Shown here piece by piece: positions 1 through 64,000 of a DNA stretch of 64,000 nt. The stretch spans positions 186,001-250,000 of the forward strand of contig NZ_KB907077.1 in assembly GCF_000381765.1 (NCBI RefSeq). Reading direction: 5' to 3'. Origin of the DNA: [Zimmermannella] faecalis ATCC 13722 (GTDB lineage: Bacteria > Actinomycetota > Actinomycetes > Actinomycetales > Microbacteriaceae). The notes below the pieces were generated by a model that had not been told where the DNA came from, ran no database searches, and saw only the letters and a program-made list of their open reading frames with translations. Numbering within the stretch: position 1 is the first letter of the stretch; every line of letters starts with the position of its first letter. The position numbers and the translations under genes are program-made.

Positions 1-61
1 CGATTCGGGCGACCACGGTGCCGACCGAACATTGACCTGACAAATGCATCGCCACTGAGCA

Positions 62-91
62 TTGACACTCGGCTCAGGGGTGTGTGAGACT
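62..91 (+). promoter_or_regulatory. Weak candidate promoter of the first ABC operon
   Basis: A perfect -35 hexamer TTGACA lies at 62-67. An 18-nt spacer leads to a poor -10-like GAGACT at 86-91. A second CATTGAC copy lies about 30 nt upstream. The assignment rests mainly on the -35 box and on its place ahead of the substrate-binding protein gene. Confidence 0.3.
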
Positions 92-105
92 CTTCACGCA
101 CGCTC

Positions 106-119
106 TTGGACCGGTCCAA
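106..119. promoter_or_regulatory. Perfect 14-bp palindrome, candidate LacI-type operator
   Basis: TTGGACCGGTCCAA is a perfect palindrome with a central CpG, the usual form of LacI-family operators. It lies in the untranslated leader about 130 nt before the ATG at 253, just downstream of the candidate promoter. No regulator gene is next to it in the window, so the cognate protein is unknown. Confidence 0.4.
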
Positions 120-252
120 CGGTGGACTGGTGAGTGCGCACCACCCCTCGTCGAACCCTGACGAACACGAACTCGCACGAATCGATCGCCCGACACTCGT
201 CGGGTTCTCGAATTCGACGCGTCGTTCATTCAACTCACAAAGAGGTGATGAA

Positions 253-1275
253 ATGTCCACTCGGAATTTCCTGCAACGTATTCGACGCGGCGCCTTCGTC
301 GCGGCCGCGACCGCCGCGGCCCTCGTGCTCGCGGCCTGTTCGGGCCCGGCCGGCGTCAACGGCGAACTGAACCAGAACTCGGGCGGCACGCAGCAGGCGG
401 CCGGCATCGACACGCCGCCGCTCAAGGTCGCCCTGATCACCCACGCCGTGCCCGGTGACACGTTCTGGGACGTCGTGCGCAAGGGTGCTGAGACGGCCGC
501 GGCGAAGGACAACGTCGAGTTGCTCTACAGCTCCGACCCCGACGGTGCGCGCCAGGCGCAGCTCGTGCAGCAGGCGGTCGACCAGAACGTCGACGGCATC
601 ATCGTGACCCTCGCGAAGCCCGACGCGATGAGCTCGGCCGTCGAGAGTGCGGTCGACGCGGGCATCCCCGTCATCACGATCAACGCCGGAGAGAACGAGT
701 ACGAGGCGATGGGCGCGCTCGCACACTTTGGCCAGAACGAGACCGTGGCCGGTGAGGCCGCGGGCACCCAGCTCAACGAGCTCGGGGCGAAAAACATCAT
801 CTGCGTCATTCAGGAGCAGGGGCAGATTGCGCTCGAGCAGCGCTGTGAGGGCGTCGAGAGCACCTTCGAGGGCAAGAGCGAGATTCTCTACGTGAACAGC
901 GCCGACATGTCGAGCGTCGCGTCGAACATCACCGCGAAGCTGCAGACCTCGACCGACATCGACTACGTCATGACGCTCGGCGCGCCGATCGCGATGACCG
1001 CGATCGACTCGATCGCCGACGCCGGTTCGAGCGCGAAGCTCGCGACCTTCGACATGAACGCCGAGGCGATCAAGGAACTGCAAGACGGCAACATTCAGTT
1101 CATCGTCGACCAGCAGCCGTACCTGCAGGGCTACGAGGCCGTCGACGGCATCTGGCTCTACGCGACGAACGGCAACGTGCAGGGTGGCGGCGCCCCCGTC
1201 TACACCGGCCCGCAGATCGTCACGCAGGAGAACGCCGACGCCGTGGCCGAGTACGCCGCGAACGGCACGCGCTAG
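253..1275 (+). CDS. Sugar ABC transporter substrate-binding lipoprotein
   Basis: Periplasmic-binding-protein-like (PBP1, ribose/galactose type) solute receptor of 340 aa, predicted to be anchored outside the membrane and to deliver a sugar or polyol to the permease encoded next. A type II signal peptide is visible: basic N-terminus, hydrophobic core at about residues 14-28, and lipobox LAAC with Cys29. The start at 253 is chosen because an AGAGGTGATG Shine-Dalgarno-like stretch precedes it and because it gives a proper signal peptide. The frame is open back to 106, but that extension is not signal-like. It is followed by permease, ATPase and Gfo/Idh genes in one run. The substrate cannot be read from sequence; the oxidoreductase and the iol genes elsewhere make a polyol or inositol-like substrate plausible. 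Confidence 0.85.
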   Translation: MSTRNFLQRIRRGAFVAAATAAALVLAACSGPAGVNGELNQNSGGTQQAAGIDTPPLKVALITHAVPGDTFWDVVRKGAETAAAKDNVELLYSSDPDGARQAQLVQQAVDQNVDGIIVTLAKPDAMSSAVESAVDAGIPVITINAGENEYEAMGALAHFGQNETVAGEAAGTQLNELGAKNIICVIQEQGQIALEQRCEGVESTFEGKSEILYVNSADMSSVASNITAKLQTSTDIDYVMTLGAPIAMTAIDSIADAGSSAKLATFDMNAEAIKELQDGNIQFIVDQQPYLQGYEAVDGIWLYATNGNVQGGGAPVYTGPQIVTQENADAVAEYAANGTR

Positions 1276-1313
1276 ACGCCCGGCTCCATGACCTCGAAAG
1301 ACGAGAACCACAC

Positions 1314-2359
1314 ATGACCACCGCCACCGCAACGCCCGTGAGCGACGAACGCGTCGCCCAGGGCAACCTCTTCACGAGAGCCTTCTCGAAGCCCGAGGCC
1401 GGTTCGATCGCCGCCGCGATCGTGCTGTTCATCATCTTCGCGATCGCCTCGACCCAGTTCACCCAGCCGTCGTCGCTCGCGACGATCCTCTACGGGGCCT
1501 CGACCGTCGGCATCGTCACGGTCGGCGTCTCGCTGCTCATGATCGGCGGCGAGGTCGACCTGTCTGCCGGCGTCGGCGTCACCTCGGCCTCGCTCGCCTC
1601 GGCGCTCAGCATCTACTGGTTCGGGTCGAACGTGTGGGTCGGCGTCGTGATCTCGCTCGTGTTCTCGCTCTGCGTCGGCGCCCTGAACGGGTGGCTGCTC
1701 ACGAAGACGAGGCTCGCGAGCTTCATCGTCACCCTCGCGACGTTCTTCATGCTGACGGGCCTCAACCTCGGCATCACCCGCCTCATCACGGGCGGCGTCG
1801 CGACCCCGTCGATCGGCTCGGGCACAGGATTCGAATCGGCCGAGGCCGTCTTCGCCTCCGACATCCCGATCTTCGGCGTCAACGTGAAGATCACGGTGTT
1901 CTACTGGATCATCCTCGTCATCGTCGCGACCTGGATTCTCAGCCGCACCCGCGCTGGCAACTGGATCTTCGCATCCGGTGGCGCCCCCGAGGCTGCTCGC
2001 GCGGTCGGCGTGCCCGTCGTGCGCACGAAGATCGGCCTCTACATGGGCGTCGCGTTCTGCACGTGGCTGCTCGGCATGCACCAGCTGTTCGCGTTCAAGA
2101 CCGTGCAATCGGGTGAGGGTATCGGCAACGAGTTCCTCTACATCATCGCCGCGGTCGTCGGTGGCTGCCTCATGACGGGCGGCGCCGGCAGCGCGATCGG
2201 TGGCGCGATCGGTGCGCTCATCTACGGCATGGCGCTCAAGGGCGTCGTCTACGCCGAGTGGAACCCCGACTGGCTGAAGTTCTTCCTCGGCGCGATGCTG
2301 CTCGCCGCGACCGTACTCAACTACACGCTGCAACGGCGTGCCGCAAAGGGAGGCCGCAA

Positions 2360-2363
<4 letters not shown>
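1314..2363 (+). CDS. Sugar ABC transporter permease (RbsC-like)
   Basis: Integral membrane subunit of the BPD_transp_2 family, 349 aa, forming the channel for the adjacent binding protein. The family-typical motif GGEVDLS is at residues 78-84, and many hydrophobic segments run from about residue 30 to the C-terminus. It starts 38 nt after the SBP stop, and its stop overlaps the next gene's ATG by 4 bp (ATGA), which indicates translational coupling with the ATPase. A normal member of the family with no visible damage. Confidence 0.88.
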
Positions 2364-3287
<924 letters not shown>

Positions 3288-3298
<11 letters not shown>

Positions 3299-4307
3299 CG
3301 TGCGGGCACTCAAGATTGGCGTGCTCGGGGCGTCGCGGATCGCCGAGAAGGCGATCACGCAGGCGAGTCGCGAGACTGGCGATCGACGGTACGCGGTCGC
3401 GGCGAGCAGCCGCGACCGCGCCGTCGCGTACGCCGAGCAGTACGGCTACGAGCGCGTGCACGAAGACTACGACGCGCTCGTGCGCGACCCCGAGATCGAC
3501 CTCGTCTATATCGGGCTCGTCAACGGGCTGCACGCGGAGTGGACCTCGCGGGCGCTCCGCGCGGGTCGCAACGTGCTCGTCGAGAAGCCGTTTGCGGCGA
3601 ACCTCGGCGAGTTCGAGGGCATCGCGGCCCAGCTCGAGTCGAGCGCGGGCTGGGTGTGGGAGGGGTTCCACTATCGGCATCATCCGGTAATGCGCCGGAT
3701 GCTCGACGCCGTCGCGACGGGGGAGCTCGGCGAGCTGCGGCGGGTCGAGGTGCGAATGTGCATGCCAAATCCCGGCGACGCCGACCCGCGGTGGTCGTTC
3801 GGCCTTGCCGGCGGCGCAATGATGGACGTCGGGTGCTACGCGCTGCACGCGGTGCGCGAGGTTGGCGACGTGCTCGGGCTTCGGGCGCGAGTGCTCGGCG
3901 CCACTGCCGAGGGTTGGGGCGCCGACGAGCGGGTGGATGCGCGGGTCACGGCGAACCTCGCGCTCGGCGAGGTGCCGGTGCGGCTCGAGGCGAGCATGAC
4001 CGCGCCCGAATTCGACTTTGGCCTGCGGATCGTGGGGGAGCGCGGGTCGGTGTTCGCGCCGTCGTTCGTGTTGCCCGTTGAGGACGACCGCGTCGTCGTC
4101 ACGGTCGACGGGCGCGAGCGCACCGAGCGCCTCGGCACGTCGTCGACGTACACGCACCAGCTTCAGGTTGTCGGCCAGGCGCTGCGCGAGGGCGAGCGGT
4201 CACTCGTGGAGCTCGAGCGATCGCGCACGAACGCGCGCCTCATCGACGAGGTCTATCGCGCGGCCGGAATGCCGCTGCGGCAATCGGTCACGGGCTCGCA
4301 TATGTGA
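3288..4307 (+). CDS. Gfo/Idh/MocA family NAD(P)-dependent oxidoreductase
   Basis: Predicted sugar or polyol dehydrogenase of 339 aa. The Rossmann glycine motif GVLGAS is at about 11-16, the family EKP motif (LVEKPF) at 99-101, and the conserved D180...H187 pair is in [13 protein letters not shown]. The GTG at 3288 overlaps the ATPase stop by 11 nt and is preferred; GTG 3300 is also possible. As the fourth gene of the run it probably oxidises the imported substrate. The substrate is not deducible. An inositol or scyllo-inositol dehydrogenase is one option, but the sequence differs clearly from the IolG-like protein at 41.7 kb. Confidence 0.75.
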
Positions 4308-4309
4308 TT

Positions 4310-4338
4310 TTGACACGACATACAAATCGCCGTACTAT
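4310..4338 (+). promoter_or_regulatory. Strong sigma-70-type promoter of the second ABC operon
   Basis: TTGACA (4310-4315), a 17-nt spacer and TACTAT (4333-4338) form a near-consensus housekeeping promoter in the gap after the oxidoreductase stop. It gives an untranslated leader of roughly 145 nt before the ATG at 4491. Confidence 0.75.
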
Positions 4339-4341
4339 GGA

Positions 4342-4361
4342 CTCACTGTCCGATCAGTGAG
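4342..4361. promoter_or_regulatory. Inverted-repeat operator candidate at the transcription start
   Basis: Perfect 7-bp arms CTCACTG and CAGTGAG are separated by tccgat. The repeat begins 3 nt after the -10 box, so it covers the expected transcription start, the usual place for a repressor operator. No regulator gene is adjacent. Confidence 0.5.
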
Positions 4362-4490
4362 ATTCAGGGTCGTAATGACGCGGCGAATCACACAGCTCCT
4401 CACGAGGGATGCGACGGGCGGGACACGCGCCGGGGAGGCCGGTGCGTCCATTCCCTGACCGTGCGCAGTGCTGCGCCGAAAGGACCCGTC

Positions 4491-5987
4491 ATGAGCGACG
4501 CAATTTTGCGGTTCGACGGCATCACGAAGAGCTTTCCCGGCGTGCGGGTGCTCGACGGTGTGACCTTCGAGCTGCGCCCCGGCGAGGTGCACGCACTCAT
4601 GGGCGAGAACGGCGCCGGCAAATCGACGCTCATGAAGATCCTCATGGGGATCTACCACGCCGACCAGGGCGAGGTGCTGCTCGCGGGCGAGCCCGCGCGC
4701 ATCAGCGGGCCGAGCGACGCGCTGAACCAGGGCGTCTCGATGATTCACCAGGAACTCAACCCGGTGCTCGACATGCAGGTGTTCGAGAACGTGTTCCTCG
4801 GCCGCGAGCTGCGAACCCGCGTTGGCCTCGCCGACGCGAAGCGCATGAAGGCCGAGACGACGCGGATTCTCGAGGAGCTCGACATCTCGGTGTCGGCGAC
4901 GCGAGAAATGCGCACGCTCTCGGTGGCGCAGATGCAGCTCATCGAGATCGCGAAGGCGATCGCGTTCGAGAGCAAGGTCGTCGTCATGGACGAGCCGACC
5001 TCGGCGATCACCGAGGCCGACGTCGAGACCCTCTTCGGGCACATCGAGCGGCTGCGGGCCTCGGGTGTCGCGATCATCTACATCTCGCACAAGATGGAGG
5101 AGATCTTCCGCATCTCCGACACGATCTCGGTGCTGCGCGACGGGCAGCTCGTGCACACGGCCCCCGCCGCGGAGCTCGACGAGCCGACCCTCATCCGTTA
5201 CATGGTCGGGCGCACGCTCGACGAGAATTTCCCGAAGCGCGAGGTGCCGATCGGCGATCCCGTGCTCGCCGTCACCGACTGGTCGAGCCCGCCCCTCGTG
5301 CGCGACGTCAGCATCGAGCTGCGCCAGGGCGAAGTGCTCGGCATTGGCGGCCTCGTCGGCGCCGGCCGCAGCGAGTTCGTCGAGTCGCTCTTCGGCATTC
5401 GGCCCGGTTCATCGCCCGAACCCGTTCGCGTTCGCGGCGAGGCGGTGCGCATTCGCCGGCCGCAGGACGCGATCAAGCTCGGCATCGCGCTCGTCACCGA
5501 AGACCGCAAGGTCACGGGGCTCAATCTCGAGGGCTCCGTGAGCGAAAACATCACGCTCGTCGGGCTCGGCAGCCTGTTCCCGAAGGGGATTCTGCACCGG
5601 AAGACCGAGACGAAGATCGCGAACGACTACATCGAGCGCCTGCGCATCCGTACGCCGAACAGCCAGCAGATCGTGTCGCGCCTGTCGGGCGGCAACCAGC
5701 AGAAGATCGTCCTCGCGAAGTGGCTCCTCACCGAGCCCGACATCATCATCTTCGATGACCCCACGCGCGGCATCGATATCGGTGCGAAGCGCGACATCTA
5801 CCACCTCATCGGCGACCTCGTCGAGCGCGGCAAATCGGTCGTGCTCATCTCCTCCGAGATGACAGAACTCATCGGCCTCAGCGACCGCATTCACGTCTTC
5901 GCCGAGGGCCGGGTGACCGGCACCCTCGACCGTCCCGATTTCTCGCAAGAACGCATCCTCGAGCTCGCCTCGCAATTCGAAAGTTGA
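4491..5987 (+). CDS. Sugar ABC transporter ATP-binding protein (RbsA-like, tandem NBD)
   Basis: Fused double ATPase of 498 aa, typical for the ribose/galactose/xylose importer family. The N-terminal Walker A GENGAGKST is at 38-46. The C-terminal half carries the family's degenerate P-loop GLVGAGRSE and an intact LSGGNQQK signature, so one site is probably catalytic, as is common in this family. The ATG at 4491 follows GAAAGGAC; the open frame back to 4461 is discounted. It is the first gene of an ATPase-permease-SBP operon behind the promoter at 4310. Confidence 0.88.
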   Translation: MSDAILRFDGITKSFPGVRVLDGVTFELRPGEVHALMGENGAGKSTLMKILMGIYHADQGEVLLAGEPARISGPSDALNQGVSMIHQELNPVLDMQVFENVFLGRELRTRVGLADAKRMKAETTRILEELDISVSATREMRTLSVAQMQLIEIAKAIAFESKVVVMDEPTSAITEADVETLFGHIERLRASGVAIIYISHKMEEIFRISDTISVLRDGQLVHTAPAAELDEPTLIRYMVGRTLDENFPKREVPIGDPVLAVTDWSSPPLVRDVSIELRQGEVLGIGGLVGAGRSEFVESLFGIRPGSSPEPVRVRGEAVRIRRPQDAIKLGIALVTEDRKVTGLNLEGSVSENITLVGLGSLFPKGILHRKTETKIANDYIERLRIRTPNSQQIVSRLSGGNQQKIVLAKWLLTEPDIIIFDDPTRGIDIGAKRDIYHLIGDLVERGKSVVLISSEMTELIGLSDRIHVFAEGRVTGTLDRPDFSQERILELASQFES

Positions 5988-5989
5988 CC

Positions 5990-6979
5990 ATGATGACCTC
6001 GGCACCTCCCACCGCAGCAGCAGCCGGCACGAAGCGTCGGTTCTCGAGCGGTTCGCTCCTCAAGGACGCGGGCCTCGCGATCATCTTCGTCGCGCTCGTG
6101 ATCGGCCTCACGCTCGCCTCGCCCAACCACTCGTTCCTCAGCCTGAACAACATCTTCCTGATCCTCGTGCAGACGTCGATCAACGGCATCCTCGCGATGG
6201 GCATGATGTACGTCATCATCTCGGGCCACATCGACCTCTCGGTCGGATCGACCGTCGGCCTCGCCGGTGTCGCGGCCGCGCTCGTCGCGATGCCCGGTGA
6301 ATATCCGCTCATCGTGCCGATCCTCGTCGGCCTCGCGGTCGGCGTCGGCGTCGGCCTCATCAACGGCATCGGCGTCGCGTACGGCGGCATTCCCTCGTTC
6401 ATCATCACGCTGGGAACGCTGACCGCGGTGCGCGGTATCGCCCTCATCGTCTCGGGAGGCGCCCCGGTTTCGGGCCTCAGCCCCGAGTTCCAGGGGCTCG
6501 CCTCGGGCCGCGTGTTCGGCATCCCCGTGCTCGCGATCTACTTCGTCGTCATCGCGGTCATCGCCGCGTTCGTGCTCCGCAAGACCGTGTTCGGGCGCCG
6601 CATCTACGCGCTCGGTGGGAACCCGCAGGCGGCCGCTGTCTCGGGCATCAACGTCAAGCGGCTGACGGTCATGCCCTTCATCATCGCGGGGCTCCTCGCA
6701 GGCCTGTGTGGCGTGCTGCTCGCCTCGCGCACGTTCACGGGCTCGCCGACGGCGGGCGAGTCGTACGAGCTCGACGCGATCGCCGCGGTCGTCATCGGTG
6801 GCGTGAGCATGACCGGCGGTCGCGGGAAGGCGTTCGGCGTCGTCATCGGCGCGCTCATGATCGCCGTCATCGCGAACGGCCTCGACATCCTCGGCATCAA
6901 CTCGAACATGCAGATGGTCATCAAGGGCGCGATCATCGCCCTCGCCGTGCTCATCGATGTGAAGACCCGTCGCGACTGA
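5990..6979 (+). CDS. Sugar ABC transporter permease (RbsC-like)
   Basis: BPD_transp_2 permease of 329 aa with the motif GHIDLSVGS early in the protein and repeated hydrophobic helices to the C-terminus. It begins 2 nt after the ATPase stop. Tandem ATG codons at 5990 and 5993 are both possible starts. It partners the tandem ATPase before it and the lipoprotein receptor after it. The sequence is complete and ordinary for its family. Confidence 0.87.
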   Translation: MMTSAPPTAAAAGTKRRFSSGSLLKDAGLAIIFVALVIGLTLASPNHSFLSLNNIFLILVQTSINGILAMGMMYVIISGHIDLSVGSTVGLAGVAAALVAMPGEYPLIVPILVGLAVGVGVGLINGIGVAYGGIPSFIITLGTLTAVRGIALIVSGGAPVSGLSPEFQGLASGRVFGIPVLAIYFVVIAVIAAFVLRKTVFGRRIYALGGNPQAAAVSGINVKRLTVMPFIIAGLLAGLCGVLLASRTFTGSPTAGESYELDAIAAVVIGGVSMTGGRGKAFGVVIGALMIAVIANGLDILGINSNMQMVIKGAIIALAVLIDVKTRRD

Positions 6980-7041
6980 CCCGGTTGCGCAGCCACATTC
7001 AACCAACCCGAATCACCACATTTCGTTCGAAGGAGAACACC

Positions 7042-7989
7042 ATGGCAAAGAAGCTCACCAAGCTCGTGACGCTCGCCGCGGCCGCGGCGCTGCTGCTCAC
7101 GGGCTGCGCCGAGGGCGGCGGCGCCGGCGAGACCGGCGGCGCGAGCGACGGCAAGATCGCGCTCATCATGAGCCACATGACCAACGAGTTCACGACCACC
7201 GTGGCGAGCGCGGCCGAGGCGAAGGGCGAGGAGCTCGGCTACGAGGTCACCGTGTTCGACAGCGGCCAGGATGCGTCGACGCAGGTCTCGCAGATCGAGC
7301 AGGCCGTGTCGCAGGGCTACGACGGCATTCTCGTCGAGCCCGTTTCGACCGACGGTGTCGTGCCCGGCCTCTCTGCGGCGAACGAGGCCGGCGTGCCGAT
7401 CGCGACGATCGTGCAGAAGGCCTCGCAGCAGGACCTCGCGGCTGCCTACATCGGCGGCGACGAGGTCGCGGCCGGCAAGCTCCAGATGGAGCAGGCGATC
7501 GAGGCGATCGGCGGCGAGGGCAAGATCGCCGTGCTCTACGGCCCGATGGGCAGCGACGCGCAGATCGCCCGCAATGACGGCTACGAGCAGGCGCTCGCCG
7601 ACTACCCCGACGTCGAGGTCGTCTTCGACAAGACCGCGAACTGGGTCACGGCCGAGGCGCTCACGCTCGTCGAGAACTGGTTCTCGACCGGCACCGAGAT
7701 CGACGCGATCGTCGCGCAGAACGACGCGATGGCGGTCGGCGCCGTGCAGGCGGCCGAGAACGCCGGCAAGAGCGACGTGCAGGTCTTCGGCATCGACGCG
7801 ACGTCCGACGGCATCGACTCGATCAACGCTGACGGAATGGTCGGCACGGTGTCGCAGGACACGGCCGGCATCGGCGAGCTCGGAGTCGAGACGATGGTGC
7901 AGCTGATTGACGGCGAAGAGGTTGAGGCCGAGGTGCTCACCGAAGCGGTGTGGATCACGAAGGAGAACGTCGACACGCTCTCCGAGTAG
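7042..7989 (+). CDS. Sugar ABC transporter substrate-binding lipoprotein (RbsB-like)
   Basis: Receptor of 315 aa for the preceding permease and ATPase. Signal peptide with a KKLTK basic start and lipobox LLTGC (Cys22); the mature part begins with a PBP1 fold (KIALIMSH). The ATG at 7042 is preceded by AAGGAGAAC. The open frame to 6706 overlaps the permease and is ignored. The ligand is unknown; the fold and operon order suggest a pentose, hexose or polyol. A strong hairpin (8009-8057) follows the gene. Confidence 0.87.
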   Translation: MAKKLTKLVTLAAAAALLLTGCAEGGGAGETGGASDGKIALIMSHMTNEFTTTVASAAEAKGEELGYEVTVFDSGQDASTQVSQIEQAVSQGYDGILVEPVSTDGVVPGLSAANEAGVPIATIVQKASQQDLAAAYIGGDEVAAGKLQMEQAIEAIGGEGKIAVLYGPMGSDAQIARNDGYEQALADYPDVEVVFDKTANWVTAEALTLVENWFSTGTEIDAIVAQNDAMAVGAVQAAENAGKSDVQVFGIDATSDGIDSINADGMVGTVSQDTAGIGELGVETMVQLIDGEEVEAEVLTEAVWITKENVDTLSE

Positions 7990-8008
7990 TCACTCGCCAG
8001 CACTCGCG

Positions 8009-8057
8009 CGCCGCCGTGCTCCTCGCGACCTCCTAGTCGTCGAGGAGCGCGGCGGCG
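8009..8057. terminator. Bidirectional terminator hairpin
   Basis: Arms 8009-8025 and 8041-8057 pair over 17 bp with a single G-T wobble and a 15-nt loop. It lies between the convergent SBP and acyl-CoA dehydrogenase genes. The dehydrogenase stop codon (8033-8035) sits in the loop and its last codons form one arm. No T-tract, as is usual in high-GC actinobacteria. Confidence 0.65.
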
Positions 8058-9202
8058 AACATTGGCCGCGCGACATCCCAGCCCGACGGGTGGAACATCC
8101 CCGCGAGCGCGTCGCGATACAGCCGGTTCAGCTCAGTGCCATTGTCGAAGCCGCGGCCGCCCACACAGCGGTACGCGGCTTCGACGCTGTCTCGGGCCGC
8201 CTCGGTCGCGCTGAGCTTCGCGCTCACGAACTTTCGCGGCCAGGCGCTGCCGTGGTCGACGAGCTCGTCGAACTCGCGCGTGTAGGTCTCGAGCTGCGCA
8301 GCCACGGGTTCGAGCCGCATCGCGGCGTCGGCGAGGCGCACCCGAAACTCGGGGATCTCGGCGAACGTCGACTCCGCCTTGCGTGAGGTCTTCGCGCGCA
8401 GCGCCTCGGCCGCCACGGTGAGCGACCGCTCGGCGAGGCCGGCGTAGACCGACGCGATGAGCAGCTGAAAGTTCGCGTTGATCGCGAAGGGCAGCGAGTC
8501 GGGGTTCAGCCCGTCGGGGAGTCGGCGCACGACCCGGTCGCCCGGCAGCCGTGCCCCGTCGAGCTTCGTCGAGCGGCTCTGCGTCGCGCGCATCCCCATC
8601 GGGTCCCAGTGGGGCGACGACGAGATGCCGTCGGTCTCGCGGTCGAGCACGCCGTACACGACGGTCGGATGCTCGGGGTCGCTCGCGTCGAGCCCGTGGG
8701 CGATGAGGCGGGTCCAGACCGGCGTGAGCGAGGTGAAGATCTTCGTGCCGGTGAGGCGGTAGCCGTCGCCGTTGGGCGCGGCCTCGGTCGTCGAGCTGTA
8801 GAGCACCCAGTCGTTGCCGGCCTCGCTGATGCCGAAGGCGTACACCTCGTCGGCGGCCGCGTCGTCGAGCACGAACCGCAGTGAGTCGTCACCGCGTTCG
8901 AGCAGCGCCCGCGCGACGCCCGTGCACACGAGGTGCATATTGATGCCGAGCGCCGTCGCGGGCGCGGCCGTCGCGAGCCGCCGCTGCAGCCGCGACACCT
9001 CGTTCAGCGTCAGGCCCGGGCCACCGAGCTCGGTCGGCACGAACAGCCGCAGGTAGCCCGCGTCGCGGAGCTCCTCGAAGTCCTCGGAAAAGAACCGGTT
9101 GTTGAGGTCGTAGCCGTCGGCGCGCTCGCGGAATCGCGCGAGGCGCGCGTCGGGCAGGTACGTTTCGGCGAGTTCGCGGTGGCGGGCTTCGCGGTCAGAC
9201 AA
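8033..9202 (-). CDS. Acyl-CoA dehydrogenase family flavoprotein
   Basis: 389-aa member of the acyl-CoA dehydrogenase superfamily. An N-terminal helical domain (FSEDFEELRDAGYLRLF region) is followed by a beta domain around residues 120-220 and a C-terminal helical domain with the RLYRD motif. Expected role: FAD-dependent alpha,beta-desaturation of an acyl thioester, or flavin monooxygenation, since some members are hydroxylases. I could not place the catalytic Glu with confidence. It is last in a leftward run ligase-ketosynthase-dehydrogenase, starting 41 nt after the ketosynthase stop, so it probably acts on the same acyl chain. Confidence 0.75.
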   Translation of the reverse strand: MSDREARHRELAETYLPDARLARFRERADGYDLNNRFFSEDFEELRDAGYLRLFVPTELGGPGLTLNEVSRLQRRLATAAPATALGINMHLVCTGVARALLERGDDSLRFVLDDAAADEVYAFGISEAGNDWVLYSSTTEAAPNGDGYRLTGTKIFTSLTPVWTRLIAHGLDASDPEHPTVVYGVLDRETDGISSSPHWDPMGMRATQSRSTKLDGARLPGDRVVRRLPDGLNPDSLPFAINANFQLLIASVYAGLAERSLTVAAEALRAKTSRKAESTFAEIPEFRVRLADAAMRLEPVAAQLETYTREFDELVDHGSAWPRKFVSAKLSATEAARDSVEAAYRCVGGRGFDNGTELNRLYRDALAGMFHPSGWDVARPMFAAALLDD

Positions 9203-9243
9203 TGCGGCTCCTCGGCTGGGTGGGCGGTCGGCTCGCGCAGTTC

Positions 9244-10536
9244 TTAGACCGTGCGCAAGAGCACCGCACCATTGTGCCCCCCGAAGCCGAACGAATTCGA
9301 GAGCACGCTCGACACGCGCGCCGATCGCGCCTCGGTCACGACGTCGAGGTCGGGGAACGCCGGGTCGGTGAGGTTCAGGGTTGGCGGTAGTACGCCGTCG
9401 CGGAGGGTCAGGGCGGCGAGCATCGCCTCGAGCACGCCGGATGCGCCGAGCAGGTGCCCGGTCGACGACTTCGTTGCGCTCACGGGCACTTCACCGAGGC
9501 GGCCGCCGAACACGCGCTCGAGCGCGAGCGCCTCGGTCTCGTCGTTCAGCTTCGTGCTCGTGCCGTGGGCGTTGATGTGGCCCACCTCGTCGGGACGCAT
9601 CCGGGCGTCGGCGAGGCAGGCCTGCATCGCCGCGATAGCGCCGCGGCCCTCGGGATGCGGCGCGGTCGGGTGGTGCGCGTCGCTCGCGGCGCCGAACCCG
9701 GCGAGCTCGGCAATTGGCGTGCCACCCCGCGCGAGCACCGCATCCTTCGCCTCGAGCAGGATTGCGGACGCGCCCTGCGACATGACGAATCCGCTTCGCG
9801 CCGCGTCGAAGGGGCGGCTCGCGGCGGTGGGGTCGTCGTCGAAGCCGCTCGCGAGGGCGCGCAGGTTCGCGTTCGATAAGAGGTTGACGGCGCCGAGGCA
9901 GTCTTCGTAGCCGACGACGAGCACGGTGTCGGCGTAGCCGTGGCGAATGCGCCGCAGCCCCTCGCCGAGCGCGACGGCGCCGCTCGCGCAGGTCGCCGAG
10001 ACCGCGCCGGCCGCGCCGAGCGCGCCGTAGCGCTGGCTCAGCAGCGCGGCCGCGGCGTCGGGGGCCCCGTGCATCGCGAGGGCCGCGGGCACGGCGCGCG
10101 GGCCGAGGTCGTCGAGCGCGCGGGTCGCGTCCTGCATCGCGCGCACGGGGCCGGAGCCGGTTGCCGCGATGATCGAGAACCCGTATTCGGCACCGGAGGG
10201 CATCGGCGGGTCGCCCTGCGCCATTGCCTCGTCGCCCGCGGCGATCGCCCACAGCAACACGTCGGCGAGGCGCCGTGACTCGCGTTCGGGGAGGAGCCCA
10301 GCGTCAATGAAGCCGCGCACCTGGCCGCCGATGCGCACGCGCAGGTCGGCGAATTCGGCGCCCTCGAGCCGCGAGATCGCGCTGCGGCCCTCGCGCACCG
10401 ACTGCCACGTCGACTGGGCGTCGAGCCCGCTCGGGGTGACGGCGCCGAGGCCCGTGATGACGACCTCGCGGCGGTCGGGCGACTGCGCTCGGCGCGCGCG
10501 GCGCGACGAATGCGACTGGGGAACCGAGTGCGTCAC
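9244..10536 (-). CDS. Beta-ketoacyl synthase (FabF-type ketosynthase)
   Basis: 430-aa condensing enzyme joining an acyl thioester with a malonyl-type extender. The active-site Cys is C183 (SATCASG), with catalytic H324 (NAHGTS), K356 and H361 (STGH), so the KAS I/II triad is intact. The GTG start at 10536 overlaps the upstream ligase stop by 4 bp (GTGA); the longer open frame to 10758 runs through the ligase and is rejected. It stands apart from any fab cluster and no acyl carrier protein gene is nearby, which suggests a specialised pathway rather than housekeeping fatty acid synthesis. Confidence 0.85.
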   Translation of the reverse strand: MTHSVPQSHSSRRARRAQSPDRREVVITGLGAVTPSGLDAQSTWQSVREGRSAISRLEGAEFADLRVRIGGQVRGFIDAGLLPERESRRLADVLLWAIAAGDEAMAQGDPPMPSGAEYGFSIIAATGSGPVRAMQDATRALDDLGPRAVPAALAMHGAPDAAAALLSQRYGALGAAGAVSATCASGAVALGEGLRRIRHGYADTVLVVGYEDCLGAVNLLSNANLRALASGFDDDPTAASRPFDAARSGFVMSQGASAILLEAKDAVLARGGTPIAELAGFGAASDAHHPTAPHPEGRGAIAAMQACLADARMRPDEVGHINAHGTSTKLNDETEALALERVFGGRLGEVPVSATKSSTGHLLGASGVLEAMLAALTLRDGVLPPTLNLTDPAFPDLDVVTEARSARVSSVLSNSFGFGGHNGAVLLRTV

Positions 10537-11996
10537 AGGCGCACCGCCCCGTCGAGGAGGTCGGCGGTCGCGCCGCGGCGCACCTTGCCGCCGACCGTGC
10601 GGGGGAGCTCGGGCAGCCGATAGAAGCGGCGCGGCACGAACTGCGGTGCGAGCCGGCCGCGCGCGTGCTCGAGCAGCACCGACTTCGCGGGCGAATCGCC
10701 CTCGACGACGAGCGCGACAACGCTGCCGAGCGACGCGTCGGCGACCGGCACGGCACACACCTCGCCGAGGCCGGCGACCGCGTCGAACGCCCGCTCGATC
10801 TCGGGCAGCGAGACCTTGTGCCCGCCCGTGACGACGATGTCGCCCGCGCGGCCGAGCAGTTCGAGCCGCCGCCCGCGCAGCCGCGCCTGGTCGTGCACGG
10901 TCGCCCAGCCGCGCGCGTCGCGCAGCCGCTCGTCGGTCGTCGCGGGCAGGTAGCCATCAGAGGTCGCGTCGGCGCGGATCCACAGCTCGCCGATCTCGCC
11001 GTCGGGCAGTGGCACACCGTCGGCGTCGCGCACCTCGGCGTCGATGCCGTCGTAGAGGGCGATCTCGCCGTCGTCGGTGCGGCTATCGCCGATGAATCCG
11101 ATCTCGGCGGCGCCGTAGTAGCTGATGAGTCGGGCGTTCGGCAGTGCGCGGGCCGCTGCGGCCCGGATGCGCGGCGGCAGGTTCGCGCCCCCGGCAACGA
11201 GCAGGTTCACGCCGGCGAAGCGTTCGGGCGCGCGCTGCGCCGCGAGTGCCAGCGCCTCGATGACGGCGGGGACCGCGACGACGCGGGTAATGCCCTCGGC
11301 CTCGATACGGCGGCCGGCCTCGAGTGGGTCGAACCGGTCGCCGACGTGGCAGGTGCCGCCTGAGGCGAGGCACTCGATGAGGGCGTAGAGGGTGAGGCTG
11401 TAGCTGAGTGGGCCGGGCGCGAGCGTCGCGGTGCCGGGAGTGGGCTCGAGGTGGGCGCTCGAGACGGCGAAGTTTGCTCGGTATTGGGCGCGCGTCTTGT
11501 AGAACGCCTTTGGGTCGCTCGTCGTGCCCGACGAGAACAGCATGAGGAACGGCTCGGCGCTGTCGCGCACGGTCGGCGCCGCCGTCGGCTCGACCCGGGC
11601 CTCGAGGGCTCGGAACTCATCGAGGCTGATCACCCGGCCTGCCCAGTCGGCGTCGGCGAGTGCCGCGGCGAGGTCGGCCGAGTCGGTAATGACGAGGGTC
11701 ACGCCCGTGCCGGCGGCGACTCGCACGCGATGGGGGAGCGGCCACCGCGGGTCGATCGTCGCGACGGTCGCGTCGTATCCCGCGAGGCCGGCGACGAAGC
11801 GGGCCGTGTGCACGGCGTCGGTGCTGCTCACGGCGACGACGGGCCGCGTGGAGTGGTCGAGCTCGGTCACGGCGGCCCAGATGCGTGCGGCGTCGCCGGG
11901 CAGTTCGCCAAACGTGATGCGGGCACCGGGCCCGACGATCGCGGGGAGTTCGGGGTCGCGCGCCGCGACCTCCAGAATCTTGCCCGTGATCGGCAC
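10533..11996 (-). CDS. AMP-dependent acyl ligase (ANL superfamily)
   Basis: 487-aa adenylate-forming enzyme. The P-loop-like motif SSGTTSDPK is at 155-163, an A5-like ISYYGAAEIGF region lies near residue 290, and a C-terminal GGKVRRG holds the probable catalytic Lys. It should activate a carboxylic acid as acyl-AMP and transfer it to CoA or a carrier. The GTG at 11996 is chosen because GGGAGGG lies 4 nt upstream; the frame is open to 12038. First gene of the ligase-ketosynthase-dehydrogenase unit. The acid substrate is unknown. Confidence 0.8.
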   Translation of the reverse strand: MPITGKILEVAARDPELPAIVGPGARITFGELPGDAARIWAAVTELDHSTRPVVAVSSTDAVHTARFVAGLAGYDATVATIDPRWPLPHRVRVAAGTGVTLVITDSADLAAALADADWAGRVISLDEFRALEARVEPTAAPTVRDSAEPFLMLFSSGTTSDPKAFYKTRAQYRANFAVSSAHLEPTPGTATLAPGPLSYSLTLYALIECLASGGTCHVGDRFDPLEAGRRIEAEGITRVVAVPAVIEALALAAQRAPERFAGVNLLVAGGANLPPRIRAAAARALPNARLISYYGAAEIGFIGDSRTDDGEIALYDGIDAEVRDADGVPLPDGEIGELWIRADATSDGYLPATTDERLRDARGWATVHDQARLRGRRLELLGRAGDIVVTGGHKVSLPEIERAFDAVAGLGEVCAVPVADASLGSVVALVVEGDSPAKSVLLEHARGRLAPQFVPRRFYRLPELPRTVGGKVRRGATADLLDGAVRL

Positions 11997-12145
11997 GTTT
12001 CCCTCCCGTAGACGGTGCACCTCGGCGTCGGCGCGCAAACAAATACTCTAACCGCGGCCGGCCCGGAGTCTTCGAGATTCGCGGCGAACTCTCCGGAACC
12101 TCACCCCCACGGTTCGTACCGTTGGGGCGTGAGTGAGTGCGAAGC

Positions 12146-12916
12146 ATGACGGGGCACCGGGACGACCTCGGTCGTCGCATCGCCGCCGAGGGAATTCTGC
12201 TCGCGGGCGGCGGCGCGGCAATCCTGCTGCAGCTCGCGCATCCGCTCGTCGCCCGCGGGGTCGCGGGCTACTCCGACTTCACGAACGCGCCGCTGCGGCG
12301 CCTCGAAGGCACCCTCAACTACGTCACTGCGGTCGTGCACGGCGACGACGATGACCGGCGCGCGCTGCGACGAATCGTGAACCGACGGCACGCGAGGGTC
12401 CCCGGCGCGTTCGATCCCGAGGCGCAGCTCTGGGTCGCGGCGACGCTGTTGCGCTCGGCCGAGTCGTCGTACGCACGGGCGTTCGGCCGACTCACGCTCG
12501 CCGAGCGCGAGGCGCTGCGGGCGACGTTCGAAACGATCGGCACTGAATTGCAAATGCCGCCCGGCGCCTGGCCCGCGAGCGTCGCGGAATTCGACGCCTG
12601 GTGGGCGGCGAGAATTGCCGAATCGCACGTGAGTGACAACGCGAAGAAGGTATTTGCCGAGCTTTGTCGGCCCGCATCCGCGCCGCGCTGGTTACGGGTG
12701 GTGCTCCCGATAGTGTGGCGCGTCGCGTTGGCGCAGCTCCCGGCGAGGCTTCGACGCGAGTTTGCCCCGAATTGGCGACGGCGAGATCGCTTTATCGCCG
12801 AGCTATTTTGGGTGATTGTCGTTCCGGGATATCGGATGCTGCCGTGGCACGTGCGCAGCTGGCCGATGCGACGCCAATTACGAGCATTGCAGCGAATGAT
12901 CGCCACCGCGCCATAA
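12146..12916 (+). CDS. MpaB-like oxygenase family protein (DUF2236)
   Basis: 256-aa protein resembling the DUF2236/MpaB family, whose members include haem-dependent oxygenases and latex-clearing relatives. Family features seen are an early QLAHPLVARGV segment and a helical core with R/H-rich motifs (RRIVNRRHARV). Start ATG 12146 or GTG 12137; neither has a clear ribosome site. It is transcribed divergently from the ligase cluster with only about 150 nt between start codons, so shared control or pathway is possible. The specific reaction is unknown. Confidence 0.65.
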   Translation: MTGHRDDLGRRIAAEGILLAGGGAAILLQLAHPLVARGVAGYSDFTNAPLRRLEGTLNYVTAVVHGDDDDRRALRRIVNRRHARVPGAFDPEAQLWVAATLLRSAESSYARAFGRLTLAEREALRATFETIGTELQMPPGAWPASVAEFDAWWAARIAESHVSDNAKKVFAELCRPASAPRWLRVVLPIVWRVALAQLPARLRREFAPNWRRRDRFIAELFWVIVVPGYRMLPWHVRSWPMRRQLRALQRMIATAP

Positions 12917-12931
12917 TCCCGCGTCACGACA

Positions 12932-12966
12932 CAAATCGGGGCGCATCAGTGATGCGCCCCGATTTG
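12932..12966. terminator. Bidirectional terminator, 17-bp perfect stem
   Basis: Arms 12932-12948 and 12950-12966 are perfect reverse complements around one central base; in practice a 15-bp stem with a 5-nt loop. A/T-rich ends give runs of A and T on the two sides. It lies between the convergent DUF2236 and lsr2 genes and can serve both. Confidence 0.85.
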
Positions 12967-12988
12967 GATATGCGTTGAGGGAACGGCG

Positions 12989-13336
12989 TTAGTTGTTCGC
13001 CTCGTCGTACGCGTCGAGCACGTCTTGCGGAACTCGGCCGCGGTTGGCGACGGTGTAGCCATTTGCGGTCGCCCACTTGCGAACGGCCGAAAGGTCGCGC
13101 TTCGGGCCTGCAGTGGGGAGCAGGGTGCGGGTGCCACGCTGGGCGCGGCCGCCGACGCGACGCGCCGACTTGACGTAGCTGCTCAGCGTTTCGCGAAGGC
13201 CCTCGGCGTTCGCGTCGCTGAGGTCGATTTCGTATTCAACACCGTCGAGACCGAACTTCACGGTTTCGCCCTGGCCCTCGGTGAGCTGGGTGCCGTCGAG
13301 ATCATCGATCAGCTGGTAGACAACTTTGCGTGCCAC
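12989..13336 (-). CDS. lsr2: Lsr2 family nucleoid-associated protein
   Basis: 115-aa xenogeneic silencer that binds AT-rich DNA in the minor groove and bridges it. The N-terminal dimerisation domain (VARKVVYQLIDDLDG) fits Lsr2. The C-terminal DNA-binding domain carries the AT-hook-like RGR at 99-101 after NGYTVANRGR. Length agrees with the family (about 110 aa). The GTG at 13336 is chosen because AAGGAG (13344-13349 on the minus strand) stands 7 nt ahead. The open frame to 13396 is discounted. Confidence 0.95.
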   Translation of the reverse strand: MARKVVYQLIDDLDGTQLTEGQGETVKFGLDGVEYEIDLSDANAEGLRETLSSYVKSARRVGGRAQRGTRTLLPTAGPKRDLSAVRKWATANGYTVANRGRVPQDVLDAYDEANN

Positions 13337-13414
13337 GGATGCACTCCTTGAGATATTCGAGCTGTACTCTGCAATTGTGGAGCGCATCCGTGGCATTTCG
13401 CAAATCAGAATGCT

Positions 13415-13451
13415 GAATTCACAGAATTCTCATTACCACGCGTGTTGTCAA
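13415..13451 (-). promoter_or_regulatory. AT-rich lsr2 promoter region with twin GAATTC repeats
   Basis: On the minus strand TTGACA occupies 13451-13446, and two GAATTC hexamers lie at 13415-13420 and 13424-13429, 3 nt apart. The 13350-13451 interval is markedly richer in A/T than its surroundings. A clear -10 is not evident. AT-rich DNA upstream of lsr2 would suit autoregulation. Confidence 0.4.
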
Positions 13452-13470
13452 TTTGAATTGCCGCCGCGAA

Positions 13471-15951
13471 TCACGCTCGGGCGAGTGCCTGCGCGGGCGG
13501 GATACGCGAGGCCAGCCACGACGGGCGCGCACCGGCAATTACTCCGAGTGCCACCGCGGCGGCAATGACGACGCCGATACCCAACCACGGAACGCTAATG
13601 GCAATCGGGCCGCCATCGGCAATCATCGTCGGGACTGCGCTGACGCCGAGCGGAATTCCGATGACAATCGAGAACAGTGCACCGACGAGCGCGAGCGCGA
13701 CCGCTTCGAGGAGCACCATGAGCCGCACGCGTCCGCGGGTCACGCCGAGGGCCCGCAGCAGGGCGAGCTCGCGGCGGCGCTCGGCGACGGCGAGCGCGAC
13801 GACGCTCGCGAGGCCAATCACCGAGATGACCACAGTGAGGCCGAGCATCGCGAGCACGAACGCGACGACGAGGTTCACGATCTGCTCGTAGACCTGCTGT
13901 TCGGCGATCGGGCCGAGCACCTGCAGCTCGGGGTTGTCGTTCTGCACCTGGGTGATCGCGTCGGCGAGCGTGCCGATCTGCCCGTCGGCGGCGTAGAGCC
14001 AGAGCATCGCGTCGGGCTGCACCGCCGAGAACTCGTCGAGCGTCGACGACGAGACCGCGCCGACCGACGTGCCGGCCATCAGGTTCGTGAGGCCGTCGAC
14101 GAGGTCGTCGACCACGACGGTGAGTTCGATCGACGTGCCATCGGTGTCGGTGAACGTTGCCGTGGCGCCGTCGTCGACCTCGAGCATCGCGGCGTTCGTC
14201 TCGGAGAGCACGACCTCGCCGTCCTCGATCGGCGACTTCAGGTCGGCCGCGGTCGGCTCCGGCAGGGTCGTGAGGGTCGTCAGGCTCGACGGGGAGTCGG
14301 CGCTCGACTCGAGTTCGACCCGCGAGGTTGCCTCCGACGCCTCGAGCCCGCGGGAATCGAGCACCGGCGCGAGCGCCGACGAGTCGAGCGATTCGCCCGA
14401 CTGCGAGGTGATGACCGCGTCGTACGAGAACTTCGCGTCGAGGCGCTCGCCCAGCGTCGCGTTCACCGACTGCACGCCCGTGAGCATCGCAAGAATCAGG
14501 CTGCCGCCGAGCGAGATCGCGAGCACGACCGTGCCGGAGCGGCGCGAGGTGCGCACGAGATTCTCGCCCGCGAGCTTCGCGATGGGGCCGAACGCCCCGA
14601 GCAGGCGGCCGATCACCGGCATGAGCACGCGCACGAGCAGCGGCACGAGCACGATGAGCCCGATCGCGAGTACGACGCCCGCGCCGATGAGCACGAGGGG
14701 ATTCCGGAGCGCGACGGCACCGACGAGTCCGGCGATACCGAGCGCGGTCACGAGGCCGCCGAAGACCCAGGCGAACACGCTGCGGCGACGCTGGTCGGCG
14801 CCGGTCGCGTTCGCCTCCGAGAGCGCCGCGATGGGGGAGAGCCCGCGCAGACGAGCGGCTGGGGCCCACGCCGCGAACAGCGTCACGGCGACCGTGACGA
14901 CGAGCGCGGCGATCGCCCAGCCCACCGCGAAGCTCGGGCCGCCGCCCGCGAGATCGGCGACCACCGCGAGCATCCACCCGAGGCCGAAGCCGATCGCGAT
15001 GCCGACAACGGCACCCGCGACACCGATGAGGAGCGCCTCGGCGAGCACCGTGCGCTGCACCTGGGCGCCCGTCGCGCCGACGAGCCGCAGCAGGCCGTTC
15101 TCGCGCAGGCGCTGCGCGAGCAGCACCTCGAAGGTGTTGCGAATCACCATCGCGGCGGCGAGCAGCGCGATGAGCACGAAGATGAGGAACATTGTCGCGA
15201 GCGCGTCGGTGCCGCCCGTGAGCCCGTCGATGAGCTGCTGGGTGTACGCATCGACCGTGACCGCCTCGGGTGCGTCGTCGCCCGTGCCGAACTGCTCGGC
15301 GAACACCGCGTTAAGCGAGTCGATCGTCGCCGCGATGTCGCTGCCCGGGGTGGCCTGAATGATGAGCGACTCGACCTGCGCGTCGTCCATCGAGAACATG
15401 CCGCTCCCCGCAAACAGCTGGGTGATGCCCGCGCTCGCGTTCGCGGGCACCGTGACGACGCCGACGACGGTCACGGCGCTGCCGGCCTCGCCGTAGCTCG
15501 CGAGCTCGAACTCGTCGCCGAGCTCGAGGTGGAGCCGGTCGAGGGTCGACTGGGTCGCGACGATCTCGTTGTCGCCCGACGGCCACTCGCCCTCGGCGAG
15601 GTCCATCCAGCGCAGCGAGGGCTCGTCGGCGACGCCGTACACGTTCACGTCGGAGCGGGCGCCCTCGACGATCGACTGGGCGTACGCGACGTAGCTCGGC
15701 TCGATCGTCTCGACGCCGGGCACCTGCGCGGCCGCGTCAAGCGTGGCCTGCGGGTCGGCCGTTTGCACGACGATGTCTGAGGACGAGTACGGCGCCGCAA
15801 CCGCGAGGTTGAGCGACGCCTGCATCGTCGTAATGAAGGTGCCCGTCGCCATGAGCGCCATCGCGCTGAGCAGGGCGGCCATGACGATCGCGGCGACCCG
15901 GCGCGGGCCGCGGCGAATCTGCTTGGTGGCGAGGTTCAGCGTTGCGCTCAT
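13471..15951 (-). CDS. FtsX-type ABC transporter permease (duplicated)
   Basis: 826-aa MacB/FtsX-family permease with two FtsX domains. There is one TM helix at the N-terminus and a large extracytoplasmic domain. A TM cluster follows near residues 250-500, then a second extracytoplasmic part (about 510-690) and three C-terminal helices. Such proteins export lipids or peptides or act mechanically at the envelope rather than import sugars. The ATG at 15951 overlaps the stop of the ATPase gene by 4 bp. The pair is divergent from a two-component system, a common layout for envelope-stress-regulated exporters. Confidence 0.85.
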   Translation of the reverse strand: MSATLNLATKQIRRGPRRVAAIVMAALLSAMALMATGTFITTMQASLNLAVAAPYSSSDIVVQTADPQATLDAAAQVPGVETIEPSYVAYAQSIVEGARSDVNVYGVADEPSLRWMDLAEGEWPSGDNEIVATQSTLDRLHLELGDEFELASYGEAGSAVTVVGVVTVPANASAGITQLFAGSGMFSMDDAQVESLIIQATPGSDIAATIDSLNAVFAEQFGTGDDAPEAVTVDAYTQQLIDGLTGGTDALATMFLIFVLIALLAAAMVIRNTFEVLLAQRLRENGLLRLVGATGAQVQRTVLAEALLIGVAGAVVGIAIGFGLGWMLAVVADLAGGGPSFAVGWAIAALVVTVAVTLFAAWAPAARLRGLSPIAALSEANATGADQRRRSVFAWVFGGLVTALGIAGLVGAVALRNPLVLIGAGVVLAIGLIVLVPLLVRVLMPVIGRLLGAFGPIAKLAGENLVRTSRRSGTVVLAISLGGSLILAMLTGVQSVNATLGERLDAKFSYDAVITSQSGESLDSSALAPVLDSRGLEASEATSRVELESSADSPSSLTTLTTLPEPTAADLKSPIEDGEVVLSETNAAMLEVDDGATATFTDTDGTSIELTVVVDDLVDGLTNLMAGTSVGAVSSSTLDEFSAVQPDAMLWLYAADGQIGTLADAITQVQNDNPELQVLGPIAEQQVYEQIVNLVVAFVLAMLGLTVVISVIGLASVVALAVAERRRELALLRALGVTRGRVRLMVLLEAVALALVGALFSIVIGIPLGVSAVPTMIADGGPIAISVPWLGIGVVIAAAVALGVIAGARPSWLASRIPPAQALARA

Positions 15952-16682
15952 GCTCCGACTCCCGCCATCACCGAGCTGATCTGCTCGTAGTCGGCACCCG
16001 TGAGCTCGTGGGCGATGCGCCCGTCGACGAGGATCAGCACGCGGTCGGCGTAGGCGGCCGCGGCCGGGTCGTGCGTCACCATGACGATCGTCTGGCGGCG
16101 CTCGCGGGCGGCGCGCTGCATGCTCTCGAGCAGCTCGCGGCCCGTGCGCAGGTCGAGCGCGCCCGTCGGCTCGTCGGCAAAGACGACGGCGGGTTCGGTG
16201 ATGAGCGCCCGCGCGACCGCGACGCGCTGCTGCTGACCGCCCGAGAGCTCGTGCGGCAGGTGGCTCAGGCGGCCGAGAATCCCGAGCTGCGACGCGAGGC
16301 GCTCGAGGGCGCCGACGTCGACGCGCCCGCCCGCGAGCCGCACGGGCAGCTCGATGTTCTCACGCGCCGAGAGCGTCGGCACGAGGTTGAACGACTGGAA
16401 CACGAACCCGAGCCGGTCGCGACGCAGCTGCGTGAGGCGCGCATCCGGCATGCCGAGAATCGAGGCGCCGTCGATCGCGACGTCGCCGCTCGTCGGGGTG
16501 TCGAGGCCGGCGAGCAGGTGCATGAGGGTCGACTTGCCCGAGCCCGAGGGGCCCATGATCGCGGTGAACTCGCCGCGGGCGAAGTCGATATCGACGCCGG
16601 CGACCGCGTGCACCGCGGCGTCGGCTTGTCCGTAGGTCTTCGTGAGGCCTCGGCAGAGAACTGCCGGCTGCTGCTGGTTCAT
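15948..16682 (-). CDS. ABC transporter ATP-binding protein (LolD/MacB type)
   Basis: 244-aa ATPase partner of the FtsX permease. Walker A GPSGSGKST is at 44-52, signature LSGGQQQR and Walker B VVFADEPTGALD are in the second half; the D-loop DEPTGALD is characteristic of the LolD/MacB/FtsE group. The ATG at 16682 is preceded by AAGGAG. First gene of the leftward two-gene operon, with 151 nt separating it from the divergent histidine kinase gene. Confidence 0.9.
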   Translation of the reverse strand: MNQQQPAVLCRGLTKTYGQADAAVHAVAGVDIDFARGEFTAIMGPSGSGKSTLMHLLAGLDTPTSGDVAIDGASILGMPDARLTQLRRDRLGFVFQSFNLVPTLSARENIELPVRLAGGRVDVGALERLASQLGILGRLSHLPHELSGGQQQRVAVARALITEPAVVFADEPTGALDLRTGRELLESMQRAARERRQTIVMVTHDPAAAAYADRVLILVDGRIAHELTGADYEQISSVMAGVGA

Positions 16683-16743
16683 GAGGGCTCCTTCGCGGGG
16701 CGGTTGCTGGATGCTTCGAAGCTATTTGCGCGCCGGCTCGGGC

Positions 16744-16780
16744 GGCATGGTGCGCAAGTCTCGTTCGAGAGGACCATGCC
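16744..16780. promoter_or_regulatory. Long-spaced inverted repeat between exporter and two-component genes
   Basis: GGCATGGT (16744-16751) and ACCATGCC (16773-16780) are perfect reverse complements, 21 nt apart, in the 151-nt divergent intergenic region. It may be a binding site for the NarL-type regulator encoded at 18078 or a hairpin in the leader of the ABC operon. A TAGGCT -10-like box lies close to the kinase start. Confidence 0.4.
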
Positions 16781-16833
16781 CTCCCGACGGATGTATACCT
16801 GCGGACGATGGGGCGGCTCCTAGGCTGGAACGC

Positions 16834-18081
16834 ATGCTCGACACCTTTATCGCGACGCGCGAGCGACCCATGCGGGTCGTCGTCACCGACTGCATCGGTG
16901 CGCTCGTCGTTGGTGCGTTCGCGCTGCTCGTCGGCGGGGTCGGGATGGGCTTTGGCGGCGCGCAGCAGGTGCTCTACATTCCGCTCGTCGTGCTCATGTG
17001 CGTGCGCCGCAGCGCCCCGATCGTGTTCCTGTTTGGCACGACGATGCTCTCGGGCCTCAACTACCTCACCTCGTCGTTCTACTTCGACGGCGTCGTCTAC
17101 GGCGCGACCCTCGTCGGGGTGTACGGGGCGGCGGCGTTCGGCCGCAAGCGCGACCGGCCGCTCTGCCTCGTGCCGCCGGTGCTCGCGATCACGATCGTCG
17201 GGCTGCAGCTGTTCACGCCCTGGTTCGAGGTGTGGCCGTTTGGCGGGCAGTGGGATACGGAGGCGACGCTCGTCGACCGGGCGGAGTCGTTCCTGCTGCT
17301 CGCGGTGCCGATCGCGCTCGCGTTCATCGCGGCGTGGGCGCTCGGCATGCTGCGCCGCCAGCAGCTCGTGGAGGTCGTGCGTGCGCAGGAGCGGGCCGAG
17401 CTGCTGCGCCGCGACGCGCATCGTCTCGCCGAGCTCGCGGTGTCGGACGAGCGCAACCGAATCTCGCGCGAGATGCACGACATCATCGCCCACTCTCTCG
17501 CGTCGATCGTGACGCTCGCCGAGGGCGGCCGGCTCGCGGCACACGAGCGGCCCGAGCTCGCGACCGAGATTTTCGGCAAGATCGGCGACACGGGCCGCGG
17601 CGCCCTCGGCGACGTGAAGCTGCTGCTGCGGAACGTCGACTCGACGCAAGACGACGTGCCGGCGCGGGGCGTGGGGGAAATCCCCGATCTCGTCGAGGGT
17701 GTGCGCGTCGGTGACGGCGCCGAGGCCGCGATCGAGTTCCGCGAGTCGGGCACCCCGGTGGAGCTCCCGGCCGGGATGCAGCTCGCGATGTACCGCGTCG
17801 CGCAGGAGTCGCTCACGAACATGCTCAAGCACGCGCCCGGTGCTCGCGGCGAGGTCGCGCTCGAGTGGGGTGACGGGGCCGTGCGGCTGCGGGCTATTAA
17901 CTCGCTCGTGCCGGGTGCCGCGCCGCCGTCGAGCGATCGGCGCGGCCTCGCCGGTATGCGGGAGCGGGTCGAGCTGTTCGACGGCTCGCTCGACGTGACG
18001 ACGACGGCGAGTAGTTTTGAGGTGTTGGCGACCTGGCCGCTGCCGGGCACGAACGCCCCGATCACGAAGGACGAATCATGA
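16834..18081 (+). CDS. Sensor histidine kinase (HisKA_3, NarL-system type)
   Basis: 415-aa membrane kinase. Hydrophobic helices cover residues 20-175 and form the sensor part with no large extracellular loop. A short coiled linker leads to the HisKA_3 dimerisation domain with phospho-acceptor H215 (REMHDIIAH), then a HATPase_c domain. The ATG at 16834 is the sensible start; the open frame to 16642 enters the divergent promoter. It overlaps the response regulator gene by 4 bp. Divergence from an FtsX-type exporter suggests it senses an envelope or antimicrobial signal and controls that exporter. Confidence 0.88.
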   Translation: MLDTFIATRERPMRVVVTDCIGALVVGAFALLVGGVGMGFGGAQQVLYIPLVVLMCVRRSAPIVFLFGTTMLSGLNYLTSSFYFDGVVYGATLVGVYGAAAFGRKRDRPLCLVPPVLAITIVGLQLFTPWFEVWPFGGQWDTEATLVDRAESFLLLAVPIALAFIAAWALGMLRRQQLVEVVRAQERAELLRRDAHRLAELAVSDERNRISREMHDIIAHSLASIVTLAEGGRLAAHERPELATEIFGKIGDTGRGALGDVKLLLRNVDSTQDDVPARGVGEIPDLVEGVRVGDGAEAAIEFRESGTPVELPAGMQLAMYRVAQESLTNMLKHAPGARGEVALEWGDGAVRLRAINSLVPGAAPPSSDRRGLAGMRERVELFDGSLDVTTTASSFEVLATWPLPGTNAPITKDES

Positions 18082-18755
18082 CCATCCGCGTGCTCATCGT
18101 CGACGACCAGTCGCTCGTGCGGGAGGGGCTCGCGCTCATCGCCTCGTCGGCGCCCGACCTCGAGGTGGTCGGCAAGGCCGAGAACGGCCGCGAGGGCGTC
18201 GACCTCGCCCTGAAGCTGCGGCCCGACGTCGTGCTCATGGACGTGCGGATGCCCGAAATGGACGGCATCGAGGCGACGACGCGGCTGCTGCGCCACGGCG
18301 CCGAGCAGTCGGAGCTGCGCGTGCTCGCGCTCACCACCTACGACTCCGAAGACTTCGCGGTGCGGATGCTCGCGGCTGGCGCCTCGGGGTTCCTGCTCAA
18401 GGACGCGCCGGGCGAAGACCTGATCCGCGCAATTCGCACGGTGTACGAGGGCAACGCGATCATCGACCCGAGCATGACCCGCACGCTGCTGCACCGCTTC
18501 ACGAGCCCGGGCCGCGTCACGAGCGAGCCCGTCGATCGGGATACGCTGGTCGCGAACCTCACCGAGCGCGAGCGCGAGGTGCTCGCGCAACTCGTGCGGG
18601 GGGTCTCGAACGCCCAGATTGCCCGCGAACTGTTCCTCGCCGAGGTCACCGTGAAGACCCACGTCGGGAGAATTCTCGACAAGCTTGACCTGCCAGATCG
18701 TGTGCATGTCGTGATTTGGGCCTACGAAAGCGGTTATATAGACCGGGAATTATGA
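18078..18755 (+). CDS. NarL/LuxR-family response regulator
   Basis: 225-aa two-component regulator paired with the preceding kinase. Receiver domain with the acidic pair D9-D10 and phospho-acceptor D55 (VVLMDVRMPE). The C-terminal LuxR-type helix-turn-helix begins at LTEREREVL, with VSNAQIARELFLAEVTVKTHV in the recognition region. The ATG overlaps the kinase stop (ATGA). The likely target is the divergent ABC exporter promoter. Confidence 0.92.
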   Translation: MTIRVLIVDDQSLVREGLALIASSAPDLEVVGKAENGREGVDLALKLRPDVVLMDVRMPEMDGIEATTRLLRHGAEQSELRVLALTTYDSEDFAVRMLAAGASGFLLKDAPGEDLIRAIRTVYEGNAIIDPSMTRTLLHRFTSPGRVTSEPVDRDTLVANLTEREREVLAQLVRGVSNAQIARELFLAEVTVKTHVGRILDKLDLPDRVHVVIWAYESGYIDREL

Positions 18756-18769
18756 GCGAGGGAGCAGGC

Positions 18770-19753
18770 ATGGCGCAGCGCAAGACGGTGACCGATCTCG
18801 AGGTTGCCGGCGTCGAGGAGTGGGGTCGCGTGATGACCCAGCTGTTGCTGCCGATGGCGGTGACGGCGCCCGACCCCGAGGCGTACCGTGCGCGCATCCG
18901 TGCCGTCACCGTTGGCGGCATCCGCTTCTTCACGATCACCTCGACCCCGCACTCGTCAGGCCGGAGCTCGCGCCTGTTCGCTGAGGGCGGCGACCCGTTC
19001 TACGCGGTCGTGAACCAGATCGACGGTGAGTCGCGGCTGCGCCAGCTCGGCCGCGAGTCGAAGCTCACGGCGGGCGACTTCGCGATCTATGACACGGCGC
19101 TGCCGTACGACCGTGAGTTTGCCGACGGCACCTACCTCGTGATCATGATTCCGCAGCAGCTGCTCACCCTGCCGCCGCGCGCGTTCATCGAGATCGCCGG
19201 CATGAATGTGCCCGCGAACGAGGGCATCGGCGCCGTCGCGGGGCCAATGCTCGCGGCCGTGGCGGGCGACATGTCGGTGCTACTCGGCCAGGGCGGGCTC
19301 GCGCTCGCGCACAGCGTCGTCGACATCATCGCAGCGGCGGTCGCCGAACGCCTCGGTATCGAGGCCCCGACGCGCGCGAACGCACAGCTCGGGCAGCTCA
19401 TGGAGGTGCGCGACTACATCATGGCGAACCTCTCGAAGCACGAGCTCACGCCGCAGACGATCGCCGACGCGCACTTCATCTCGGTGCGCACGCTCCACTC
19501 GCTGTTCAAGGAGCAGGGCACGTCGGTGTCGACCTGGATTCGCGAGCGTCGCCTCGAGATGGCGCGCCGCGACCTCGTCGACCCGGGCCTCACCGACGCG
19601 ATTCGCGCGGTCGGGGAGCGCTGGGGGTTCGCCGACGCGACCCACTTCTCGAATGCGTTTAAGCTTGCCTACGGTGTTTCGCCTCGCCAGTACCGAAAGA
19701 CGGCCCTCGACGAGTTGCGGCGCAGTGATCTGACACGGGAATCTGATTCGTAG
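18770..19753 (+). CDS. AraC family transcriptional regulator
   Basis: 327-aa regulator with an N-terminal AraC_binding_2-like (cupin) domain, residues about 40-190, and a C-terminal double HTH (residues about 215-320) ending GVSPRQYRK, typical of the AraC/XylS family. The ATG at 18770 has GAGGGAG 5 nt upstream. An ATG at 18752 overlapping the response regulator stop is an alternative but lacks a ribosome site. It is followed 9 nt later by an AEC transporter gene, its likely functional partner. The effector is unknown. Confidence 0.85.
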   Translation: MAQRKTVTDLEVAGVEEWGRVMTQLLLPMAVTAPDPEAYRARIRAVTVGGIRFFTITSTPHSSGRSSRLFAEGGDPFYAVVNQIDGESRLRQLGRESKLTAGDFAIYDTALPYDREFADGTYLVIMIPQQLLTLPPRAFIEIAGMNVPANEGIGAVAGPMLAAVAGDMSVLLGQGGLALAHSVVDIIAAAVAERLGIEAPTRANAQLGQLMEVRDYIMANLSKHELTPQTIADAHFISVRTLHSLFKEQGTSVSTWIRERRLEMARRDLVDPGLTDAIRAVGERWGFADATHFSNAFKLAYGVSPRQYRKTALDELRRSDLTRESDS

Positions 19754-19762
19754 GAGTGGTTG

Positions 19763-20695
19763 ATGGCGGGAGTCTTTCAAGGCTTCGCCGTCATCGCCGT
19801 CATCATCCTCGTCGGGTTCATCATGCAGCGCGTGCACCTGCTCGGTGACCGCGGCCGCGAACAACTGAACAAGCTCGCGTTCAACGTGGCAACGCCGGCC
19901 CTGCTGTTCGTGCTGATGTACCACGCCGATCTCGGGGTGCTGTTTAGCGGGCAGTTCATCGTGACCGCGATCTGCATGGTCGTCATGGCGGCGATCTTCG
20001 TCGCGCTCGCGGCGATCTTTCGCTGGGGCGCGGGCAACGCCGCGGTCGGCGCGCTTGCCTCGAGCTTCGTGAACTCGGGAAACCTCGGCATCCCCATCGC
20101 GGTGTACGTGCTCGGCGACGGCACGCTCGTCGCACCGGTCATGCTCGTGCAGCAGCTCATCATCGCGCCGGTCATGCTCTCGGTGCTCGACATCGTGAGC
20201 CGCGACCCGCAGGCGCCGAAGCTGCGCTGGTGGCAGATGCTCTACCGCCCGTTCACGAACCCCGTCGTCATCGGCGCGCTGCTCGGGCTCATCCTCAACT
20301 TCGCGAACGTCGAGGTTCCGCAGTTCCTGTTCGACCCGATCGACCTCATCGGCGGCATCAGCGTGCCGGCCGTGCTCATGGCGTTCGGCATGTCGCTCCA
20401 CGACAACGCCGTGCCGCTGCGGGGGCGCAACCGCTGGCAGGTCGCGACCGCGACCGTGCTGAAGGCGGTCGTGCATCCCATCGTCGCCTGGCTCGTCGCG
20501 GCGTTCGTGTTCGGCCTGAGCCCCGACATGGTGCTCGTTGTCGTCGTGACGGCGGCGCTGCCGGCCGCGCAGAACATCTACAACTACGCGGCGAACTATC
20601 ACGTGGGGGAGTCGCTCGCGCGCGAGACGATCCTGCTCACGACCGTGCTCTCGGTGCCCGCGATACTCGTGGTGACGCTGCTGCTCCACCCGTGA
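19763..20695 (+). CDS. AEC family transporter
   Basis: 310-aa multi-spanning membrane protein of the auxin efflux carrier family, which in bacteria includes malonate and other organic-anion carriers. About ten hydrophobic segments are visible, with the typical central region (SSFVNSGNLGIPIAVYVLG). The start at 19763 is supported by AGGAG at 19752-19756. Located directly after the AraC regulator, which may control it. Substrate unassigned. Confidence 0.85.
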   Translation: MAGVFQGFAVIAVIILVGFIMQRVHLLGDRGREQLNKLAFNVATPALLFVLMYHADLGVLFSGQFIVTAICMVVMAAIFVALAAIFRWGAGNAAVGALASSFVNSGNLGIPIAVYVLGDGTLVAPVMLVQQLIIAPVMLSVLDIVSRDPQAPKLRWWQMLYRPFTNPVVIGALLGLILNFANVEVPQFLFDPIDLIGGISVPAVLMAFGMSLHDNAVPLRGRNRWQVATATVLKAVVHPIVAWLVAAFVFGLSPDMVLVVVVTAALPAAQNIYNYAANYHVGESLARETILLTTVLSVPAILVVTLLLHP

Positions 20696-20774
20696 CGGCG
20701 GCGCGCCGAGGCGCGCGTACGATGGGAAATCCGTGCGGTCGTCTGGCCGCTCGCGCCGAACCGAGGGGAATGCG

Positions 20775-21266
20775 ATGTCCGAAACCGACAAGATGATCAG
20801 CGCGAACGAGTCGTACGCGTCGACGTACCCTGGCCCCCTCGACCTGCGACCGAAGCGAAAGGTCGCCGTTGTTGCGTGCATGGACTCGCGTCTGCAGATC
20901 TTCCCGCTGCTCGGACTCGACCTCGGTGAGGCGCACATCATTCGAAACGCGGGTGGCATCATCACCGACGACATGATTCGTTCGATCACGATCTCGCAGC
21001 GCATGCTCGGCACCGAAGAGGTCGTGCTGATTCACCACACGAACTGCGGGCTCTCGACCTTTAGCGAAGACGAGTTCGACGACCTGCTCATGCACGAGAC
21101 AGGCGCACGCGCGCACTGGAAGGCCGAGTCGTTTAAGGACGTCGACGCGTCGGTGCGCGAGTCGATTCGCCGCATCATGCACTCGCCGTTCATTCAGCAC
21201 AAGAACGTGCGCGGCTTTGTCGCCGACGTCGACACCGGCCGGCTGCGCGAGGTCACGGCCGAGTAA
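20775..21266 (+). CDS. Beta-carbonic anhydrase
   Basis: 163-aa zinc enzyme interconverting CO2 and bicarbonate. Zinc-ligand and dyad residues are in place: C35 with D37 and R39 (ACMDSR), then H88 and C91 (HHTNCG). The short form without N-terminal extension resembles the small beta-class proteins of actinobacteria (Rv1284-like). The ATG at 20775 follows GAGGGGAATGCG. Its stop codon shares one base with the ATG of the next gene, so the two are probably co-translated although their functions differ. Confidence 0.88.
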   Translation: MSETDKMISANESYASTYPGPLDLRPKRKVAVVACMDSRLQIFPLLGLDLGEAHIIRNAGGIITDDMIRSITISQRMLGTEEVVLIHHTNCGLSTFSEDEFDDLLMHETGARAHWKAESFKDVDASVRESIRRIMHSPFIQHKNVRGFVADVDTGRLREVTAE

Positions 21267-21775
21267 TGCTCGCGGCGCGCGAAGTCGACACGCCGCTTGG
21301 CGTCGTCGGGGTCGAGGCGACGGATGCGGGGGTCGCGCGGGTTTGGCTGCCCGGCTCCGCGCCCCTCGGGTTCGGCCCCGCACCCGGTGACGCCGCGGCC
21401 GAGGCCGTGCTCGACCGGGCGGTCGCGGAGCTCGAGGAGTACTTCGCGGGCGACCGGCGCGACTTCGACCTGCCGATCGACTGGGCGCAGACCGCCGACG
21501 GGTTTGCGGGCGAGGTGCAGCGGGCGATTCACGAGATCTCGTTCGGCGAGACCGCGAGCTACGGCGAGGTCGCCGATCGCCTCGACCGGCCGCGCGCCGC
21601 TCGGGCGGTCGGCACCGCCTGCGCGCACAACCCGCTGCCGATCATCGGCGGCTGCCACCGCGTGATCCGCTCCGACGGGTCGACGGGGCTCTACGGCGGC
21701 GGCGAGTGGATGAAGCAGTGGCTGCTCGACCACGAGGCGCGGCTCGTCGCGGTCGTGCCAGAGCGGCGGAGCTGA
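21266..21775 (+). CDS. ogt: Methylated-DNA-protein-cysteine methyltransferase (Ogt/AGT)
   Basis: 169-aa suicide DNA repair protein removing O6-alkyl groups from guanine. The C-terminal AGT domain holds the acceptor C130 in a GGCHRV motif followed by RSDGSTGLYGGG. The canonical motif is PCHRV, so the Pro before the nucleophile is replaced by Gly here; Cys, His and Arg are kept. A DNA-binding HTH (SYGEVADRL...ARAVGTACAHNP) is recognisable. It overlaps the carbonic anhydrase stop by one base. Confidence 0.85.
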   Translation: MLAAREVDTPLGVVGVEATDAGVARVWLPGSAPLGFGPAPGDAAAEAVLDRAVAELEEYFAGDRRDFDLPIDWAQTADGFAGEVQRAIHEISFGETASYGEVADRLDRPRAARAVGTACAHNPLPIIGGCHRVIRSDGSTGLYGGGEWMKQWLLDHEARLVAVVPERRS

Positions 21776-21778
21776 GCC

Positions 21779-22561
21779 GTGGTGAGGTGGGCGCGCCGGC
21801 TGCGGTGGGCGCGGCTGAAGACTATCGCGAGCGTGCTCGACAGCGTGTTCTGGGGCATGCGGCAGATCGACGGGGCATTCGGCATGCGCGAGTGGCTTAC
21901 GACGTCGCGGCTGCGCACCCACTACTCGCCCCGCTCGACCGGCTGGCGCAGCGGAGGCCCCGTCGTGCTCGTGCTCGCCGGGCTCGCGACGCCGTGGCGG
22001 TTCATGCGGCCCGTGCTGAACGCGCTGAGCGACCGCGGGTATCGGGTCGTCGTGCTGCCGCAGCTCGGCTGGAACCTGCGGCCGGTCGCCGAGCTCGCGG
22101 CGACCGTCGAGCGCTACCTTGACGCGCATCCCGAACTCGGGCGCGTGCTCATCGTCGGGCACTCGAAGGGCGGGCTCATTGCGAAGCAGGTGCTGCTCGA
22201 CGACCTCGCGGGCGACCGCACGATCGGCGCAGTCGCCGTCGCGGCCCCCTTCGGCGGCGCGCGGGCGGCGCGCTTCGTGCACGGCTCGCATCCCATCACC
22301 CGCGAGATGATCGGCCTGCGTGCCGGAACGCCGATGCAGCTCGCGTTCGCGATGCGCGACGGCGCGGATGCGCGGATTGCGTCGATCATGCCGCTCTACG
22401 ATCAGATTGTCGGCATTCCCGGCAAGTTGCGCGCTGGCCGCAACCTCACGGTGCGGGCCCTCGGCCACAACCTGCTGCTCGCCGACCGGCGCGTGCACGA
22501 CATTCTCGACCGAGAGCTACGCGCGCTGATCGAGCATGACACCGTCGTCAGGAGCTCGTGA
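21779..22561 (+). CDS. Alpha/beta hydrolase, lipase-like
   Basis: 260-aa alpha/beta-hydrolase. The nucleophile elbow GHSKGG contains the predicted Ser129, and the preceding strand reads RVLIVGHS. PVVLVLAGLATPWRFM matches the oxyanion-loop region of esterases and triacylglycerol lipases. No signal peptide. Start is GTG 21779 or GTG 21782, 3-6 nt after the alkyltransferase stop. Its 3' end overlaps the convergent dnaE2 gene by 45 nt. Substrate unknown. Confidence 0.75.
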   Translation: MVRWARRLRWARLKTIASVLDSVFWGMRQIDGAFGMREWLTTSRLRTHYSPRSTGWRSGGPVVLVLAGLATPWRFMRPVLNALSDRGYRVVVLPQLGWNLRPVAELAATVERYLDAHPELGRVLIVGHSKGGLIAKQVLLDDLAGDRTIGAVAVAAPFGGARAARFVHGSHPITREMIGLRAGTPMQLAFAMRDGADARIASIMPLYDQIVGIPGKLRAGRNLTVRALGHNLLLADRRVHDILDRELRALIEHDTVVRSS

Positions 22562-25500
22562 GCGCCGCAGCGCGCTGTACTCCTCCCACGCCCGCTTCAG
22601 GTCGCGCGCCGACTCAGCCTGCAGCGACACGCCGCGCTCGCCGGTGCGCCGCACCGTGCCGTGGATCAGCAGCAGCGGGGTGCCGAACAGCACGTCGCCG
22701 CTGCGCTGCTGCGCCTCTTCGAAGAACGCGGCGTCGGCGCAGCCCGTGCCGTCGTCGACCGAGATGAACACGACCCGCTTGCCGCTGCGCATCGGCGGGG
22801 TCTGCGTTGCGACCCGCACGCCCGCGACGATCACCTCGGCGCCGCCGCGCAGGTTCACGAGCTGCTCGGCCGGCGTCACCCCGAGCTCGTCGAGGAGCGG
22901 CCGGTACCCGTCGATCACGTGCTCCGAGAGGTCGAGCGCGAGCACCTCGAGCTCGGCCTGCACGCGCTCGCGCGAGTCGAGTTCTGCTGCGCCCGTCGCC
23001 GCGACCGGCGCGTGGGCGCCGTGGAGCCGCAGCGGCAGCTCCACCGCATCCGCCGCCCGCTTCGGCCGCGCCCGAGTTCGGGGCGCGCGCCGCACGGCCG
23101 CGAGCAGCTCGCCGCGGGTGAGCGTGCTCGACTCGAGCGAGTCGAGCGCCCCGATGAGCGCGAGCCGTTCGGCGAGCGGGCGCGAGGGGCGGGCCCGCGC
23201 GAGGAAATCGCCGAGCGAGTCGAACGGGCGCTCGGCGAGGATGCGCGCGAGCTCGGCCTCGGTGATGCCGCGAATGTCGCTGAGCGCGAGGCGGATGCCG
23301 AGGTCGCCCGCCCGGGTCGGCACGCCCGGCGGGGTGTCGCGTACCCGCTCGACGACGAACTCGCGCGTCGACGCGTTCACGTCGACGGGGAGGATCGGCA
23401 CGCCCAGGCGGCGCGCGTCGCCGAGCAGCAGCCGCTTCGGATACATGCCGGGGTCGTGCGTGAGCAGCCCCGCGAAGAACTCGGCGGGGTAGTGGGTCTT
23501 CAGCCACGCGCTCTGCCACGTCGGCAGCGCGAACGCGGCCGCGTGCGCCTTGCAGAACCCGAACGAACCGAAGCCGCGCAGCACCGCCCAGATCGCGTCG
23601 ATCTGCGCGTCGGTGAACCGGCGTCGGCCCCGCTCGTCGACGTTGCGGCGGGTGCGGTCGCGAAACTGCCGCTCGATGTCTTCGCCGCGCTTCTCCATGC
23701 GCCGCCGGAGTTCGTCGGCGTCGGCGAGCGAGATGCCCATGCAGAGGTGGAGCATGCGCAACACCTGCTCGTGATAGACGACGACGCCGTACGTTTCGCG
23801 CAGGAACGGACGGAACGACGGATGCAGCCAGTCGGGGCTCGCGAACCCGTGCTTCACCTCGAGGAACGGGGTGACCATATTGCCCTTCATGGGGCCGGGC
23901 CGAAACAGCGAGATGTCGGCGATGAGGTCGTCGTAGACGTCGGGCTGCATCTTGCCGACGAGCTCGCGCTGCCCGGGCGACTCGATCTGGAACATGCCGA
24001 GCGTGTGCGTCGTGCGAATCTGCTCGAACGTCGTCTCGTCGTCTTTCGGAATCTCGTCGAGCACGAGCCGCCCCTGCGCCGACACGTACGGGGCGTCGGG
24101 CGGTAGGCCGCCGCGCACCGCCGCCTGCGGTCCGTGTAGCCGCTCGACCTCGCGCACGGCGTACGCGAGCGTCGACTGCATGCGCACCCCGAGCACGTCG
24201 AGCTTGAGCAGACCGAGGTCGTCGATGTCGTCTTTGTCGAACTGGCTCATCGGCAGGCCGATGCCGCTCGGCTGCACGGGCGTAGTCGAGAGCAGCGTCG
24301 AGTCGCCGAGCAGCACCCCGCACGGATGCATCGAGAGGTGTCGCGGCAGCCGGTCGAGCCGCTCGGCGAGGTCGATGAGCAGGTTGAGGTCGCGGTCACT
24401 GCGCGCCTCGTCGGCGAGCCGCGCGAGCTCGGGTTTCTCGTCGAGCACGGCCCGAAACTCGCGCGAGTTGAAGCGCCACAGCGACTTCGCGATCTCGTCG
24501 ATGCGGGCCTCATCGAGCCCGAGCGCGAGCCCCGCGTCGCGGGCGGCGCCGCGGGCCCGGTAGGTCGAGTGCATCGAGAGCAGCGTCACGCGGCTCGAGC
24601 CGTACCGCTCGAAGATCGCGCGGTAGATCTCGTGCCGGCGGGCCGACTCGACGTCGATATCGATGTCGGGCAGCGTCGAGCGCTTGCGGCCGAGGAACCG
24701 CTCGAACACGAGGTCGTGCTCGATGGGGTTCACGTTCGAGACGCGCAGCAGAAAGTTCACGAGGCTCGAGGCACCCGACCCGCGGGCCTGGGCACGGATG
24801 CCGCGCTCGCGAATCAGCTCGGCGACGTCGGCCACCGTGAGGAAGTAGGTCGCGTAGCCGAACCCTTCGATCGTGCCGAGCTCGTCGCGCAGCCGCACGT
24901 CGAGGGCACGCCGCGCCTCGCCCGTGGCGTCGGGGAACCGCTCGGTGAGCGCCGCCTCGCAGCGCCGCCGCAGCACGACGTTCGGCTCGTCGCGAAGGCC
25001 GAGCACCTCGGGCTCGGGCGTCTTCGGCTGCCGCCAGCGCAGATCTTCGTCGGGGTCGAGCTCGCAGCGTTCGGCGAGCTCGCGCGTCGTCGCGAGCAGC
25101 CGCTCGCGCGCGTGGCCGCCGAGGCCCGTGCGCGAGACGATGAGGTCGGCGAGCGCGTGCATCCGCGTCGGTGGCTTGAGCCACGCCTGCCCGTTCGGCT
25201 GCGCCGCGAGCTCGTCGAGCGGGCGCAGCGCGCCCGCGGCGTCGAGCACGTCGCCCGTGAGCGCGTCGTCGGGGTCGAGGTAGCGCACCTGGTTGCTCAG
25301 CACGCAGGGGAGTCGCAGGTCGGTCGCGAGCTCGAGCATCGCGGCCGCGTGGCTCAGGGAGGCGGGGGCGCCGGGCTCGGTGAGGTGGCACACGAGCTCG
25401 ACCGCGATCGCGCCCGGCAGCAGGTGCTGCCAGCGCTGCAGCCGGGCGCGCGCGACGTCGGCGCGCCCGCGGGTGAGGGCGCGCCCGACGTCGGAGTTCG

Positions 25501-25969
25501 GGCCGAGCAGCAGCGTGCCCTGCACCTCGTGTTCGCCGAGCAGGAACGGCGCGAAGCGGCCGGGCGGCAGCTGCGGCTGGTGTTCCCGCGTGGCCGGGGT
25601 GCCGCGCGGGGGCGTGTGTGCCGCCGAGACGAGCCGGCTGAGGCTCGCCCAGCCGGCGCCCCCGAGGCGGCCGTGCGCGAGCACCGTGGCACGGGGGAGC
25701 GGACCAGGGAGCGGGCCGGCGGGCGCCGGTTTCGCGCCCTCGGCGGCGGGCTGCGGCGCGAGCGCGAGGTCGACCCCGACGATCGGCGCGATGCCCTCGG
25801 CGATGCAGGCCCGAACGTGTCGCACCGCCCCGTAGAGGCCGTCGCGGTCGGTGATGGCCGCCGAGGGTGCCTCCCAGCTCGCCGCGCGGGCGACGAGCTG
25901 TTCGGGGGAGTTGGTGCCGTGGTGATTCGAGTGTGCCGAGGCCACGTGCAGGTGCACGAACGGAGACAT
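22517..25969 (-). CDS. dnaE2: Error-prone DNA polymerase III alpha subunit (DnaE2)
   Basis: 1150-aa C-family polymerase used for translesion, mutagenic synthesis after DNA damage. N-terminal PHP domain (residues about 4-250), polymerase palm with the catalytic PDIDID motif near residue 435, fingers with helix-hairpin-helix region, and a C-terminal OB-fold (TPAEQLVNLRGGAEVIVAGV). Length fits DnaE2 (about 1,050-1,150) rather than the replicative enzyme. The PHP metal motif is degenerate (LHVAS where LHxHS is usual). The ATG at 25969 is 1 nt from the stop of the DUF6504 gene, so the two form one unit behind an SOS box. A long in-frame extension to 26266 lies inside DUF6504 and is rejected. Confidence 0.93.
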   Translation of the reverse strand: MSPFVHLHVASAHSNHHGTNSPEQLVARAASWEAPSAAITDRDGLYGAVRHVRACIAEGIAPIVGVDLALAPQPAAEGAKPAPAGPLPGPLPRATVLAHGRLGGAGWASLSRLVSAAHTPPRGTPATREHQPQLPPGRFAPFLLGEHEVQGTLLLGPNSDVGRALTRGRADVARARLQRWQHLLPGAIAVELVCHLTEPGAPASLSHAAAMLELATDLRLPCVLSNQVRYLDPDDALTGDVLDAAGALRPLDELAAQPNGQAWLKPPTRMHALADLIVSRTGLGGHARERLLATTRELAERCELDPDEDLRWRQPKTPEPEVLGLRDEPNVVLRRRCEAALTERFPDATGEARRALDVRLRDELGTIEGFGYATYFLTVADVAELIRERGIRAQARGSGASSLVNFLLRVSNVNPIEHDLVFERFLGRKRSTLPDIDIDVESARRHEIYRAIFERYGSSRVTLLSMHSTYRARGAARDAGLALGLDEARIDEIAKSLWRFNSREFRAVLDEKPELARLADEARSDRDLNLLIDLAERLDRLPRHLSMHPCGVLLGDSTLLSTTPVQPSGIGLPMSQFDKDDIDDLGLLKLDVLGVRMQSTLAYAVREVERLHGPQAAVRGGLPPDAPYVSAQGRLVLDEIPKDDETTFEQIRTTHTLGMFQIESPGQRELVGKMQPDVYDDLIADISLFRPGPMKGNMVTPFLEVKHGFASPDWLHPSFRPFLRETYGVVVYHEQVLRMLHLCMGISLADADELRRRMEKRGEDIERQFRDRTRRNVDERGRRRFTDAQIDAIWAVLRGFGSFGFCKAHAAAFALPTWQSAWLKTHYPAEFFAGLLTHDPGMYPKRLLLGDARRLGVPILPVDVNASTREFVVERVRDTPPGVPTRAGDLGIRLALSDIRGITEAELARILAERPFDSLGDFLARARPSRPLAERLALIGALDSLESSTLTRGELLAAVRRAPRTRARPKRAADAVELPLRLHGAHAPVAATGAAELDSRERVQAELEVLALDLSEHVIDGYRPLLDELGVTPAEQLVNLRGGAEVIVAGVRVATQTPPMRSGKRVVFISVDDGTGCADAAFFEEAQQRSGDVLFGTPLLLIHGTVRRTGERGVSLQAESARDLKRAWEEYSALRRSRAPDDGVMLDQRA

Positions 25970-25970
25970 G

Positions 25971-26291
25971 TTATGCGAACAGACGTTCGTCAAGCTCGCC
26001 GCTCCAGGCCTGCTCAAGCAGCCAGGTGCCGTCGGCGGTGCGGCAGAGGTCGAAGCTCGTGTCGGCGGGCTGCGGCATTGCGCGCAGCGGCACGGCGTCG
26101 ACGCGCCACATCTCGCGCTCGAGTGCGATGCCCGAGCCGCGGGCGGCCCGGCTCGCGGTGTGCCACCAGGCCTCGCGGGCGAGCCAGGGCTCGGGAGTGC
26201 TGACGACCCCGTAGCGGGTGCCGCGCCAGAGAAACCGCACGGGTGCGCCGCCGGGGGAGAGCTCAACTTCGACGGGTTCGCCGATCAGCAT
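25971..26291 (-). CDS. DUF6504 family protein
   Basis: 106-aa cytoplasmic protein of unknown biochemical function. In actinobacteria this family commonly sits beside dnaE2 or imuB. The sequence is rich in Trp (FLWRGTRYGVV, WLAREAWW, MWRVDAVPL). The ATG at 26291 is selected because GGAGG lies 5 nt upstream; the frame is open to 26318. It directly precedes dnaE2 with one nucleotide between, so it is probably SOS-induced and part of translesion synthesis. No ImuA' or ImuB gene accompanies it here. Confidence 0.75.
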   Translation of the reverse strand: MLIGEPVEVELSPGGAPVRFLWRGTRYGVVSTPEPWLAREAWWHTASRAARGSGIALEREMWRVDAVPLRAMPQPADTSFDLCRTADGTWLLEQAWSGELDERLFA

Positions 26292-26314
26292 GGGGTCCTC
26301 CAAAATTGAGTCAA

Positions 26315-26330
26315 TCAAACAAATGTTCGA
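26315..26330 (-). promoter_or_regulatory. LexA (SOS) box
   Basis: On the minus strand TCGAAC-ATTT-GTTTGA matches the actinobacterial LexA consensus TCGAAC-N4-GTTCGA at 11 of 12 defined positions. It ends 24 nt before the ATG of the DUF6504-dnaE2 unit, where LexA would block transcription. Confidence 0.85.
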
Positions 26331-26472
26331 AAAGCACCATACGAGAAGCCTACGACACAGCCCCGCGCACCACCACCGGCATCACGTCGGCATGGGCCCG
26401 GCATAGGCGGCGCATAGGTTCGCGGGGCTTACTGACAACGTCGCATTCCGCACCGAAGAAAGGATGCGCCCC

Positions 26473-27036
26473 ATGTTCTCGCTGCTCCTGCTCGCCGCCG
26501 ACCTCGTCGCGGTCGGCGTGCTCGCCTTCGCCCTCTTCCCGCGGCGCCGTCACCGCATCGAGCTGATCCTCGTGCTCCTCGCCGCGAACGTGCTCGCCTT
26601 CGCGGTCACCGCGATGCTCGGCGTCGCGACGCTCGCCGATGGCGTGCGCATCGGCGCCGCCCTCGCCGCAACCCTCGCCGGCGGGCTCGGCCTCTACCAC
26701 CTCCAGCTCGGCACGCTCACGCTGCGCGACACGACCTACGCCGGCGCCGCCACCGCGCTCGGCTTCGCGGCGGGCCTCACCACGGTCGTTCCCGCGGCGC
26801 AGCTCGCCGCAATCCTCGCCATCACGGGCGCCCTCGGGCTCGTCGACCGGGCCCTCGCGGCCCGCGCCACCGAGCGCGAGGTGCCCACCGATACCGCGCC
26901 GCTCACGATGCCGCCCGAGCTGCTGCCCGACGCGCATCCCACGACCGCGCCGATCCCGGCACCCGCGCCGAAACAGCACCGACCGGCCGCGCCGGTCTAC
27001 CTTCCGCCCATCCTCGCTCCCGAACGGGTTAAATAA
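26473..27036 (+). CDS. Small integral membrane protein of unknown function
   Basis: 187-aa protein with four or five hydrophobic segments in residues 1-130 and a Pro/Ala-rich, probably cytoplasmic tail. The pattern with a TLRDTTYAGAATALGFAAGL segment recalls DUF4956-type proteins, but the match is loose and is not claimed. The ATG at 26473 is preferred (AAGGA 8 nt upstream); ATG 26464 is possible. Its stop overlaps the response regulator ATG by one base, so it belongs to the same operon as the two-component system that follows. Confidence 0.55.
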   Translation: MFSLLLLAADLVAVGVLAFALFPRRRHRIELILVLLAANVLAFAVTAMLGVATLADGVRIGAALAATLAGGLGLYHLQLGTLTLRDTTYAGAATALGFAAGLTTVVPAAQLAAILAITGALGLVDRALAARATEREVPTDTAPLTMPPELLPDAHPTTAPIPAPAPKQHRPAAPVYLPPILAPERVK

Positions 27037-27776
27037 TGACCATGGTTGACCCCACCGCCCGCCAGCAGCTCGTGCGCCCCGACGGCACGCCCGCCCGCGC
27101 CGTCGTCGCCGACGACGAGGAATACCTCGCCGACCTGCTGCGCATGACGCTGCAGGCCGAGGGGCTCGAGGTGCGCGTCGCCGCGACGGGCCGCCAGGCG
27201 CTCGACGCGATTCAGGACTTCACCCCCGACATCGTCGTGCTCGACATCATGATGCCCGGCCTCGACGGCATGGAGGTCATGCGGCGCGTGCGCGACCGCG
27301 GCAACACCGTGCCGATCCTCTTCCTCACGGCAAAGGATGCGCTCGCCGACCGCGTCGCGGGCATCGGCGAGGGCGGCGACGACTACGTCACGAAGCCGTT
27401 CAGCCTCGAGGAGCTCGTCGTGCGGGTCCGCGCGCTGCTGCGCCGCAGCCTCGGTACGACGCCGGTCGACGAGGAGCCCGTGCTGCGCGTCGCCGACCTC
27501 GAGCTCAACGAGCAGACTCACGACGTCACGCGCGCGGGCGAGCGCATCGCGCTCACCGGCACCGAGTTCGAGCTGCTGCGGTTCCTCATGCAGAACCAGC
27601 GCCGCGTGCTCTCGAAGGCACAGCTGCTCGACGAGGTGTGGGGCTACGACTTCGGCGGGAAGACGAGCGTCGTCGAGCTCTACATCTCGTACCTGCGCAA
27701 GAAGATCGACGCGGGCCGCGACCCGCTCATCCACACCCTCCGCGGCGTCGGGTACACGATTCGCGAGGACGCGTGA
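27036..27776 (+). CDS. OmpR/PhoB-family response regulator
   Basis: 246-aa regulator. Receiver domain with D26-D27 and phospho-acceptor D70 (IVVLDIMMPG), then the KPF motif, and a C-terminal winged helix (residues about 145-243) ending GYTIREDA. An ATG at 27042 is an alternative start. The stop overlaps the kinase GTG by 4 bp. The target is unknown; the upstream membrane protein may be part of its regulon or sensory complex. Confidence 0.92.
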   Translation: MTMVDPTARQQLVRPDGTPARAVVADDEEYLADLLRMTLQAEGLEVRVAATGRQALDAIQDFTPDIVVLDIMMPGLDGMEVMRRVRDRGNTVPILFLTAKDALADRVAGIGEGGDDYVTKPFSLEELVVRVRALLRRSLGTTPVDEEPVLRVADLELNEQTHDVTRAGERIALTGTEFELLRFLMQNQRRVLSKAQLLDEVWGYDFGGKTSVVELYISYLRKKIDAGRDPLIHTLRGVGYTIREDA

Positions 27777-29203
27777 TCGGGGCGCCGCGCACCCTGCGGC
27801 GCCGACTTGTGCTCAGCATCGTCGGCCTCGTGACCCTGTTTGCGGTCGCGGTCGGCGTGCTCTCGGTCTCCCAGCTCCACCGCGACCTCAGCGACCGCCT
27901 CGACGACCGCGTCGTGCAGCTCGTGAAGTCGCCGTACCTCAACGACGCCGATGACCACGGCGCCCAGTTCGAGACGCTCGCGATACAGCTGCTGCCCGAC
28001 GGCACGATCGTGCGCGCCGAGTTCACCGACGCCGAGGGCACGAGCACCGACCTCACGGCCGATCAGGTGCGCGAGGTGCTCGCCGCGGTCGTCAACCTCG
28101 ACCTCGGCGAATGCGCGACGGCGAACGTCGACGACATCGGCGAGGTGCGGGTCGTCGCGGCGCACACGCCGTCCGACACGGTCGCGATCGCGGGCATTCC
28201 GACGACCGAGATCGTCACGACCACGTGGGGCCTCGCGCTCATCTACGGCCTCGTTGCGCTCATCGCGATCGTGCTCGTCGGCGCGGGGGCTTCGGCGCTC
28301 GTCGCGCGCCAGTTGCGGCCGCTCGAGCGGGTTGCGAGCACGGCCGTGCGCGTGTCGCAGAAGGAGCTCGCGGCCGGCGAGGTCGCGATTCCCGAGCGAG
28401 TGCCGACCGAATACACCGACCCCGAGACCGAGGTCGGCCGCGTCGGTGCCTCCCTCAACCGGCTGCTCGCGAGCGTCGAGGGCGCGCTCGCCTCGCGCGA
28501 GGCGAGCGAGGCGAAACTGCGGCAGTTTGTCGCCGACGCGAGCCACGAGCTGCGCACGCCCCTCGCGGCGGTGAGCGGATACGCGGAGCTCGCGGCGCGC
28601 GAGCCCGAGCGCCTCAGCGAGCAGCAGCGCACGAGCCTCACGCGCATCCGCGGCGCCTCGCAGCGCATGACGACCCTCGTCGAAGACCTGCTGCAGCTCG
28701 CGCGCCTCGACGCGGGGCAGGAGCAGCGGCGCGTGCCGCTCGACGTCAACGAGCTTGCGCTCGGCTGCTTCGAAGACGCGCTCGCCGCGTATCCCACCCA
28801 CGAGTGGTCGTTCGACGCGGCCGCGGCAGACGACGAGCCCGAGCGGCTCGAGGTGCTCGGCGACCCGGGCACGCTCACGCAGGTGCTCGGCAACCTGCTG
28901 CGGAACGCCGCCGTGCACACCGAGGCGGGCACGAGCGTGACGCTCGCGACCGGGCGGGATGCGCAGGGTCGTGTCTGCCTCACGGTCGCCGACACGGGCG
29001 GCGGCATCGACCCCGAGGTCGCGCCGCACATCTTCGAGCGCTTCGTGCGCGGCGACACGTCGCGCACCGGCTCGCTGAGCCAGGGGTCGAGCGGCCTCGG
29101 CCTCGCGATTTCGCAGGCGATCGTGCAGGCCCACGGCGGCACGCTCGAGGTCGCGAGCAGCCCCGGCAGCACCGTGTTCACGGTGACGCTGCCGGCCGCG
29201 TAG
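27773..29203 (+). CDS. Sensor histidine kinase (OmpR-system type)
   Basis: 476-aa classical transmembrane kinase. TM1 at about 12-32, an extracellular domain of roughly 120 residues, TM2 at about 152-172, a HAMP domain, then HisKA with H258 (DASHELRTPL) and a HATPase_c domain (DTGGGIDPE, GSSGLGLAIS). The GTG at 27773 overlaps the regulator stop (GTGA). The layout resembles TcrY/MprB-like systems of actinobacteria; the signal is not deducible. Confidence 0.92.
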   Translation: MIGAPRTLRRRLVLSIVGLVTLFAVAVGVLSVSQLHRDLSDRLDDRVVQLVKSPYLNDADDHGAQFETLAIQLLPDGTIVRAEFTDAEGTSTDLTADQVREVLAAVVNLDLGECATANVDDIGEVRVVAAHTPSDTVAIAGIPTTEIVTTTWGLALIYGLVALIAIVLVGAGASALVARQLRPLERVASTAVRVSQKELAAGEVAIPERVPTEYTDPETEVGRVGASLNRLLASVEGALASREASEAKLRQFVADASHELRTPLAAVSGYAELAAREPERLSEQQRTSLTRIRGASQRMTTLVEDLLQLARLDAGQEQRRVPLDVNELALGCFEDALAAYPTHEWSFDAAAADDEPERLEVLGDPGTLTQVLGNLLRNAAVHTEAGTSVTLATGRDAQGRVCLTVADTGGGIDPEVAPHIFERFVRGDTSRTGSLSQGSSGLGLAISQAIVQAHGGTLEVASSPGSTVFTVTLPAA

Positions 29204-29206
29204 CCG

Positions 29207-30415
29207 CTACAGCTCGTCTTCGGGGCGCCGGATGAGCGGGCGCGCGACGCGCTTGTCGGCGAGCGACTTCGAGAGGTCGACGAGGTCGGCGGCCTGCGGG
29301 TCGTGGTCGATGATGCCGTACTTCGCGAGTTCTTCGACGAGCGTCGCGCCGCTCGGCCCGTGCACCCACGGCACGCGCACGCGCTGCCGCCACCGCGCCG
29401 AGCTGCCGGCCCGGCCGCCCGCGAGCACCGACTCGGTGTTCGAGAGCTGCCGAATGACGACCGCGGCAACGTGGCCCGGGTGCGTCGTCGCGAACTCGCC
29501 GTAGATCGACTCGTCGTGCTGGCCGTCGTCGCCGATGAGAATCCACTTCACGTCGGGAAACTGCTCGGCGAGCGCGCGCAGGCTCGTGCGCTTGTGCTCG
29601 GTGCCCGAACGGAACAGCCGCTTCGTCGTCGGCCCCCAGTCGGTGAGCAGCAGCGGCCCAAACGGGAACAGGTTGCGGCCGAGGAATCGGCTCAGCGTCG
29701 GCGCGACGTTCCACGACCCCGTCGAGAGGTAGAAGAACGGTGTGGTGTCGGCGCCGAACTTGTCGACGAGGCGCTGGTAGAGCACGTTCATGCCGGGCAC
29801 CGACATGCGGGCGTGCTCGTCGAGCACGAACGTGTTCCAGGCCGCGAGCAGGGGGCGCGGGAGCGAGGTCACCATGACGGTGTCGTCGATGTCCGAAATA
29901 ATGCCGATCTGCTGGTCGTCGGGCGTGATGAACACCTGCGACGTCGAGTACTGGTCGTCGATCGTGGCGAACTCGATCTCGTGCCAGCCGGGCTCGAGGG
30001 CGATGTCGAAGGTCGCGTCGAGTATGCCCCCGCGGTCGGCCTTCACCTCGAAGCGGCGGTCGCCGATGCGCACCCGCACGGTCGAGTTCGGCACCGCGAC
30101 GCGCACGAAGCTGCGCCAGCCGCGCACCGAGCGCTCTTTGCCGCGGGGCAGGTTGAGAATCGAGAACTTCCGCAGCCCGTAGCGTCGCACGGCCTCGGGC
30201 ACCATCTGCACGCGGCCGAGCACGCGCACCTGCGACGTCGAACCGTAGCCGGTGTAGGCCTCGACCTGCTCGACCTCACCGCGGCGCCTGGCGCGTCGCA
30301 TCCGCCAGTGCTTCAGCGAGTCTTCGAGCCGGAACGCGTTGCTCACCGCGAGCTCGGCGAACGGGATGCGCAGGGCCAGAGAACCGAGGGTTCGGGGCTG
30401 CTTGGCGGGAGTCAC
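29207..30415 (-). CDS. App1/DUF2183 family phosphatidate phosphatase-like protein
   Basis: 402-aa cytoplasmic protein. The App1 family is defined in yeast as a Mg-dependent phosphatidate phosphatase. The catalytic DxDxT motif is present as DIDDT (D175, D177, T179) in the context GIISDIDDTVM, and a later DDGQHD segment gives the second acidic motif. A beta-rich N-terminal half (STVRVRIGDRRFEV) precedes the HAD-like domain. Start GTG 30415. Converges with the histidine kinase gene with only 3 nt between stops. Probable role in phospholipid turnover. Confidence 0.8.
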   Translation of the reverse strand: MTPAKQPRTLGSLALRIPFAELAVSNAFRLEDSLKHWRMRRARRRGEVEQVEAYTGYGSTSQVRVLGRVQMVPEAVRRYGLRKFSILNLPRGKERSVRGWRSFVRVAVPNSTVRVRIGDRRFEVKADRGGILDATFDIALEPGWHEIEFATIDDQYSTSQVFITPDDQQIGIISDIDDTVMVTSLPRPLLAAWNTFVLDEHARMSVPGMNVLYQRLVDKFGADTTPFFYLSTGSWNVAPTLSRFLGRNLFPFGPLLLTDWGPTTKRLFRSGTEHKRTSLRALAEQFPDVKWILIGDDGQHDESIYGEFATTHPGHVAAVVIRQLSNTESVLAGGRAGSSARWRQRVRVPWVHGPSGATLVEELAKYGIIDHDPQAADLVDLSKSLADKRVARPLIRRPEDEL

Positions 30416-30430
30416 TGCGTCATCTTTGCA

Positions 30431-30448
30431 CGGTCGGGCAAACGACCG
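30431..30448. terminator. Small hairpin between SRAP and App1-like genes
   Basis: CGGTCG (30431-30436) and CGACCG (30443-30448) are perfect 6-bp arms with a 6-nt loop in the 36-nt gap. It could be a weak terminator after the leftward SRAP gene; the stem is short. Confidence 0.3.
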
Positions 30449-30451
30449 AAA

Positions 30452-31162
30452 TCACTCCGCGACCTCGACCTCGTCGATGAGGTGCTCGTCGTTCTCGCGC
30501 ACGTTGCCGACGCGGCGGTCGACGGGCCGCAGCTCGAGGCCGCCCGACACTGCGAGGGCGCGATCGGCGAAGTCGTCGACGAGGGCCGCGTCGCCGGTCG
30601 TTGCGGGGTCGAGCCACTCGTCGACGTCGCCGCGGTCGAGAAACACGGGCGTGCGGTCGTGCAGCCATTCGAGGTTCTCGGTCGCCGACTGGCGGGTGAG
30701 GATCGTCGCCGAGAGCAGCCACGCGCTGCCGTCGTCGGCGGGCTCGGGGCGTTTCCACCACTCGTAGAGGGCCGCGAACAGCAGCGAGCCGCCGCCCGAC
30801 GGATGCACGTAGTACGGCTGCTTTGAGCCGTCGGCCCGCTTGTGCCACTCGTAGTAGCCGTCGACGGGGATCACGCCGCGGCGCTGCTTCACCGCGGCGC
30901 GGAACGTCGGTTTCGATACCGCCGTCTCGCTGCGGGCGTTGAACGCGCGCACGCCGACCGACTCGTCTTTCGCCCAGCCGGGCACGAGCCCCCACTTCGC
31001 CGACTCGAGGCGGCGCGCTTCGGGGGTGTCGACGACGAGGCGAATCTGCGTGGTCGGCGCGACGTTGTAGGAGGCACCCGGGAGGTCGGGCGCCTCGTGG
31101 TCGATGTCGAGCTCGGCGGTGAGCTCACCGGTGGCGCGGGCCACTACGAATCTGCCGCACAT
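30452..31162 (-). CDS. SOS response-associated peptidase (SRAP, YedK/HMCES family)
   Basis: 236-aa protein that forms a covalent thiazolidine link with abasic sites in single-stranded DNA. The protein must begin MCGRFV because Cys2 is the crosslinking residue, which fixes the start at 31162; the open frame to 31231 is rejected. Further family motifs: NARSET, GYYEWHK and the catalytic HDRTPV. Length is normal. No SOS box was noticed directly upstream, in contrast to dnaE2. Confidence 0.93.
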   Translation of the reverse strand: MCGRFVVARATGELTAELDIDHEAPDLPGASYNVAPTTQIRLVVDTPEARRLESAKWGLVPGWAKDESVGVRAFNARSETAVSKPTFRAAVKQRRGVIPVDGYYEWHKRADGSKQPYYVHPSGGGSLLFAALYEWWKRPEPADDGSAWLLSATILTRQSATENLEWLHDRTPVFLDRGDVDEWLDPATTGDAALVDDFADRALAVSGGLELRPVDRRVGNVRENDEHLIDEVEVAE

Positions 31163-31172
31163 GCGAACGAGC

Positions 31173-31853
31173 CTAGGGCACCCGGGTGGGTGGCGAGTCG
31201 GTGCCGGTCGCGCCCGACGCGAGCTGCGCATCCACCCGCTTCGTGAGCCAGCGCTTGACGAGCCACACGACGACGACGAACACGACGATGATCGCCGCGA
31301 ACACGAAGCCCGCCCAGTGGAGTTGCGAGCTCAGCTGCTGATAGCTCGCGGTCGCGAACGCGCCGACCGAGACGTAGGCGACGGCCCAGACGGTGCAGGC
31401 GGGGAGGGTCCACGCGAGGAACTTGCGGTAGCGCATGCGCGCCATGCCGGCCGTCACCGGCACGAGGGAGTGGAGCACGGGGAGGAACCGCGAGACGAAC
31501 ACCGCGACGCCGCCGCGCTTCGCGAGGTAGGTTTCGGCCTGCTCCCAGTTCGCCAGGCCAATTCGCCGCCCGAGCCACGAGCGCTTGATGGCGGGCCCGA
31601 GCCAGCGGCCGAGGGCGAAGCCGATCGACTCGCCCGCGAACGCTCCGAGAATCGCGGCGAGCACGATGAGCACCCACTGCTGCGGGGTGGTCACGCTCGT
31701 CGCGGTGACGAGCAGGGTCGCGTCGCCGGGCACGAGGAACCCGATGAAGAGGCTCGTCTCGAGCAGGAGCCCGACGAAGGCGATGGTCGCGACGAGCCAG
31801 GGGTCGAGCTGCTGCACGGTCTGGATGACGGTGTCGAGCAGGTCGGAGAGCAT
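31173..31853 (-). CDS. DedA family (SNARE-associated) membrane protein
   Basis: 226-aa inner-membrane protein of the DedA/VTT family, whose members act in lipid scrambling and undecaprenyl-phosphate recycling. Seen: TM helices near the start, the GxxxGDATLLVTA-type re-entrant segment, GESIGFALGRWLG, and the family FVSRFLPVLHSLVPVTAGM motif. The ATG at 31853 follows AGGA. It lies 10 nt upstream of the SRAP start and may share transcription with it. Confidence 0.9.
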   Translation of the reverse strand: MLSDLLDTVIQTVQQLDPWLVATIAFVGLLLETSLFIGFLVPGDATLLVTATSVTTPQQWVLIVLAAILGAFAGESIGFALGRWLGPAIKRSWLGRRIGLANWEQAETYLAKRGGVAVFVSRFLPVLHSLVPVTAGMARMRYRKFLAWTLPACTVWAVAYVSVGAFATASYQQLSSQLHWAGFVFAAIIVVFVVVVWLVKRWLTKRVDAQLASGATGTDSPPTRVP

Positions 31854-31908
31854 CCAGGAATCCTAATCGGGCGCGCTGGGTGTTGGTCTTGAGCCGTCGA
31901 AATTAACG

Positions 31909-31921
31909 CTACAATTTGTAG
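31909..31921. promoter_or_regulatory. cydAB promoter -10 embedded in a palindrome
   Basis: CTACAA-T-TTGTAG is a perfect 13-bp inverted repeat. It contains TACAAT (31910-31915), a good -10 box; the upstream -35 is weak (TTGAGC at 31889-31894, 15-nt spacer). A protein bound to this palindrome would occlude RNA polymerase, so it is a candidate operator for redox or oxygen control of cydAB. Confidence 0.5.
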
Positions 31922-31959
31922 AGTTCTTAGCAAGCCGTGCCTAGCTTCTGGAGCCGCTC

Positions 31960-33387
31960 ATGGACGCGTTACTCGACCCACTCATTCTCTCTCGGTGGCA
32001 GTTCGGGCTGACCACCCTCTACCACTTCCTCTTCGTGCCGATCACGCTCGGCCTCGTGCTCTGCGTCGCCATCTGGCAGACCGCCTGGCACCGCACCGGC
32101 AAGGTGCAGTACCTGCAGCTCACGAAGTTCTTCGGCAACATCTTCCTCATTAACTTCGCGATGGGTGTCGTCACCGGCATCGTGCAGGAGTTCCAGTTCG
32201 GCATGAACTGGTCGAACTACTCGCGCTTCGTCGGCGACATTTTCGGTGCGCCGCTCGCGTTCGAGGGTCTCGTCGCGTTCTTCATGGAGGCGACGTTCAT
32301 CGGCCTGTGGATCTTCGGATGGGATCGCATCAAGCCCGCCGCCCACCTCGCGTGCATCTGGATGACCATGATCGGCACGTGGGCCTCGGCCTACTTCATC
32401 CTCGCCGCGAACGCGTTCATGCAGAACCCGGTCGGGTTCGAGTTCAGCGCCGAAAACGGTCGCGCCGAGCTCGTCGACTTCGGCGCCGTGCTGCTGAACC
32501 CCGTCGCGCTCACGCAGCTGCCGCACACGCTCGCCGCCTCGGTCATGCTCGCCGGCACGATCATCGTCGGCGTCGCCGCTTGGCACCTGCGCCGCGGCCA
32601 GCACTTCGATGTGTTCCGCCCGGCGATGCGGTTCGGGCTGTGGACCGTGCTCATTTCGGGCTTCGCCGTCATGCTCTCGGGCCACGAGCTCGGCCTCGCG
32701 ATGACCGCGACGCAGCCCATGAAGATGGCGGCGGCCGAGGCCATGTGGAACACGTCGAGCGGCGCCGACGCGTCGTTCTCGCTGTTCTCGATCGGCACCC
32801 CCGACGGCACCGAGGAGGTGTGGTCGCTGCGTGTGCCCTATGTCTCCGCGTTCCTCGCGAGCAACTCGTTTAGCGGCACGGTCGAGGGCATCAACGACCT
32901 GCAGGCGCAGTACGAACAGCTCTACGGCGCCGACCAGATCTACTACCCAGTGATCTGGGTCACGTACTGGTCGTTCCGCTGGATGATGTTCTTCGGTATG
33001 GCCTCGATGGCGATCGCGCTCGTGGGCCTCTGGGTGACCCGCAAGGGCGCCGAGCCGCGTGGTTGGCACTACCAAATCGCGATCTGGACGGCGACGTTCC
33101 CGCTCTGGGGCATCCTCGTCGGCTGGGTCTTCACCGAGATGGGTCGACAACCGTGGCTCGTGTTCGGGCTGATGCCCACCGAGGCTGGCGTCTCGCCGAA
33201 CGTCTCGGGAGTGAACGTGCTCATCTCACTCATCGCCTTCACGCTCATCTACGGCATCCTCGCCGTGGTTGAGGTGAAGCTCATCCTCAAGGCCGCGCAG
33301 TCCGACCCGATTCAGGTGCCGGGCGCGAACGACGACGGTGTCGTCGAGAACATCGATGACGTCAAGGTGAAAGCGAGCGTGTACTGA
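31960..33387 (+). CDS. cydA: Cytochrome bd ubiquinol/menaquinol oxidase subunit I
   Basis: 475-aa catalytic subunit of the high-affinity terminal oxidase reducing O2 to water at the membrane. The conserved N-terminal haem-ligand His (H22, LTTLYHFLFVPITL) and the family opening are intact, with nine or so TM helices and a Q-loop region between residues about 250 and 330. The ATG at 31960 has GGAG 6 nt upstream. Its stop overlaps the cydB ATG (TGATG). The exporter genes cydDC usually follow cydAB but here lie 11 kb away. Confidence 0.96.
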   Translation: MDALLDPLILSRWQFGLTTLYHFLFVPITLGLVLCVAIWQTAWHRTGKVQYLQLTKFFGNIFLINFAMGVVTGIVQEFQFGMNWSNYSRFVGDIFGAPLAFEGLVAFFMEATFIGLWIFGWDRIKPAAHLACIWMTMIGTWASAYFILAANAFMQNPVGFEFSAENGRAELVDFGAVLLNPVALTQLPHTLAASVMLAGTIIVGVAAWHLRRGQHFDVFRPAMRFGLWTVLISGFAVMLSGHELGLAMTATQPMKMAAAEAMWNTSSGADASFSLFSIGTPDGTEEVWSLRVPYVSAFLASNSFSGTVEGINDLQAQYEQLYGADQIYYPVIWVTYWSFRWMMFFGMASMAIALVGLWVTRKGAEPRGWHYQIAIWTATFPLWGILVGWVFTEMGRQPWLVFGLMPTEAGVSPNVSGVNVLISLIAFTLIYGILAVVEVKLILKAAQSDPIQVPGANDDGVVENIDDVKVKASVY

Positions 33388-34457
33388 TGGAACTCGAGAT
33401 CCTCTTCTTCTGGATCATCGCCTTCATGTTCATCGGGTATTTCGTGCTCGATGGCTTCGACTTCGGCGTCGGCATCGCGCTGCCGATTATCGGCCGCGAT
33501 GACACCGACCGGCGCATCCTCATCAACACGATTGGGCCGATCTGGGACCTCAACGAGACGTGGGTGATCGTCGGCGGCGCGCTCATGTTCGCCGCGTTCC
33601 CCGAGTGGTACGCCACCGTGTTCTCGGGCGCCTACCTCGTGCTGCTGATCATCCTGCTCGCGCTCATCGCCCGCGGTGTCTCGTTCGAGTACCGGCACCA
33701 GGGCAAGGGCGTGCGCTGGACGCGCTCGTTCGACTGGATGATCTTCTTCGGCTCGGCGATTCCGGCCCTGCTGTGGGGCGCCGCGTTCGCGAACATTGTG
33801 CGCGGCATGCCGATGGAGTCGCACACGCAGACGGTCGGCGATCTCACGTTCGTGAGCGAGTTCAACTACACGGGCTCGCTGCTCGACCTGCTCAACCCGT
33901 ACGCGCTGCTCGGCGGCCTCACGACGCTCGCGCTGTTCTTCTACCACGGCCTCACGTTCATCTCGCGAAAGACCGACGGTGACCTACGTGAGCGCGCGCA
34001 CAAGCTCGCGATCTGGGTCGGCGTCGCGGTCGCCGTGCTCGCGCTCGCGTTCCTCGGCTGGACCGTCGCGGCGTACTTCTCGCTCGTGGGCCTCGTGCTC
34101 TCGGCGGTCGCGGTCGTCGCGTTCCTCGCCTCGTGGGTCGCGCACCTGCGCCGCCGCGACGGCGTCGCCTTCGCCTTCGGCTGCGCGACCGTGATCGCGG
34201 CCGTGTGGTCGCTGTTCGCGGCGCTCTACCCGGCGCTCATGCGCAACCTGTCGGGCGGGGAGGACCTCACGATCTGGAACGGTGCCGCGAGCGAGACGAC
34301 CCTCACGATCATGGCGTGGGCGTTCCTCGTGATCATGCCGCTCGTCATCGGCTACCAGGCGTGGAGCTTCTGGACCTTCCGCAAGCGCCTGCGCCGCGAA
34401 GATTTCGAGTCGCACGCCGATGCCCCAGCGATCGCCGAGGTGCGTTCGGCAGGATAG
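33387..34457 (+). CDS. cydB: Cytochrome bd oxidase subunit II
   Basis: 356-aa membrane subunit pairing with CydA. It has the typical start (FFWIIAFMFIGYFVLDGFDFGVG) and GPIWDLNETWVI, with eight or more TM helices. Start shares one base with the cydA stop. Followed after 51 nt by an unrelated PEBP gene, with a tandem 12-bp repeat in the gap. Confidence 0.96.
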   Translation: MELEILFFWIIAFMFIGYFVLDGFDFGVGIALPIIGRDDTDRRILINTIGPIWDLNETWVIVGGALMFAAFPEWYATVFSGAYLVLLIILLALIARGVSFEYRHQGKGVRWTRSFDWMIFFGSAIPALLWGAAFANIVRGMPMESHTQTVGDLTFVSEFNYTGSLLDLLNPYALLGGLTTLALFFYHGLTFISRKTDGDLRERAHKLAIWVGVAVAVLALAFLGWTVAAYFSLVGLVLSAVAVVAFLASWVAHLRRRDGVAFAFGCATVIAAVWSLFAALYPALMRNLSGGEDLTIWNGAASETTLTIMAWAFLVIMPLVIGYQAWSFWTFRKRLRREDFESHADAPAIAEVRSAG

Positions 34458-34468
34458 GCGGGGTCACG

Positions 34469-34495
34469 AAGCCTCGAACGCCCAAGCCTCGAACG
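34469..34495. repeat. Tandem 12-bp direct repeat after cydB
   Basis: AAGCCTCGAACG occurs at 34469-34480 and again at 34484-34495, a 15-bp period with ccc between. It lies just before the ribosome site of the PEBP gene. It may be a direct-repeat regulator site or a replication-slippage product. Confidence 0.6.
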
Positions 34496-34508
34496 AAGGA
34501 GCATTTCC

Positions 34509-35033
34509 ATGGCAGCCAACACGTACGGATCGATCTCCGCGGCCCCCGACCTCGCGGTGTCGTCGCCCGACTTCGCCGACGGTGCGCGGCTGCCCGACCC
34601 GCAGGTGAGCGCAGGTGCGCTCGCGGCGGGGGAGGACCGCTCGCCCGCACTCGAGTGGGGCCCCGCGCCCGAGGGGACGAAGAGCTTCGCGGTGACGTGC
34701 TGGGACCCGGATGCCCCGACCGGTTCGGGCTTCTGGCACTGGGCCGTCTACAACATCCCGGCTGACGTGACCTCGCTGCCGGCCGGCGCCGGCACGCCCG
34801 ACTCGGACGACCTGCCGATCGACGCGCGCACCCTGCGCAACGACGGCGGCGTCGCGGGATACGCGGGTGCGGCCCCGCCCGTTGGCCACGGCGAGCACCG
34901 CTACATCTTCGCCGTGCACGCGCTCGACACGACCCTCGACCTGCCCGAGGGTGCGACTCCCGCCGCGCTCGGCTTCAACATGTTCGGCCACACGCTCGGC
35001 CGCGGGCTCGTCACCGGCGTCTGGGATCGCTAG
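34509..35033 (+). CDS. YbhB/YbcL family Raf-kinase-inhibitor-like (PEBP) protein
   Basis: 174-aa phosphatidylethanolamine-binding-protein fold. Family motifs: CWDPDAPTGSGFWHWAVYNIP and GHGEHRYIFAVHAL. Cytoplasmic, without a signal peptide. The ATG at 34509 is preceded by AAGGAG. The biochemical role of bacterial members is unclear. It may be read through from cydAB but has no evident link to respiration. Confidence 0.88.
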   Translation: MAANTYGSISAAPDLAVSSPDFADGARLPDPQVSAGALAAGEDRSPALEWGPAPEGTKSFAVTCWDPDAPTGSGFWHWAVYNIPADVTSLPAGAGTPDSDDLPIDARTLRNDGGVAGYAGAAPPVGHGEHRYIFAVHALDTTLDLPEGATPAALGFNMFGHTLGRGLVTGVWDR

Positions 35034-35054
35034 AACGGCTCCTGCCGCCCCGGC

Positions 35055-35816
35055 CTACTTCGCGACGAGTGTGGTCTCGAAGCTATACATGTCGGGGCGG
35101 TAGCAGTGGCGGCCGACCTCGATTGCCCGGCCTGACGCGTCAAACGCGACGCGCTCCATCGTGAGTAGGGGGCTGCCGCTGTCGACGTCGAGCAGGCGAG
35201 CCTCGTCGCCGCGCTCGCGACGGGCACCGATGCGCTGCTTCGCCACTCGAATCGTGACGCCGCGCGAGCGGAGCACCTGGTAGAGGCCCTGCTGTTCGAG
35301 CAGGGTCTCGGTGATGTCGTCGAAGTCGGCGGGGAGCCAGTTCTCGAGCACCGCGACCGGCACACCCTCGGTGAGGCGCAGGCGGCGCAGGTGCAGAACC
35401 TCGCTGCCCGGCTCGATGCCGAGCCGTTCTGCGACGTCGTCGGGCGCGCCGACGAGCTCGCGGCCGAGGATGCGCGTCGTCGGAATGTGCTTGCTGCTCT
35501 GGAGGTCTTCCCAGAGGCTCGTGAGCTCGACCTCGCGGGTGACCTGGCCCTGCACGACCTGCGTGCCGATGCCGCGGCGGCGTACGAGGAGCCCCTTGTC
35601 GACGAGCTCCTGGATCGCCCGGCGCACGGTAGGGCGGGAGAGTCCGAGTCGACGGCCGATCTCGATCTCGTTTTCGAGTCGCGCGCCGGTCGCGATCTCG
35701 CCCGAGCGGATCGCCGCCTCGAGTCGGCTCGACACCTGGTAGTACAGGGGCACGGGGCCGGTTCGGTCGAGGTCGGTAAACAGTTCGTCGGGCCAGACTG
35801 CCGGTTCGACTGCCAT
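35055..35816 (-). CDS. GntR-family (HutC/UTRA) transcriptional regulator, probable iol repressor
   Basis: 253-aa regulator. N-terminal winged HTH (residues about 20-90; LGLSRPTVRRAIQELVDKGLLVRRRGIGTQV) and C-terminal UTRA effector domain (residues about 105-245). The ATG at 35816 has GGAGG 9 nt upstream. It is divergent from iolC. The shared intergenic DNA holds three copies of a TGTC-N2-GACA-type palindrome, one near its own start, one over the iolC -10 and one just before the iolC ribosome site. Repressor of the inositol genes with an inositol breakdown product as effector is the likely role (inference). Confidence 0.85.
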   Translation of the reverse strand: MAVEPAVWPDELFTDLDRTGPVPLYYQVSSRLEAAIRSGEIATGARLENEIEIGRRLGLSRPTVRRAIQELVDKGLLVRRRGIGTQVVQGQVTREVELTSLWEDLQSSKHIPTTRILGRELVGAPDDVAERLGIEPGSEVLHLRRLRLTEGVPVAVLENWLPADFDDITETLLEQQGLYQVLRSRGVTIRVAKQRIGARRERGDEARLLDVDSGSPLLTMERVAFDASGRAIEVGRHCYRPDMYSFETTLVAK

Positions 35817-35850
35817 AACTCGCTCCCTCCGTTGCGCGCGGTTCGGCCTA

Positions 35851-35863
35851 ATGTCCCGACAAT
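35851..35863. promoter_or_regulatory. GntR operator candidate, site 1
   Basis: ATGTC-CC-GACAAT carries the core TGTC-N2-GACA and is the reverse-complement orientation of the site at 35932. It lies 34 nt upstream of the regulator's own ATG, which fits autoregulation. Confidence 0.65.
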
Positions 35864-35908
35864 GTTACCGCGCCCAAAGCGGGTCGACTTTCCTGGCCAA
35901 TTCCTGGC

Positions 35909-35936
35909 TTGCACCCGGTCTTGCTTGTGATATTGT
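35909..35936 (+). promoter_or_regulatory. iolC operon promoter
   Basis: TTGCAC at 35909-35914, a 16-nt spacer and an extended -10 (TGA then TATTGT, 35931-35936). GntR site 2 overlaps this -10 box. Confidence 0.6.
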
Positions 35937-35945
35937 CCTGACATA
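35932..35945. promoter_or_regulatory. GntR operator candidate, site 2
   Basis: ATTGTC-CT-GACATA contains the core TGTC-N2-GACA and overlaps the -10 box and the transcription start of the iol operon, the classical repressing position. Confidence 0.7.
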
Positions 35946-35986
35946 CATGCACGAGTGCGGCTCGGCCGAGACCCGGCTGGCCGCCA

Positions 35987-35998
35987 AGTCAAGACAAT
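35987..35998. promoter_or_regulatory. GntR operator candidate, site 3
   Basis: AGTC-AA-GACAAT keeps the GTC-N2-GAC core and the GACAAT flank of site 1. It lies directly before the iolC ribosome site, about 45 nt downstream of the expected start, suggesting looping or roadblock repression. Confidence 0.5.
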
Positions 35999-36009
35999 GG
36001 AGTTTGACG

Positions 36010-36954
36010 ATGACCATCTCACCGGATGTGCTCGCCATCGGCCGCCTCGGCGTCGATATCTATCCCCTGCAAGACGGGGTGGGGCTCGAAGAGGTCGAGA
36101 CCTTCGGCAAGTACCTCGGTGGCACCGCCGCGAACCTCAGCGTCGCGGTCGCGCGCTACGGCCACGCGCCGGCCCTCATCTCCCGCGTCGGCGACGACCC
36201 GTTCGGTCGCTACCTGCTGAACGAGCTCGCCCGCCTCGGGGTCGACAACCGCTTCGTCGCGACCGATCCCGATCTGAAGACGCCCGTCACGTTCTGCGAG
36301 ATCTTCCCGCCCGACGACTTCCCGCTCTACTTCTACCGCGAGCCAAAGGCGCCCGACCACAACGTCGACACGGCGCAGCTCGACCTCGACGCGGTCGAGG
36401 CCGCGCGAATCCTCTGGATTACGACGACCGGTCTCGCCGAAGAGCCGAGCCGGGCCACGCACCACGAGATACTCGGCCGCCGCGGCCGCCGCGAGCACAC
36501 AATTCTCGACCTCGACTACCGGCCGATGTTCTGGGAGTCGCGCGAGGCGGCCTCGGCCGAGGTTGGCAGCGTGCTTGAGCAGGTGACGGTCGCGGTCGGC
36601 AACCGCGAAGAGTGCGAGGTCGCGGTCGGCGAGACCGAACCGAGCCGGGCGGCGGATGCACTGCTCGAGCGGGGCCTCGAGCTCGCGATCGTGAAGCAGG
36701 GCCCCCGCGGCGTGCTCGCGAAGACGCGCGACGAGACGGTCGAAGTGCCCGTGCACGCCGTCGACGTCATCAATGGCCTTGGCGCCGGCGACGCGTTCGG
36801 CGGCGCCCTCTGCCACGGGCTGCTGGAAGGCTGGGGCCTCGAGCGCGCGCTCCGCTTCGCAAACGTCGCCGGCGCGCTCGTCGCGTCGCGCCGCGAATGT
36901 TCCACCGCAATGCCGACGGCCGACGAGGTCGAACGACTCCTCCAGGAAGCCTGA
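36010..36954 (+). CDS. iolC: 5-dehydro-2-deoxygluconokinase
   Basis: 314-aa PfkB-family sugar kinase that phosphorylates 5-dehydro-2-deoxygluconate (DKG) in inositol catabolism. The signature GLGAGDAFGGAL gives catalytic base D261, and the N-terminal GKYLGGTAANLSVAVAR substrate/dimer motif is present. The ATG at 36010 is chosen on GGAG 7 nt upstream; the open frame to 35851 passes through the operator region. First gene of a tightly spaced catabolic operon divergent from gntR. Confidence 0.9.
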   Translation: MTISPDVLAIGRLGVDIYPLQDGVGLEEVETFGKYLGGTAANLSVAVARYGHAPALISRVGDDPFGRYLLNELARLGVDNRFVATDPDLKTPVTFCEIFPPDDFPLYFYREPKAPDHNVDTAQLDLDAVEAARILWITTTGLAEEPSRATHHEILGRRGRREHTILDLDYRPMFWESREAASAEVGSVLEQVTVAVGNREECEVAVGETEPSRAADALLERGLELAIVKQGPRGVLAKTRDETVEVPVHAVDVINGLGAGDAFGGALCHGLLEGWGLERALRFANVAGALVASRRECSTAMPTADEVERLLQEA

Positions 36955-36955
36955 G

Positions 36956-37867
36956 ATGCCGACACTCACTGAGACCCAGTTCGCCGAGCTCCGCGAGGTG
37001 CGCGCGCTGCGGCCCGACGCGATCGCCGAGACGTTCGCGCGCCGCCGCCGCCGCGATCTGCTGCGCGGCGACCGGCGCCTGTTCATCATCGCCGCCGACC
37101 ACCCGGCCCGCGGCGCCCTCGCGGTCGGGCAGAACCCCACCGCAATGGCCGACCGCTACGAGCTGCTCGACCGGCTCGCGACCGCGCTCGCGCACCCGGG
37201 CGTCGACGGAGTGCTCGGCACGCCCGACATCATCGATGACCTCGCCGCCCTCGGCCTGCTCGACGACAAGCTCATCGTCGGCTCGATGAACCGCGGCGGC
37301 CTGCGCGGCGCCGCTTTCGAGATGGACGACCGCTACGGCGCCTACGACATCGACGCGATCGCCGACCGTGGGATCGACTTCGCGAAGACCCTCGTGCGCG
37401 TCAACCTCGCCGACGCCGGCACCGCCGCGACGCTCGAAGCGACCGCCCGCGCCGTCAGCGAGGCCGCGGCCGCGCGCATCCCGATCATGCTCGAGCCGTT
37501 CCTTAGCGAGTGGCGTGACGGCCGCATCGTGAACGACCTCTCGACCGATGCCGTGATCCTCTCGATCGCGATCGCCCAGGGCCTCGGCGCCGACAGCGCC
37601 TACACCTGGATGAAGCTCCCCGTTGTCGACGACATGGAGCGCGTCATGGCCGCGACGACGATGCCGACGCTGCTGCTCGGCGGCGACTCCGGCGCCGACC
37701 CCGATGAGACCTTCGCCGCCTGGGACCGCGCCCTCGCGCTGCCCGGCGTCATGGGCCTCACTGTCGGCCGCACCCTGCTCTACCCTCCCGACGGTGACGT
37801 CGCGGGCGCCGTCGACACGGCCGCCCGCCTCGTGCACCGCGACCTCACCACGATTTCTGGGAGATAG
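36956..37867 (+). CDS. Cgl0159-family (beta/alpha)8 aldolase-like protein of inositol catabolism
   Basis: 303-aa TIM-barrel protein similar to the Cgl0159 family found in actinobacterial iol clusters, probably acting as the aldolase for 5-dehydro-2-deoxygluconate 6-phosphate (the role IolJ fills in Bacillus). Seen: LFIIAADHPARG near residue 45, the candidate Schiff-base region DFAKTLVRVN, and a phosphate-loop-like LLLGGDSGADP. The ATG at 36956 is 1 nt after the iolC stop. The function is inferred from the neighbours; the family itself is assigned with fair confidence. Confidence 0.75.
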   Translation: MPTLTETQFAELREVRALRPDAIAETFARRRRRDLLRGDRRLFIIAADHPARGALAVGQNPTAMADRYELLDRLATALAHPGVDGVLGTPDIIDDLAALGLLDDKLIVGSMNRGGLRGAAFEMDDRYGAYDIDAIADRGIDFAKTLVRVNLADAGTAATLEATARAVSEAAAARIPIMLEPFLSEWRDGRIVNDLSTDAVILSIAIAQGLGADSAYTWMKLPVVDDMERVMAATTMPTLLLGGDSGADPDETFAAWDRALALPGVMGLTVGRTLLYPPDGDVAGAVDTAARLVHRDLTTISGR

Positions 37868-37872
37868 GCAAC

Positions 37873-38787
37873 ATGACTGAACAGCGCTGGTTCCACCCCC
37901 GCGGCGCCCTCGCGCGCGACGGCTGGGAGACGGTTGTCGACGGCTCGCTCGACGGCTGGCAGCACACGGGGCTGCGCGTCGCGACCCTCGCGGCCGGCGA
38001 GCAGCTCATTCTCAAGGGCGGCACCGAGAAACTCGTCGTGCCGCTCGCGGGTTCGTTCCGCGTGCACGTCGCCGAGGGCGACGTCGGTGAGCACTACGAT
38101 CTCGCTGGCCGCGCCTCGGTGTTCGACGGGCCGACCGACGTGCTCTACGTCTCGACCGAGGGGCACCTCGTGCTCCGCGGTGAGGGGCGCGTCGCGATCG
38201 CCGAGTCGCCGACCGAGGTCGCGCATCCCACCCGATATCTCGCCGCGAGCGAGTATCCCGTTGAGCTGCGAGGCGCCGGCGCCTCGAGCCGCCAGGTGCA
38301 CAACTACGGCACCCCCGCGGCGCTCGAGGCTGAGCGTTTCATCGTCTGCGAGGTCATCACGCCCGCCGAGAACTGGTCGTCGTACCCGCCGCACAAGCAC
38401 GACGAGGCGAAGCCCGGCCACGAGTCGCGCCTCGAGGAGATCTACTACTTCGAGACCGCGCCCGCGCGCGTCGGCGGCGACGCCGGCACGCAGGAAGCGT
38501 CGTTCGGCATGTTCAGCACGTACTCGTCGCCCGCCGGCGAGATCGACATCAACGCGCAGGTGCGCACGGGCGATGTCGCCCTCGTGCCATACGGCTACCA
38601 CGGCCCGGCGGTCGCGGCCCCCGGCTACGACATGTACTACCTCAACGTCATGGCCGGCCCCGACGCCGAGCGCGTCTGGCACATCAGCGACGACCCGCAC
38701 CACGCCTGGGTGCGCGAGACCTGGGAGGGGCAGGAGTTCGACACCCGCCTGCCGTACGAGCCCACCTCGGGCGCGAAGGAGCAGTAG
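37873..38787 (+). CDS. iolB: 5-deoxy-glucuronate isomerase
   Basis: 304-aa bicupin enzyme isomerising 5-deoxy-D-glucuronate to 5-dehydro-2-deoxygluconate. The metal-binding motif PPHKHDE followed by EEIYYFE is intact, as is the late VPYGYHGPAVAAPGYDMYYLNVMAG segment. The ATG at 37873 follows GGGAGATAGGCAAC, 5 nt after the previous stop. Length matches IolB (about 270-300 aa). Confidence 0.93.
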   Translation: MTEQRWFHPRGALARDGWETVVDGSLDGWQHTGLRVATLAAGEQLILKGGTEKLVVPLAGSFRVHVAEGDVGEHYDLAGRASVFDGPTDVLYVSTEGHLVLRGEGRVAIAESPTEVAHPTRYLAASEYPVELRGAGASSRQVHNYGTPAALEAERFIVCEVITPAENWSSYPPHKHDEAKPGHESRLEEIYYFETAPARVGGDAGTQEASFGMFSTYSSPAGEIDINAQVRTGDVALVPYGYHGPAVAAPGYDMYYLNVMAGPDAERVWHISDDPHHAWVRETWEGQEFDTRLPYEPTSGAKEQ

Positions 38788-38789
38788 GG

Positions 38790-40703
38790 ATGGCCGAGAC
38801 GAAGCGCATGACGGTGGGCCAGGCCCTCGTCGAGTTCCTCGCACACCAGTACACCGTCGACGGCGACGTGCGTGAGCGCACGGTCGCGGGCATGTTCGGC
38901 ATCTTCGGCCACGGCAACGTCGCCGGTGTCGGGCAGGCGCTGCGGCAGTTCAACGAAGAGCAGCCCGACCTCATGCCGTACTACCAGGCCCGCAACGAGC
39001 AGGCGATGGTGCACCAGGCGGTCGGTTACGCGCGGATGCACCGGCGTCGCGCGACGCTCGCCGCGGCCGCGTCGGTCGGCCCCGGCGCCGCGAACATGCT
39101 CACGGGCGCGGCCCTCGCGACCTCGAACCGCCTGCCGGCGCTGCTGCTGCCGAGCGACACGTTTGCGACTCGCGTTGCCGACCCCGTGCTGCAGCAGCTC
39201 GAGCACCCGCACGACACGAGCGTGCAGGTCACCGACGCCTTCCGCCCCGTCTCGAAGTTCTTCGACCGCGTCGAGCGCCCCGAGCAGCTATTCTCGATCG
39301 CGCTCGCCGCGATGCGCGTGCTCACCGACCCGGTCGAGACCGGCGCCGTGACGATCGCGCTGCCCGAGGACGTGCAGGCCGAGGCGATCGACGTGCCGCT
39401 CGAGTTCCTTCAAGACCGTGAGTGGCGCATCAACCGCCCGCGCCCCGACCGCGACGCGCTCGCGGCGGCCGTCGAGGCGATCCGTGCTGCGAAGCGTCCC
39501 ATGATCGTCGCCGGCGGCGGCGTGCTCTACTCGGGCGCCGAGGGCGTGCTGCGTGAGCTCGTCGAGACGACCGGGATTCCCGTCGGCACCTCGCAGGCTG
39601 GCGGCGGCACGCTCGACTGGGATCACCCGCAGAGCCTTGGCGGTGTCGGTGCAACCGGCACCCTCGCCGCGAACCGCATCGCGGCCGAGGCCGACGTCAT
39701 CATTGGCGTCGGCACGCGCTACAGCGACTTCACGACCGCGTCGCGCACCGCGTTCCAGCACCCGAACGTGACGTTCGTGAACCTCAACGTCGCCTCGTTT
39801 GACGCGTACAAGCACGGCTCGCAGCTGCCGCTCATCGCCGACGCGCGTGAGGCGCTCGTCGAGCTCACGCCACTCCTCGCCGACGTGCGGGTTGACGCCG
39901 ACTACGCCGAGCGCATCCGCGCCGAAAAGGCAGAGTGGGACTCGACGGTCGACACCGCGTTTGCGCGGTCGGGCCTCACGCTTCCGGGCCAGCCCGAGAT
40001 CATCGGCGCCGTGCAGCGCAGCAGCGCGCCCGACGACGTGATCGTGCAGGCGGCCGGTTCGCTGCCGGGCGACCTCCACAAGCTCTGGCGCGTGCGCGAC
40101 CCGCTCGGGTACCACGTCGAGTACGCGTTCTCGTGCATGGGTTACGAGATCGCCGGCGGCCTCGGCGTGAAGCGCGGCGCGCTCGCCGACGGCTCCGACC
40201 GCGACGTCATCGTCATGGTTGGCGACGGCTCGTACCTCATGCTCAACACCGAGCTCGTTACGGCGGTCGCCGAGGGGATCAAGCTCATCGTTGTGCTCAT
40301 TCAGAACCACGGCTACGCGTCGATCGGTCACCTCTCGGAGACGGTGGGGTCGGAGCGATTCGGCACGAAGTACCGCGCCTACGACCCGCAGGCGCGCAAC
40401 TTCCAGGGCGATGAGGTGCTGCCCGTCGACCTCGCGATGAACGCTCGAAGCTACGGCCTCGACGTCGTCGAGATCGAGCCGGGCGAGACGGCCGTCGACG
40501 AGCTCGAGGCGGCAATTGCGGCCGCGAAGGCGTCGACGCGCTCGACCTTCATTCACATCAACTCCGACCCCCACATCTACGCGCCCGACGGCGCCGGGTG
40601 GTGGGATGTGCCGGTCGCCGAGGTCTCGACGCTCGAAACGACGCAGGCGGCACGCGCGGAGTACGAAGACCAGGTTGCGGAGCAGCGGCCGCTGCTGGGT
40701 TGA
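38790..40703 (+). CDS. iolD: 3D-(3,5/4)-trihydroxycyclohexane-1,2-dione acylhydrolase
   Basis: 637-aa thiamine-diphosphate enzyme cleaving the inositol-derived diketone ring to 5-deoxyglucuronate. N-terminal TPP PYR domain (FGIFGHGNVAGVGQAL, YYQARNEQAMVHQAVGYAR), a central domain with GGGVLYSGAEG, and a C-terminal TPP-binding GDGSYLMLNTE motif (G478-S481). The ATG at 38790 is 2 nt after the iolB stop, with AAGGAG overlapping the end of iolB. Full length. Confidence 0.95.
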   Translation: MAETKRMTVGQALVEFLAHQYTVDGDVRERTVAGMFGIFGHGNVAGVGQALRQFNEEQPDLMPYYQARNEQAMVHQAVGYARMHRRRATLAAAASVGPGAANMLTGAALATSNRLPALLLPSDTFATRVADPVLQQLEHPHDTSVQVTDAFRPVSKFFDRVERPEQLFSIALAAMRVLTDPVETGAVTIALPEDVQAEAIDVPLEFLQDREWRINRPRPDRDALAAAVEAIRAAKRPMIVAGGGVLYSGAEGVLRELVETTGIPVGTSQAGGGTLDWDHPQSLGGVGATGTLAANRIAAEADVIIGVGTRYSDFTTASRTAFQHPNVTFVNLNVASFDAYKHGSQLPLIADAREALVELTPLLADVRVDADYAERIRAEKAEWDSTVDTAFARSGLTLPGQPEIIGAVQRSSAPDDVIVQAAGSLPGDLHKLWRVRDPLGYHVEYAFSCMGYEIAGGLGVKRGALADGSDRDVIVMVGDGSYLMLNTELVTAVAEGIKLIVVLIQNHGYASIGHLSETVGSERFGTKYRAYDPQARNFQGDEVLPVDLAMNARSYGLDVVEIEPGETAVDELEAAIAAAKASTRSTFIHINSDPHIYAPDGAGWWDVPVAEVSTLETTQAARAEYEDQVAEQRPLLG

Positions 40704-40747
40704 ACCCACCAAGACTGAACCACACCAATCAAGGAGCACCTAGGACA

Positions 40748-41674
40748 ATGACGACCGACACCACTGCCGCCACGAGCGGGCTCCGCATCGGCACCGCGCC
40801 CGACTCGTGGGGCGTCTGGTTCCCCGACCACCCGCGCCAGATTCCGTGGCAGCGCTTTCTCGACGAGGTCGAGGCGGCGGGCTACAACTGGATCGAGCTC
40901 GGGCCGTACGGCTACCTGCCGACCGACCCGCACGAGCTGGAGGATGAGCTCGGCAAGCGCAACCTGAAGCTCTCGGGCGGCACCGTATTCACGGGCTTCC
41001 ACAAGGGCGACGACGAGTGGCAGCGCGCCTGGGATCAGGCCGTGCAGGTTGCCGGTCTCGTCTCGAAGCTCGGCGCCGAGCACATCGTTGTGATTCCCGA
41101 CATGTGGCGCAGCGACCTCACGGGCGAGGCCCTCGAGGCACGCACACTCACGCCTGAGCAGTGGGCGAAGCTCGCGACCGGGCAGGAGCGGCTCGGCAAG
41201 GCGCTGCTCGAGGAGTACGGGGTGCGTCAGCAGTTCCACTCGCACGCCGACAGCCACGTGGGTACGCGCGGCGAGGTTGTGCGCCTGCTCGAGCTCACCG
41301 ACCCGCGCTACGTCAACCTCTGCCTCGACACGGGCCACTACGCCTACTACGGCGGCGACAACCTGCGCCTCATCGAGGAGCACCCGGAGCGCATCGGCTA
41401 CCTCCACCTCAAGCAGATCGACCCCGAGTACCGCTTCGAGGTGCTGAAGAACGACATCTCGTTCGCCGATGCCGCGAGCGACATCATGGTCGAGCCGCCC
41501 GCCGGCATCCCCGACTTCGCGCCGATCATCGAGGCGGTCGCGAAGCTCGACCCCGAAACCTTCGCGATCGTCGAGCAGGACATGCCCGGCGTCGACATCA
41601 ACCTGCCCCACGACATCGCGACCCGCACCCGCCGCCACATCTTCGGCTGCACCTCGTTTGCCCGCTCGCGCTAG
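40748..41674 (+). CDS. iolE: Myo-inosose-2 dehydratase
   Basis: 308-aa xylose-isomerase-like TIM barrel dehydrating scyllo-inosose to the diketone used by IolD. Motifs: GTAPDSWGVWFP at the N-terminus, HSHADSHVGT, CLDTGHYAYYGGDN and the C-terminal IVEQDMPGVD. The ATG at 40748 lies 44 nt after iolD. A truncated paralogue of its C-terminal third is found at 51.8-52.2 kb. Confidence 0.92.
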   Translation: MTTDTTAATSGLRIGTAPDSWGVWFPDHPRQIPWQRFLDEVEAAGYNWIELGPYGYLPTDPHELEDELGKRNLKLSGGTVFTGFHKGDDEWQRAWDQAVQVAGLVSKLGAEHIVVIPDMWRSDLTGEALEARTLTPEQWAKLATGQERLGKALLEEYGVRQQFHSHADSHVGTRGEVVRLLELTDPRYVNLCLDTGHYAYYGGDNLRLIEEHPERIGYLHLKQIDPEYRFEVLKNDISFADAASDIMVEPPAGIPDFAPIIEAVAKLDPETFAIVEQDMPGVDINLPHDIATRTRRHIFGCTSFARSR

Positions 41675-41706
41675 CTCGGCCCCGCGGAACCACCACAGGA
41701 GACATC

Positions 41707-42720
41707 ATGACCACTGACCTTCGCATCGGCGTCGTCGGCGCCGGCCTCATGGGCGCCGACCACATCGCCCGCATCACCCACCGCATTAGCGGAGCTCGCG
41801 TCTCGGCGATCATCGAGCCGAACGCCGAGCGCGCCGCCGCCGCGGCCGAGCTCGCGCCCGGCGCTGAGACCTTCTCGAGCATCGACGACGGCATCGCCGC
41901 CAGTGCGTTTGACGCCGTGCTCATCGCGACGCCGGGCCAGTTCCACGAGCCCGTGATCGAGCCGGCGCTCGCGGCGGGCCTGCCGATCTTCTGCGAGAAG
42001 CCGCTCACGCAAGACTCCGAGTCGTCGGCGCGCGTGCTTGAGCTCGAGCAGCGCCTCGACCGCCCGCACATTCAGGTCGGCTTCATGCGCCGCTTCGACC
42101 CCGAGTACGCGCAGCTGCGCGAGCTCGTTGCGAAGGGTGACGCGGGCGAGCTGCTGCTGCTGCACTGCGCGCACCGCAACCCGAGCGTGCCCGACACTTA
42201 CATCCAGCCGATGCTGATCAACGACTCGGTCGTGCACGAGTTCGACGTCGTGCCGTGGCTCGCCGGTTCGCCCATCAAGACGGTCGAGGTGAAGTACCCG
42301 CGCCGCAACGACCTCGCGCCCGAGCGGCTGCGCGAGCCGATCGTCGTCATCATGGGGCTCGAGAACGGCGTCTTCGTCGACGTCGAGATGAACGTCAACG
42401 TGCAGTTCGGCTACCAGGTGACGACCGAGGCGGTGTTCCAGCGCGGCGTCGCCCGCATCGGGCAGCCCTCTGGCCTGCAGCTCTGGCAGGATGCGCGGGT
42501 TGCGACGGGCGAGCACGAGTCGTTCGTGACGCGCTTCTCGACCGCCTATGACAACGAGATCACCCGCTGGGTCGACGCGGTGCGCGACGGCCGCCTCGTC
42601 GACGGCCCGAACGCCTGGGACGGCTACCTCGTCGCGCTCGCCTGCGAGGCCGGGGTGCGCGCCCTCGACGGTGGCGTGCAGGAGATTACGAGCCCCGACC
42701 GACCCGCGTTCTACGCCTAA
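41707..42720 (+). CDS. iolG: Inositol 2-dehydrogenase (Gfo/Idh/MocA family)
   Basis: 337-aa NAD-dependent enzyme oxidising myo-inositol to scyllo-inosose. Rossmann motif GVVGAGLMGADH near the N-terminus, CEKPLTQD (EKP), MRRFDPEY and the catalytic segment INDSVVHEFDVVPWL with its His. The start at 41707 is set by homology and spacing (32 nt after iolE); the longer frame runs over iolE. Within the operon it is the first chemical step. Confidence 0.88.
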   Translation: MTTDLRIGVVGAGLMGADHIARITHRISGARVSAIIEPNAERAAAAAELAPGAETFSSIDDGIAASAFDAVLIATPGQFHEPVIEPALAAGLPIFCEKPLTQDSESSARVLELEQRLDRPHIQVGFMRRFDPEYAQLRELVAKGDAGELLLLHCAHRNPSVPDTYIQPMLINDSVVHEFDVVPWLAGSPIKTVEVKYPRRNDLAPERLREPIVVIMGLENGVFVDVEMNVNVQFGYQVTTEAVFQRGVARIGQPSGLQLWQDARVATGEHESFVTRFSTAYDNEITRWVDAVRDGRLVDGPNAWDGYLVALACEAGVRALDGGVQEITSPDRPAFYA

Positions 42721-42734
42721 CCAGGAGACTCAAC

Positions 42735-43607
42735 ATGGTGCGCATTGCCCTCGACCCCACGCCGTACAACGACACGGTGCCGCTGCTCGATTTCCCCGAC
42801 CTGGTCGCGCGGCTCGGCTACGAGTACCTGCAGCTCACGCCGAACCCCGACTTCGGGCGGCACTTTCACTACCCGAAGGTCGACACGGCCATGATTGGCC
42901 AGCTGAAGAAGCGCGCGGCCGATGCCGGCGTGACGATCACGTCGGTGCTGCCGGTGCAGCGATTCTCGTGGCCCGAAGAGCCGCAACGCGAGGCTGGCGT
43001 GCGCAATCTCAAGCGGTACATCGAGATCGCAGCCGCCCTCGAGGCGCCGGTCGTGAACACCGAGTTCTCGGGCCGCCCCGAGCGCGAAGAGGACTCCGAG
43101 GCCGCGTTCTACCGGTCGATGGAGGAGCTGCTGCCCGTGCTTGAACGCGAGGGCGTCACGCTGAACATCGACCCGCACCCCGACGACTTCGTCGAAGACG
43201 GGCTCGAGGCCTGGCGCATCATCCGGGGGCTCGACTCCGACCGCGTCGGCTTCGTCTACGTAGCCGCGCACACGTTCCACTACGGCGACCGTGCGGCGAC
43301 GCTGCTGCCCGAGGTGGGGGAGCGGCTCGGCGCCGTCTACGTCGCCGACTCGTTCGACCACACGCGCTCGCAGGGTCTGCGCTACATCACGAACCCTCCT
43401 GGGAACGCGGTGCGCGTGCACCAGCACCTCAACATCGGCGACGGCGACGTCGACTGGCAGGAGCTCTTCGGCACCCTGCGCGAGACCGGCTACCTCGACC
43501 GACCCGACGCGCTCATCGTCTCGAACGTGTTTGCCGAGAACGAGGCGGCCGACGAGTCGGCGAAGCACCAGTTGGATGCGGTGCGCGAGCTGCTCGCCGG
43601 AGCTTAG
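42735..43607 (+). CDS. Sugar phosphate isomerase/epimerase family protein (IolH/IolI-like)
   Basis: 290-aa xylose-isomerase-like TIM barrel. Such proteins in iol operons are IolH (role uncertain) or IolI (inosose isomerase). Motifs: YEYLQLTPNPDFG, VVNTEFSGRPERE, NIDPHPDDF and VYVADSFDHTRS supply likely metal ligands. Start ATG 42735, 14 nt after iolG. Last gene of the iolC-to-iolH run. The exact reaction cannot be chosen from sequence alone; IolH fits slightly better by length. Confidence 0.75.
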   Translation: MVRIALDPTPYNDTVPLLDFPDLVARLGYEYLQLTPNPDFGRHFHYPKVDTAMIGQLKKRAADAGVTITSVLPVQRFSWPEEPQREAGVRNLKRYIEIAAALEAPVVNTEFSGRPEREEDSEAAFYRSMEELLPVLEREGVTLNIDPHPDDFVEDGLEAWRIIRGLDSDRVGFVYVAAHTFHYGDRAATLLPEVGERLGAVYVADSFDHTRSQGLRYITNPPGNAVRVHQHLNIGDGDVDWQELFGTLRETGYLDRPDALIVSNVFAENEAADESAKHQLDAVRELLAGA

Positions 43608-43625
43608 AAAGATCACAATTCGGTT

Positions 43626-43664
43626 ACTTTGTTCAGATGTTAGTTTGACCTAACAAAGTACTTT
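43626..43664. promoter_or_regulatory. Nested inverted repeats at the iolT promoter
   Basis: Three symmetric elements overlap. ACTTTGTT (43626-43633) pairs with AACAAAGT (43652-43659). TGTTAG (43638-43643) pairs with CTAACA (43650-43655). AAAGTACTTT (43655-43664) is a 10-bp palindrome. They surround TTGACC (43645-43650), a -35 candidate with a weak CACGAT at 43667. The motif differs from the GntR sites upstream of iolC, so another regulator is implied. Confidence 0.5.
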
Positions 43665-43717
43665 GGCACGATTGCTTCGCCGCTAATCGGCGGCACTCAC
43701 ACAACAAGGAGTCAAAG

Positions 43718-45157
43718 ATGACTGCATCCACCTCGGGAACCTCCGGCAGTACACTGCCGGCGCTTGTGGCTGGCCCCTACCGCAAGCGCCTCGGAGTCGT
43801 CGCGATGATCGCCACGTTCGGCGGTCTGCTCTTCGGCTATGACACCGGAGTAATTAACGGGGCACTGCGGCCAATGGCCGCTGAGCTCGGTCTCAACGCC
43901 TTCACCGAGGGCGTTGCGACGAGCTCGCTCGTGTTCGCCGCGGCGCTTGGCGCGATGTTCGGTGGTCGGCTTTCCGACGGCTGGGGCCGTCGCAAGACGA
44001 TCATTCTGCTCGCCGTGCTCTTCTTCGTCGGCACGCTCTTTGTTGTCTTTACCCCCGACCTCACGCTGCTCGTCGTCGGTCGCGTGCTGCTCGGCCTCGC
44101 GGTCGGCGGCGCGTCGACGGTGGTGCCGGTGTTCCTCGCCGAGATTGCGCCCTATGAAATCCGCGGCTCGCTCGCGGGTCGCAATGAGCTCATGATCGTC
44201 GTCGGTCAGCTCGCCGCGTTCGTCATCAACGCGATCCTTGGCAACACGCTCGGTCACCTCGACCACGTCTGGCGCATCATGTTCGCGATCTGCGCACTGC
44301 CCGCGATCGCGCTGTTCTTCGGCATGCTCCGCATGCCCGAGTCGCCGCGCTGGCTCATCGAGAAGGGCCGCACCGACGACGCGCTCGAGGTGCTCCGTCA
44401 GGTGCGCAGCGAAGACCGTGCCGTCGCCGAGATCGAGGAGCTCAAGGTCATCGCGGCGCAGGAGCGACACGAAGACCAGCTCGGCTGGCGTGCGGTGCTC
44501 ACGAACCGCAACCTGCTGCGCATCCTGCTCGTCGGCATCGGCCTTGGCATCGCCCAGCAGCTCACGGGCATCAACTCGATCATGTACTTCGGCCAGACCG
44601 TGCTCGTCGAGTCGGGCTTTGACGAGAGCGCGGCGCTCATCGCGAACATCGCGCCCGGCGTTATCGCCGTGGTCGGTGGCCTCATCGCGCTCGCGATGAT
44701 GGACCGGCTCGACCGTCGCAAGACGTTCATCATCGGGTTCTCGCTCACGACCACCTGCCACCTGCTCATCGGCGTGTTCTCGATGGTGCTGCCGGTCGGC
44801 GACCCGCTGCGCCCCTGGGTGATCCTGTTCCTCGTCGTCGCGTTCGTCGGCTCGATGCAGACGTTCCTCAACATCGCGGTGTGGGTCTACCTCTCCGAGA
44901 TCTTCCCGCTCCACATGCGCGGCATCGGCATGGGTATCTCGGTGTTCGCGCTCTGGATCATGAACGGTTTCCTTTCGCTCTACTTCCTCTCGCTCGTCGA
45001 GTGGGTGGGCATCAACGGCACGTTCTTCATCTTCGCTGGCGTTGGTGCGCTCGCCCTGCTGTTCGTCATCACGCAGGTGCCCGAGACGCGCGGCCGCACG
45101 CTCGAGGCGCTCGAGGAGGACGTGACGACCGGCGCGATCTACACGACCGAAAAGTAG
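43718..45157 (+). CDS. iolT: MFS sugar porter, probable myo-inositol:H+ symporter
   Basis: 479-aa major-facilitator protein of the sugar porter family with 12 expected TM helices. All signature motifs are present: GGLLFGYDTGVINGA in TM1, GRLSDGWGRR in loop 2-3, PESPRWL after TM6, QQLTGIN in TM7 and PETRGRTLE at the C-terminus. Own promoter region and AAGGAG before ATG 43718. Adjacent to the iol operon, so inositol is the likely substrate. It gives an internal comparison showing what the shortened porter at 53.5 kb has lost. Confidence 0.85.
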   Translation: MTASTSGTSGSTLPALVAGPYRKRLGVVAMIATFGGLLFGYDTGVINGALRPMAAELGLNAFTEGVATSSLVFAAALGAMFGGRLSDGWGRRKTIILLAVLFFVGTLFVVFTPDLTLLVVGRVLLGLAVGGASTVVPVFLAEIAPYEIRGSLAGRNELMIVVGQLAAFVINAILGNTLGHLDHVWRIMFAICALPAIALFFGMLRMPESPRWLIEKGRTDDALEVLRQVRSEDRAVAEIEELKVIAAQERHEDQLGWRAVLTNRNLLRILLVGIGLGIAQQLTGINSIMYFGQTVLVESGFDESAALIANIAPGVIAVVGGLIALAMMDRLDRRKTFIIGFSLTTTCHLLIGVFSMVLPVGDPLRPWVILFLVVAFVGSMQTFLNIAVWVYLSEIFPLHMRGIGMGISVFALWIMNGFLSLYFLSLVEWVGINGTFFIFAGVGALALLFVITQVPETRGRTLEALEEDVTTGAIYTTEK

Positions 45158-45164
45158 GCGTTCG

Positions 45165-45190
45165 CCCGGTCGCGCGGCGGTGCGACCGGG
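45165..45190. terminator. Terminator hairpin between iolT and cydD
   Basis: CCCGGTCGC (45165-45173) and GCGACCGGG (45182-45190) are perfect 9-bp arms with an 8-nt loop. It closes the inositol region just before the cydD promoter. Confidence 0.65.
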
Positions 45191-45196
45191 TACCCT
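45191..45196 (+). promoter_or_regulatory. -10 box of a probably leaderless cydDC transcript
   Basis: TACCCT fits the actinobacterial TANNNT -10 and ends 9 nt before the cydD GTG at 45206. No Shine-Dalgarno sequence is present. Transcription would begin at or close to the start codon. Confidence 0.5.
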
Positions 45197-45205
45197 TGAA
45201 GTACC

Positions 45206-46783
45206 GTGAAGCCCCTTGATCCGCGCCTGCTTCGATACGCCCGATCGTCGCGAGCATTCCTCGCAATCGGCGCGGTCTTGGGGCTTCTGCAGACGGCCGC
45301 GATGGTCGGTGTCGCGTGGGCAATCGCCCGCGCGGTCACCGGTGCCATCGCGGCCGAACCGCTTTCCGAACTCGCGTGGGTGCTCTGGGTGCTCGTCGGC
45401 TGTGTTGCCGTGCGCGGCCTCGCGCAGTGGGGCATGGAGTGGGCCGGCGCCCGCGCCGCCGCGACCGCGAAGACGCAGTTGCGCGGTCACCTCACCGAGG
45501 CGCTCGCGCGGCTCGGCGCGCGCTCGGGCGTCGCTTCCACCGAGGCGACAACGCTGTCGACGCACGGCCTCGAAGCCCTCGACAGCTACTTCGCGAAGTA
45601 CCTGCCGCAGCTGCTGCTGACGGCGATCGCGATGCCGCTGCTCGTCGTCATCACACTGCTGGTCGACCCGGTCTCGGCGATCACCGAGCTCATCACGATT
45701 CCGATCATTCCGATCTTCATGGTGCTCATCGGCCTCGCGACACAGCGCGTGCAGAAGCAGCAGCTCGACGCACTCACGGGCCTCGCGAAGGCGTTCCTCG
45801 AGATCGTCGAGGGGCTGTCGACCCTGAAGATCTTCGGTCGCGCGCGCCGGCAGCGGGAGCGCATCCGCGCCGTCACCGACGACTATCGCCGCACGACGAT
45901 GAAGGTGTTGCGGGTCACGTTCCTGTCGGGGTTCGCGCTCGAGCTGTTCGCCTCGCTCGCGGTGGCGCTCGTCGCGGTGCAGATCGGCATTCGCCTCATC
46001 GACAACGAGATGACGCTGTTTGCCGGGCTGTTCGTGCTCATTCTCGCGCCCGAGGTGTTCGCCCCGCTGCGACAAGTGGGCGCGCAGTTTCACGCGGCCG
46101 CCGAGGGCGTTGAGGCATCGAGCCGCGTCTTCGAGATTCTCGAGCGCGCCGACGCAGAACCGGCCGACGTACCACCAGTCGACGCGGCACCAGCCGCCAC
46201 ACCGCTGTGCCTGCGCGACGTGCGGGTCGCGTACGGCGACCACGTCGTGCTCGACGGCCTCGACTTCGAGGCCGCGCCCGGCGAGATCACCGCGATCGCG
46301 GGGGAGTCGGGCGTCGGTAAGTCGACGCTGCTCGACGTCATCCGCCGCGAACGCGGGCATGCGCAGGTGGCCTGGATGGGCCAGTCGGCGGGCCTCATCG
46401 AGGGCAGTGTGCGCGAGAACGTCGCGCTCGGCCAGCCGGAGCTGCCCGACGCCGAGGTGCGGGGTGCGCTCGACCTCGCCGGCGCATCCGGCATTGCGCC
46501 AGACCAGGCGCTCGGGGTCGGCGGCGCAGGCCTGTCGGGCGGCCAGGCCCAGCGCGTCTCGCTCGCCCGCACGATCGCCCGTGCGCGCGGCCGCGACTGC
46601 CCGATCGTGCTGCTCGACGAGCCGACCTCGGCGCTCGATGCCGACCGTGAGGCGGCGGCGGTCGACGCGATGCGGGCCCTCGCCGACGAGGGTCGCGTGG
46701 TCGTCGTCGTGAGCCACCGGCGGCCGGTGCTCGCGGCCGCCGACCGCGTCGTGACGCTCGCCGGAGTGGAGGCACGCGCATGA
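45206..46783 (+). CDS. cydD: Thiol reductant ABC exporter subunit CydD
   Basis: 525-aa half-transporter of the heterodimeric CydDC exporter, needed for cytochrome bd assembly through export of cysteine/glutathione-type thiols. N-terminal TM domain (residues 1-310), then an NBD with Walker A GESGVGKST at 366-374, LSGGQAQR and VLLDEPTSALD. Start GTG 45206. The stop overlaps the cydC ATG by 4 bp. It is separated from cydAB by the inositol island. Confidence 0.9.
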   Translation: MKPLDPRLLRYARSSRAFLAIGAVLGLLQTAAMVGVAWAIARAVTGAIAAEPLSELAWVLWVLVGCVAVRGLAQWGMEWAGARAAATAKTQLRGHLTEALARLGARSGVASTEATTLSTHGLEALDSYFAKYLPQLLLTAIAMPLLVVITLLVDPVSAITELITIPIIPIFMVLIGLATQRVQKQQLDALTGLAKAFLEIVEGLSTLKIFGRARRQRERIRAVTDDYRRTTMKVLRVTFLSGFALELFASLAVALVAVQIGIRLIDNEMTLFAGLFVLILAPEVFAPLRQVGAQFHAAAEGVEASSRVFEILERADAEPADVPPVDAAPAATPLCLRDVRVAYGDHVVLDGLDFEAAPGEITAIAGESGVGKSTLLDVIRRERGHAQVAWMGQSAGLIEGSVRENVALGQPELPDAEVRGALDLAGASGIAPDQALGVGGAGLSGGQAQRVSLARTIARARGRDCPIVLLDEPTSALDADREAAAVDAMRALADEGRVVVVVSHRRPVLAAADRVVTLAGVEARA

Positions 46784-48462
46784 GCGGGCGGCACCTCACG
46801 CAACGGCTGTTCCCGGGGATGCGCGACGACGAGGCCCGGGTGCTCGCGGCGGCGCTGCCGTCGGCGCGTCGGCTGTGGCCCGCGATCGCGTGGGGCGTGC
46901 TTTGGGGAATCTGCGTCGTCGCGCTGCTCGCGACGAGCGCGTTCCTCATCACGCGCGCCTCGCTCATCATTCACATTCTCTGGCTCGGTTGGGCGATCGT
47001 CGCGGTACGGATGTTCGCGATCGGCCGCGGCGTGTTCCGCTACCTGCGGCAACTGCAGGGGCACGACGCCTCGTTCCGGCAGCTCGCCGAGCTTCGGGTG
47101 AACCTGCTCGATCGGCTGATCCCGATCGCGCCCGCGGGCCTCGCGTCGACCCGGCGCGGCGACCTGCTCGCCCGCGTCGTCGACGACGTCGACGAGCTGC
47201 AGTTCTACCCGCTGCGCGTCGTCGAGCCGCTCGTCACGGCGCTCATCGTCGCGGCGCTCACGGTGCTTGGGGTCGGGCTCGTCTCGTGGCCCGTCGCCCT
47301 CGCGCTGCTCGTAGGGCTCGTGGCCTCGCTCATCGTTGCGACGGCCGCGCAGCTCGCGCTCGCGGGCCGCGCCGACCGCGAGGTGGCGCCCCTGCGCTCG
47401 GAGCTGAGCGACCGCATCCACGACACCCTGACGAACCTCGCGACGCTGCGCGCCTACGACGCGCTCGATGAGCAGCTCGCGAAGGTGCGCGCGGCCGACG
47501 AACGCTTGCGGCGCGCGCTCGTGCGCCGCTCGGTCGGCGAGGGCGTCGTCACCGGCACGTTCACGGTGTTCGCCGGCCTCGTCGTCGCGGCCGCACTCGC
47601 GCTCGGCATCGACCCGGTCGTGCGCGGCGAGCTGATTCCCGAGTACCTCACGCTGCTCGCGCTCGTGCCGCTCGCCCTGTTCGAGGTGTTCGCGCAGGTG
47701 CCGCTCGCCGTCGCGGCGTGGCGGCGCGTGCGGGTGTCGGCGCAGCGCGTCGCGTCGGCCGCGCCGAGCGAGGTGCCGCCCGAGCTGCCGCAGGAGTACG
47801 AGGGCGGCGCCGCGCTGCCCGACGGTCCGCTCGAGCTCGAACTGCGCGACTTCGCGGTGCGCTGGCCACACGCCGACCGGCCCGTCGTCGAGGGGCTCGA
47901 CCTGCGCATCCCGGCGGGCAGCCGTCTGCTCGTGACGGGGGAGTCGGGTGCAGGCAAGACGACGTTCGCGAACGGGCTCGTGCGCCTGCTAGACTACCGC
48001 GGCGGCTACCGCATCGGCGGGGTCGAGGCCCGCGAGATTTCGCCGACCGACCTGCGCCGCGGCGTCGGCCTGATCGAGCAGCGGGCGCACCTGTTCGACG
48101 AGTCGATTCGGCAGAACCTGTTGTTCGCGAACACCGAGGCGACGGATGCGCGGCTCACCGACGCGCTCGACCGCGTCGGCCTCGGTGCGTGGGTGCGCGA
48201 GCGAGGCGGCCTGGATGCGCCGGTCGGCGAGCGGGGCGCGCTCGTGTCGGGTGGGCAGGCGCAGCGCATCGCCCTCGCGCGGGCGCTGCTTGCCGACTTC
48301 CGGGTGCTGATTCTCGACGAGCCGACCGCGAACGTCGACCCCGGACGGGCCGATTCGCTCGTCGCCGACCTGCTCGGTGCGACCGCCGGATCGCACACCG
48401 TGGTGCTCATCTCGCACACGCCGGTCGACCCGGCGCTCATCGACGCGACACTGCGGCTGTAG
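46780..48462 (+). CDS. cydC: Thiol reductant ABC exporter subunit CydC
   Basis: 560-aa partner of CydD. Six-helix TM domain in residues 25-310, NBD with Walker A GESGAGKTT at 387-395, VSGGQAQRIALARALL and [11 protein letters not shown]. The characteristic early segment FRYLRQLQGHDASFR is typical of CydC. ATGA overlap with cydD. Followed by leuS after 65 nt, with its own promoter. Confidence 0.9.
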   Translation: MSGRHLTQRLFPGMRDDEARVLAAALPSARRLWPAIAWGVLWGICVVALLATSAFLITRASLIIHILWLGWAIVAVRMFAIGRGVFRYLRQLQGHDASFRQLAELRVNLLDRLIPIAPAGLASTRRGDLLARVVDDVDELQFYPLRVVEPLVTALIVAALTVLGVGLVSWPVALALLVGLVASLIVATAAQLALAGRADREVAPLRSELSDRIHDTLTNLATLRAYDALDEQLAKVRAADERLRRALVRRSVGEGVVTGTFTVFAGLVVAAALALGIDPVVRGELIPEYLTLLALVPLALFEVFAQVPLAVAAWRRVRVSAQRVASAAPSEVPPELPQEYEGGAALPDGPLELELRDFAVRWPHADRPVVEGLDLRIPAGSRLLVTGESGAGKTTFANGLVRLLDYRGGYRIGGVEAREISPTDLRRGVGLIEQRAHLFDESIRQNLLFANTEATDARLTDALDRVGLGAWVRERGGLDAPVGERGALVSGGQAQRIALARALLADFRVLILDEPTANVDPGRADSLVADLLGATAGSHTVVLISHTPVDPALIDATLRL

Positions 48463-48481
48463 CACTGGTGCCGCGGGGCTC

Positions 48482-48487
48482 TAGACT
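48482..48487 (+). promoter_or_regulatory. leuS -10 box
   Basis: TAGACT matches TANNNT and implies a start near 48494 with a leader of about 34 nt. That is too short for a T-box riboswitch. A GAAAGAAGAAG purine stretch serves as the ribosome site for the GTG at 48528. Confidence 0.5.
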
Positions 48488-48527
48488 GGGGAGGTTGTAG
48501 GCCCTGGCATTCCCGAAAGAAGAAGCA

Positions 48528-51038
48528 GTGACGACTGACGCGATCCGCGACGACGAGTACGACTTCCGCCGACTTGAGGCGAAGTGGCGACCGATCTGGA
48601 ACGGTCTTGAGCTGTTCAATGTCGACCGGGCCGACGCCGAGCTGCCCCGCAAGTACGTGCTCGACATGTTCCCGTACCCGTCGGGTGACCTACACATGGG
48701 GCACGCCGAGCAGTACGCCCTCGGCGATGCCTGCGCCCGCTACTGGCGTCACCGCGGCTACAACGTGCTCCACCCGATCGGCTGGGACTCGTTCGGCCTG
48801 CCCGCCGAGAACGCGGCGATCAAGAACGGCGGCGACCCGCGCGAGTGGACCTACGCGAACATCGCGCAGCAGGCCGAGTCGATGCAGCGCTACGGCGTGA
48901 GCTTTGACTGGTCGCGCGTGCTGCGCACCTCCGACCCCGAGTACTACCGCTGGAACCAGTGGCTGTTCCTGAAGATGTACGAGAAGGGCCTCGCGTACCG
49001 CAAGTTCTCGGCCGTGAACTGGTGCCCGAACGACCAGACCGTGCTCGCGAACGAGCAGGTGCTCGCCGACGGCACGTGCGAGCGGTGTGGCGCGGTGGTC
49101 GAGAAGAAGAAGCTCAACCAGTGGTACTTCCGCATCACCGAGTACGCCGACCGCCTGCTCGACGACCTCGACAAGCTCGAGGGGCACTGGCCGCACAAGG
49201 TGCTCGTCATGCAGCGCAACTGGATCGGCCGCTCTGAGGGCGCCGACGTCGACTTCGTCATCGAGGGCCGCGACGAGCCCGTGACGGTGTTCACGACGCG
49301 CCCCGACACGCTCTACGGCGCGACGTTCATGGTGGTCGCGCCCGACAGCGACCTCGCAGCGGAGCTCGCGGAGGGCGCATCCGCCGAGGTGCAGGCGCGG
49401 TTCGCTGACTACCTGAGCGCGACGCAGAAGCTCAGCGCGATCGACCGCGCGAACACCGAGCGGCCGAAGACCGGCGTGTTCCTCGAGCGCTACGGCATTA
49501 ACCCGCTGAACGGTGAGCGCCTGCCGATCTGGGTCGGCGACTACGTGCTCGCCGACTACGGGCACGGCGCGATCATGGCGGTGCCCGCGCACGACCAGCG
49601 CGACCTCGACTTCGCACGCGAGTTCGACCTGCCCGTGCGGGTCGTGGTGCGCCCCGACGAGGCCGAGGGCGAGATCGACCCGAAGGCGACGGGCGAGGCG
49701 CTCGCGGGCGACGGTGAGCTCGTGAACTCGGGCGAGCTCGACGGGCTGCGCAAGGATGCGGCGATCGCGCGCGCGATCGAGGTGCTCGGTGAGCGCGGCA
49801 CCGGCAAGGCGGCAAAGAACTTCCGCCTGCGCGACTGGCTCATCTCGCGGCAGCGATACTGGGGCACCCCGATTCCGATCATGTACGACGACGAGGGCAC
49901 CGAGATTCCCGTGCCCACCGAGCAACTGCCAGTGCGCCTGCCCGACGGCGCTGGCCTCGACCTCAAGCCGAAGGGCCAGTCGCCCCTCGCCGCGGCCGAG
50001 GACTGGGTGCACACGACGACGCCCGACGGGCGCGAGGCGCTGCGCGACTCCGACACGATGGACACGTTCGTCGACTCGTCGTGGTACTTCCTGCGGTTCG
50101 CGTCGCCGAACAACGACGTCGAGATCTTCGACCCGGCCGAGCTTCAGCGGTGGGCCCCCATCGACCAGTACATCGGCGGTATCGAGCACGCGATCCTCCA
50201 CCTGCTCTACGCCCGCTTCATCACGAAGGTGCTCTACGACCTCGGCCTCGTGCCGTTCGAGGAGCCGTTCGGGGCCCTGCTCAATCAGGGCATGGTGATC
50301 ATGAACGGCGCGAAGATGTCGAAGTCGAAGGGCAACTCGGTGAAGCTCGGCGATGAGCTCGACAGCCACGGCGTCGACGCGGTGCGCACGACCATGATGT
50401 TCGCGTCGCCGCCCGAGGACGACGTCGACTGGGCCGATGTCTCGGTTGCCGGCGCCGGCAAGTTCCTCGCACGCGCCTGGCGCGTCGCGGGCGACGTCAC
50501 CTCGGCGCCCGGCGTCGACTTCGCCGACGGCGACGTCGACACGCGTCGCGCGGTTGCGCGGTTCTGGGCCGATGTGCACCAGCTTGGTGAGGGCTTCAAG
50601 TACAACGTGATGATTGCGCGTGTGATGGAGCTCACGAACACGATTCGTAAGGCGATTGATTCGGGCCCGGGTGCGGGCGACCCGGCCGTGCGTGAGGGTG
50701 CCGAGGCGATTGCGCTCGTGCTTGACCTGTTCGCGCCGTATGTCGCGTCGGACATGTGGGAGCGGCTCGGTCACGCGGCGGATACGCGCGAGGGCTCGCT
50801 GTCGCACCTCGCGTGGCCGACGGCTGACCCGGCGCTGCTCGTGGCCGACACGGTCACCGCGATCGTGCAGGTGAACGGCAAGCTGCGCGACAAGCTCGAG
50901 GTGGCGCCCGACATTAGCGATGCCGACCTCGAGGCGCTGGCCCGCGCATCCCGCGGTGCTGAGCGTGCGATCGGCGATGCGACCGTGCGCAAGGTGATCG
51001 TGAAGGCGCCGAAGTTCGTGAATATCGTCGCGAAGTAG
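48528..51038 (+). CDS. leuS: Leucyl-tRNA synthetase
   Basis: 836-aa class I synthetase charging tRNA-Leu. The HIGH-type motif is HMGH (56-59), and KMSKSK begins at residue 596. A CP1 editing domain lies in residues about 230-420 with [14 protein letters not shown], and the anticodon-binding and C-terminal domains follow. Start GTG 48528. Full length for actinobacterial LeuS. Its stop and the stop of the convergent lipoprotein gene lie within a 10-bp palindrome. Confidence 0.97.
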
Positions 51039-51040
51039 CG

Positions 51041-51409
51041 CTACGGCGCGGACACGAGTTCGGCGAGTTGGTCGACATCGGCCTTGTTCTCGCCGACGAT
51101 GATCCAGTCGTCGCCGTACGCGATCTCGTCGCCGTCCTGGTAGAACATGAGGTCGCCACCTTCGACGTCGTCGGGGGAGTTAAACACGACGAACTGGCTC
51201 TCCTGTGCGTCGCTATTCACACAGGTGGTGAGCGTCGCCACCCGATCGTCGGCAGGCTCCGTCGCGTTGCACTGGAATCCGGCGTCGGCCGCCGCCGAGA
51301 TGAAGTCGTCCTGACTAATCGTTGACGGCGCGCATCCGGCAAGGAGCGCCAGCCCGCCGATGGCGGCGACCGCGGAAGCGAGTGTTCGTGAGGTAACGCG
51401 GAGTTGCAT
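51041..51409 (-). CDS. Small lipoprotein of unknown function
   Basis: 122-aa predicted lipoprotein: hydrophobic N-terminal helix and lipobox LLAGC at about residues 23-27 after MQLRVTSRTL, then an acidic, mostly beta/loop domain with two further Cys (FQCNATE and TTCVN) that could form a disulfide. The ATG at 51409 is chosen because GGGAG lies 5 nt upstream and gives a proper signal peptide; the frame is open to 51655. No family recognised. Converges on leuS with a 2-nt gap. Confidence 0.65.
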   Translation of the reverse strand: MQLRVTSRTLASAVAAIGGLALLAGCAPSTISQDDFISAAADAGFQCNATEPADDRVATLTTCVNSDAQESQFVVFNSPDDVEGGDLMFYQDGDEIAYGDDWIIVGENKADVDQLAELVSAP

Positions 51410-51512
51410 GGTGGCTCCCAATCCGATTGGAAACATGACGACACATGCTTCTTTGAGCGTACTGCCGGGGAGAAAAAAACTAACGGGTCGCAGTAGATAG
51501 TCGGGGTGCTTC

Positions 51513-51809
51513 CTATGCCCGCGCCGGACCGGTCGTCCCGCGGACGACCAGCGTCGGCTCGAACGCGATGCTCTGCGGCTCGAGTTCGGGGTGCTGCAGT
51601 CGGCGCAGCGCGAGGCGCATGCACTCGCGCCCGAGTTCGCGCGCGCCGAGATCAACCGACGTCAGTGACGTGCCCGGGGCACTGCTCACCGACGAATTGT
51701 CATAGCCGATAACCGAGACATCGCGGCCAGGCTCGAGCCCCCGCGCGGCGAGCGCATCGAGCACGCCGAGGGCCGCCTGGTCGTTGTGGGCGAAGATCGC
51801 GGTGGGCAC
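51513..51809 (-). pseudogene. Truncated LacI-family regulator (C-terminal fragment)
   Basis: Only about 98 codons remain, equal to the C-terminal third of the periplasmic-binding-like effector domain of a LacI regulator: PTAIFAHNDQAALGVLDAL, VIGYDN and SLTSVDLGARELGREC are diagnostic. The DNA-binding HTH and about 240 residues are missing. Upstream of residue PTAIF the frame meets a stop within the neighbouring iolE-like fragment. The gene ends abruptly at about 51807-51810, where plus-strand iolE-like coding begins. It cannot bind DNA and is a relic. Confidence 0.85.
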
Positions 51810-52191
51810 CGACCCGCGCTACGTGAACCTCTGCCTCGACACGGGTCACCTCGCGTACTACTGGGGCGACAACGAGCGCGCCCTGCGCGAGTTCCCGGAG
51901 CGCATCGGCTACCTGCACCTCAAGCAGGTCGAACCCGACCTGCTCGCCGACGTGCTGAAGAACGACGTGCCCTTCGCCGAGGCGGTGCAGCTCGGCGTCA
52001 TGGTCGAGCCGCCGCTCGGGGTGCCCGACTACGCACCGATTCTCAAGGCTGCGGCGGCCGCGAACCCCGGCATCTTCGCGATCGTGGAACAGGACATGTA
52101 TCCCGTCGCCGACTTCGCACAGCCGCTCGAGATTGCCCGCCGCACGCACGCCTACCTCGCGGGCTGCGGCGCCGAACTGCGCTTCCGCTAG
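51808..52191 (+). pseudogene. Truncated iolE paralogue (C-terminal fragment)
   Basis: About 127 codons matching the last third of the intact IolE at 40.7 kb: TDPRYVNLCLDTGH, ERIGYLHLKQ, VLKND, MVEPP and FAIVEQDM are shared almost word for word. The first roughly 180 residues, including N-terminal metal-site strands, are gone. The frame stays open to 51784 only through lacI' DNA, with no plausible ribosome site. Immediately downstream lie a Gfo/Idh gene and an MFS gene, so it was the first gene of a second inositol-type operon. Confidence 0.85.
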
Positions 52192-52266
52192 GCGCCCGCC
52201 GCCCGCAGCCCGCAGCCCGTTTCACCACATCCACCACACCAAACCTCCATCGGAAGGACCCGCACT

Positions 52267-53439
52267 ATGACCACCCCTATTCGCGTCGCCGTTATCGGCG
52301 CCGGCATGACCGGCCAGGCCCACGCGTTCGGCTACCGCACGGCCATGATGTCGGTGAGCTCGCGACTCAGCGTTGAGCTCGACACGATCGCCGACCCGAA
52401 CCTGCCGCTCGCCGAGTCGGTCGCCGCCCGCTACGGCTTCGCCCACGCGACCGGCGACATCGACGCCCTGCTGCAGCGCGACGACATCGACGCGATCAGC
52501 GTCGCCCTCCCGAACTTCCTCCACGCCGAGGTGCTGCCGAAGGTGCTCGCCTCTGGCAAGCACGTCCTCGCCGAGAAGCCGATCGGTCGAACCGTCGAGG
52601 AGTCGACGTCGCTGCAGGCGCTCGCCGAGGCGAGCCCCGCCGTCACGGGTGTCGGCTTCTCGTTCCGACGCCTGCCGGGCCTTGCCGCGCTCGCGCAGGC
52701 GGTGGCGGATGGGCGCCTCGGCGACGTGCACACGGTGCGCGGCTGGTACTACGCCGACTACGCCGCGAATCCCGCTGGCGCACTCTCGTGGCGGTACTCG
52801 CAGGAGCAGTCGGGCGGCGGCGCGGTGCTCGACATCGGCTCGCACGCGATCGACGCGGTGCAGTTCGTCGCGGGCCGCATCTCGCGGGTCGCGCAGGCAT
52901 CGCTGAAGACCGTCATCGGCGAGCGACCGAAGCCCGCGGCCGGCGCGATCGGCCACGGCGCCTCGACCGCGACCGAGACCGGCCCCGTCACGAACGACGA
53001 CATCGCCCTGCTCTCGGTGGACTTCGAAAACGGCGCCGTCGGGCACATCGAGCTGAGCCGCATCGCGCACGGCATTCCGAACGGACTCGGGGTGACGGTG
53101 TTCGGCACGCGCGGCCACGCGTCGTTCGACTCGATCAGCGCCGGCGAGTTCACGATCTTCGAAGACGGCATCACCGACTCGGCCTACAACGGGCCGCGGC
53201 GCGTGTTCACCGGCCCCGAGCACCCGTACTTCACCGACGTCGCGGCGATGCCGGGCGGGGGAGTCGGCACCGGCTACGCAGAGGCGTTTACCGCCGAGAT
53301 CCAGGAGTTCCTGCGCAGCATCGGCGCCGGAACCCCGATGGACACCGACTTCGGCAAGGCGACCGAGATGATGCGCGTCGTCGGCGCCGCCCTCGAATCG
53401 CATCGCACGGGTGCGCCGGTCTCCGTGCACACCAATTGA
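52267..53439 (+). CDS. Gfo/Idh/MocA family oxidoreductase
   Basis: 390-aa NAD(P)-dependent dehydrogenase. GAGMTGQAH Rossmann motif near residue 13, LAEKPIGRT (EKP) at about 105, and GGGAVLDIGSHAIDAVQF supplying the conserved Asp/His. The ATG at 52267 follows GGAAGGACC. It lies 75 nt after the iolE' relic and 28 nt before the shortened MFS gene. It appears intact, although the promoter that drove this operon was probably lost with the deletion upstream. Substrate: a polyol or sugar, unassigned. Confidence 0.8.
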   Translation: MTTPIRVAVIGAGMTGQAHAFGYRTAMMSVSSRLSVELDTIADPNLPLAESVAARYGFAHATGDIDALLQRDDIDAISVALPNFLHAEVLPKVLASGKHVLAEKPIGRTVEESTSLQALAEASPAVTGVGFSFRRLPGLAALAQAVADGRLGDVHTVRGWYYADYAANPAGALSWRYSQEQSGGGAVLDIGSHAIDAVQFVAGRISRVAQASLKTVIGERPKPAAGAIGHGASTATETGPVTNDDIALLSVDFENGAVGHIELSRIAHGIPNGLGVTVFGTRGHASFDSISAGEFTIFEDGITDSAYNGPRRVFTGPEHPYFTDVAAMPGGGVGTGYAEAFTAEIQEFLRSIGAGTPMDTDFGKATEMMRVVGAALESHRTGAPVSVHTN

Positions 53440-53467
53440 CCCGGAAGTTCTGACAAAGGAGTCACGC

Positions 53468-54793
53468 ATGTCTTCCGCCACAAACCAACCCGCGAATATC
53501 GAGGCGGCGCTGCCGCCGCTCACCCCGGGCCCGCACAACCGCCGCCTCTCGATCGTCACCTCGTCGCTGCTGTTCGGCGCGGCCATCGGCGCGATGCTCG
53601 GCGGTCGCCTCGCCGATAGCTGGGGTCGCAAGCGCACGATCCTGCTGCTCGCAATCGGATTCCTCATCGGCGCGACGACGTGCGCGCTCGCCCCGAGCTT
53701 CGGGGTGATGGTGATCGGCCGGATCGTGCTCGGCATCTCGGTCGGCGCCGCCTCGACGAACGTGCCCGTCTACCTCGCCGAACTGTCGCCCCACGAGCGA
53801 CGCGGCTCGCTCGCGGGCCGCAACGAGGTGATGATCGCGGTGGGTGCCTTCGCGGCCTTCTGCGCGAACGCCATCATCGGCAACGTCTGGGGCCACCTCG
53901 ACAGCGTGTGGCGCATCATGCTCGCGATCTGCATCATCCCGGCCCTCGCGCTGTTCTTCGGCATGCTGTCGATGCCCGAGTCGCCGCGCTGGCTCGTCGC
54001 GCAGGGGCGACGCGACGAGGCGCTCGCGATCCTCACGACGATCCGGCCGCGCGAGCGCGCCGAGGCCGAGCTCGCCGTTGCGGCGCAGCTCGTCGACGAG
54101 TCGAAGTCGGCGAAGCAGACGAGCTTCTCGACGGTGCTCGCGAGCAAGTGGCTGCGACGCATCCTGTTCATCGGTATCGGCGTCGCGGTCTTCCAGCAGC
54201 TCACGGGCATCAACACGATCGTCTACTACGGCCAGACCGTGCTCGTCGAGGCGGGCTTCGCCGCCGACGCGGCGCTCATCGCCAACGTGGTGCCCGGCGC
54301 GATCGGCGTGCTCGGCAGCATCGCGTCACTGTTCATGATGGAACGGGTGAACCGACGCACGATGTTCATGGCCGGCTACGCGCTCATCACGATCTGCCAC
54401 GTGCTCATCGGGGTGTCGTCGATGGTGCTGCCGGTCGGCAACCCGGCCCGGCCCTTCGTGATTCTCGTGCTCGTGGTGCTGTTTGTCGGCTCAATGCAGA
54501 CGTTCCTCAACGTCGCGACGTGGGTGATTCTCTCGGAGATCTTCCCGCTGAAGATGAGCGGCCTCGGCATCGGCGTCGCGGTGTTCTGCATGTGGATCGC
54601 GAACGCCCTGCTCGGTCTCTTCTTCCCGTCGGTCGTTGACGGTATTGGCATCACGGGCTCGTTCTTCATGCTCGGCGCGTTCAACCTCGTCGCGCTCGTG
54701 TTCGTCGTGCGATACCTGCCCGAGACCCGCGGGCGCACGCTCGAGGGCATCGAAAACGACGTGACTACCGGAGCGATCTACACGCAGCGGTAA
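53468..54793 (+). CDS. MFS sugar porter lacking TM1 (in-frame internal deletion)
   Basis: 441-aa sugar porter with GRLADSWGRKR, PESPRWLVA, QQLTGIN and PETRGRTLE motifs, close to the IolT-like porter at 43.7 kb. Between residues 30 and 31 (nucleotide 53558) about 39 residues are absent. RRLSIV is joined straight to TSSLLFGAAIG, so TM1 with its GG..FGYD substrate-site motif and the TM1-TM2 loop are missing. The reading frame is kept. The protein probably has 11 helices and an inverted or failed topology; function is doubtful. The ATG at 53468 is preceded by AAAGGAG. Confidence 0.8.
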   Translation: MSSATNQPANIEAALPPLTPGPHNRRLSIVTSSLLFGAAIGAMLGGRLADSWGRKRTILLLAIGFLIGATTCALAPSFGVMVIGRIVLGISVGAASTNVPVYLAELSPHERRGSLAGRNEVMIAVGAFAAFCANAIIGNVWGHLDSVWRIMLAICIIPALALFFGMLSMPESPRWLVAQGRRDEALAILTTIRPRERAEAELAVAAQLVDESKSAKQTSFSTVLASKWLRRILFIGIGVAVFQQLTGINTIVYYGQTVLVEAGFAADAALIANVVPGAIGVLGSIASLFMMERVNRRTMFMAGYALITICHVLIGVSSMVLPVGNPARPFVILVLVVLFVGSMQTFLNVATWVILSEIFPLKMSGLGIGVAVFCMWIANALLGLFFPSVVDGIGITGSFFMLGAFNLVALVFVVRYLPETRGRTLEGIENDVTTGAIYTQR

Positions 54794-54803
54794 CCGAACT
54801 CCT

Positions 54804-54844
54804 TGCGCCCCGACCTGCCAACTACTCGAGCAGGTCGGGGCGCA
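54804..54844. terminator. Bidirectional terminator, 15-bp perfect stem
   Basis: Arms 54804-54818 and 54830-54844 are perfect reverse complements with an 11-nt loop. The loop contains the stop codon of the convergent ROK gene (54822-54824), whose last codons form the right arm. It terminates the MFS transcript and the ROK transcript. Confidence 0.8.
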
Positions 54845-55766
54845 GCAGTTGTGCGGCCGCACCGACGAGTGGCGCCTCGTCACCGAGGCCGACGCGCACG
54901 ACGCGCAGCTCGCGCGCGTACGCGTTGACGGATGCGGCGCGCGCGGCCCGCTCGACGCGCGCCGGGTAGTCGTCGGTCACGTGTGCGAAGCCGCCGCCCA
55001 TGACGGCGAGGTCGGTGTTCAACAGGTTCGCGCAGCTCGCGAGGCCCCGCCCGAGCGCCTGCACCGACCGCTCGACGGCGGCGAGGGCGATCTCATCGCC
55101 CGCGGCGTGCGCGGCCGCGAGCTCTTCGCCCGTCGCCCCCGACCAGCCGTTCGCGCCCGCCCAGGCGACCGTGTGCATCCCTGAGGCCTGGCCCTCGACC
55201 GTCGCCCGCTCGGGATGCTCTGGATCGACGACGTCGACGACCATCTGCCCGAGGTGGCCCGCGTTGCCCTGCGCGCCCGCGACGACGCGGCCGTCGGTGA
55301 CGACGCAGCCGCCGATACCGGTCGAGACGACAAAGATCACGGCGTTGCGGGCCCCGACCGCGGCGCCCTGCCAGAGCTCGGCGAGCCCGAGCGAGGTGCC
55401 GTCGAGCCGCAGCCGAACGTCGGCGAGGCCGGTCGCGCCGCGCACCGCCTCGACGACGGCGAAGTCGCGCACGCCCGGCAGGTTGATCGGGCTGATCGTG
55501 CCGGCGGTGAGGTCGACCGGCCCGGCCGCGCCGATGCCGGCCCCCACGACCCGCGGATACGCGGGGTGCTCGGCGACGCGGTCGAGCGCGGCGCGAAGGG
55601 CCGCGGCGATGCCGGCGGGGGAGTCGGCGGCCCGGCCCGTTGCGACCCGCACGCGGGAGTCGGCGAGCAGCCGCCCCTCGGCGGTGACGATGCCGGCCTC
55701 GATCTTCGTGCCGCCGAGGTCGATCGCGAGCACGGGGCCCGCCGCGGTGGTGGCAGCCGGAGTCAT
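54822..55766 (-). CDS. ROK family sugar kinase-like protein
   Basis: 314-aa ROK-fold protein. The ATP-phosphate motif LAIDLGGTKIEAG is at the N-terminus, and GIGAAGPVD and VSTGIGGCVVTDG follow. The usual zinc motif CxCGxxGCxE is not present; the equivalent stretch reads GHLGQMVVDVVDPEHPE, so this is a Zn-free type like some glucokinases. The ATG at 55766 is used (GGGAGAGG upstream); the open frame to 55808 enters the divergent promoter. Likely phosphorylates a sugar handled by this locus. Confidence 0.8.
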   Translation of the reverse strand: MTPAATTAAGPVLAIDLGGTKIEAGIVTAEGRLLADSRVRVATGRAADSPAGIAAALRAALDRVAEHPAYPRVVGAGIGAAGPVDLTAGTISPINLPGVRDFAVVEAVRGATGLADVRLRLDGTSLGLAELWQGAAVGARNAVIFVVSTGIGGCVVTDGRVVAGAQGNAGHLGQMVVDVVDPEHPERATVEGQASGMHTVAWAGANGWSGATGEELAAAHAAGDEIALAAVERSVQALGRGLASCANLLNTDLAVMGGGFAHVTDDYPARVERAARAASVNAYARELRVVRVGLGDEAPLVGAAAQLLRPDLLE

Positions 55767-55788
55767 CTCGAGCCTCTCCCTTGAAGTT

Positions 55789-55822
55789 CGAACGAAACTC
55801 GTTCGCACAAAACCGACGGTTT
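55789..55822. promoter_or_regulatory. Two adjacent inverted repeats in the divergent ROK promoter region
   Basis: CGAACGA-aac-TCGTTCG (55789-55805) and AAACCG-A-CGGTTT (55810-55822) are both perfect. They sit between the divergent kinase and regulator genes and upstream of the regulator's -35 box. They are candidate operators for the ROK regulator or a second factor. Confidence 0.5.
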
Positions 55823-55833
55823 GCGTTCATGTC

Positions 55834-55863
55834 TTGACAGCAACCTTGTTGGAACCCCACTAT
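55834..55863 (+). promoter_or_regulatory. Promoter of the ROK regulator, probably leaderless
   Basis: TTGACA (55834-55839), an 18-nt spacer and CACTAT (55858-55863). The expected start falls on or next to the ATG at 55870, and no ribosome site is present. Confidence 0.6.
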
Positions 55864-55869
55864 AGCCAC

Positions 55870-57102
55870 ATGAGCACCGGCCATCGACGTCCAGGATCCA
55901 CCGCAGCGCTTCGCGTGAGCAATGAGCGCGCGATCCTGCGCGAACTGCTCACGGGCGGGCCGGCGACGCAGTCGGAACTCGCCCGGCGCACGAAGCTCTC
56001 GAACGCGAGCGTCTCGTCGATCGTGCGGTCGCTTCGTGAACGCGGCATGGTACTCACGGGCGACACGGTCTCGTCGGGGCGCAAGGCCACCCTCGTCTCG
56101 CCGCGGCTCGCGAGCCGCCGGGTCGCGGTCGGCATCGACATCGGCCGCAGCCACGCCGGTCTCGTGCTCGCACAGCCGGGCATGGAGGTGCTCGTCGAGC
56201 GCCGCATCCCGCTCGCGACGGGCCTGCCCGCCGAAGAAGTCCTGCACTTCGTGCGCGATCTGCTCACCGAGGGCCTCGCGAGCGAGGGACGCAGCGACGA
56301 CGACGTCGCGGCGGTCGTCGTCGCGATTCCCGGCCCCGTGGATGCGGCGAGCGGCCGGGTGCTCGACGGCACGATCCTGCCCGAGTGGCTCGGCCGAACC
56401 GCCGCCGACGTCGAGCGCGGCCTCGGGCTCGAGGTTGAGCTCGCGAACGACGCCGACGCGGGCGCCCTCGCGGAACGCTCGTGGGGCGCCGCGGTCGACG
56501 AGCGCGACTACCTCTTCGTGAAGATCGGCACCGGCATCGGCGCGGGCATCGTCGTGAACGGCGGGCTCTACACGGGCGCGTTCGGCATCGCGGGGGAGCT
56601 CGGCCACTCGACCGTCGACCCGGCCGGCAGCCACTGCCGCTGCGGCAACCGCGGCTGCCTCGAGACGGTCGCGGCGACCCCCGTGATTCTCGAGCACCTC
56701 AGCGAGGCGCTGCGTACCCCCGTGACGCGGGACGACCTCATCCGCCTCGCCCGCGAGGGGCACCGGCCGACCCTCCGCGTGCTGCAGGATGCGGGCCAGG
56801 CGCTCGGGCAGTCGATCGCGTCGGCCGTGAACTTCCTCGGCCCGAAGCTCGTCGTCGTCGGCGGCACGCTGAGCGAGACGGGCGAGGTGCTCATCGAGGC
56901 GATCCGCGACGGCTTCGCGCGATTCGCGATTCCGTCGGTGGCGGAGCGCACTCGGCTCGAGCTCTCGACCCTCGGTGAGATCGGCGGCGCTCGGGGTGCG
57001 GCGGCGCTCGCGTTCGAGAACGCCGACGAGCTCGCGTATCTCGTTGATGTGGTCGGCACAGATTTGTCTTCAAGAGTTGACAGCAAAACGGCCCGCCCGT
57101 AG
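55870..57102 (+). CDS. ROK family transcriptional regulator (NagC/XylR type)
   Basis: 410-aa regulator: N-terminal winged HTH (residues about 15-75; SELARRTKLSNASVSSIVRSLRERGMV) fused to a ROK sugar-sensing domain with VGIDIGRSHAG, IGTGIGAGIV and an intact zinc site C256-x-C258-x4-C263. The ATG at 55870 follows its promoter without a leader. Directly upstream of an MmsA-MmsB-ChvE importer whose promoter shares TTGACAGCAA with its own, so it probably controls both. Confidence 0.88.
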   Translation: MSTGHRRPGSTAALRVSNERAILRELLTGGPATQSELARRTKLSNASVSSIVRSLRERGMVLTGDTVSSGRKATLVSPRLASRRVAVGIDIGRSHAGLVLAQPGMEVLVERRIPLATGLPAEEVLHFVRDLLTEGLASEGRSDDDVAAVVVAIPGPVDAASGRVLDGTILPEWLGRTAADVERGLGLEVELANDADAGALAERSWGAAVDERDYLFVKIGTGIGAGIVVNGGLYTGAFGIAGELGHSTVDPAGSHCRCGNRGCLETVAATPVILEHLSEALRTPVTRDDLIRLAREGHRPTLRVLQDAGQALGQSIASAVNFLGPKLVVVGGTLSETGEVLIEAIRDGFARFAIPSVAERTRLELSTLGEIGGARGAAALAFENADELAYLVDVVGTDLSSRVDSKTARP

Positions 57103-57105
57103 GTT
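57077..57105 (+). promoter_or_regulatory. Promoter of the MmsA-MmsB-ChvE operon
   Basis: TTGACA (57077-57082), a 17-nt spacer and TAGGTT (57100-57105). The -35 lies inside the end of the regulator gene. The ten bases TTGACAGCAA recur at the regulator's own -35, which may reflect a shared operator. Confidence 0.7.
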
Positions 57106-57169
57106 CTTACCTGAACGCATCGGGTGACCCCGATCGCGTCGACCCCGAACGCTGCACAAGGAGGTGCCG

Positions 57170-58717
57170 GTGTCTACGAGCGAGGCCAACCTGCTCGAAA
57201 TGGTGAACATCACCAAAGAGTTCCCGGGCGTGAAAGCGCTCGACCTCGTCAACCTCCGGGTTCGTGAGGGGGAGATTCACGCGATCTGCGGCGAGAACGG
57301 CGCGGGCAAGTCGACGCTCATGAAGGTGCTGTCGGGCGTGTACCCCGCCGGCACGTACACGGGCGACATCGTGTTCCAGGGCGAGGTTCGCCGCTTCAAC
57401 AACATTGCGGCCTCCGAGCAGGCCGGCATCGTGATCATTCACCAGGAGCTCGCGCTGATTCCCGAGCTCTCGATTACCGAGAACATTTACCTCGGCCACG
57501 AGCTGCGCCGCGGCTTCGTGATCGACTGGGACGAGGCGCGTCGCCGCACCGTCGACCTGCTCGCGCGGGTCGGCCTCAACGAAGACCCGGATACGCCGAT
57601 CAAGTACCTCGGCGTCGGCAAGCAGCAGCTGGTCGAGATCGCGAAGGCGCTCGAAAAAGACGTCAAGCTGCTCATTCTCGACGAGCCGACCGCGGCCCTG
57701 AACGACCGCGATTCGCAGGCGCTGCTCGACCTCCTCGGCGAACTCAAGCGCGAGGGCATGACGTCGATCATGATCTCCCACAAGCTCGGCGAGATCGAGC
57801 AGATCAGCGACACGATCACGATCATTCGCGACGGCCGCAGCATCGAGTCGCTCGTCGTCGACGGCACGATCGATGAAGACCGCATCATTCGTGGCATGGT
57901 CGGACGCACGCTCGGCAATCGGTTCCCCGAGCACTCGAACACGGTGGGCGACGTGCTGTTCGAGGTGCGCGACTGGACCGTGCAGCATCCCGTCGACCCC
58001 ACGCGCCTCGTCGCGAAGGCGTCGAGCTTCACGGTGCGCCGCGGCGAGGTCGTCGGCTTCGCGGGCCTCATGGGCGCCGGCCGCACCGAGCTCGCGATGA
58101 GCCTGTTCGGGCAGCAGTACGGCACGAAGCTCTCGGGCGAGGCGTTCCTCGACGGCAAGCCCCTCGCGCTGCGCAGCGTGAAGGAGGCGATCGGCGCGGG
58201 CATCGCCTACGTGAGCGAAGACCGCAAGTCGCTCGGCCTCAACCTGCTCGACACGATCAAGCGCGCCACCGTTTCGGCGAAGCTCTCGCGCATCTCGCGC
58301 GGCCCCGTCGTCGACGACCTCGAGGAGTCGCGCATCGCCGAGCAGTATCGGCAAGACCTGCGGATGCGCGCCGCGAACGTCGAGGTCGGCGTCGACACCC
58401 TCTCGGGCGGCAACCAGCAGAAGGTCGTGCTCGCGAAGTGGATGTTCACCGAACCCGAGCTGCTCATTCTTGACGAGCCGACCCGCGGCATCGACGTCGG
58501 CGCGAAGGCCGAGATTTACCAGATCATTCGCCGGCTCGCCGACTCGGGGAAGGGCATCGTGCTCATCTCGTCGGAGCTGCCGGAGCTCATCGGCATGGCC
58601 GACCGTATCTACACCATTTTCGAGGGCGCGATCACGAGCGAACTCGACGCCCACGGCGTCGACCAAGAAGAGCTCATGCGCCACATGGCACCTGTGAAGA
58701 AAGGCAACGCGGCATGA
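57170..58717 (+). CDS. Multiple-sugar ABC transporter ATP-binding protein (MmsA/GguA-like)
   Basis: 515-aa tandem ATPase. First Walker A GENGAGKST at 41-49; LGVGKQQLVEIAKAL in the first NBD; GLMGAGRTE and LSGGNQQK in the second. The size and the two partners that follow match the xylose/multiple-monosaccharide importers. GTG 57170 is preferred over GTG 57164 because AAGGAGG (57158-57164) then has a 5-nt spacing. Overlaps the permease gene by 4 bp. Confidence 0.88.
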   Translation: MSTSEANLLEMVNITKEFPGVKALDLVNLRVREGEIHAICGENGAGKSTLMKVLSGVYPAGTYTGDIVFQGEVRRFNNIAASEQAGIVIIHQELALIPELSITENIYLGHELRRGFVIDWDEARRRTVDLLARVGLNEDPDTPIKYLGVGKQQLVEIAKALEKDVKLLILDEPTAALNDRDSQALLDLLGELKREGMTSIMISHKLGEIEQISDTITIIRDGRSIESLVVDGTIDEDRIIRGMVGRTLGNRFPEHSNTVGDVLFEVRDWTVQHPVDPTRLVAKASSFTVRRGEVVGFAGLMGAGRTELAMSLFGQQYGTKLSGEAFLDGKPLALRSVKEAIGAGIAYVSEDRKSLGLNLLDTIKRATVSAKLSRISRGPVVDDLEESRIAEQYRQDLRMRAANVEVGVDTLSGGNQQKVVLAKWMFTEPELLILDEPTRGIDVGAKAEIYQIIRRLADSGKGIVLISSELPELIGMADRIYTIFEGAITSELDAHGVDQEELMRHMAPVKKGNAA

Positions 58718-60066
58718 TGGCCGACACACAATCGGAGCGGCGCGGGTTCCGCCTCGGCGACCTCTGGCAGATTTTCGGGCAGCGCGGCTCGCTGAAGAAG
58801 TTCGGCATTCTCGGCGCGCTCGTCATCATCATCCTGATCTTCCAGATCTGGACCGGTGGCACGACCCTGTCGCCCGGCAACGCGATCAACCTCGTGCAGG
58901 CGTACTCGTTCATCCTGCTGCTCTCGGTCGGCATGGTCATGGTGATCATCGCGGGGCACATCGACCTGTCGGTCGGTTCGGTCGCCGCGTTCGTCGGCAT
59001 CGTCGTCGCGACCTCGATGCGCGACTGGGGCCTGCCCTGGTGGGGCGGCATTCTGCTCGGCATCGCGCTCGGCGCCGCGATCGGCGCGTTCCAGGGGTTC
59101 TGGGTCGCCTACGTCGGCGTCCCCGCGTTCATCGTGACCCTCGCCGGCATGCTCATCTGGCGCGGTGCGCAGCAATGGGTCGGCCAGGCGCAGACCGTGG
59201 CGGTGCCCGACGAGTTCCGCCAGGCCCTCTACGGGTTCATGCCCGAGGTGGGGCCGTATAGCGGCTACAACAACCTCACGCTGCTGCTCGGCGCGCTCGC
59301 TATCGCGGCCATCGTGTACGGCCAGCTGCGCAACCGCGCGAAGCGCAAGCGCATGGATGCGGTGGTCGAGCCCGCCTGGGTCATGTACTCCCGCACGGGC
59401 ATCCTCATCGCGATCGTGATCTACGCGACCCTGCTGTTCGCGAGCGGCCGGCTCGGCACGAGCTTCCCGATCTCGGGCATCATCCTCGCCGTGCTGATCA
59501 TGTTCTACGCGTTCGTCACGAACCGCACTCGCACGGGCCGCCACATCTACGCGGTCGGCGGCAACCGTCGCGCGGCCCAGCTGTCGGGCGTGAACGACCG
59601 GCGCACCGACTTCTTCGTCATGATGAACATGTCGATGCTCGCGGGCATCGCCGGGATGCTCTGGGCGGCTCGCGCCGGCGCGGCCGGCCCCGCCGACGGC
59701 ACGGGCTGGGAGCTCGACGCCATCGCGGGCGTGTTCATCGGTGGTGCCGCGGTCGCGGGTGGTATCGGTACCGTCTTCGGCTCGGTGATCGGTGGTCTCG
59801 TCATGGCCGTGCTGAACAACGGCCTGCAGCTCGTCGGCGTCTCGACCGACCGCATGCAGATCATCAAGGGCCTCGTGCTGCTCGTCGCGGTCGGCATCGA
59901 CGTCATGAACAAGCGCGCCGGCGGCCCCTCGATCATCGGCACCATGATGGCGAAGTTCAAGGCGAAACAGGCAGCCGTTGAACTCGAGGCGACCACCGGC
60001 GAGGCGCCCGACCCCAACCCCACATCGTCCACACCACTCAACGAAGAGAAAAAGGAAACCCCATGA
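58714..60066 (+). CDS. Multiple-sugar ABC transporter permease (MmsB/GguB/XylH-like)
   Basis: 450-aa BPD_transp_2 permease, longer than the two RbsC-like ones here (329 and 349 aa) because of a middle region (residues about 165-260) typical for XylH/MmsB. The GHIDLSVGS motif is near residue 85. An acidic, Pro-rich tail closes the protein. ATGA overlaps at both ends couple it to the ATPase and to the binding protein. Confidence 0.88.
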   Translation: MMADTQSERRGFRLGDLWQIFGQRGSLKKFGILGALVIIILIFQIWTGGTTLSPGNAINLVQAYSFILLLSVGMVMVIIAGHIDLSVGSVAAFVGIVVATSMRDWGLPWWGGILLGIALGAAIGAFQGFWVAYVGVPAFIVTLAGMLIWRGAQQWVGQAQTVAVPDEFRQALYGFMPEVGPYSGYNNLTLLLGALAIAAIVYGQLRNRAKRKRMDAVVEPAWVMYSRTGILIAIVIYATLLFASGRLGTSFPISGIILAVLIMFYAFVTNRTRTGRHIYAVGGNRRAAQLSGVNDRRTDFFVMMNMSMLAGIAGMLWAARAGAAGPADGTGWELDAIAGVFIGGAAVAGGIGTVFGSVIGGLVMAVLNNGLQLVGVSTDRMQIIKGLVLLVAVGIDVMNKRAGGPSIIGTMMAKFKAKQAAVELEATTGEAPDPNPTSSTPLNEEKKETP

Positions 60067-61172
60067 AAAAGAAACTGTTTGGCGCAGTTGCCCTGGCCGC
60101 GGTCGCGGGCATGCTGCTCGCCGGCTGCAGCACCGGCCGTGGCGGCGACCCTGCCTCGACCGACAGCGGTGAGGCACCCGCCGCAGCAATCGACGCGGAT
60201 GCCCGCATCGGCGTCGCGCTGCCCGACAAGACCAGTGAGAACTGGGTGCTCGCCGGCGACCTGTTCGTCGATGGGCTGCAGGAGGCTGGCTTCGAGGACG
60301 ACGTGCAGTACGCCGGCTCGGCCTCGGCCGTGCAGGACCAGCAGGCCCAGATCGAGACGATGATTCAGAACGGTGCGCAGGTGATCGTCATCGGCGCCGC
60401 CGACACGTCGCAGCTCAGCTCGCAGCTGCAGGCGGCGAAGGAGGCCGGCATCACGGTGATCGCGTACGACCGCCTGATTCAGAACACCCCGAACGTCGAC
60501 TACTACATCGCCTTCGACAACTACAAGGTCGGCGAGCTCCAGGGCCAGGCCCTGATCGACGGCATGAAGGAGCGCTTCGGCGAGCAGGAGACCTACAACA
60601 TCGAGCTGTTCTCGGGTTCGCCCGACGACTCGAACGCCCCCGTGTTCTTCGAGGGCGCGATGAGCGTGCTCCAGCCGCTCATCGATGACGGCACGCTCAA
60701 CGTCGTGTCGGGGCAGACCGAGATCGCGCAGACCGCGACGCAGGACTGGCTCGCCGAGAACGCGCAGGAGCGCATGGACAACCTGATTCAGCAGAACTAC
60801 TCGTCGGGCACGGAGCTGCACGGCGTGCTCTCGCCGAACGACACGCTCGCGCGCGCCATTCTCGCCTCGGCGAGCGACGCCGGCCTCGAGACCCCGGTCG
60901 TGACTGGTCAGGACTCCGAGGTTGAGTCGGTGAAGTCGATCGTCGCGGGGCAGCAGTACTCGACGATCAGCAAGGACACGCGCAAGCTCGTGGCCGACAC
61001 AATCGAACTCATCAAGCAGCTCCAGCAGGGTGAGACGCCCACGACCGAGCCCATGGACAACGGCAGCACCGAGGTGCCTTCCGTTCTGCTTGACCCGGTC
61101 ATCGTGACGAAGGACAACGCCGCCGAGGTGTACGCCGACGACCCGAACCTCGCACCGCTCACCGAGGGGTAG
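60063..61172 (+). CDS. Sugar-binding lipoprotein (ChvE/XylF-like)
   Basis: 369-aa receptor for the preceding importer. Signal peptide MKKKLFGAVALAAVAG with lipobox LLAGC (Cys22); the mature PBP1-type fold begins RIGVALPDKTSENW and has VIVIGAADTSQLSSQL, characteristic of ChvE-type multiple-sugar binding proteins. The ATG at 60063 overlaps the permease stop. A strong terminator follows at 61192. Arabinose, galactose or xylose are likely ligands by family. Confidence 0.87.
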   Translation: MKKKLFGAVALAAVAGMLLAGCSTGRGGDPASTDSGEAPAAAIDADARIGVALPDKTSENWVLAGDLFVDGLQEAGFEDDVQYAGSASAVQDQQAQIETMIQNGAQVIVIGAADTSQLSSQLQAAKEAGITVIAYDRLIQNTPNVDYYIAFDNYKVGELQGQALIDGMKERFGEQETYNIELFSGSPDDSNAPVFFEGAMSVLQPLIDDGTLNVVSGQTEIAQTATQDWLAENAQERMDNLIQQNYSSGTELHGVLSPNDTLARAILASASDAGLETPVVTGQDSEVESVKSIVAGQQYSTISKDTRKLVADTIELIKQLQQGETPTTEPMDNGSTEVPSVLLDPVIVTKDNAAEVYADDPNLAPLTEG

Positions 61173-61191
61173 CCCCGAGGTTGCTGGTGCA

Positions 61192-61227
61192 GTGGCCCCC
61201 GTCGCAGTCTTGCGGCGGGGGCCACTT
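61192..61227 (+). terminator. Intrinsic terminator of the sugar importer operon
   Basis: A 16-bp stem (61192-61207 with 61212-61227, one G-T pair) and a 4-nt loop, 20 nt after the SBP stop. Very GC-rich stem without a downstream T-run. Confidence 0.8.
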
Positions 61228-61321
61228 GACGTCTGGAGCGGGGCACCTCCCGCGGCGCCTGTGGATACGCGGTTCTCCACAGGCGCTCGGGCGCGCGGGG
61301 TGCGCGCGGTGGCGGCGCGCC

Positions 61322-61327
61322 TACGCT
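61322..61327 (+). promoter_or_regulatory. -10 box of a probably leaderless comEA transcript
   Basis: TACGCT (TANNNT) ends 7 nt before the GTG at 61335, which places the expected start of transcription at the start codon. No ribosome site is visible. Confidence 0.5.
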
Positions 61328-61334
61328 GCCCCGC

Positions 61335-62123
61335 GTGAGACCACCGAGAACCGCATCCGCTCCCGCCGCTGGCGAGTACGAACTCGACCACGGCGTCGAG
61401 TGGTTGCGGGTGCCGTGGCGGGGTGATCCGCTGGAAGACGAGGCGTCCCCACCCCTCGACGACGCTGTCCTCGACCGGCTCTTCGCGGGGCCGCAGCGGC
61501 CGCGCTGGAAACTCGGTATGGGCGCCGTGGTCGTGCTCGCGCTCGTCGCGTGCGCCGTCGTCGTGCTCGCGATCGCGCTGCAGCCCCGCTCGAGCGGGAT
61601 TCCGGCGCTCGACGACCTCGGCGATGCCGCTCCGAGCGCCGCGCCCACCGTGGCGGCCCCGGCGCCGCAGGAGTCCTCGCCCGCGACCGTGCTCGTGCAC
61701 GTGGCGGGCGAGGTGCAGCAGCCGGGCGTGTACGAGCTCGCGGCGGGCGACCGAGTGATCGACGCGATCGAGGCAGCGGGCGGCGTGACTGAGTCGGCTG
61801 ACGCCGACGCGCTCAACTACGCCCGCCCGCTCGTCGACGGGGAGCAGGTGTACGTGCCGAAGCCGGGGGAGGCGCCGCCCGCTGCGGAAGGCGCGGGCGT
61901 GAGTGGCGGGGGCAGCGCCGGTGGTCAGGGCGGCCTCGTCAATCTCAACACCGCGACGTCGGCCGAGCTCGAGACGCTGCCACGCATCGGTCCCGCGATG
62001 GCGCAGCGCATCATCGACTACCGCGATCAGCACGGCGGCTTCACGAGCGTCGACGAACTGCAGGAGGTCGCCGGCATCGGCGAGGCGACCTACGCCGGGC
62101 TGAAAGACCTCGTGACGGTGTGA
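61335..62123 (+). CDS. comEA: ComEA family DNA-binding competence protein
   Basis: 262-aa membrane-anchored DNA receptor. A cytoplasmic N-terminal segment of about 60 residues, TM helix at about 61-83, linker rich in Ala/Pro, an SLBB-type domain (TVLVHVAGEVQQPGVY, about 115-170), a Gly-rich linker, and C-terminal helix-hairpin-helix repeats (VNLNTATSAELETLPRIG...AQRIIDYR). This domain order is usual in Gram-positive ComEA. The stop overlaps comEC by 4 bp (GTGA). Confidence 0.9.
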   Translation: MRPPRTASAPAAGEYELDHGVEWLRVPWRGDPLEDEASPPLDDAVLDRLFAGPQRPRWKLGMGAVVVLALVACAVVVLAIALQPRSSGIPALDDLGDAAPSAAPTVAAPAPQESSPATVLVHVAGEVQQPGVYELAAGDRVIDAIEAAGGVTESADADALNYARPLVDGEQVYVPKPGEAPPAAEGAGVSGGGSAGGQGGLVNLNTATSAELETLPRIGPAMAQRIIDYRDQHGGFTSVDELQEVAGIGEATYAGLKDLVTV

Positions 62124-64000
62124 ACGAGGGCCTGCTCGGGCGACTTGTCGACGTGCGGCTGCTGCCCGCGGCCGCATCGGCCTGGGTCGCGGCGTGGCTC
62201 GCGACCCAGTGGCCCGGCTGCGCCTGGTGGCTCGCCGGGGGCTGCACGCTCCTCGCGCTCGCGGGTGTCGGTTTCGCGCGGGGCAGGGGCGGCGCGCGGC
62301 ACTTCGTCGCGGTCGCGATCGCCCTCGCGGCGGTCGGCGGCGCCCTTACCTCGGCGCTTACGGCGGTCGACGTGCCGGCGCGCACGCCGCCCGAGGTCGC
62401 GGAGGCGCTCGAGGGCGCGACGGTCGAGCTCCACTTCGTGACTACCGGGCCAGCCCGCGAGGGAGCGCGCGGCCATACCTACTCCGCGACCGTCACGGCG
62501 GTCGACGGGCAGGCGACCCCGGGCGCACCCGTGCTGCTGTTCGCACCGCCCGGCGTCGACGCGCAGCCGATCGGCACGGGCGTGCGCGTCGACGCGAAGC
62601 TCGTCGGGGCCGAGCCCGGCGACGACGTCGTCGCGCTTGCGTTCGGGCGTGGCGAGCTCGAGGTCACCGGGGCGCCGCATCCGGTGCTGCAGCTGTCGAA
62701 CGGTGTGCGCGAACGGTTCGTCGAGCTCGCGGGCGACCTGCCGAGCCCCGGGGCGATGCTCGTGCCCGGGCTCGCGGTGGGCGACGAGACGCTCGTCGAC
62801 GGCGAGCTGGATGCGGCGATGAAGGCGAGCTCGCTGAGCCACCTCACGGCAGTGTCGGGGTCAAACATCGCGATCATCGTCGCGGGGTTCATCGGCATCG
62901 GCCGACTCGCGGGCTGGCCGAGGCTCGTGCGGGCCGCTGCGGCGAGCGCCGGGCTCGCCGGGTTCGTACTGCTCGTGTCGCCGCAGGGGTCGGTGATTCG
63001 GGCGAGCGCCATGGCGCTTATCGTCATCGCGCTCGACGCGGCGTCGCGCCCGATCGCGGGTGTGCCGGTGCTCGCGCTCGCGGTCATCGTGCTGCTCGCC
63101 GCCGACCCGTGGCTGAGCCACGACTACGGGTTCGCGCTCTCGACGGCCGCGACGGCGGGGTTGCTGCTCGGCACGCGTCCGCTCGCCGACTGGCTCGAGC
63201 GCTGGCTGCCGCCGCCGATCGCGCTCGTCATCGCGGTGCCGCTCGTCGCGCAGGTCGCGTGCCAGCCCATCCTGCTGCTGCTCGAGCCGAGCCTGCCGCT
63301 CTATGGCGTCGTCGCGAACCTGCTCGCGGCGCCCGCGGCCCCGCTCGCGACGGTTGTGGGGCTTGTCGCGTGCCTCATCGGGCTCATTGTTCCGCCGATC
63401 GGGCTCGCCCTCGCGTGGGTGAGCTGGCTGCCGGCCCAATGGATCGGGCTCATCGCCCTCACCGTCACCGAACTCCCCGCGGCGGCCGTGCCGTGGGCCG
63501 GCGGGGCGCTCGGCGCGATCACGTGGATCGCCGTGTGCGTCGCCGTGGTCGTGCTCGCGCGTCGAGGTGCGGGGCGACGCTGGCGGCGCATTCGGGCCTG
63601 CACCGGTGCCGCGCTCGCGGTCGTGCTCGTCGTGCTCGCCGCAGTCGGTGCCGGGCGCGTGGCACTGCGCCTGCGCGACTTGCCCGACGACTGGCGGCTC
63701 GTCGCCTGCGATATCGGCCAGGGCGACGCGCTGCTGCTGCGCGCGGCGGGCGGCGCGACCATGCTCATCGACACGGGCGACGACCCGGCCCTGCTCGCGG
63801 ACTGCCTCGCCGACTTCGGGGTCGAGCGGCTCGACGTGTTGCTCGTGAGTCACTTCGACGTCGATCACGTCGGGGCTGCCGAGTCGATCACCGTGCCGGT
63901 GGGGGAGGTGTGGCTGCCCGACACCGAGGCCGCGCGCGGTGAGCCGCTCACGGTGCGTCTGCAGGCCGCCGGGGTGCCGGTGTCGTTCGTCGGGGCGGGT
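62120..64000 (+). CDS. comEC: ComEC/Rec2 family DNA channel protein (partial, runs off window)
   Basis: At least 627 codons, open to the window edge without a stop. Forms the membrane channel for single-stranded DNA uptake. N-terminal TM helices and an OB-like soluble region (to about residue 200). The competence domain follows with LTAVSGSN at 242-249, many TM helices to about 520, and then a metallo-beta-lactamase-like domain. That domain has DIGQGDA (D531) and SHFDVDH (H578, D580, D582, H583), where the second His of the usual HxHxDH is Asp, a variant seen in actinobacteria. Start GTG 62120 overlaps comEA (GTGA). Confidence 0.92.
   Translation, partial: MNEGLLGRLVDVRLLPAAASAWVAAWLATQWPGCAWWLAGGCTLLALAGVGFARGRGGARHFVAVAIALAAVGGALTSALTAVDVPARTPPEVAEALEGATVELHFVTTGPAREGARGHTYSATVTAVDGQATPGAPVLLFAPPGVDAQPIGTGVRVDAKLVGAEPGDDVVALAFGRGELEVTGAPHPVLQLSNGVRERFVELAGDLPSPGAMLVPGLAVGDETLVDGELDAAMKASSLSHLTAVSGSNIAIIVAGFIGIGRLAGWPRLVRAAAASAGLAGFVLLVSPQGSVIRASAMALIVIALDAASRPIAGVPVLALAVIVLLAADPWLSHDYGFALSTAATAGLLLGTRPLADWLERWLPPPIALVIAVPLVAQVACQPILLLLEPSLPLYGVVANLLAAPAAPLATVVGLVACLIGLIVPPIGLALAWVSWLPAQWIGLIALTVTELPAAAVPWAGGALGAITWIAVCVAVVVLARRGAGRRWRRIRACTGAALAVVLVVLAAVGAGRVALRLRDLPDDWRLVACDIGQGDALLLRAAGGATMLIDTGDDPALLADCLADFGVERLDVLLVSHFDVDHVGAAESITVPVGEVWLPDTEAARGEPLTVRLQAAGVPVSFVGAG

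Follow-up and report, generated by a model that had tools for sequence, protein, structure and literature searches.

A conserved ligase, ketosynthase and flavoprotein gene trio in Actinobacteria combines a rebuilt ketosynthase pocket with a probable group D flavin mono-oxygenase

What might a carboxylic acid ligase, a lone ketosynthase and a protein of the acyl-CoA dehydrogenase fold make together when no acyl carrier protein is encoded beside them? The question is raised by a locus in the 64,000-nucleotide stretch of [Zimmermannella] faecalis ATCC 13722 analysed here (the window; contig NZ_KB907077.1, positions 186,001 to 250,000). Three minus-strand genes follow one another head to tail in the order ligase, ketosynthase, flavoprotein (the trio), and an MpaB-like gene is divergent from them. 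A Pfam search finds all four where a first-pass annotation had put them, with the following features:

8033..9202, minus strand: flavoprotein of 389 aa with the acyl-CoA dehydrogenase fold; probable group D flavin mono-oxygenase; Pfam Acyl-CoA_dh_2
9244..10536, minus strand: FabF-descended ketosynthase; 430 aa; Pfam; remodelled acyl pocket S128, N218, N222
10533..10536, minus strand: 4 bases shared by the ligase stop and the GTG start of the ketosynthase
10533..11996, minus strand: AMP-dependent acid ligase of 487 aa, counted from GTG 11996; Pfam AMP-binding, 8e-40
12001..12007, minus strand: GGGAGGG, likely ligase ribosome-binding site; most relatives have a GGAGG-like site in this position
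12137..12916, plus strand: MpaB/Lcp-like (DUF2236) gene; Pfam MPAB_Lcp_cat, 2.8e-49

The Pfam domains are Acyl-CoA_dh_2/1 in the flavoprotein, the N- and C-terminal ketoacyl-synt domains in the ketosynthase, and AMP-binding with AMP-binding_C in the ligase. The ligase open frame reaches TTG 12038; GTG 11996 appears better placed as the start because 48 of 50 relatives start in frame before P-I/F/V-T, and most of these starts are preceded by a GGAGG-like site. The ligase/ketosynthase overlap, already noticed in the first pass, recurs in 32 of the 50 loci in which both genes were placed automatically.

The trio is a genuine conserved unit. Among 80 fetched homologue loci, 48 carry a flavoprotein at least 56% identical, and 44 of these 48 have all three genes in the same order and on the same strand. 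The ligase, ketosynthase and flavoprotein families also diverge together (Spearman 0.83–0.90; 0 of 999 permutations as high; tree built without L056, L063, L065, L078, L084 and L115). Because order and strand are kept and the three families co-diverge, the grouping goes beyond chance, and the neighbourhood check that the first-pass annotation had called for comes out in favour of three genes that stay together in relatives. A genome survey of linked genes, with up to four candidates scored per genome, gave at least 28 genomes, and in two more (G338 and G413) the flavoprotein gene adjoins the ketosynthase gene. The trio ketosynthase is present as a single copy in each of 53 of the 57 Brevibacterium-group genomes. 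There are exceptions: Cryobacterium Y11 (L058) and Leucobacter musarum (L095) have a flavoprotein gene with no ligase or ketosynthase gene next to it, the former with a ligase-ketosynthase pair elsewhere in the genome and the latter with no trio ketosynthase, its genome showing only a FabF-like ketosynthase of 337.5 bits. Locus L115 has the three genes as partial matches only, a YfcC-like transporter gene sits between ketosynthase and flavoprotein in G160, and the trio of L031 (G144) may be interrupted by a contig end. Kept together in several actinobacterial genera and close to core in the Brevibacterium group, the trio points to a common small molecule or acid-processing route.

The unit ends with these three genes. 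The MpaB-like gene is divergently placed, as the first pass had it, and fails as a fourth member: the window and two close Gulosibacter-type genomes (L024; L025/L052) are the only places where it adjoins the trio. We also rejected a larger conserved cluster, the neighbours being lineage-specific when grouped over 51 loci, with gene orders for 24; ten spot-checked neighbours were a histidine kinase, a DXP synthase, an ABC1 kinase, a sigma factor, a BNR-repeat protein, a phosphate transporter, GAPDH, a PALP-family enzyme, a HAD hydrolase and an AI-2E transporter. An MFS gene recurs, not universally, in Gulosibacter- and Microbacterium-type loci, as do amidohydrolase genes near the trio in Brevibacterium and Microbacterium. 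No shared operator was seen upstream of the trio loci. Many Brevibacterium and Microbacterium-type loci have upstream TATACT/TAGACT boxes.

A dedicated carrier protein is absent. Across the genome there are two PP-binding matches, both on contigs other than that of the window: one is the ACP beside FabF and the other is part of a 1382-aa AMP-binding/PP-binding/hexapeptide protein. The further expectation that no ketoreductase, dehydratase or thioesterase is nearby holds for the 19 of 22 predicted genes of 1–26266 that were scanned (all except 20733–21266, 21266–21775 and 22517–26266).

The neighbours bear on a reading in which the trio serves catabolism or sulfur/nitrogen acquisition, with the flavoprotein as the central enzyme and the ligase and ketosynthase processing an acid around it. 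Among plasmid-borne flavoprotein relatives (40–47% identical), one on a Ti plasmid lies near luciferase-like oxygenases and sulfonate-type ABC genes and one from Variovorax near msuE and luciferase-like oxygenases; such genes occur in two of the three regions opened, and none in the Deinococcus region. The window's genome also has a second ligase copy (47%) followed by an NtaA/DmoA-type mono-oxygenase gene, and in seven Microbacterium-type loci the trio has sulfatase-like and SsuA-like genes close by, named by reading the sequences rather than by family search. The other lineages examined, however, have no such genes beside the trio, and an intact decarboxylating set in a condensing enzyme is unusual for catabolism; we regard this reading as unlikely.

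The first-pass annotation had the flavoprotein "desaturate or hydroxylate" an acyl chain. In an alignment with four true dehydrogenases taken from the fetched loci, Pro372 and Phe245 occupy the two catalytic Glu positions, which we take to be the usual and the isovaleryl-CoA-type sites of acyl-CoA dehydrogenases. Hydroxylation is the half of the claim that stands better, and desaturation is disfavoured, because both positions are non-acidic; Pro372 is invariant and His371 nearly so among 40 relatives. The available portion of PMC5481743, consulted for the catalytic base of dehydrogenases, gave none. In the profile search the best matches among solved sequences are 5gj7/5z8t, KijD3, a nitrososynthase, DnmZ and DszC, with a second DszC (5xb8) under several dehydrogenases; in a single-sequence search DszC ranks under short-chain dehydrogenases. 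The AlphaFold model (pLDDT 89.5) has the acyl-CoA dehydrogenase fold, and its best match is 5z8t, titled a flavin-containing mono-oxygenase (Z 42.5, rmsd 2.7, 378 aligned), nearly tied with many dehydrogenases at Z of about 40; as modelled, the fold alone cannot tell oxygenases from dehydrogenases. Literature searches on 5gj7 and 5z8t found nothing relevant, and PHROGs gave no match to the flavoprotein.

A true dehydrogenase, with which the trio would activate an acyl chain, lengthen it by one step and desaturate it, would agree with the fold, the Pfam domains and the top NCBIfam model, the acyl-CoA dehydrogenase family Rv1679/FadE16 (94.8 bits against a cut-off of 600), behind which SfnB and DszC rank. 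Neither known catalytic-base position is acidic, however, the residues Pro372 and His371 are conserved as above, and oxygenases head the solved-sequence matches of the profile search, which makes a dehydrogenase improbable. The profile search favours the group D flavin mono-oxygenases, while the NCBIfam ranking and part of the single-sequence ranking do not; with no acidic residue at the base positions, the protein is probably of this group. According to the accessible parts of PMC6165268 and PMC13352529, this fold is that of the group D mono-oxygenases, which are supplied with reduced flavin by a partner. The trio has no flavin reductase as a constant neighbour among the loci examined; a nitroreductase-family gene follows the flavoprotein gene in three Gulosibacter-type genomes only.

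The ligase has the adenylation motifs of the ANL superfamily, final Lys included, by Pfam and in all 29 aligned sequences; S170–T173, K177, E312, D383, R397 and K485 (501-aa-frame numbering) are invariant in 29/29. Its substrate is not readable from the profile or fold matches: the former lean to aryl acid ligases, with 4-chlorobenzoate ligase at the top and fatty acid ligases among them, and the 50 fold matches listed (Z 39–42) include aryl, acyl and amino acid ligases alike. A search for the ligase on plasmids gave no match at 1e-40. The best curated model is PRK07638, presumably a YhfT-type ligase, and it raises the possibility of yhfS-yhfT-like salvage or chain remodelling of a scavenged, possibly biotin-related acid, with the ketosynthase replacing the thiolase. 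Of the five more distant ligase relatives opened (29–36%), four are flanked by a gene from one and the same thiolase cluster (L035, L036, L038, L039) and four have a BioY- or CbiQ-type gene nearby (L035, L037, L038, L039), and the portion of PMC6391492 available reports that BirA with biotin represses S. aureus yhfS-yhfT, which would fit such a role. The PRK07638 score is nevertheless below threshold (158.6 bits against a cut-off of 518), the thiolase and BioY-/CbiQ-type genes are not found beside the trio, and the window's genome has no bioB over cut-off, which speaks against a link to biotin synthesis; salvage of this kind seems to us equally improbable.

The ketosynthase has the intact Cys-His-Lys-His set predicted in the first pass, the numbering C183, H324, K356 and H361 being exact when read from GTG 10536. 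The set is invariant in all 14 trio ketosynthases of a smaller alignment and in 48/48 of a larger one. One set of ligase and ketosynthase alignments was made without LIG L056 and KS L063, L065, L078 and L084. The leading solved-sequence matches are FabF proteins rather than FabH-like ones, yet the acyl pocket departs from that of FabF. In a comparison with 60 housekeeping FabF proteins, for which all 52 ketosynthase rows were kept, cut ones included, the position of FabF Ile108 is Ile in 60/60 FabF and Ser in 46/48 trio ketosynthases; that of Phe202 is Phe in 60/60 and Asn in 48/48; and a third is Thr, Pro or Cys in FabF and Asn in 47/48. The window's residues are S128, N218 and N222. We propose that the pocket is more polar and less blocked than that of FabF, and it offers a sequence signature for tracing the trio. 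The suspicion that this ketosynthase might be the sole FabF of the genome, which the first pass had asked to be checked, is ruled out: a normal FabF lies elsewhere, in a separate FabD-FabH-ACP-FabF set in a fab cluster, and the trio enzyme is, as had been claimed, outside it. A spare elongation set, in which the ligase would recycle exogenous fatty acids and the ketosynthase serve as a back-up FabF, could draw on the FabF ancestry and intact catalytic set but is very improbable given that normal FabF, a score of 378.7 bits under the TIGR03150 (FabF) cut-off of 493.75 and pocket positions unlike FabF almost throughout.

The explanation that we prefer, and to which we give about an even chance, is that a non-standard acid is extended once with malonyl-ACP from fatty acid synthesis and an oxygenase then finishes the product. 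The ligase would adenylate a non-standard carboxylic acid and pass it as a thioester to CoA or AcpP; the ketosynthase would load the acyl group on Cys183 and carry out a single condensation with malonyl-AcpP from fatty acid synthesis to give a beta-keto thioester; and the flavoprotein, using reduced flavin from a reductase encoded outside the operon, would oxygenate the starter or the beta-keto product, with no desaturation. The order of these steps, ACP as the malonyl donor and oxygenation as the reaction are our inferences, and the product would be a small oxygenated keto-acid or ketone. The more specific proposal, a minimal carrier-less pathway in which the ligase activates a non-fatty, probably polar or aromatic acid for the rebuilt pocket and the group D oxygenase yields a small signal or metabolite, shared by almost all Brevibacterium and scattered among Microbacteriaceae, is tentative, somewhat short of an even chance. 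Literature searches found no description of such an operon. The trio is small enough to be rebuilt in vitro from three proteins, AcpP and a flavin reductase.

The trio resembles several known systems in part. Type II PKS and fatty acid synthase clusters differ in that the trio has no dedicated carrier protein. The YhfT/YhfS ligase-thiolase pair provides the closest curated model for the ligase and likewise joins a ligase to a Claisen enzyme; the trio has a ketosynthase for the thiolase, an added flavoprotein, no adjoining biotin genes and a ligase scoring far below the PRK07638 cut-off. In the Pqs pathway, as described in the available portion of PMC4807248, PqsA is a ligase that makes an acyl-CoA, PqsD condenses once with malonyl-CoA or malonyl-ACP and can use general malonyl-ACP, and the flavin mono-oxygenase PqsH acts later. 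From that portion, the likeness to PqsA-PqsD-PqsH lies in a ligase, a one-step ketosynthase and a flavin mono-oxygenase, the last putative in the trio. PqsD is FabH-like, whereas the trio ketosynthase is FabF-like, and the trio has no PqsBC counterpart. PqsH also belongs to a different class of mono-oxygenase from the candidate class of the trio flavoprotein. With the group D mono-oxygenases (KijD3, nitrososynthases, DszC, 5z8t) the flavoprotein shares its fold, its leading matches in the profile search and the lack of a catalytic Glu at the dehydrogenase positions; it differs in being coupled to a ligase and a ketosynthase with no fixed reductase gene. With FabF (KAS II) the ketosynthase shares sequence ancestry, the Cys-His-Lys-His set and the gating Phe; it is set apart by Ser, Asn and Asn at three acyl-pocket positions, by a score under the FabF cut-off and by its coupling to a ligase outside the fab cluster.

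The ligase, the ketosynthase and the acyl-CoA-dehydrogenase-fold protein (hereafter the flavoprotein) form a unit, and Pfam matches confirm the families that the first-pass annotation had guessed for them:

10533-11996 (open frame to 12038), minus strand: ligase, Pfam match
9244-10536, minus strand: ketosynthase, Pfam match, starting inside the ligase stop
8033-9202, minus strand: acyl-CoA-dehydrogenase-fold protein, Pfam match
12137-12916, divergent from the trio: MpaB-like gene

A flavoprotein profile matched 206 stretches of the named genome collection, 151 of which encode a relative. Among the best 80 of these 151, 48 loci have a flavoprotein sharing 56% identity or more with that of the window, and in 44 of the 48 the complete trio runs from ligase through ketosynthase to flavoprotein on a single strand; in L065 and L084 the ketosynthase stands at the contig start, and L058 and L095 have neither ligase nor ketosynthase in the stretch. 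The remaining 32 of the best 80, with flavoproteins at most 54% identical, hold no ketosynthase and a single ligase match (L108, 30%). Across 396 genomes drawn from the order, with at most four candidates scored per genome, the flavoprotein reaches at least 637 bits in 28 (next score 500.7), and by coordinates a trio-type ligase lies on the same contig and strand in all 28. The ligase occurs in three further genomes of this sample: in G338 and G413 it is adjoined by ketosynthase and flavoprotein, though both are absent from the list of 28, and in G144 a distance of 1.6 kb separates the ketosynthase from the end of the contig. Across 43 loci, pairwise comparison of the three families' distance matrices gives correlations of 0.904, 0.865 and 0.828, values reached by none of 999 permutations, and their joint tree mostly tracks genera, the exception being Brevibacterium daeguense, placed beside Gulosibacter. 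The trio ketosynthase is present in one copy in 53 of 57 Brevibacterium-group genomes.

With the FabF model (cut-off 493.75) the ketosynthase reaches 378.7 bits, and its top solved relatives are FabF proteins. We compared it with 60 housekeeping FabF sequences, drawn equally (30 each) from the Brevibacterium group and from the genus and family to which the window belongs. The catalytic Cys, His, Lys and His (C183, H324, K356 and H361, which had been numbered exactly) and the gating Phe are identical in all 48 trio ketosynthases and all 60 FabF, whereas three acyl-pocket positions differ: E. coli Ile108 is Ile in 60/60 FabF and Ser in 46/48 trio enzymes (one Ala, one gap), Phe202 is Phe in 60/60 and Asn in 48/48, and Gly198 is Thr, Pro or Cys in FabF and Asn (47/48) or His (1/48) in the trio. 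Both the gene set and these residue changes are direct observations. Four ligase-ketosynthase pairs with no flavoprotein in the stretch (L031-L034, of which L031 may be truncated where its contig stops) share this Ser, Asn and Asn, so the signature goes with the ligase, not the flavoprotein. These patterns suggest ordinary condensing chemistry with an unusual acyl partner.

The flavoprotein is probably a group D mono-oxygenase. Aligned with four true dehydrogenases from the fetched loci, it has Pro372 at the usual and Phe245 at the isovaleryl-CoA-type position, the catalytic Glu sites of dehydrogenases; all of 40 relatives keep P372 and nearly all keep H371. A profile search of solved sequences is led by 5gj7/5z8t, KijD3, a nitrososynthase, DnmZ and DszC, with a second DszC ranking lower; in a single-sequence search DszC falls below short-chain dehydrogenases, and among NCBIfam models a dehydrogenase family comes first, with a score far below its cut-off. 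The predicted fold (pLDDT 89.5) best matches 5z8t (Z 42.5, rmsd 2.7, 378 aligned), but dehydrogenases come close with Z values near 40, which makes the fold a poor guide to whether the protein is an oxygenase or a dehydrogenase. Mono-oxygenases with this fold belong to group D and receive reduced flavin from a partner, according to the excerpted text of PMC6165268 and PMC13352529. A nitroreductase-family gene directly follows the flavoprotein in three Gulosibacter-type genomes and is a possible flavin reductase. The flavoprotein may also work on its own, since Leucobacter musarum has it without the trio ketosynthase and Cryobacterium Y11 has it unlinked from a ligase-ketosynthase pair.

More distant flavoprotein relatives have other surroundings. 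On a Ti plasmid stretch (L132), a relative at 9971-11176 that is about 40% identical has a peroxidase-related gene on either side, and its wider neighbourhood includes sulfonate-type ABC genes as well as a haloalkane dehalogenase, a GMC oxidoreductase and luciferase-like oxygenases; Agrobacterium is the source of 37 of 50 plasmid matches. A small gene of ~89 aa, of one family, lies near the flavoprotein in ten loci without ligase and ketosynthase (for example L113, L116, L117, L121 and L122).

The catalytic motifs of the ligase are invariant (29/29). In 48 of 50 ligases (exceptions L032 and L034) the reading frame has a start codon ahead of P-I/F/V-T, in most cases with a GGAGG-like site before it, so GTG 11996 is the better-placed start. 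The best curated model is PRK07638 (158.6 bits, far below cut-off), matches to solved sequences point mainly towards aryl acid ligases, with 4-chlorobenzoate at the top, and fold matches are tied across several ligase classes. We keep as a rival that the ligase is part of a system like S. aureus yhfS-yhfT, which PMC6391492 describes as repressed by BirA with biotin. Five distant ligase relatives recall that system, with a thiolase-cluster gene adjoining in four (L035, L036, L038 and L039, not L037) and a BioY- or CbiQ-type transport gene nearby in four, yet no bioB exceeds the cut-off in the window's genome. That genome has a second ligase copy, 47% identical, running straight into a luciferase-like mono-oxygenase:

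L040:11003-12547 and L040:9651-11261 (stretch of the same genome), minus strand: second ligase copy and NtaA/DmoA-family mono-oxygenase region

Adjacent genes encode a double ABC ATPase, a family-5 solute-binding protein and a further luciferase-like protein.

The MpaB-like gene, earlier proposed to belong with the trio, proved not to be a member: apart from the window, it adjoins the trio in L024 and L025/L052 alone. Other neighbours vary from lineage to lineage. A TATACT or TAGACT box 5' of the ligase in many Brevibacterium and Microbacterium-type loci is in line with the unit having its own promoter. The only stand-alone ACP of the window's genome is encoded on a different contig, between FabH and FabF, and one further PP-binding domain is part of a 1382-aa protein. 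The unit must therefore rely on the cell for malonyl-ACP and reduced flavin. Next to the window's trio, the stretch 12989-18755 carries genes for Lsr2, an FtsX-type permease and the permease's ABC ATPase, all three of which also occur close to the trio in L024 and L025, together with a divergent histidine kinase/response regulator pair. At 106-7989, two sets of sugar-type ABC transporter genes, separated by a Gfo/Idh/MocA oxidoreductase, run towards the trio. In one genome (G160; L168:2150-12970) the trio has carboxyltransferase-type, biotin-carboxylase-like and dehydrogenase genes ahead of it in the same orientation and is interrupted, between ketosynthase and flavoprotein, by a YfcC-like transporter gene.

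The best-supported account is activation, one Claisen extension and oxygenation: the ligase would activate an acid, the ketosynthase would extend it once with borrowed malonyl-ACP, and the flavoprotein would oxygenate either the starter or the extended product; we infer this order, as well as the acceptor, donor and product. A listing-level search of the open-licence literature returned no published description of such an operon. The layout of the trio works in a similar way to PqsA-PqsD-PqsH as described in PMC4807248, but its condensing enzyme is FabF-like, not FabH-like, and the trio is therefore not a member of it.
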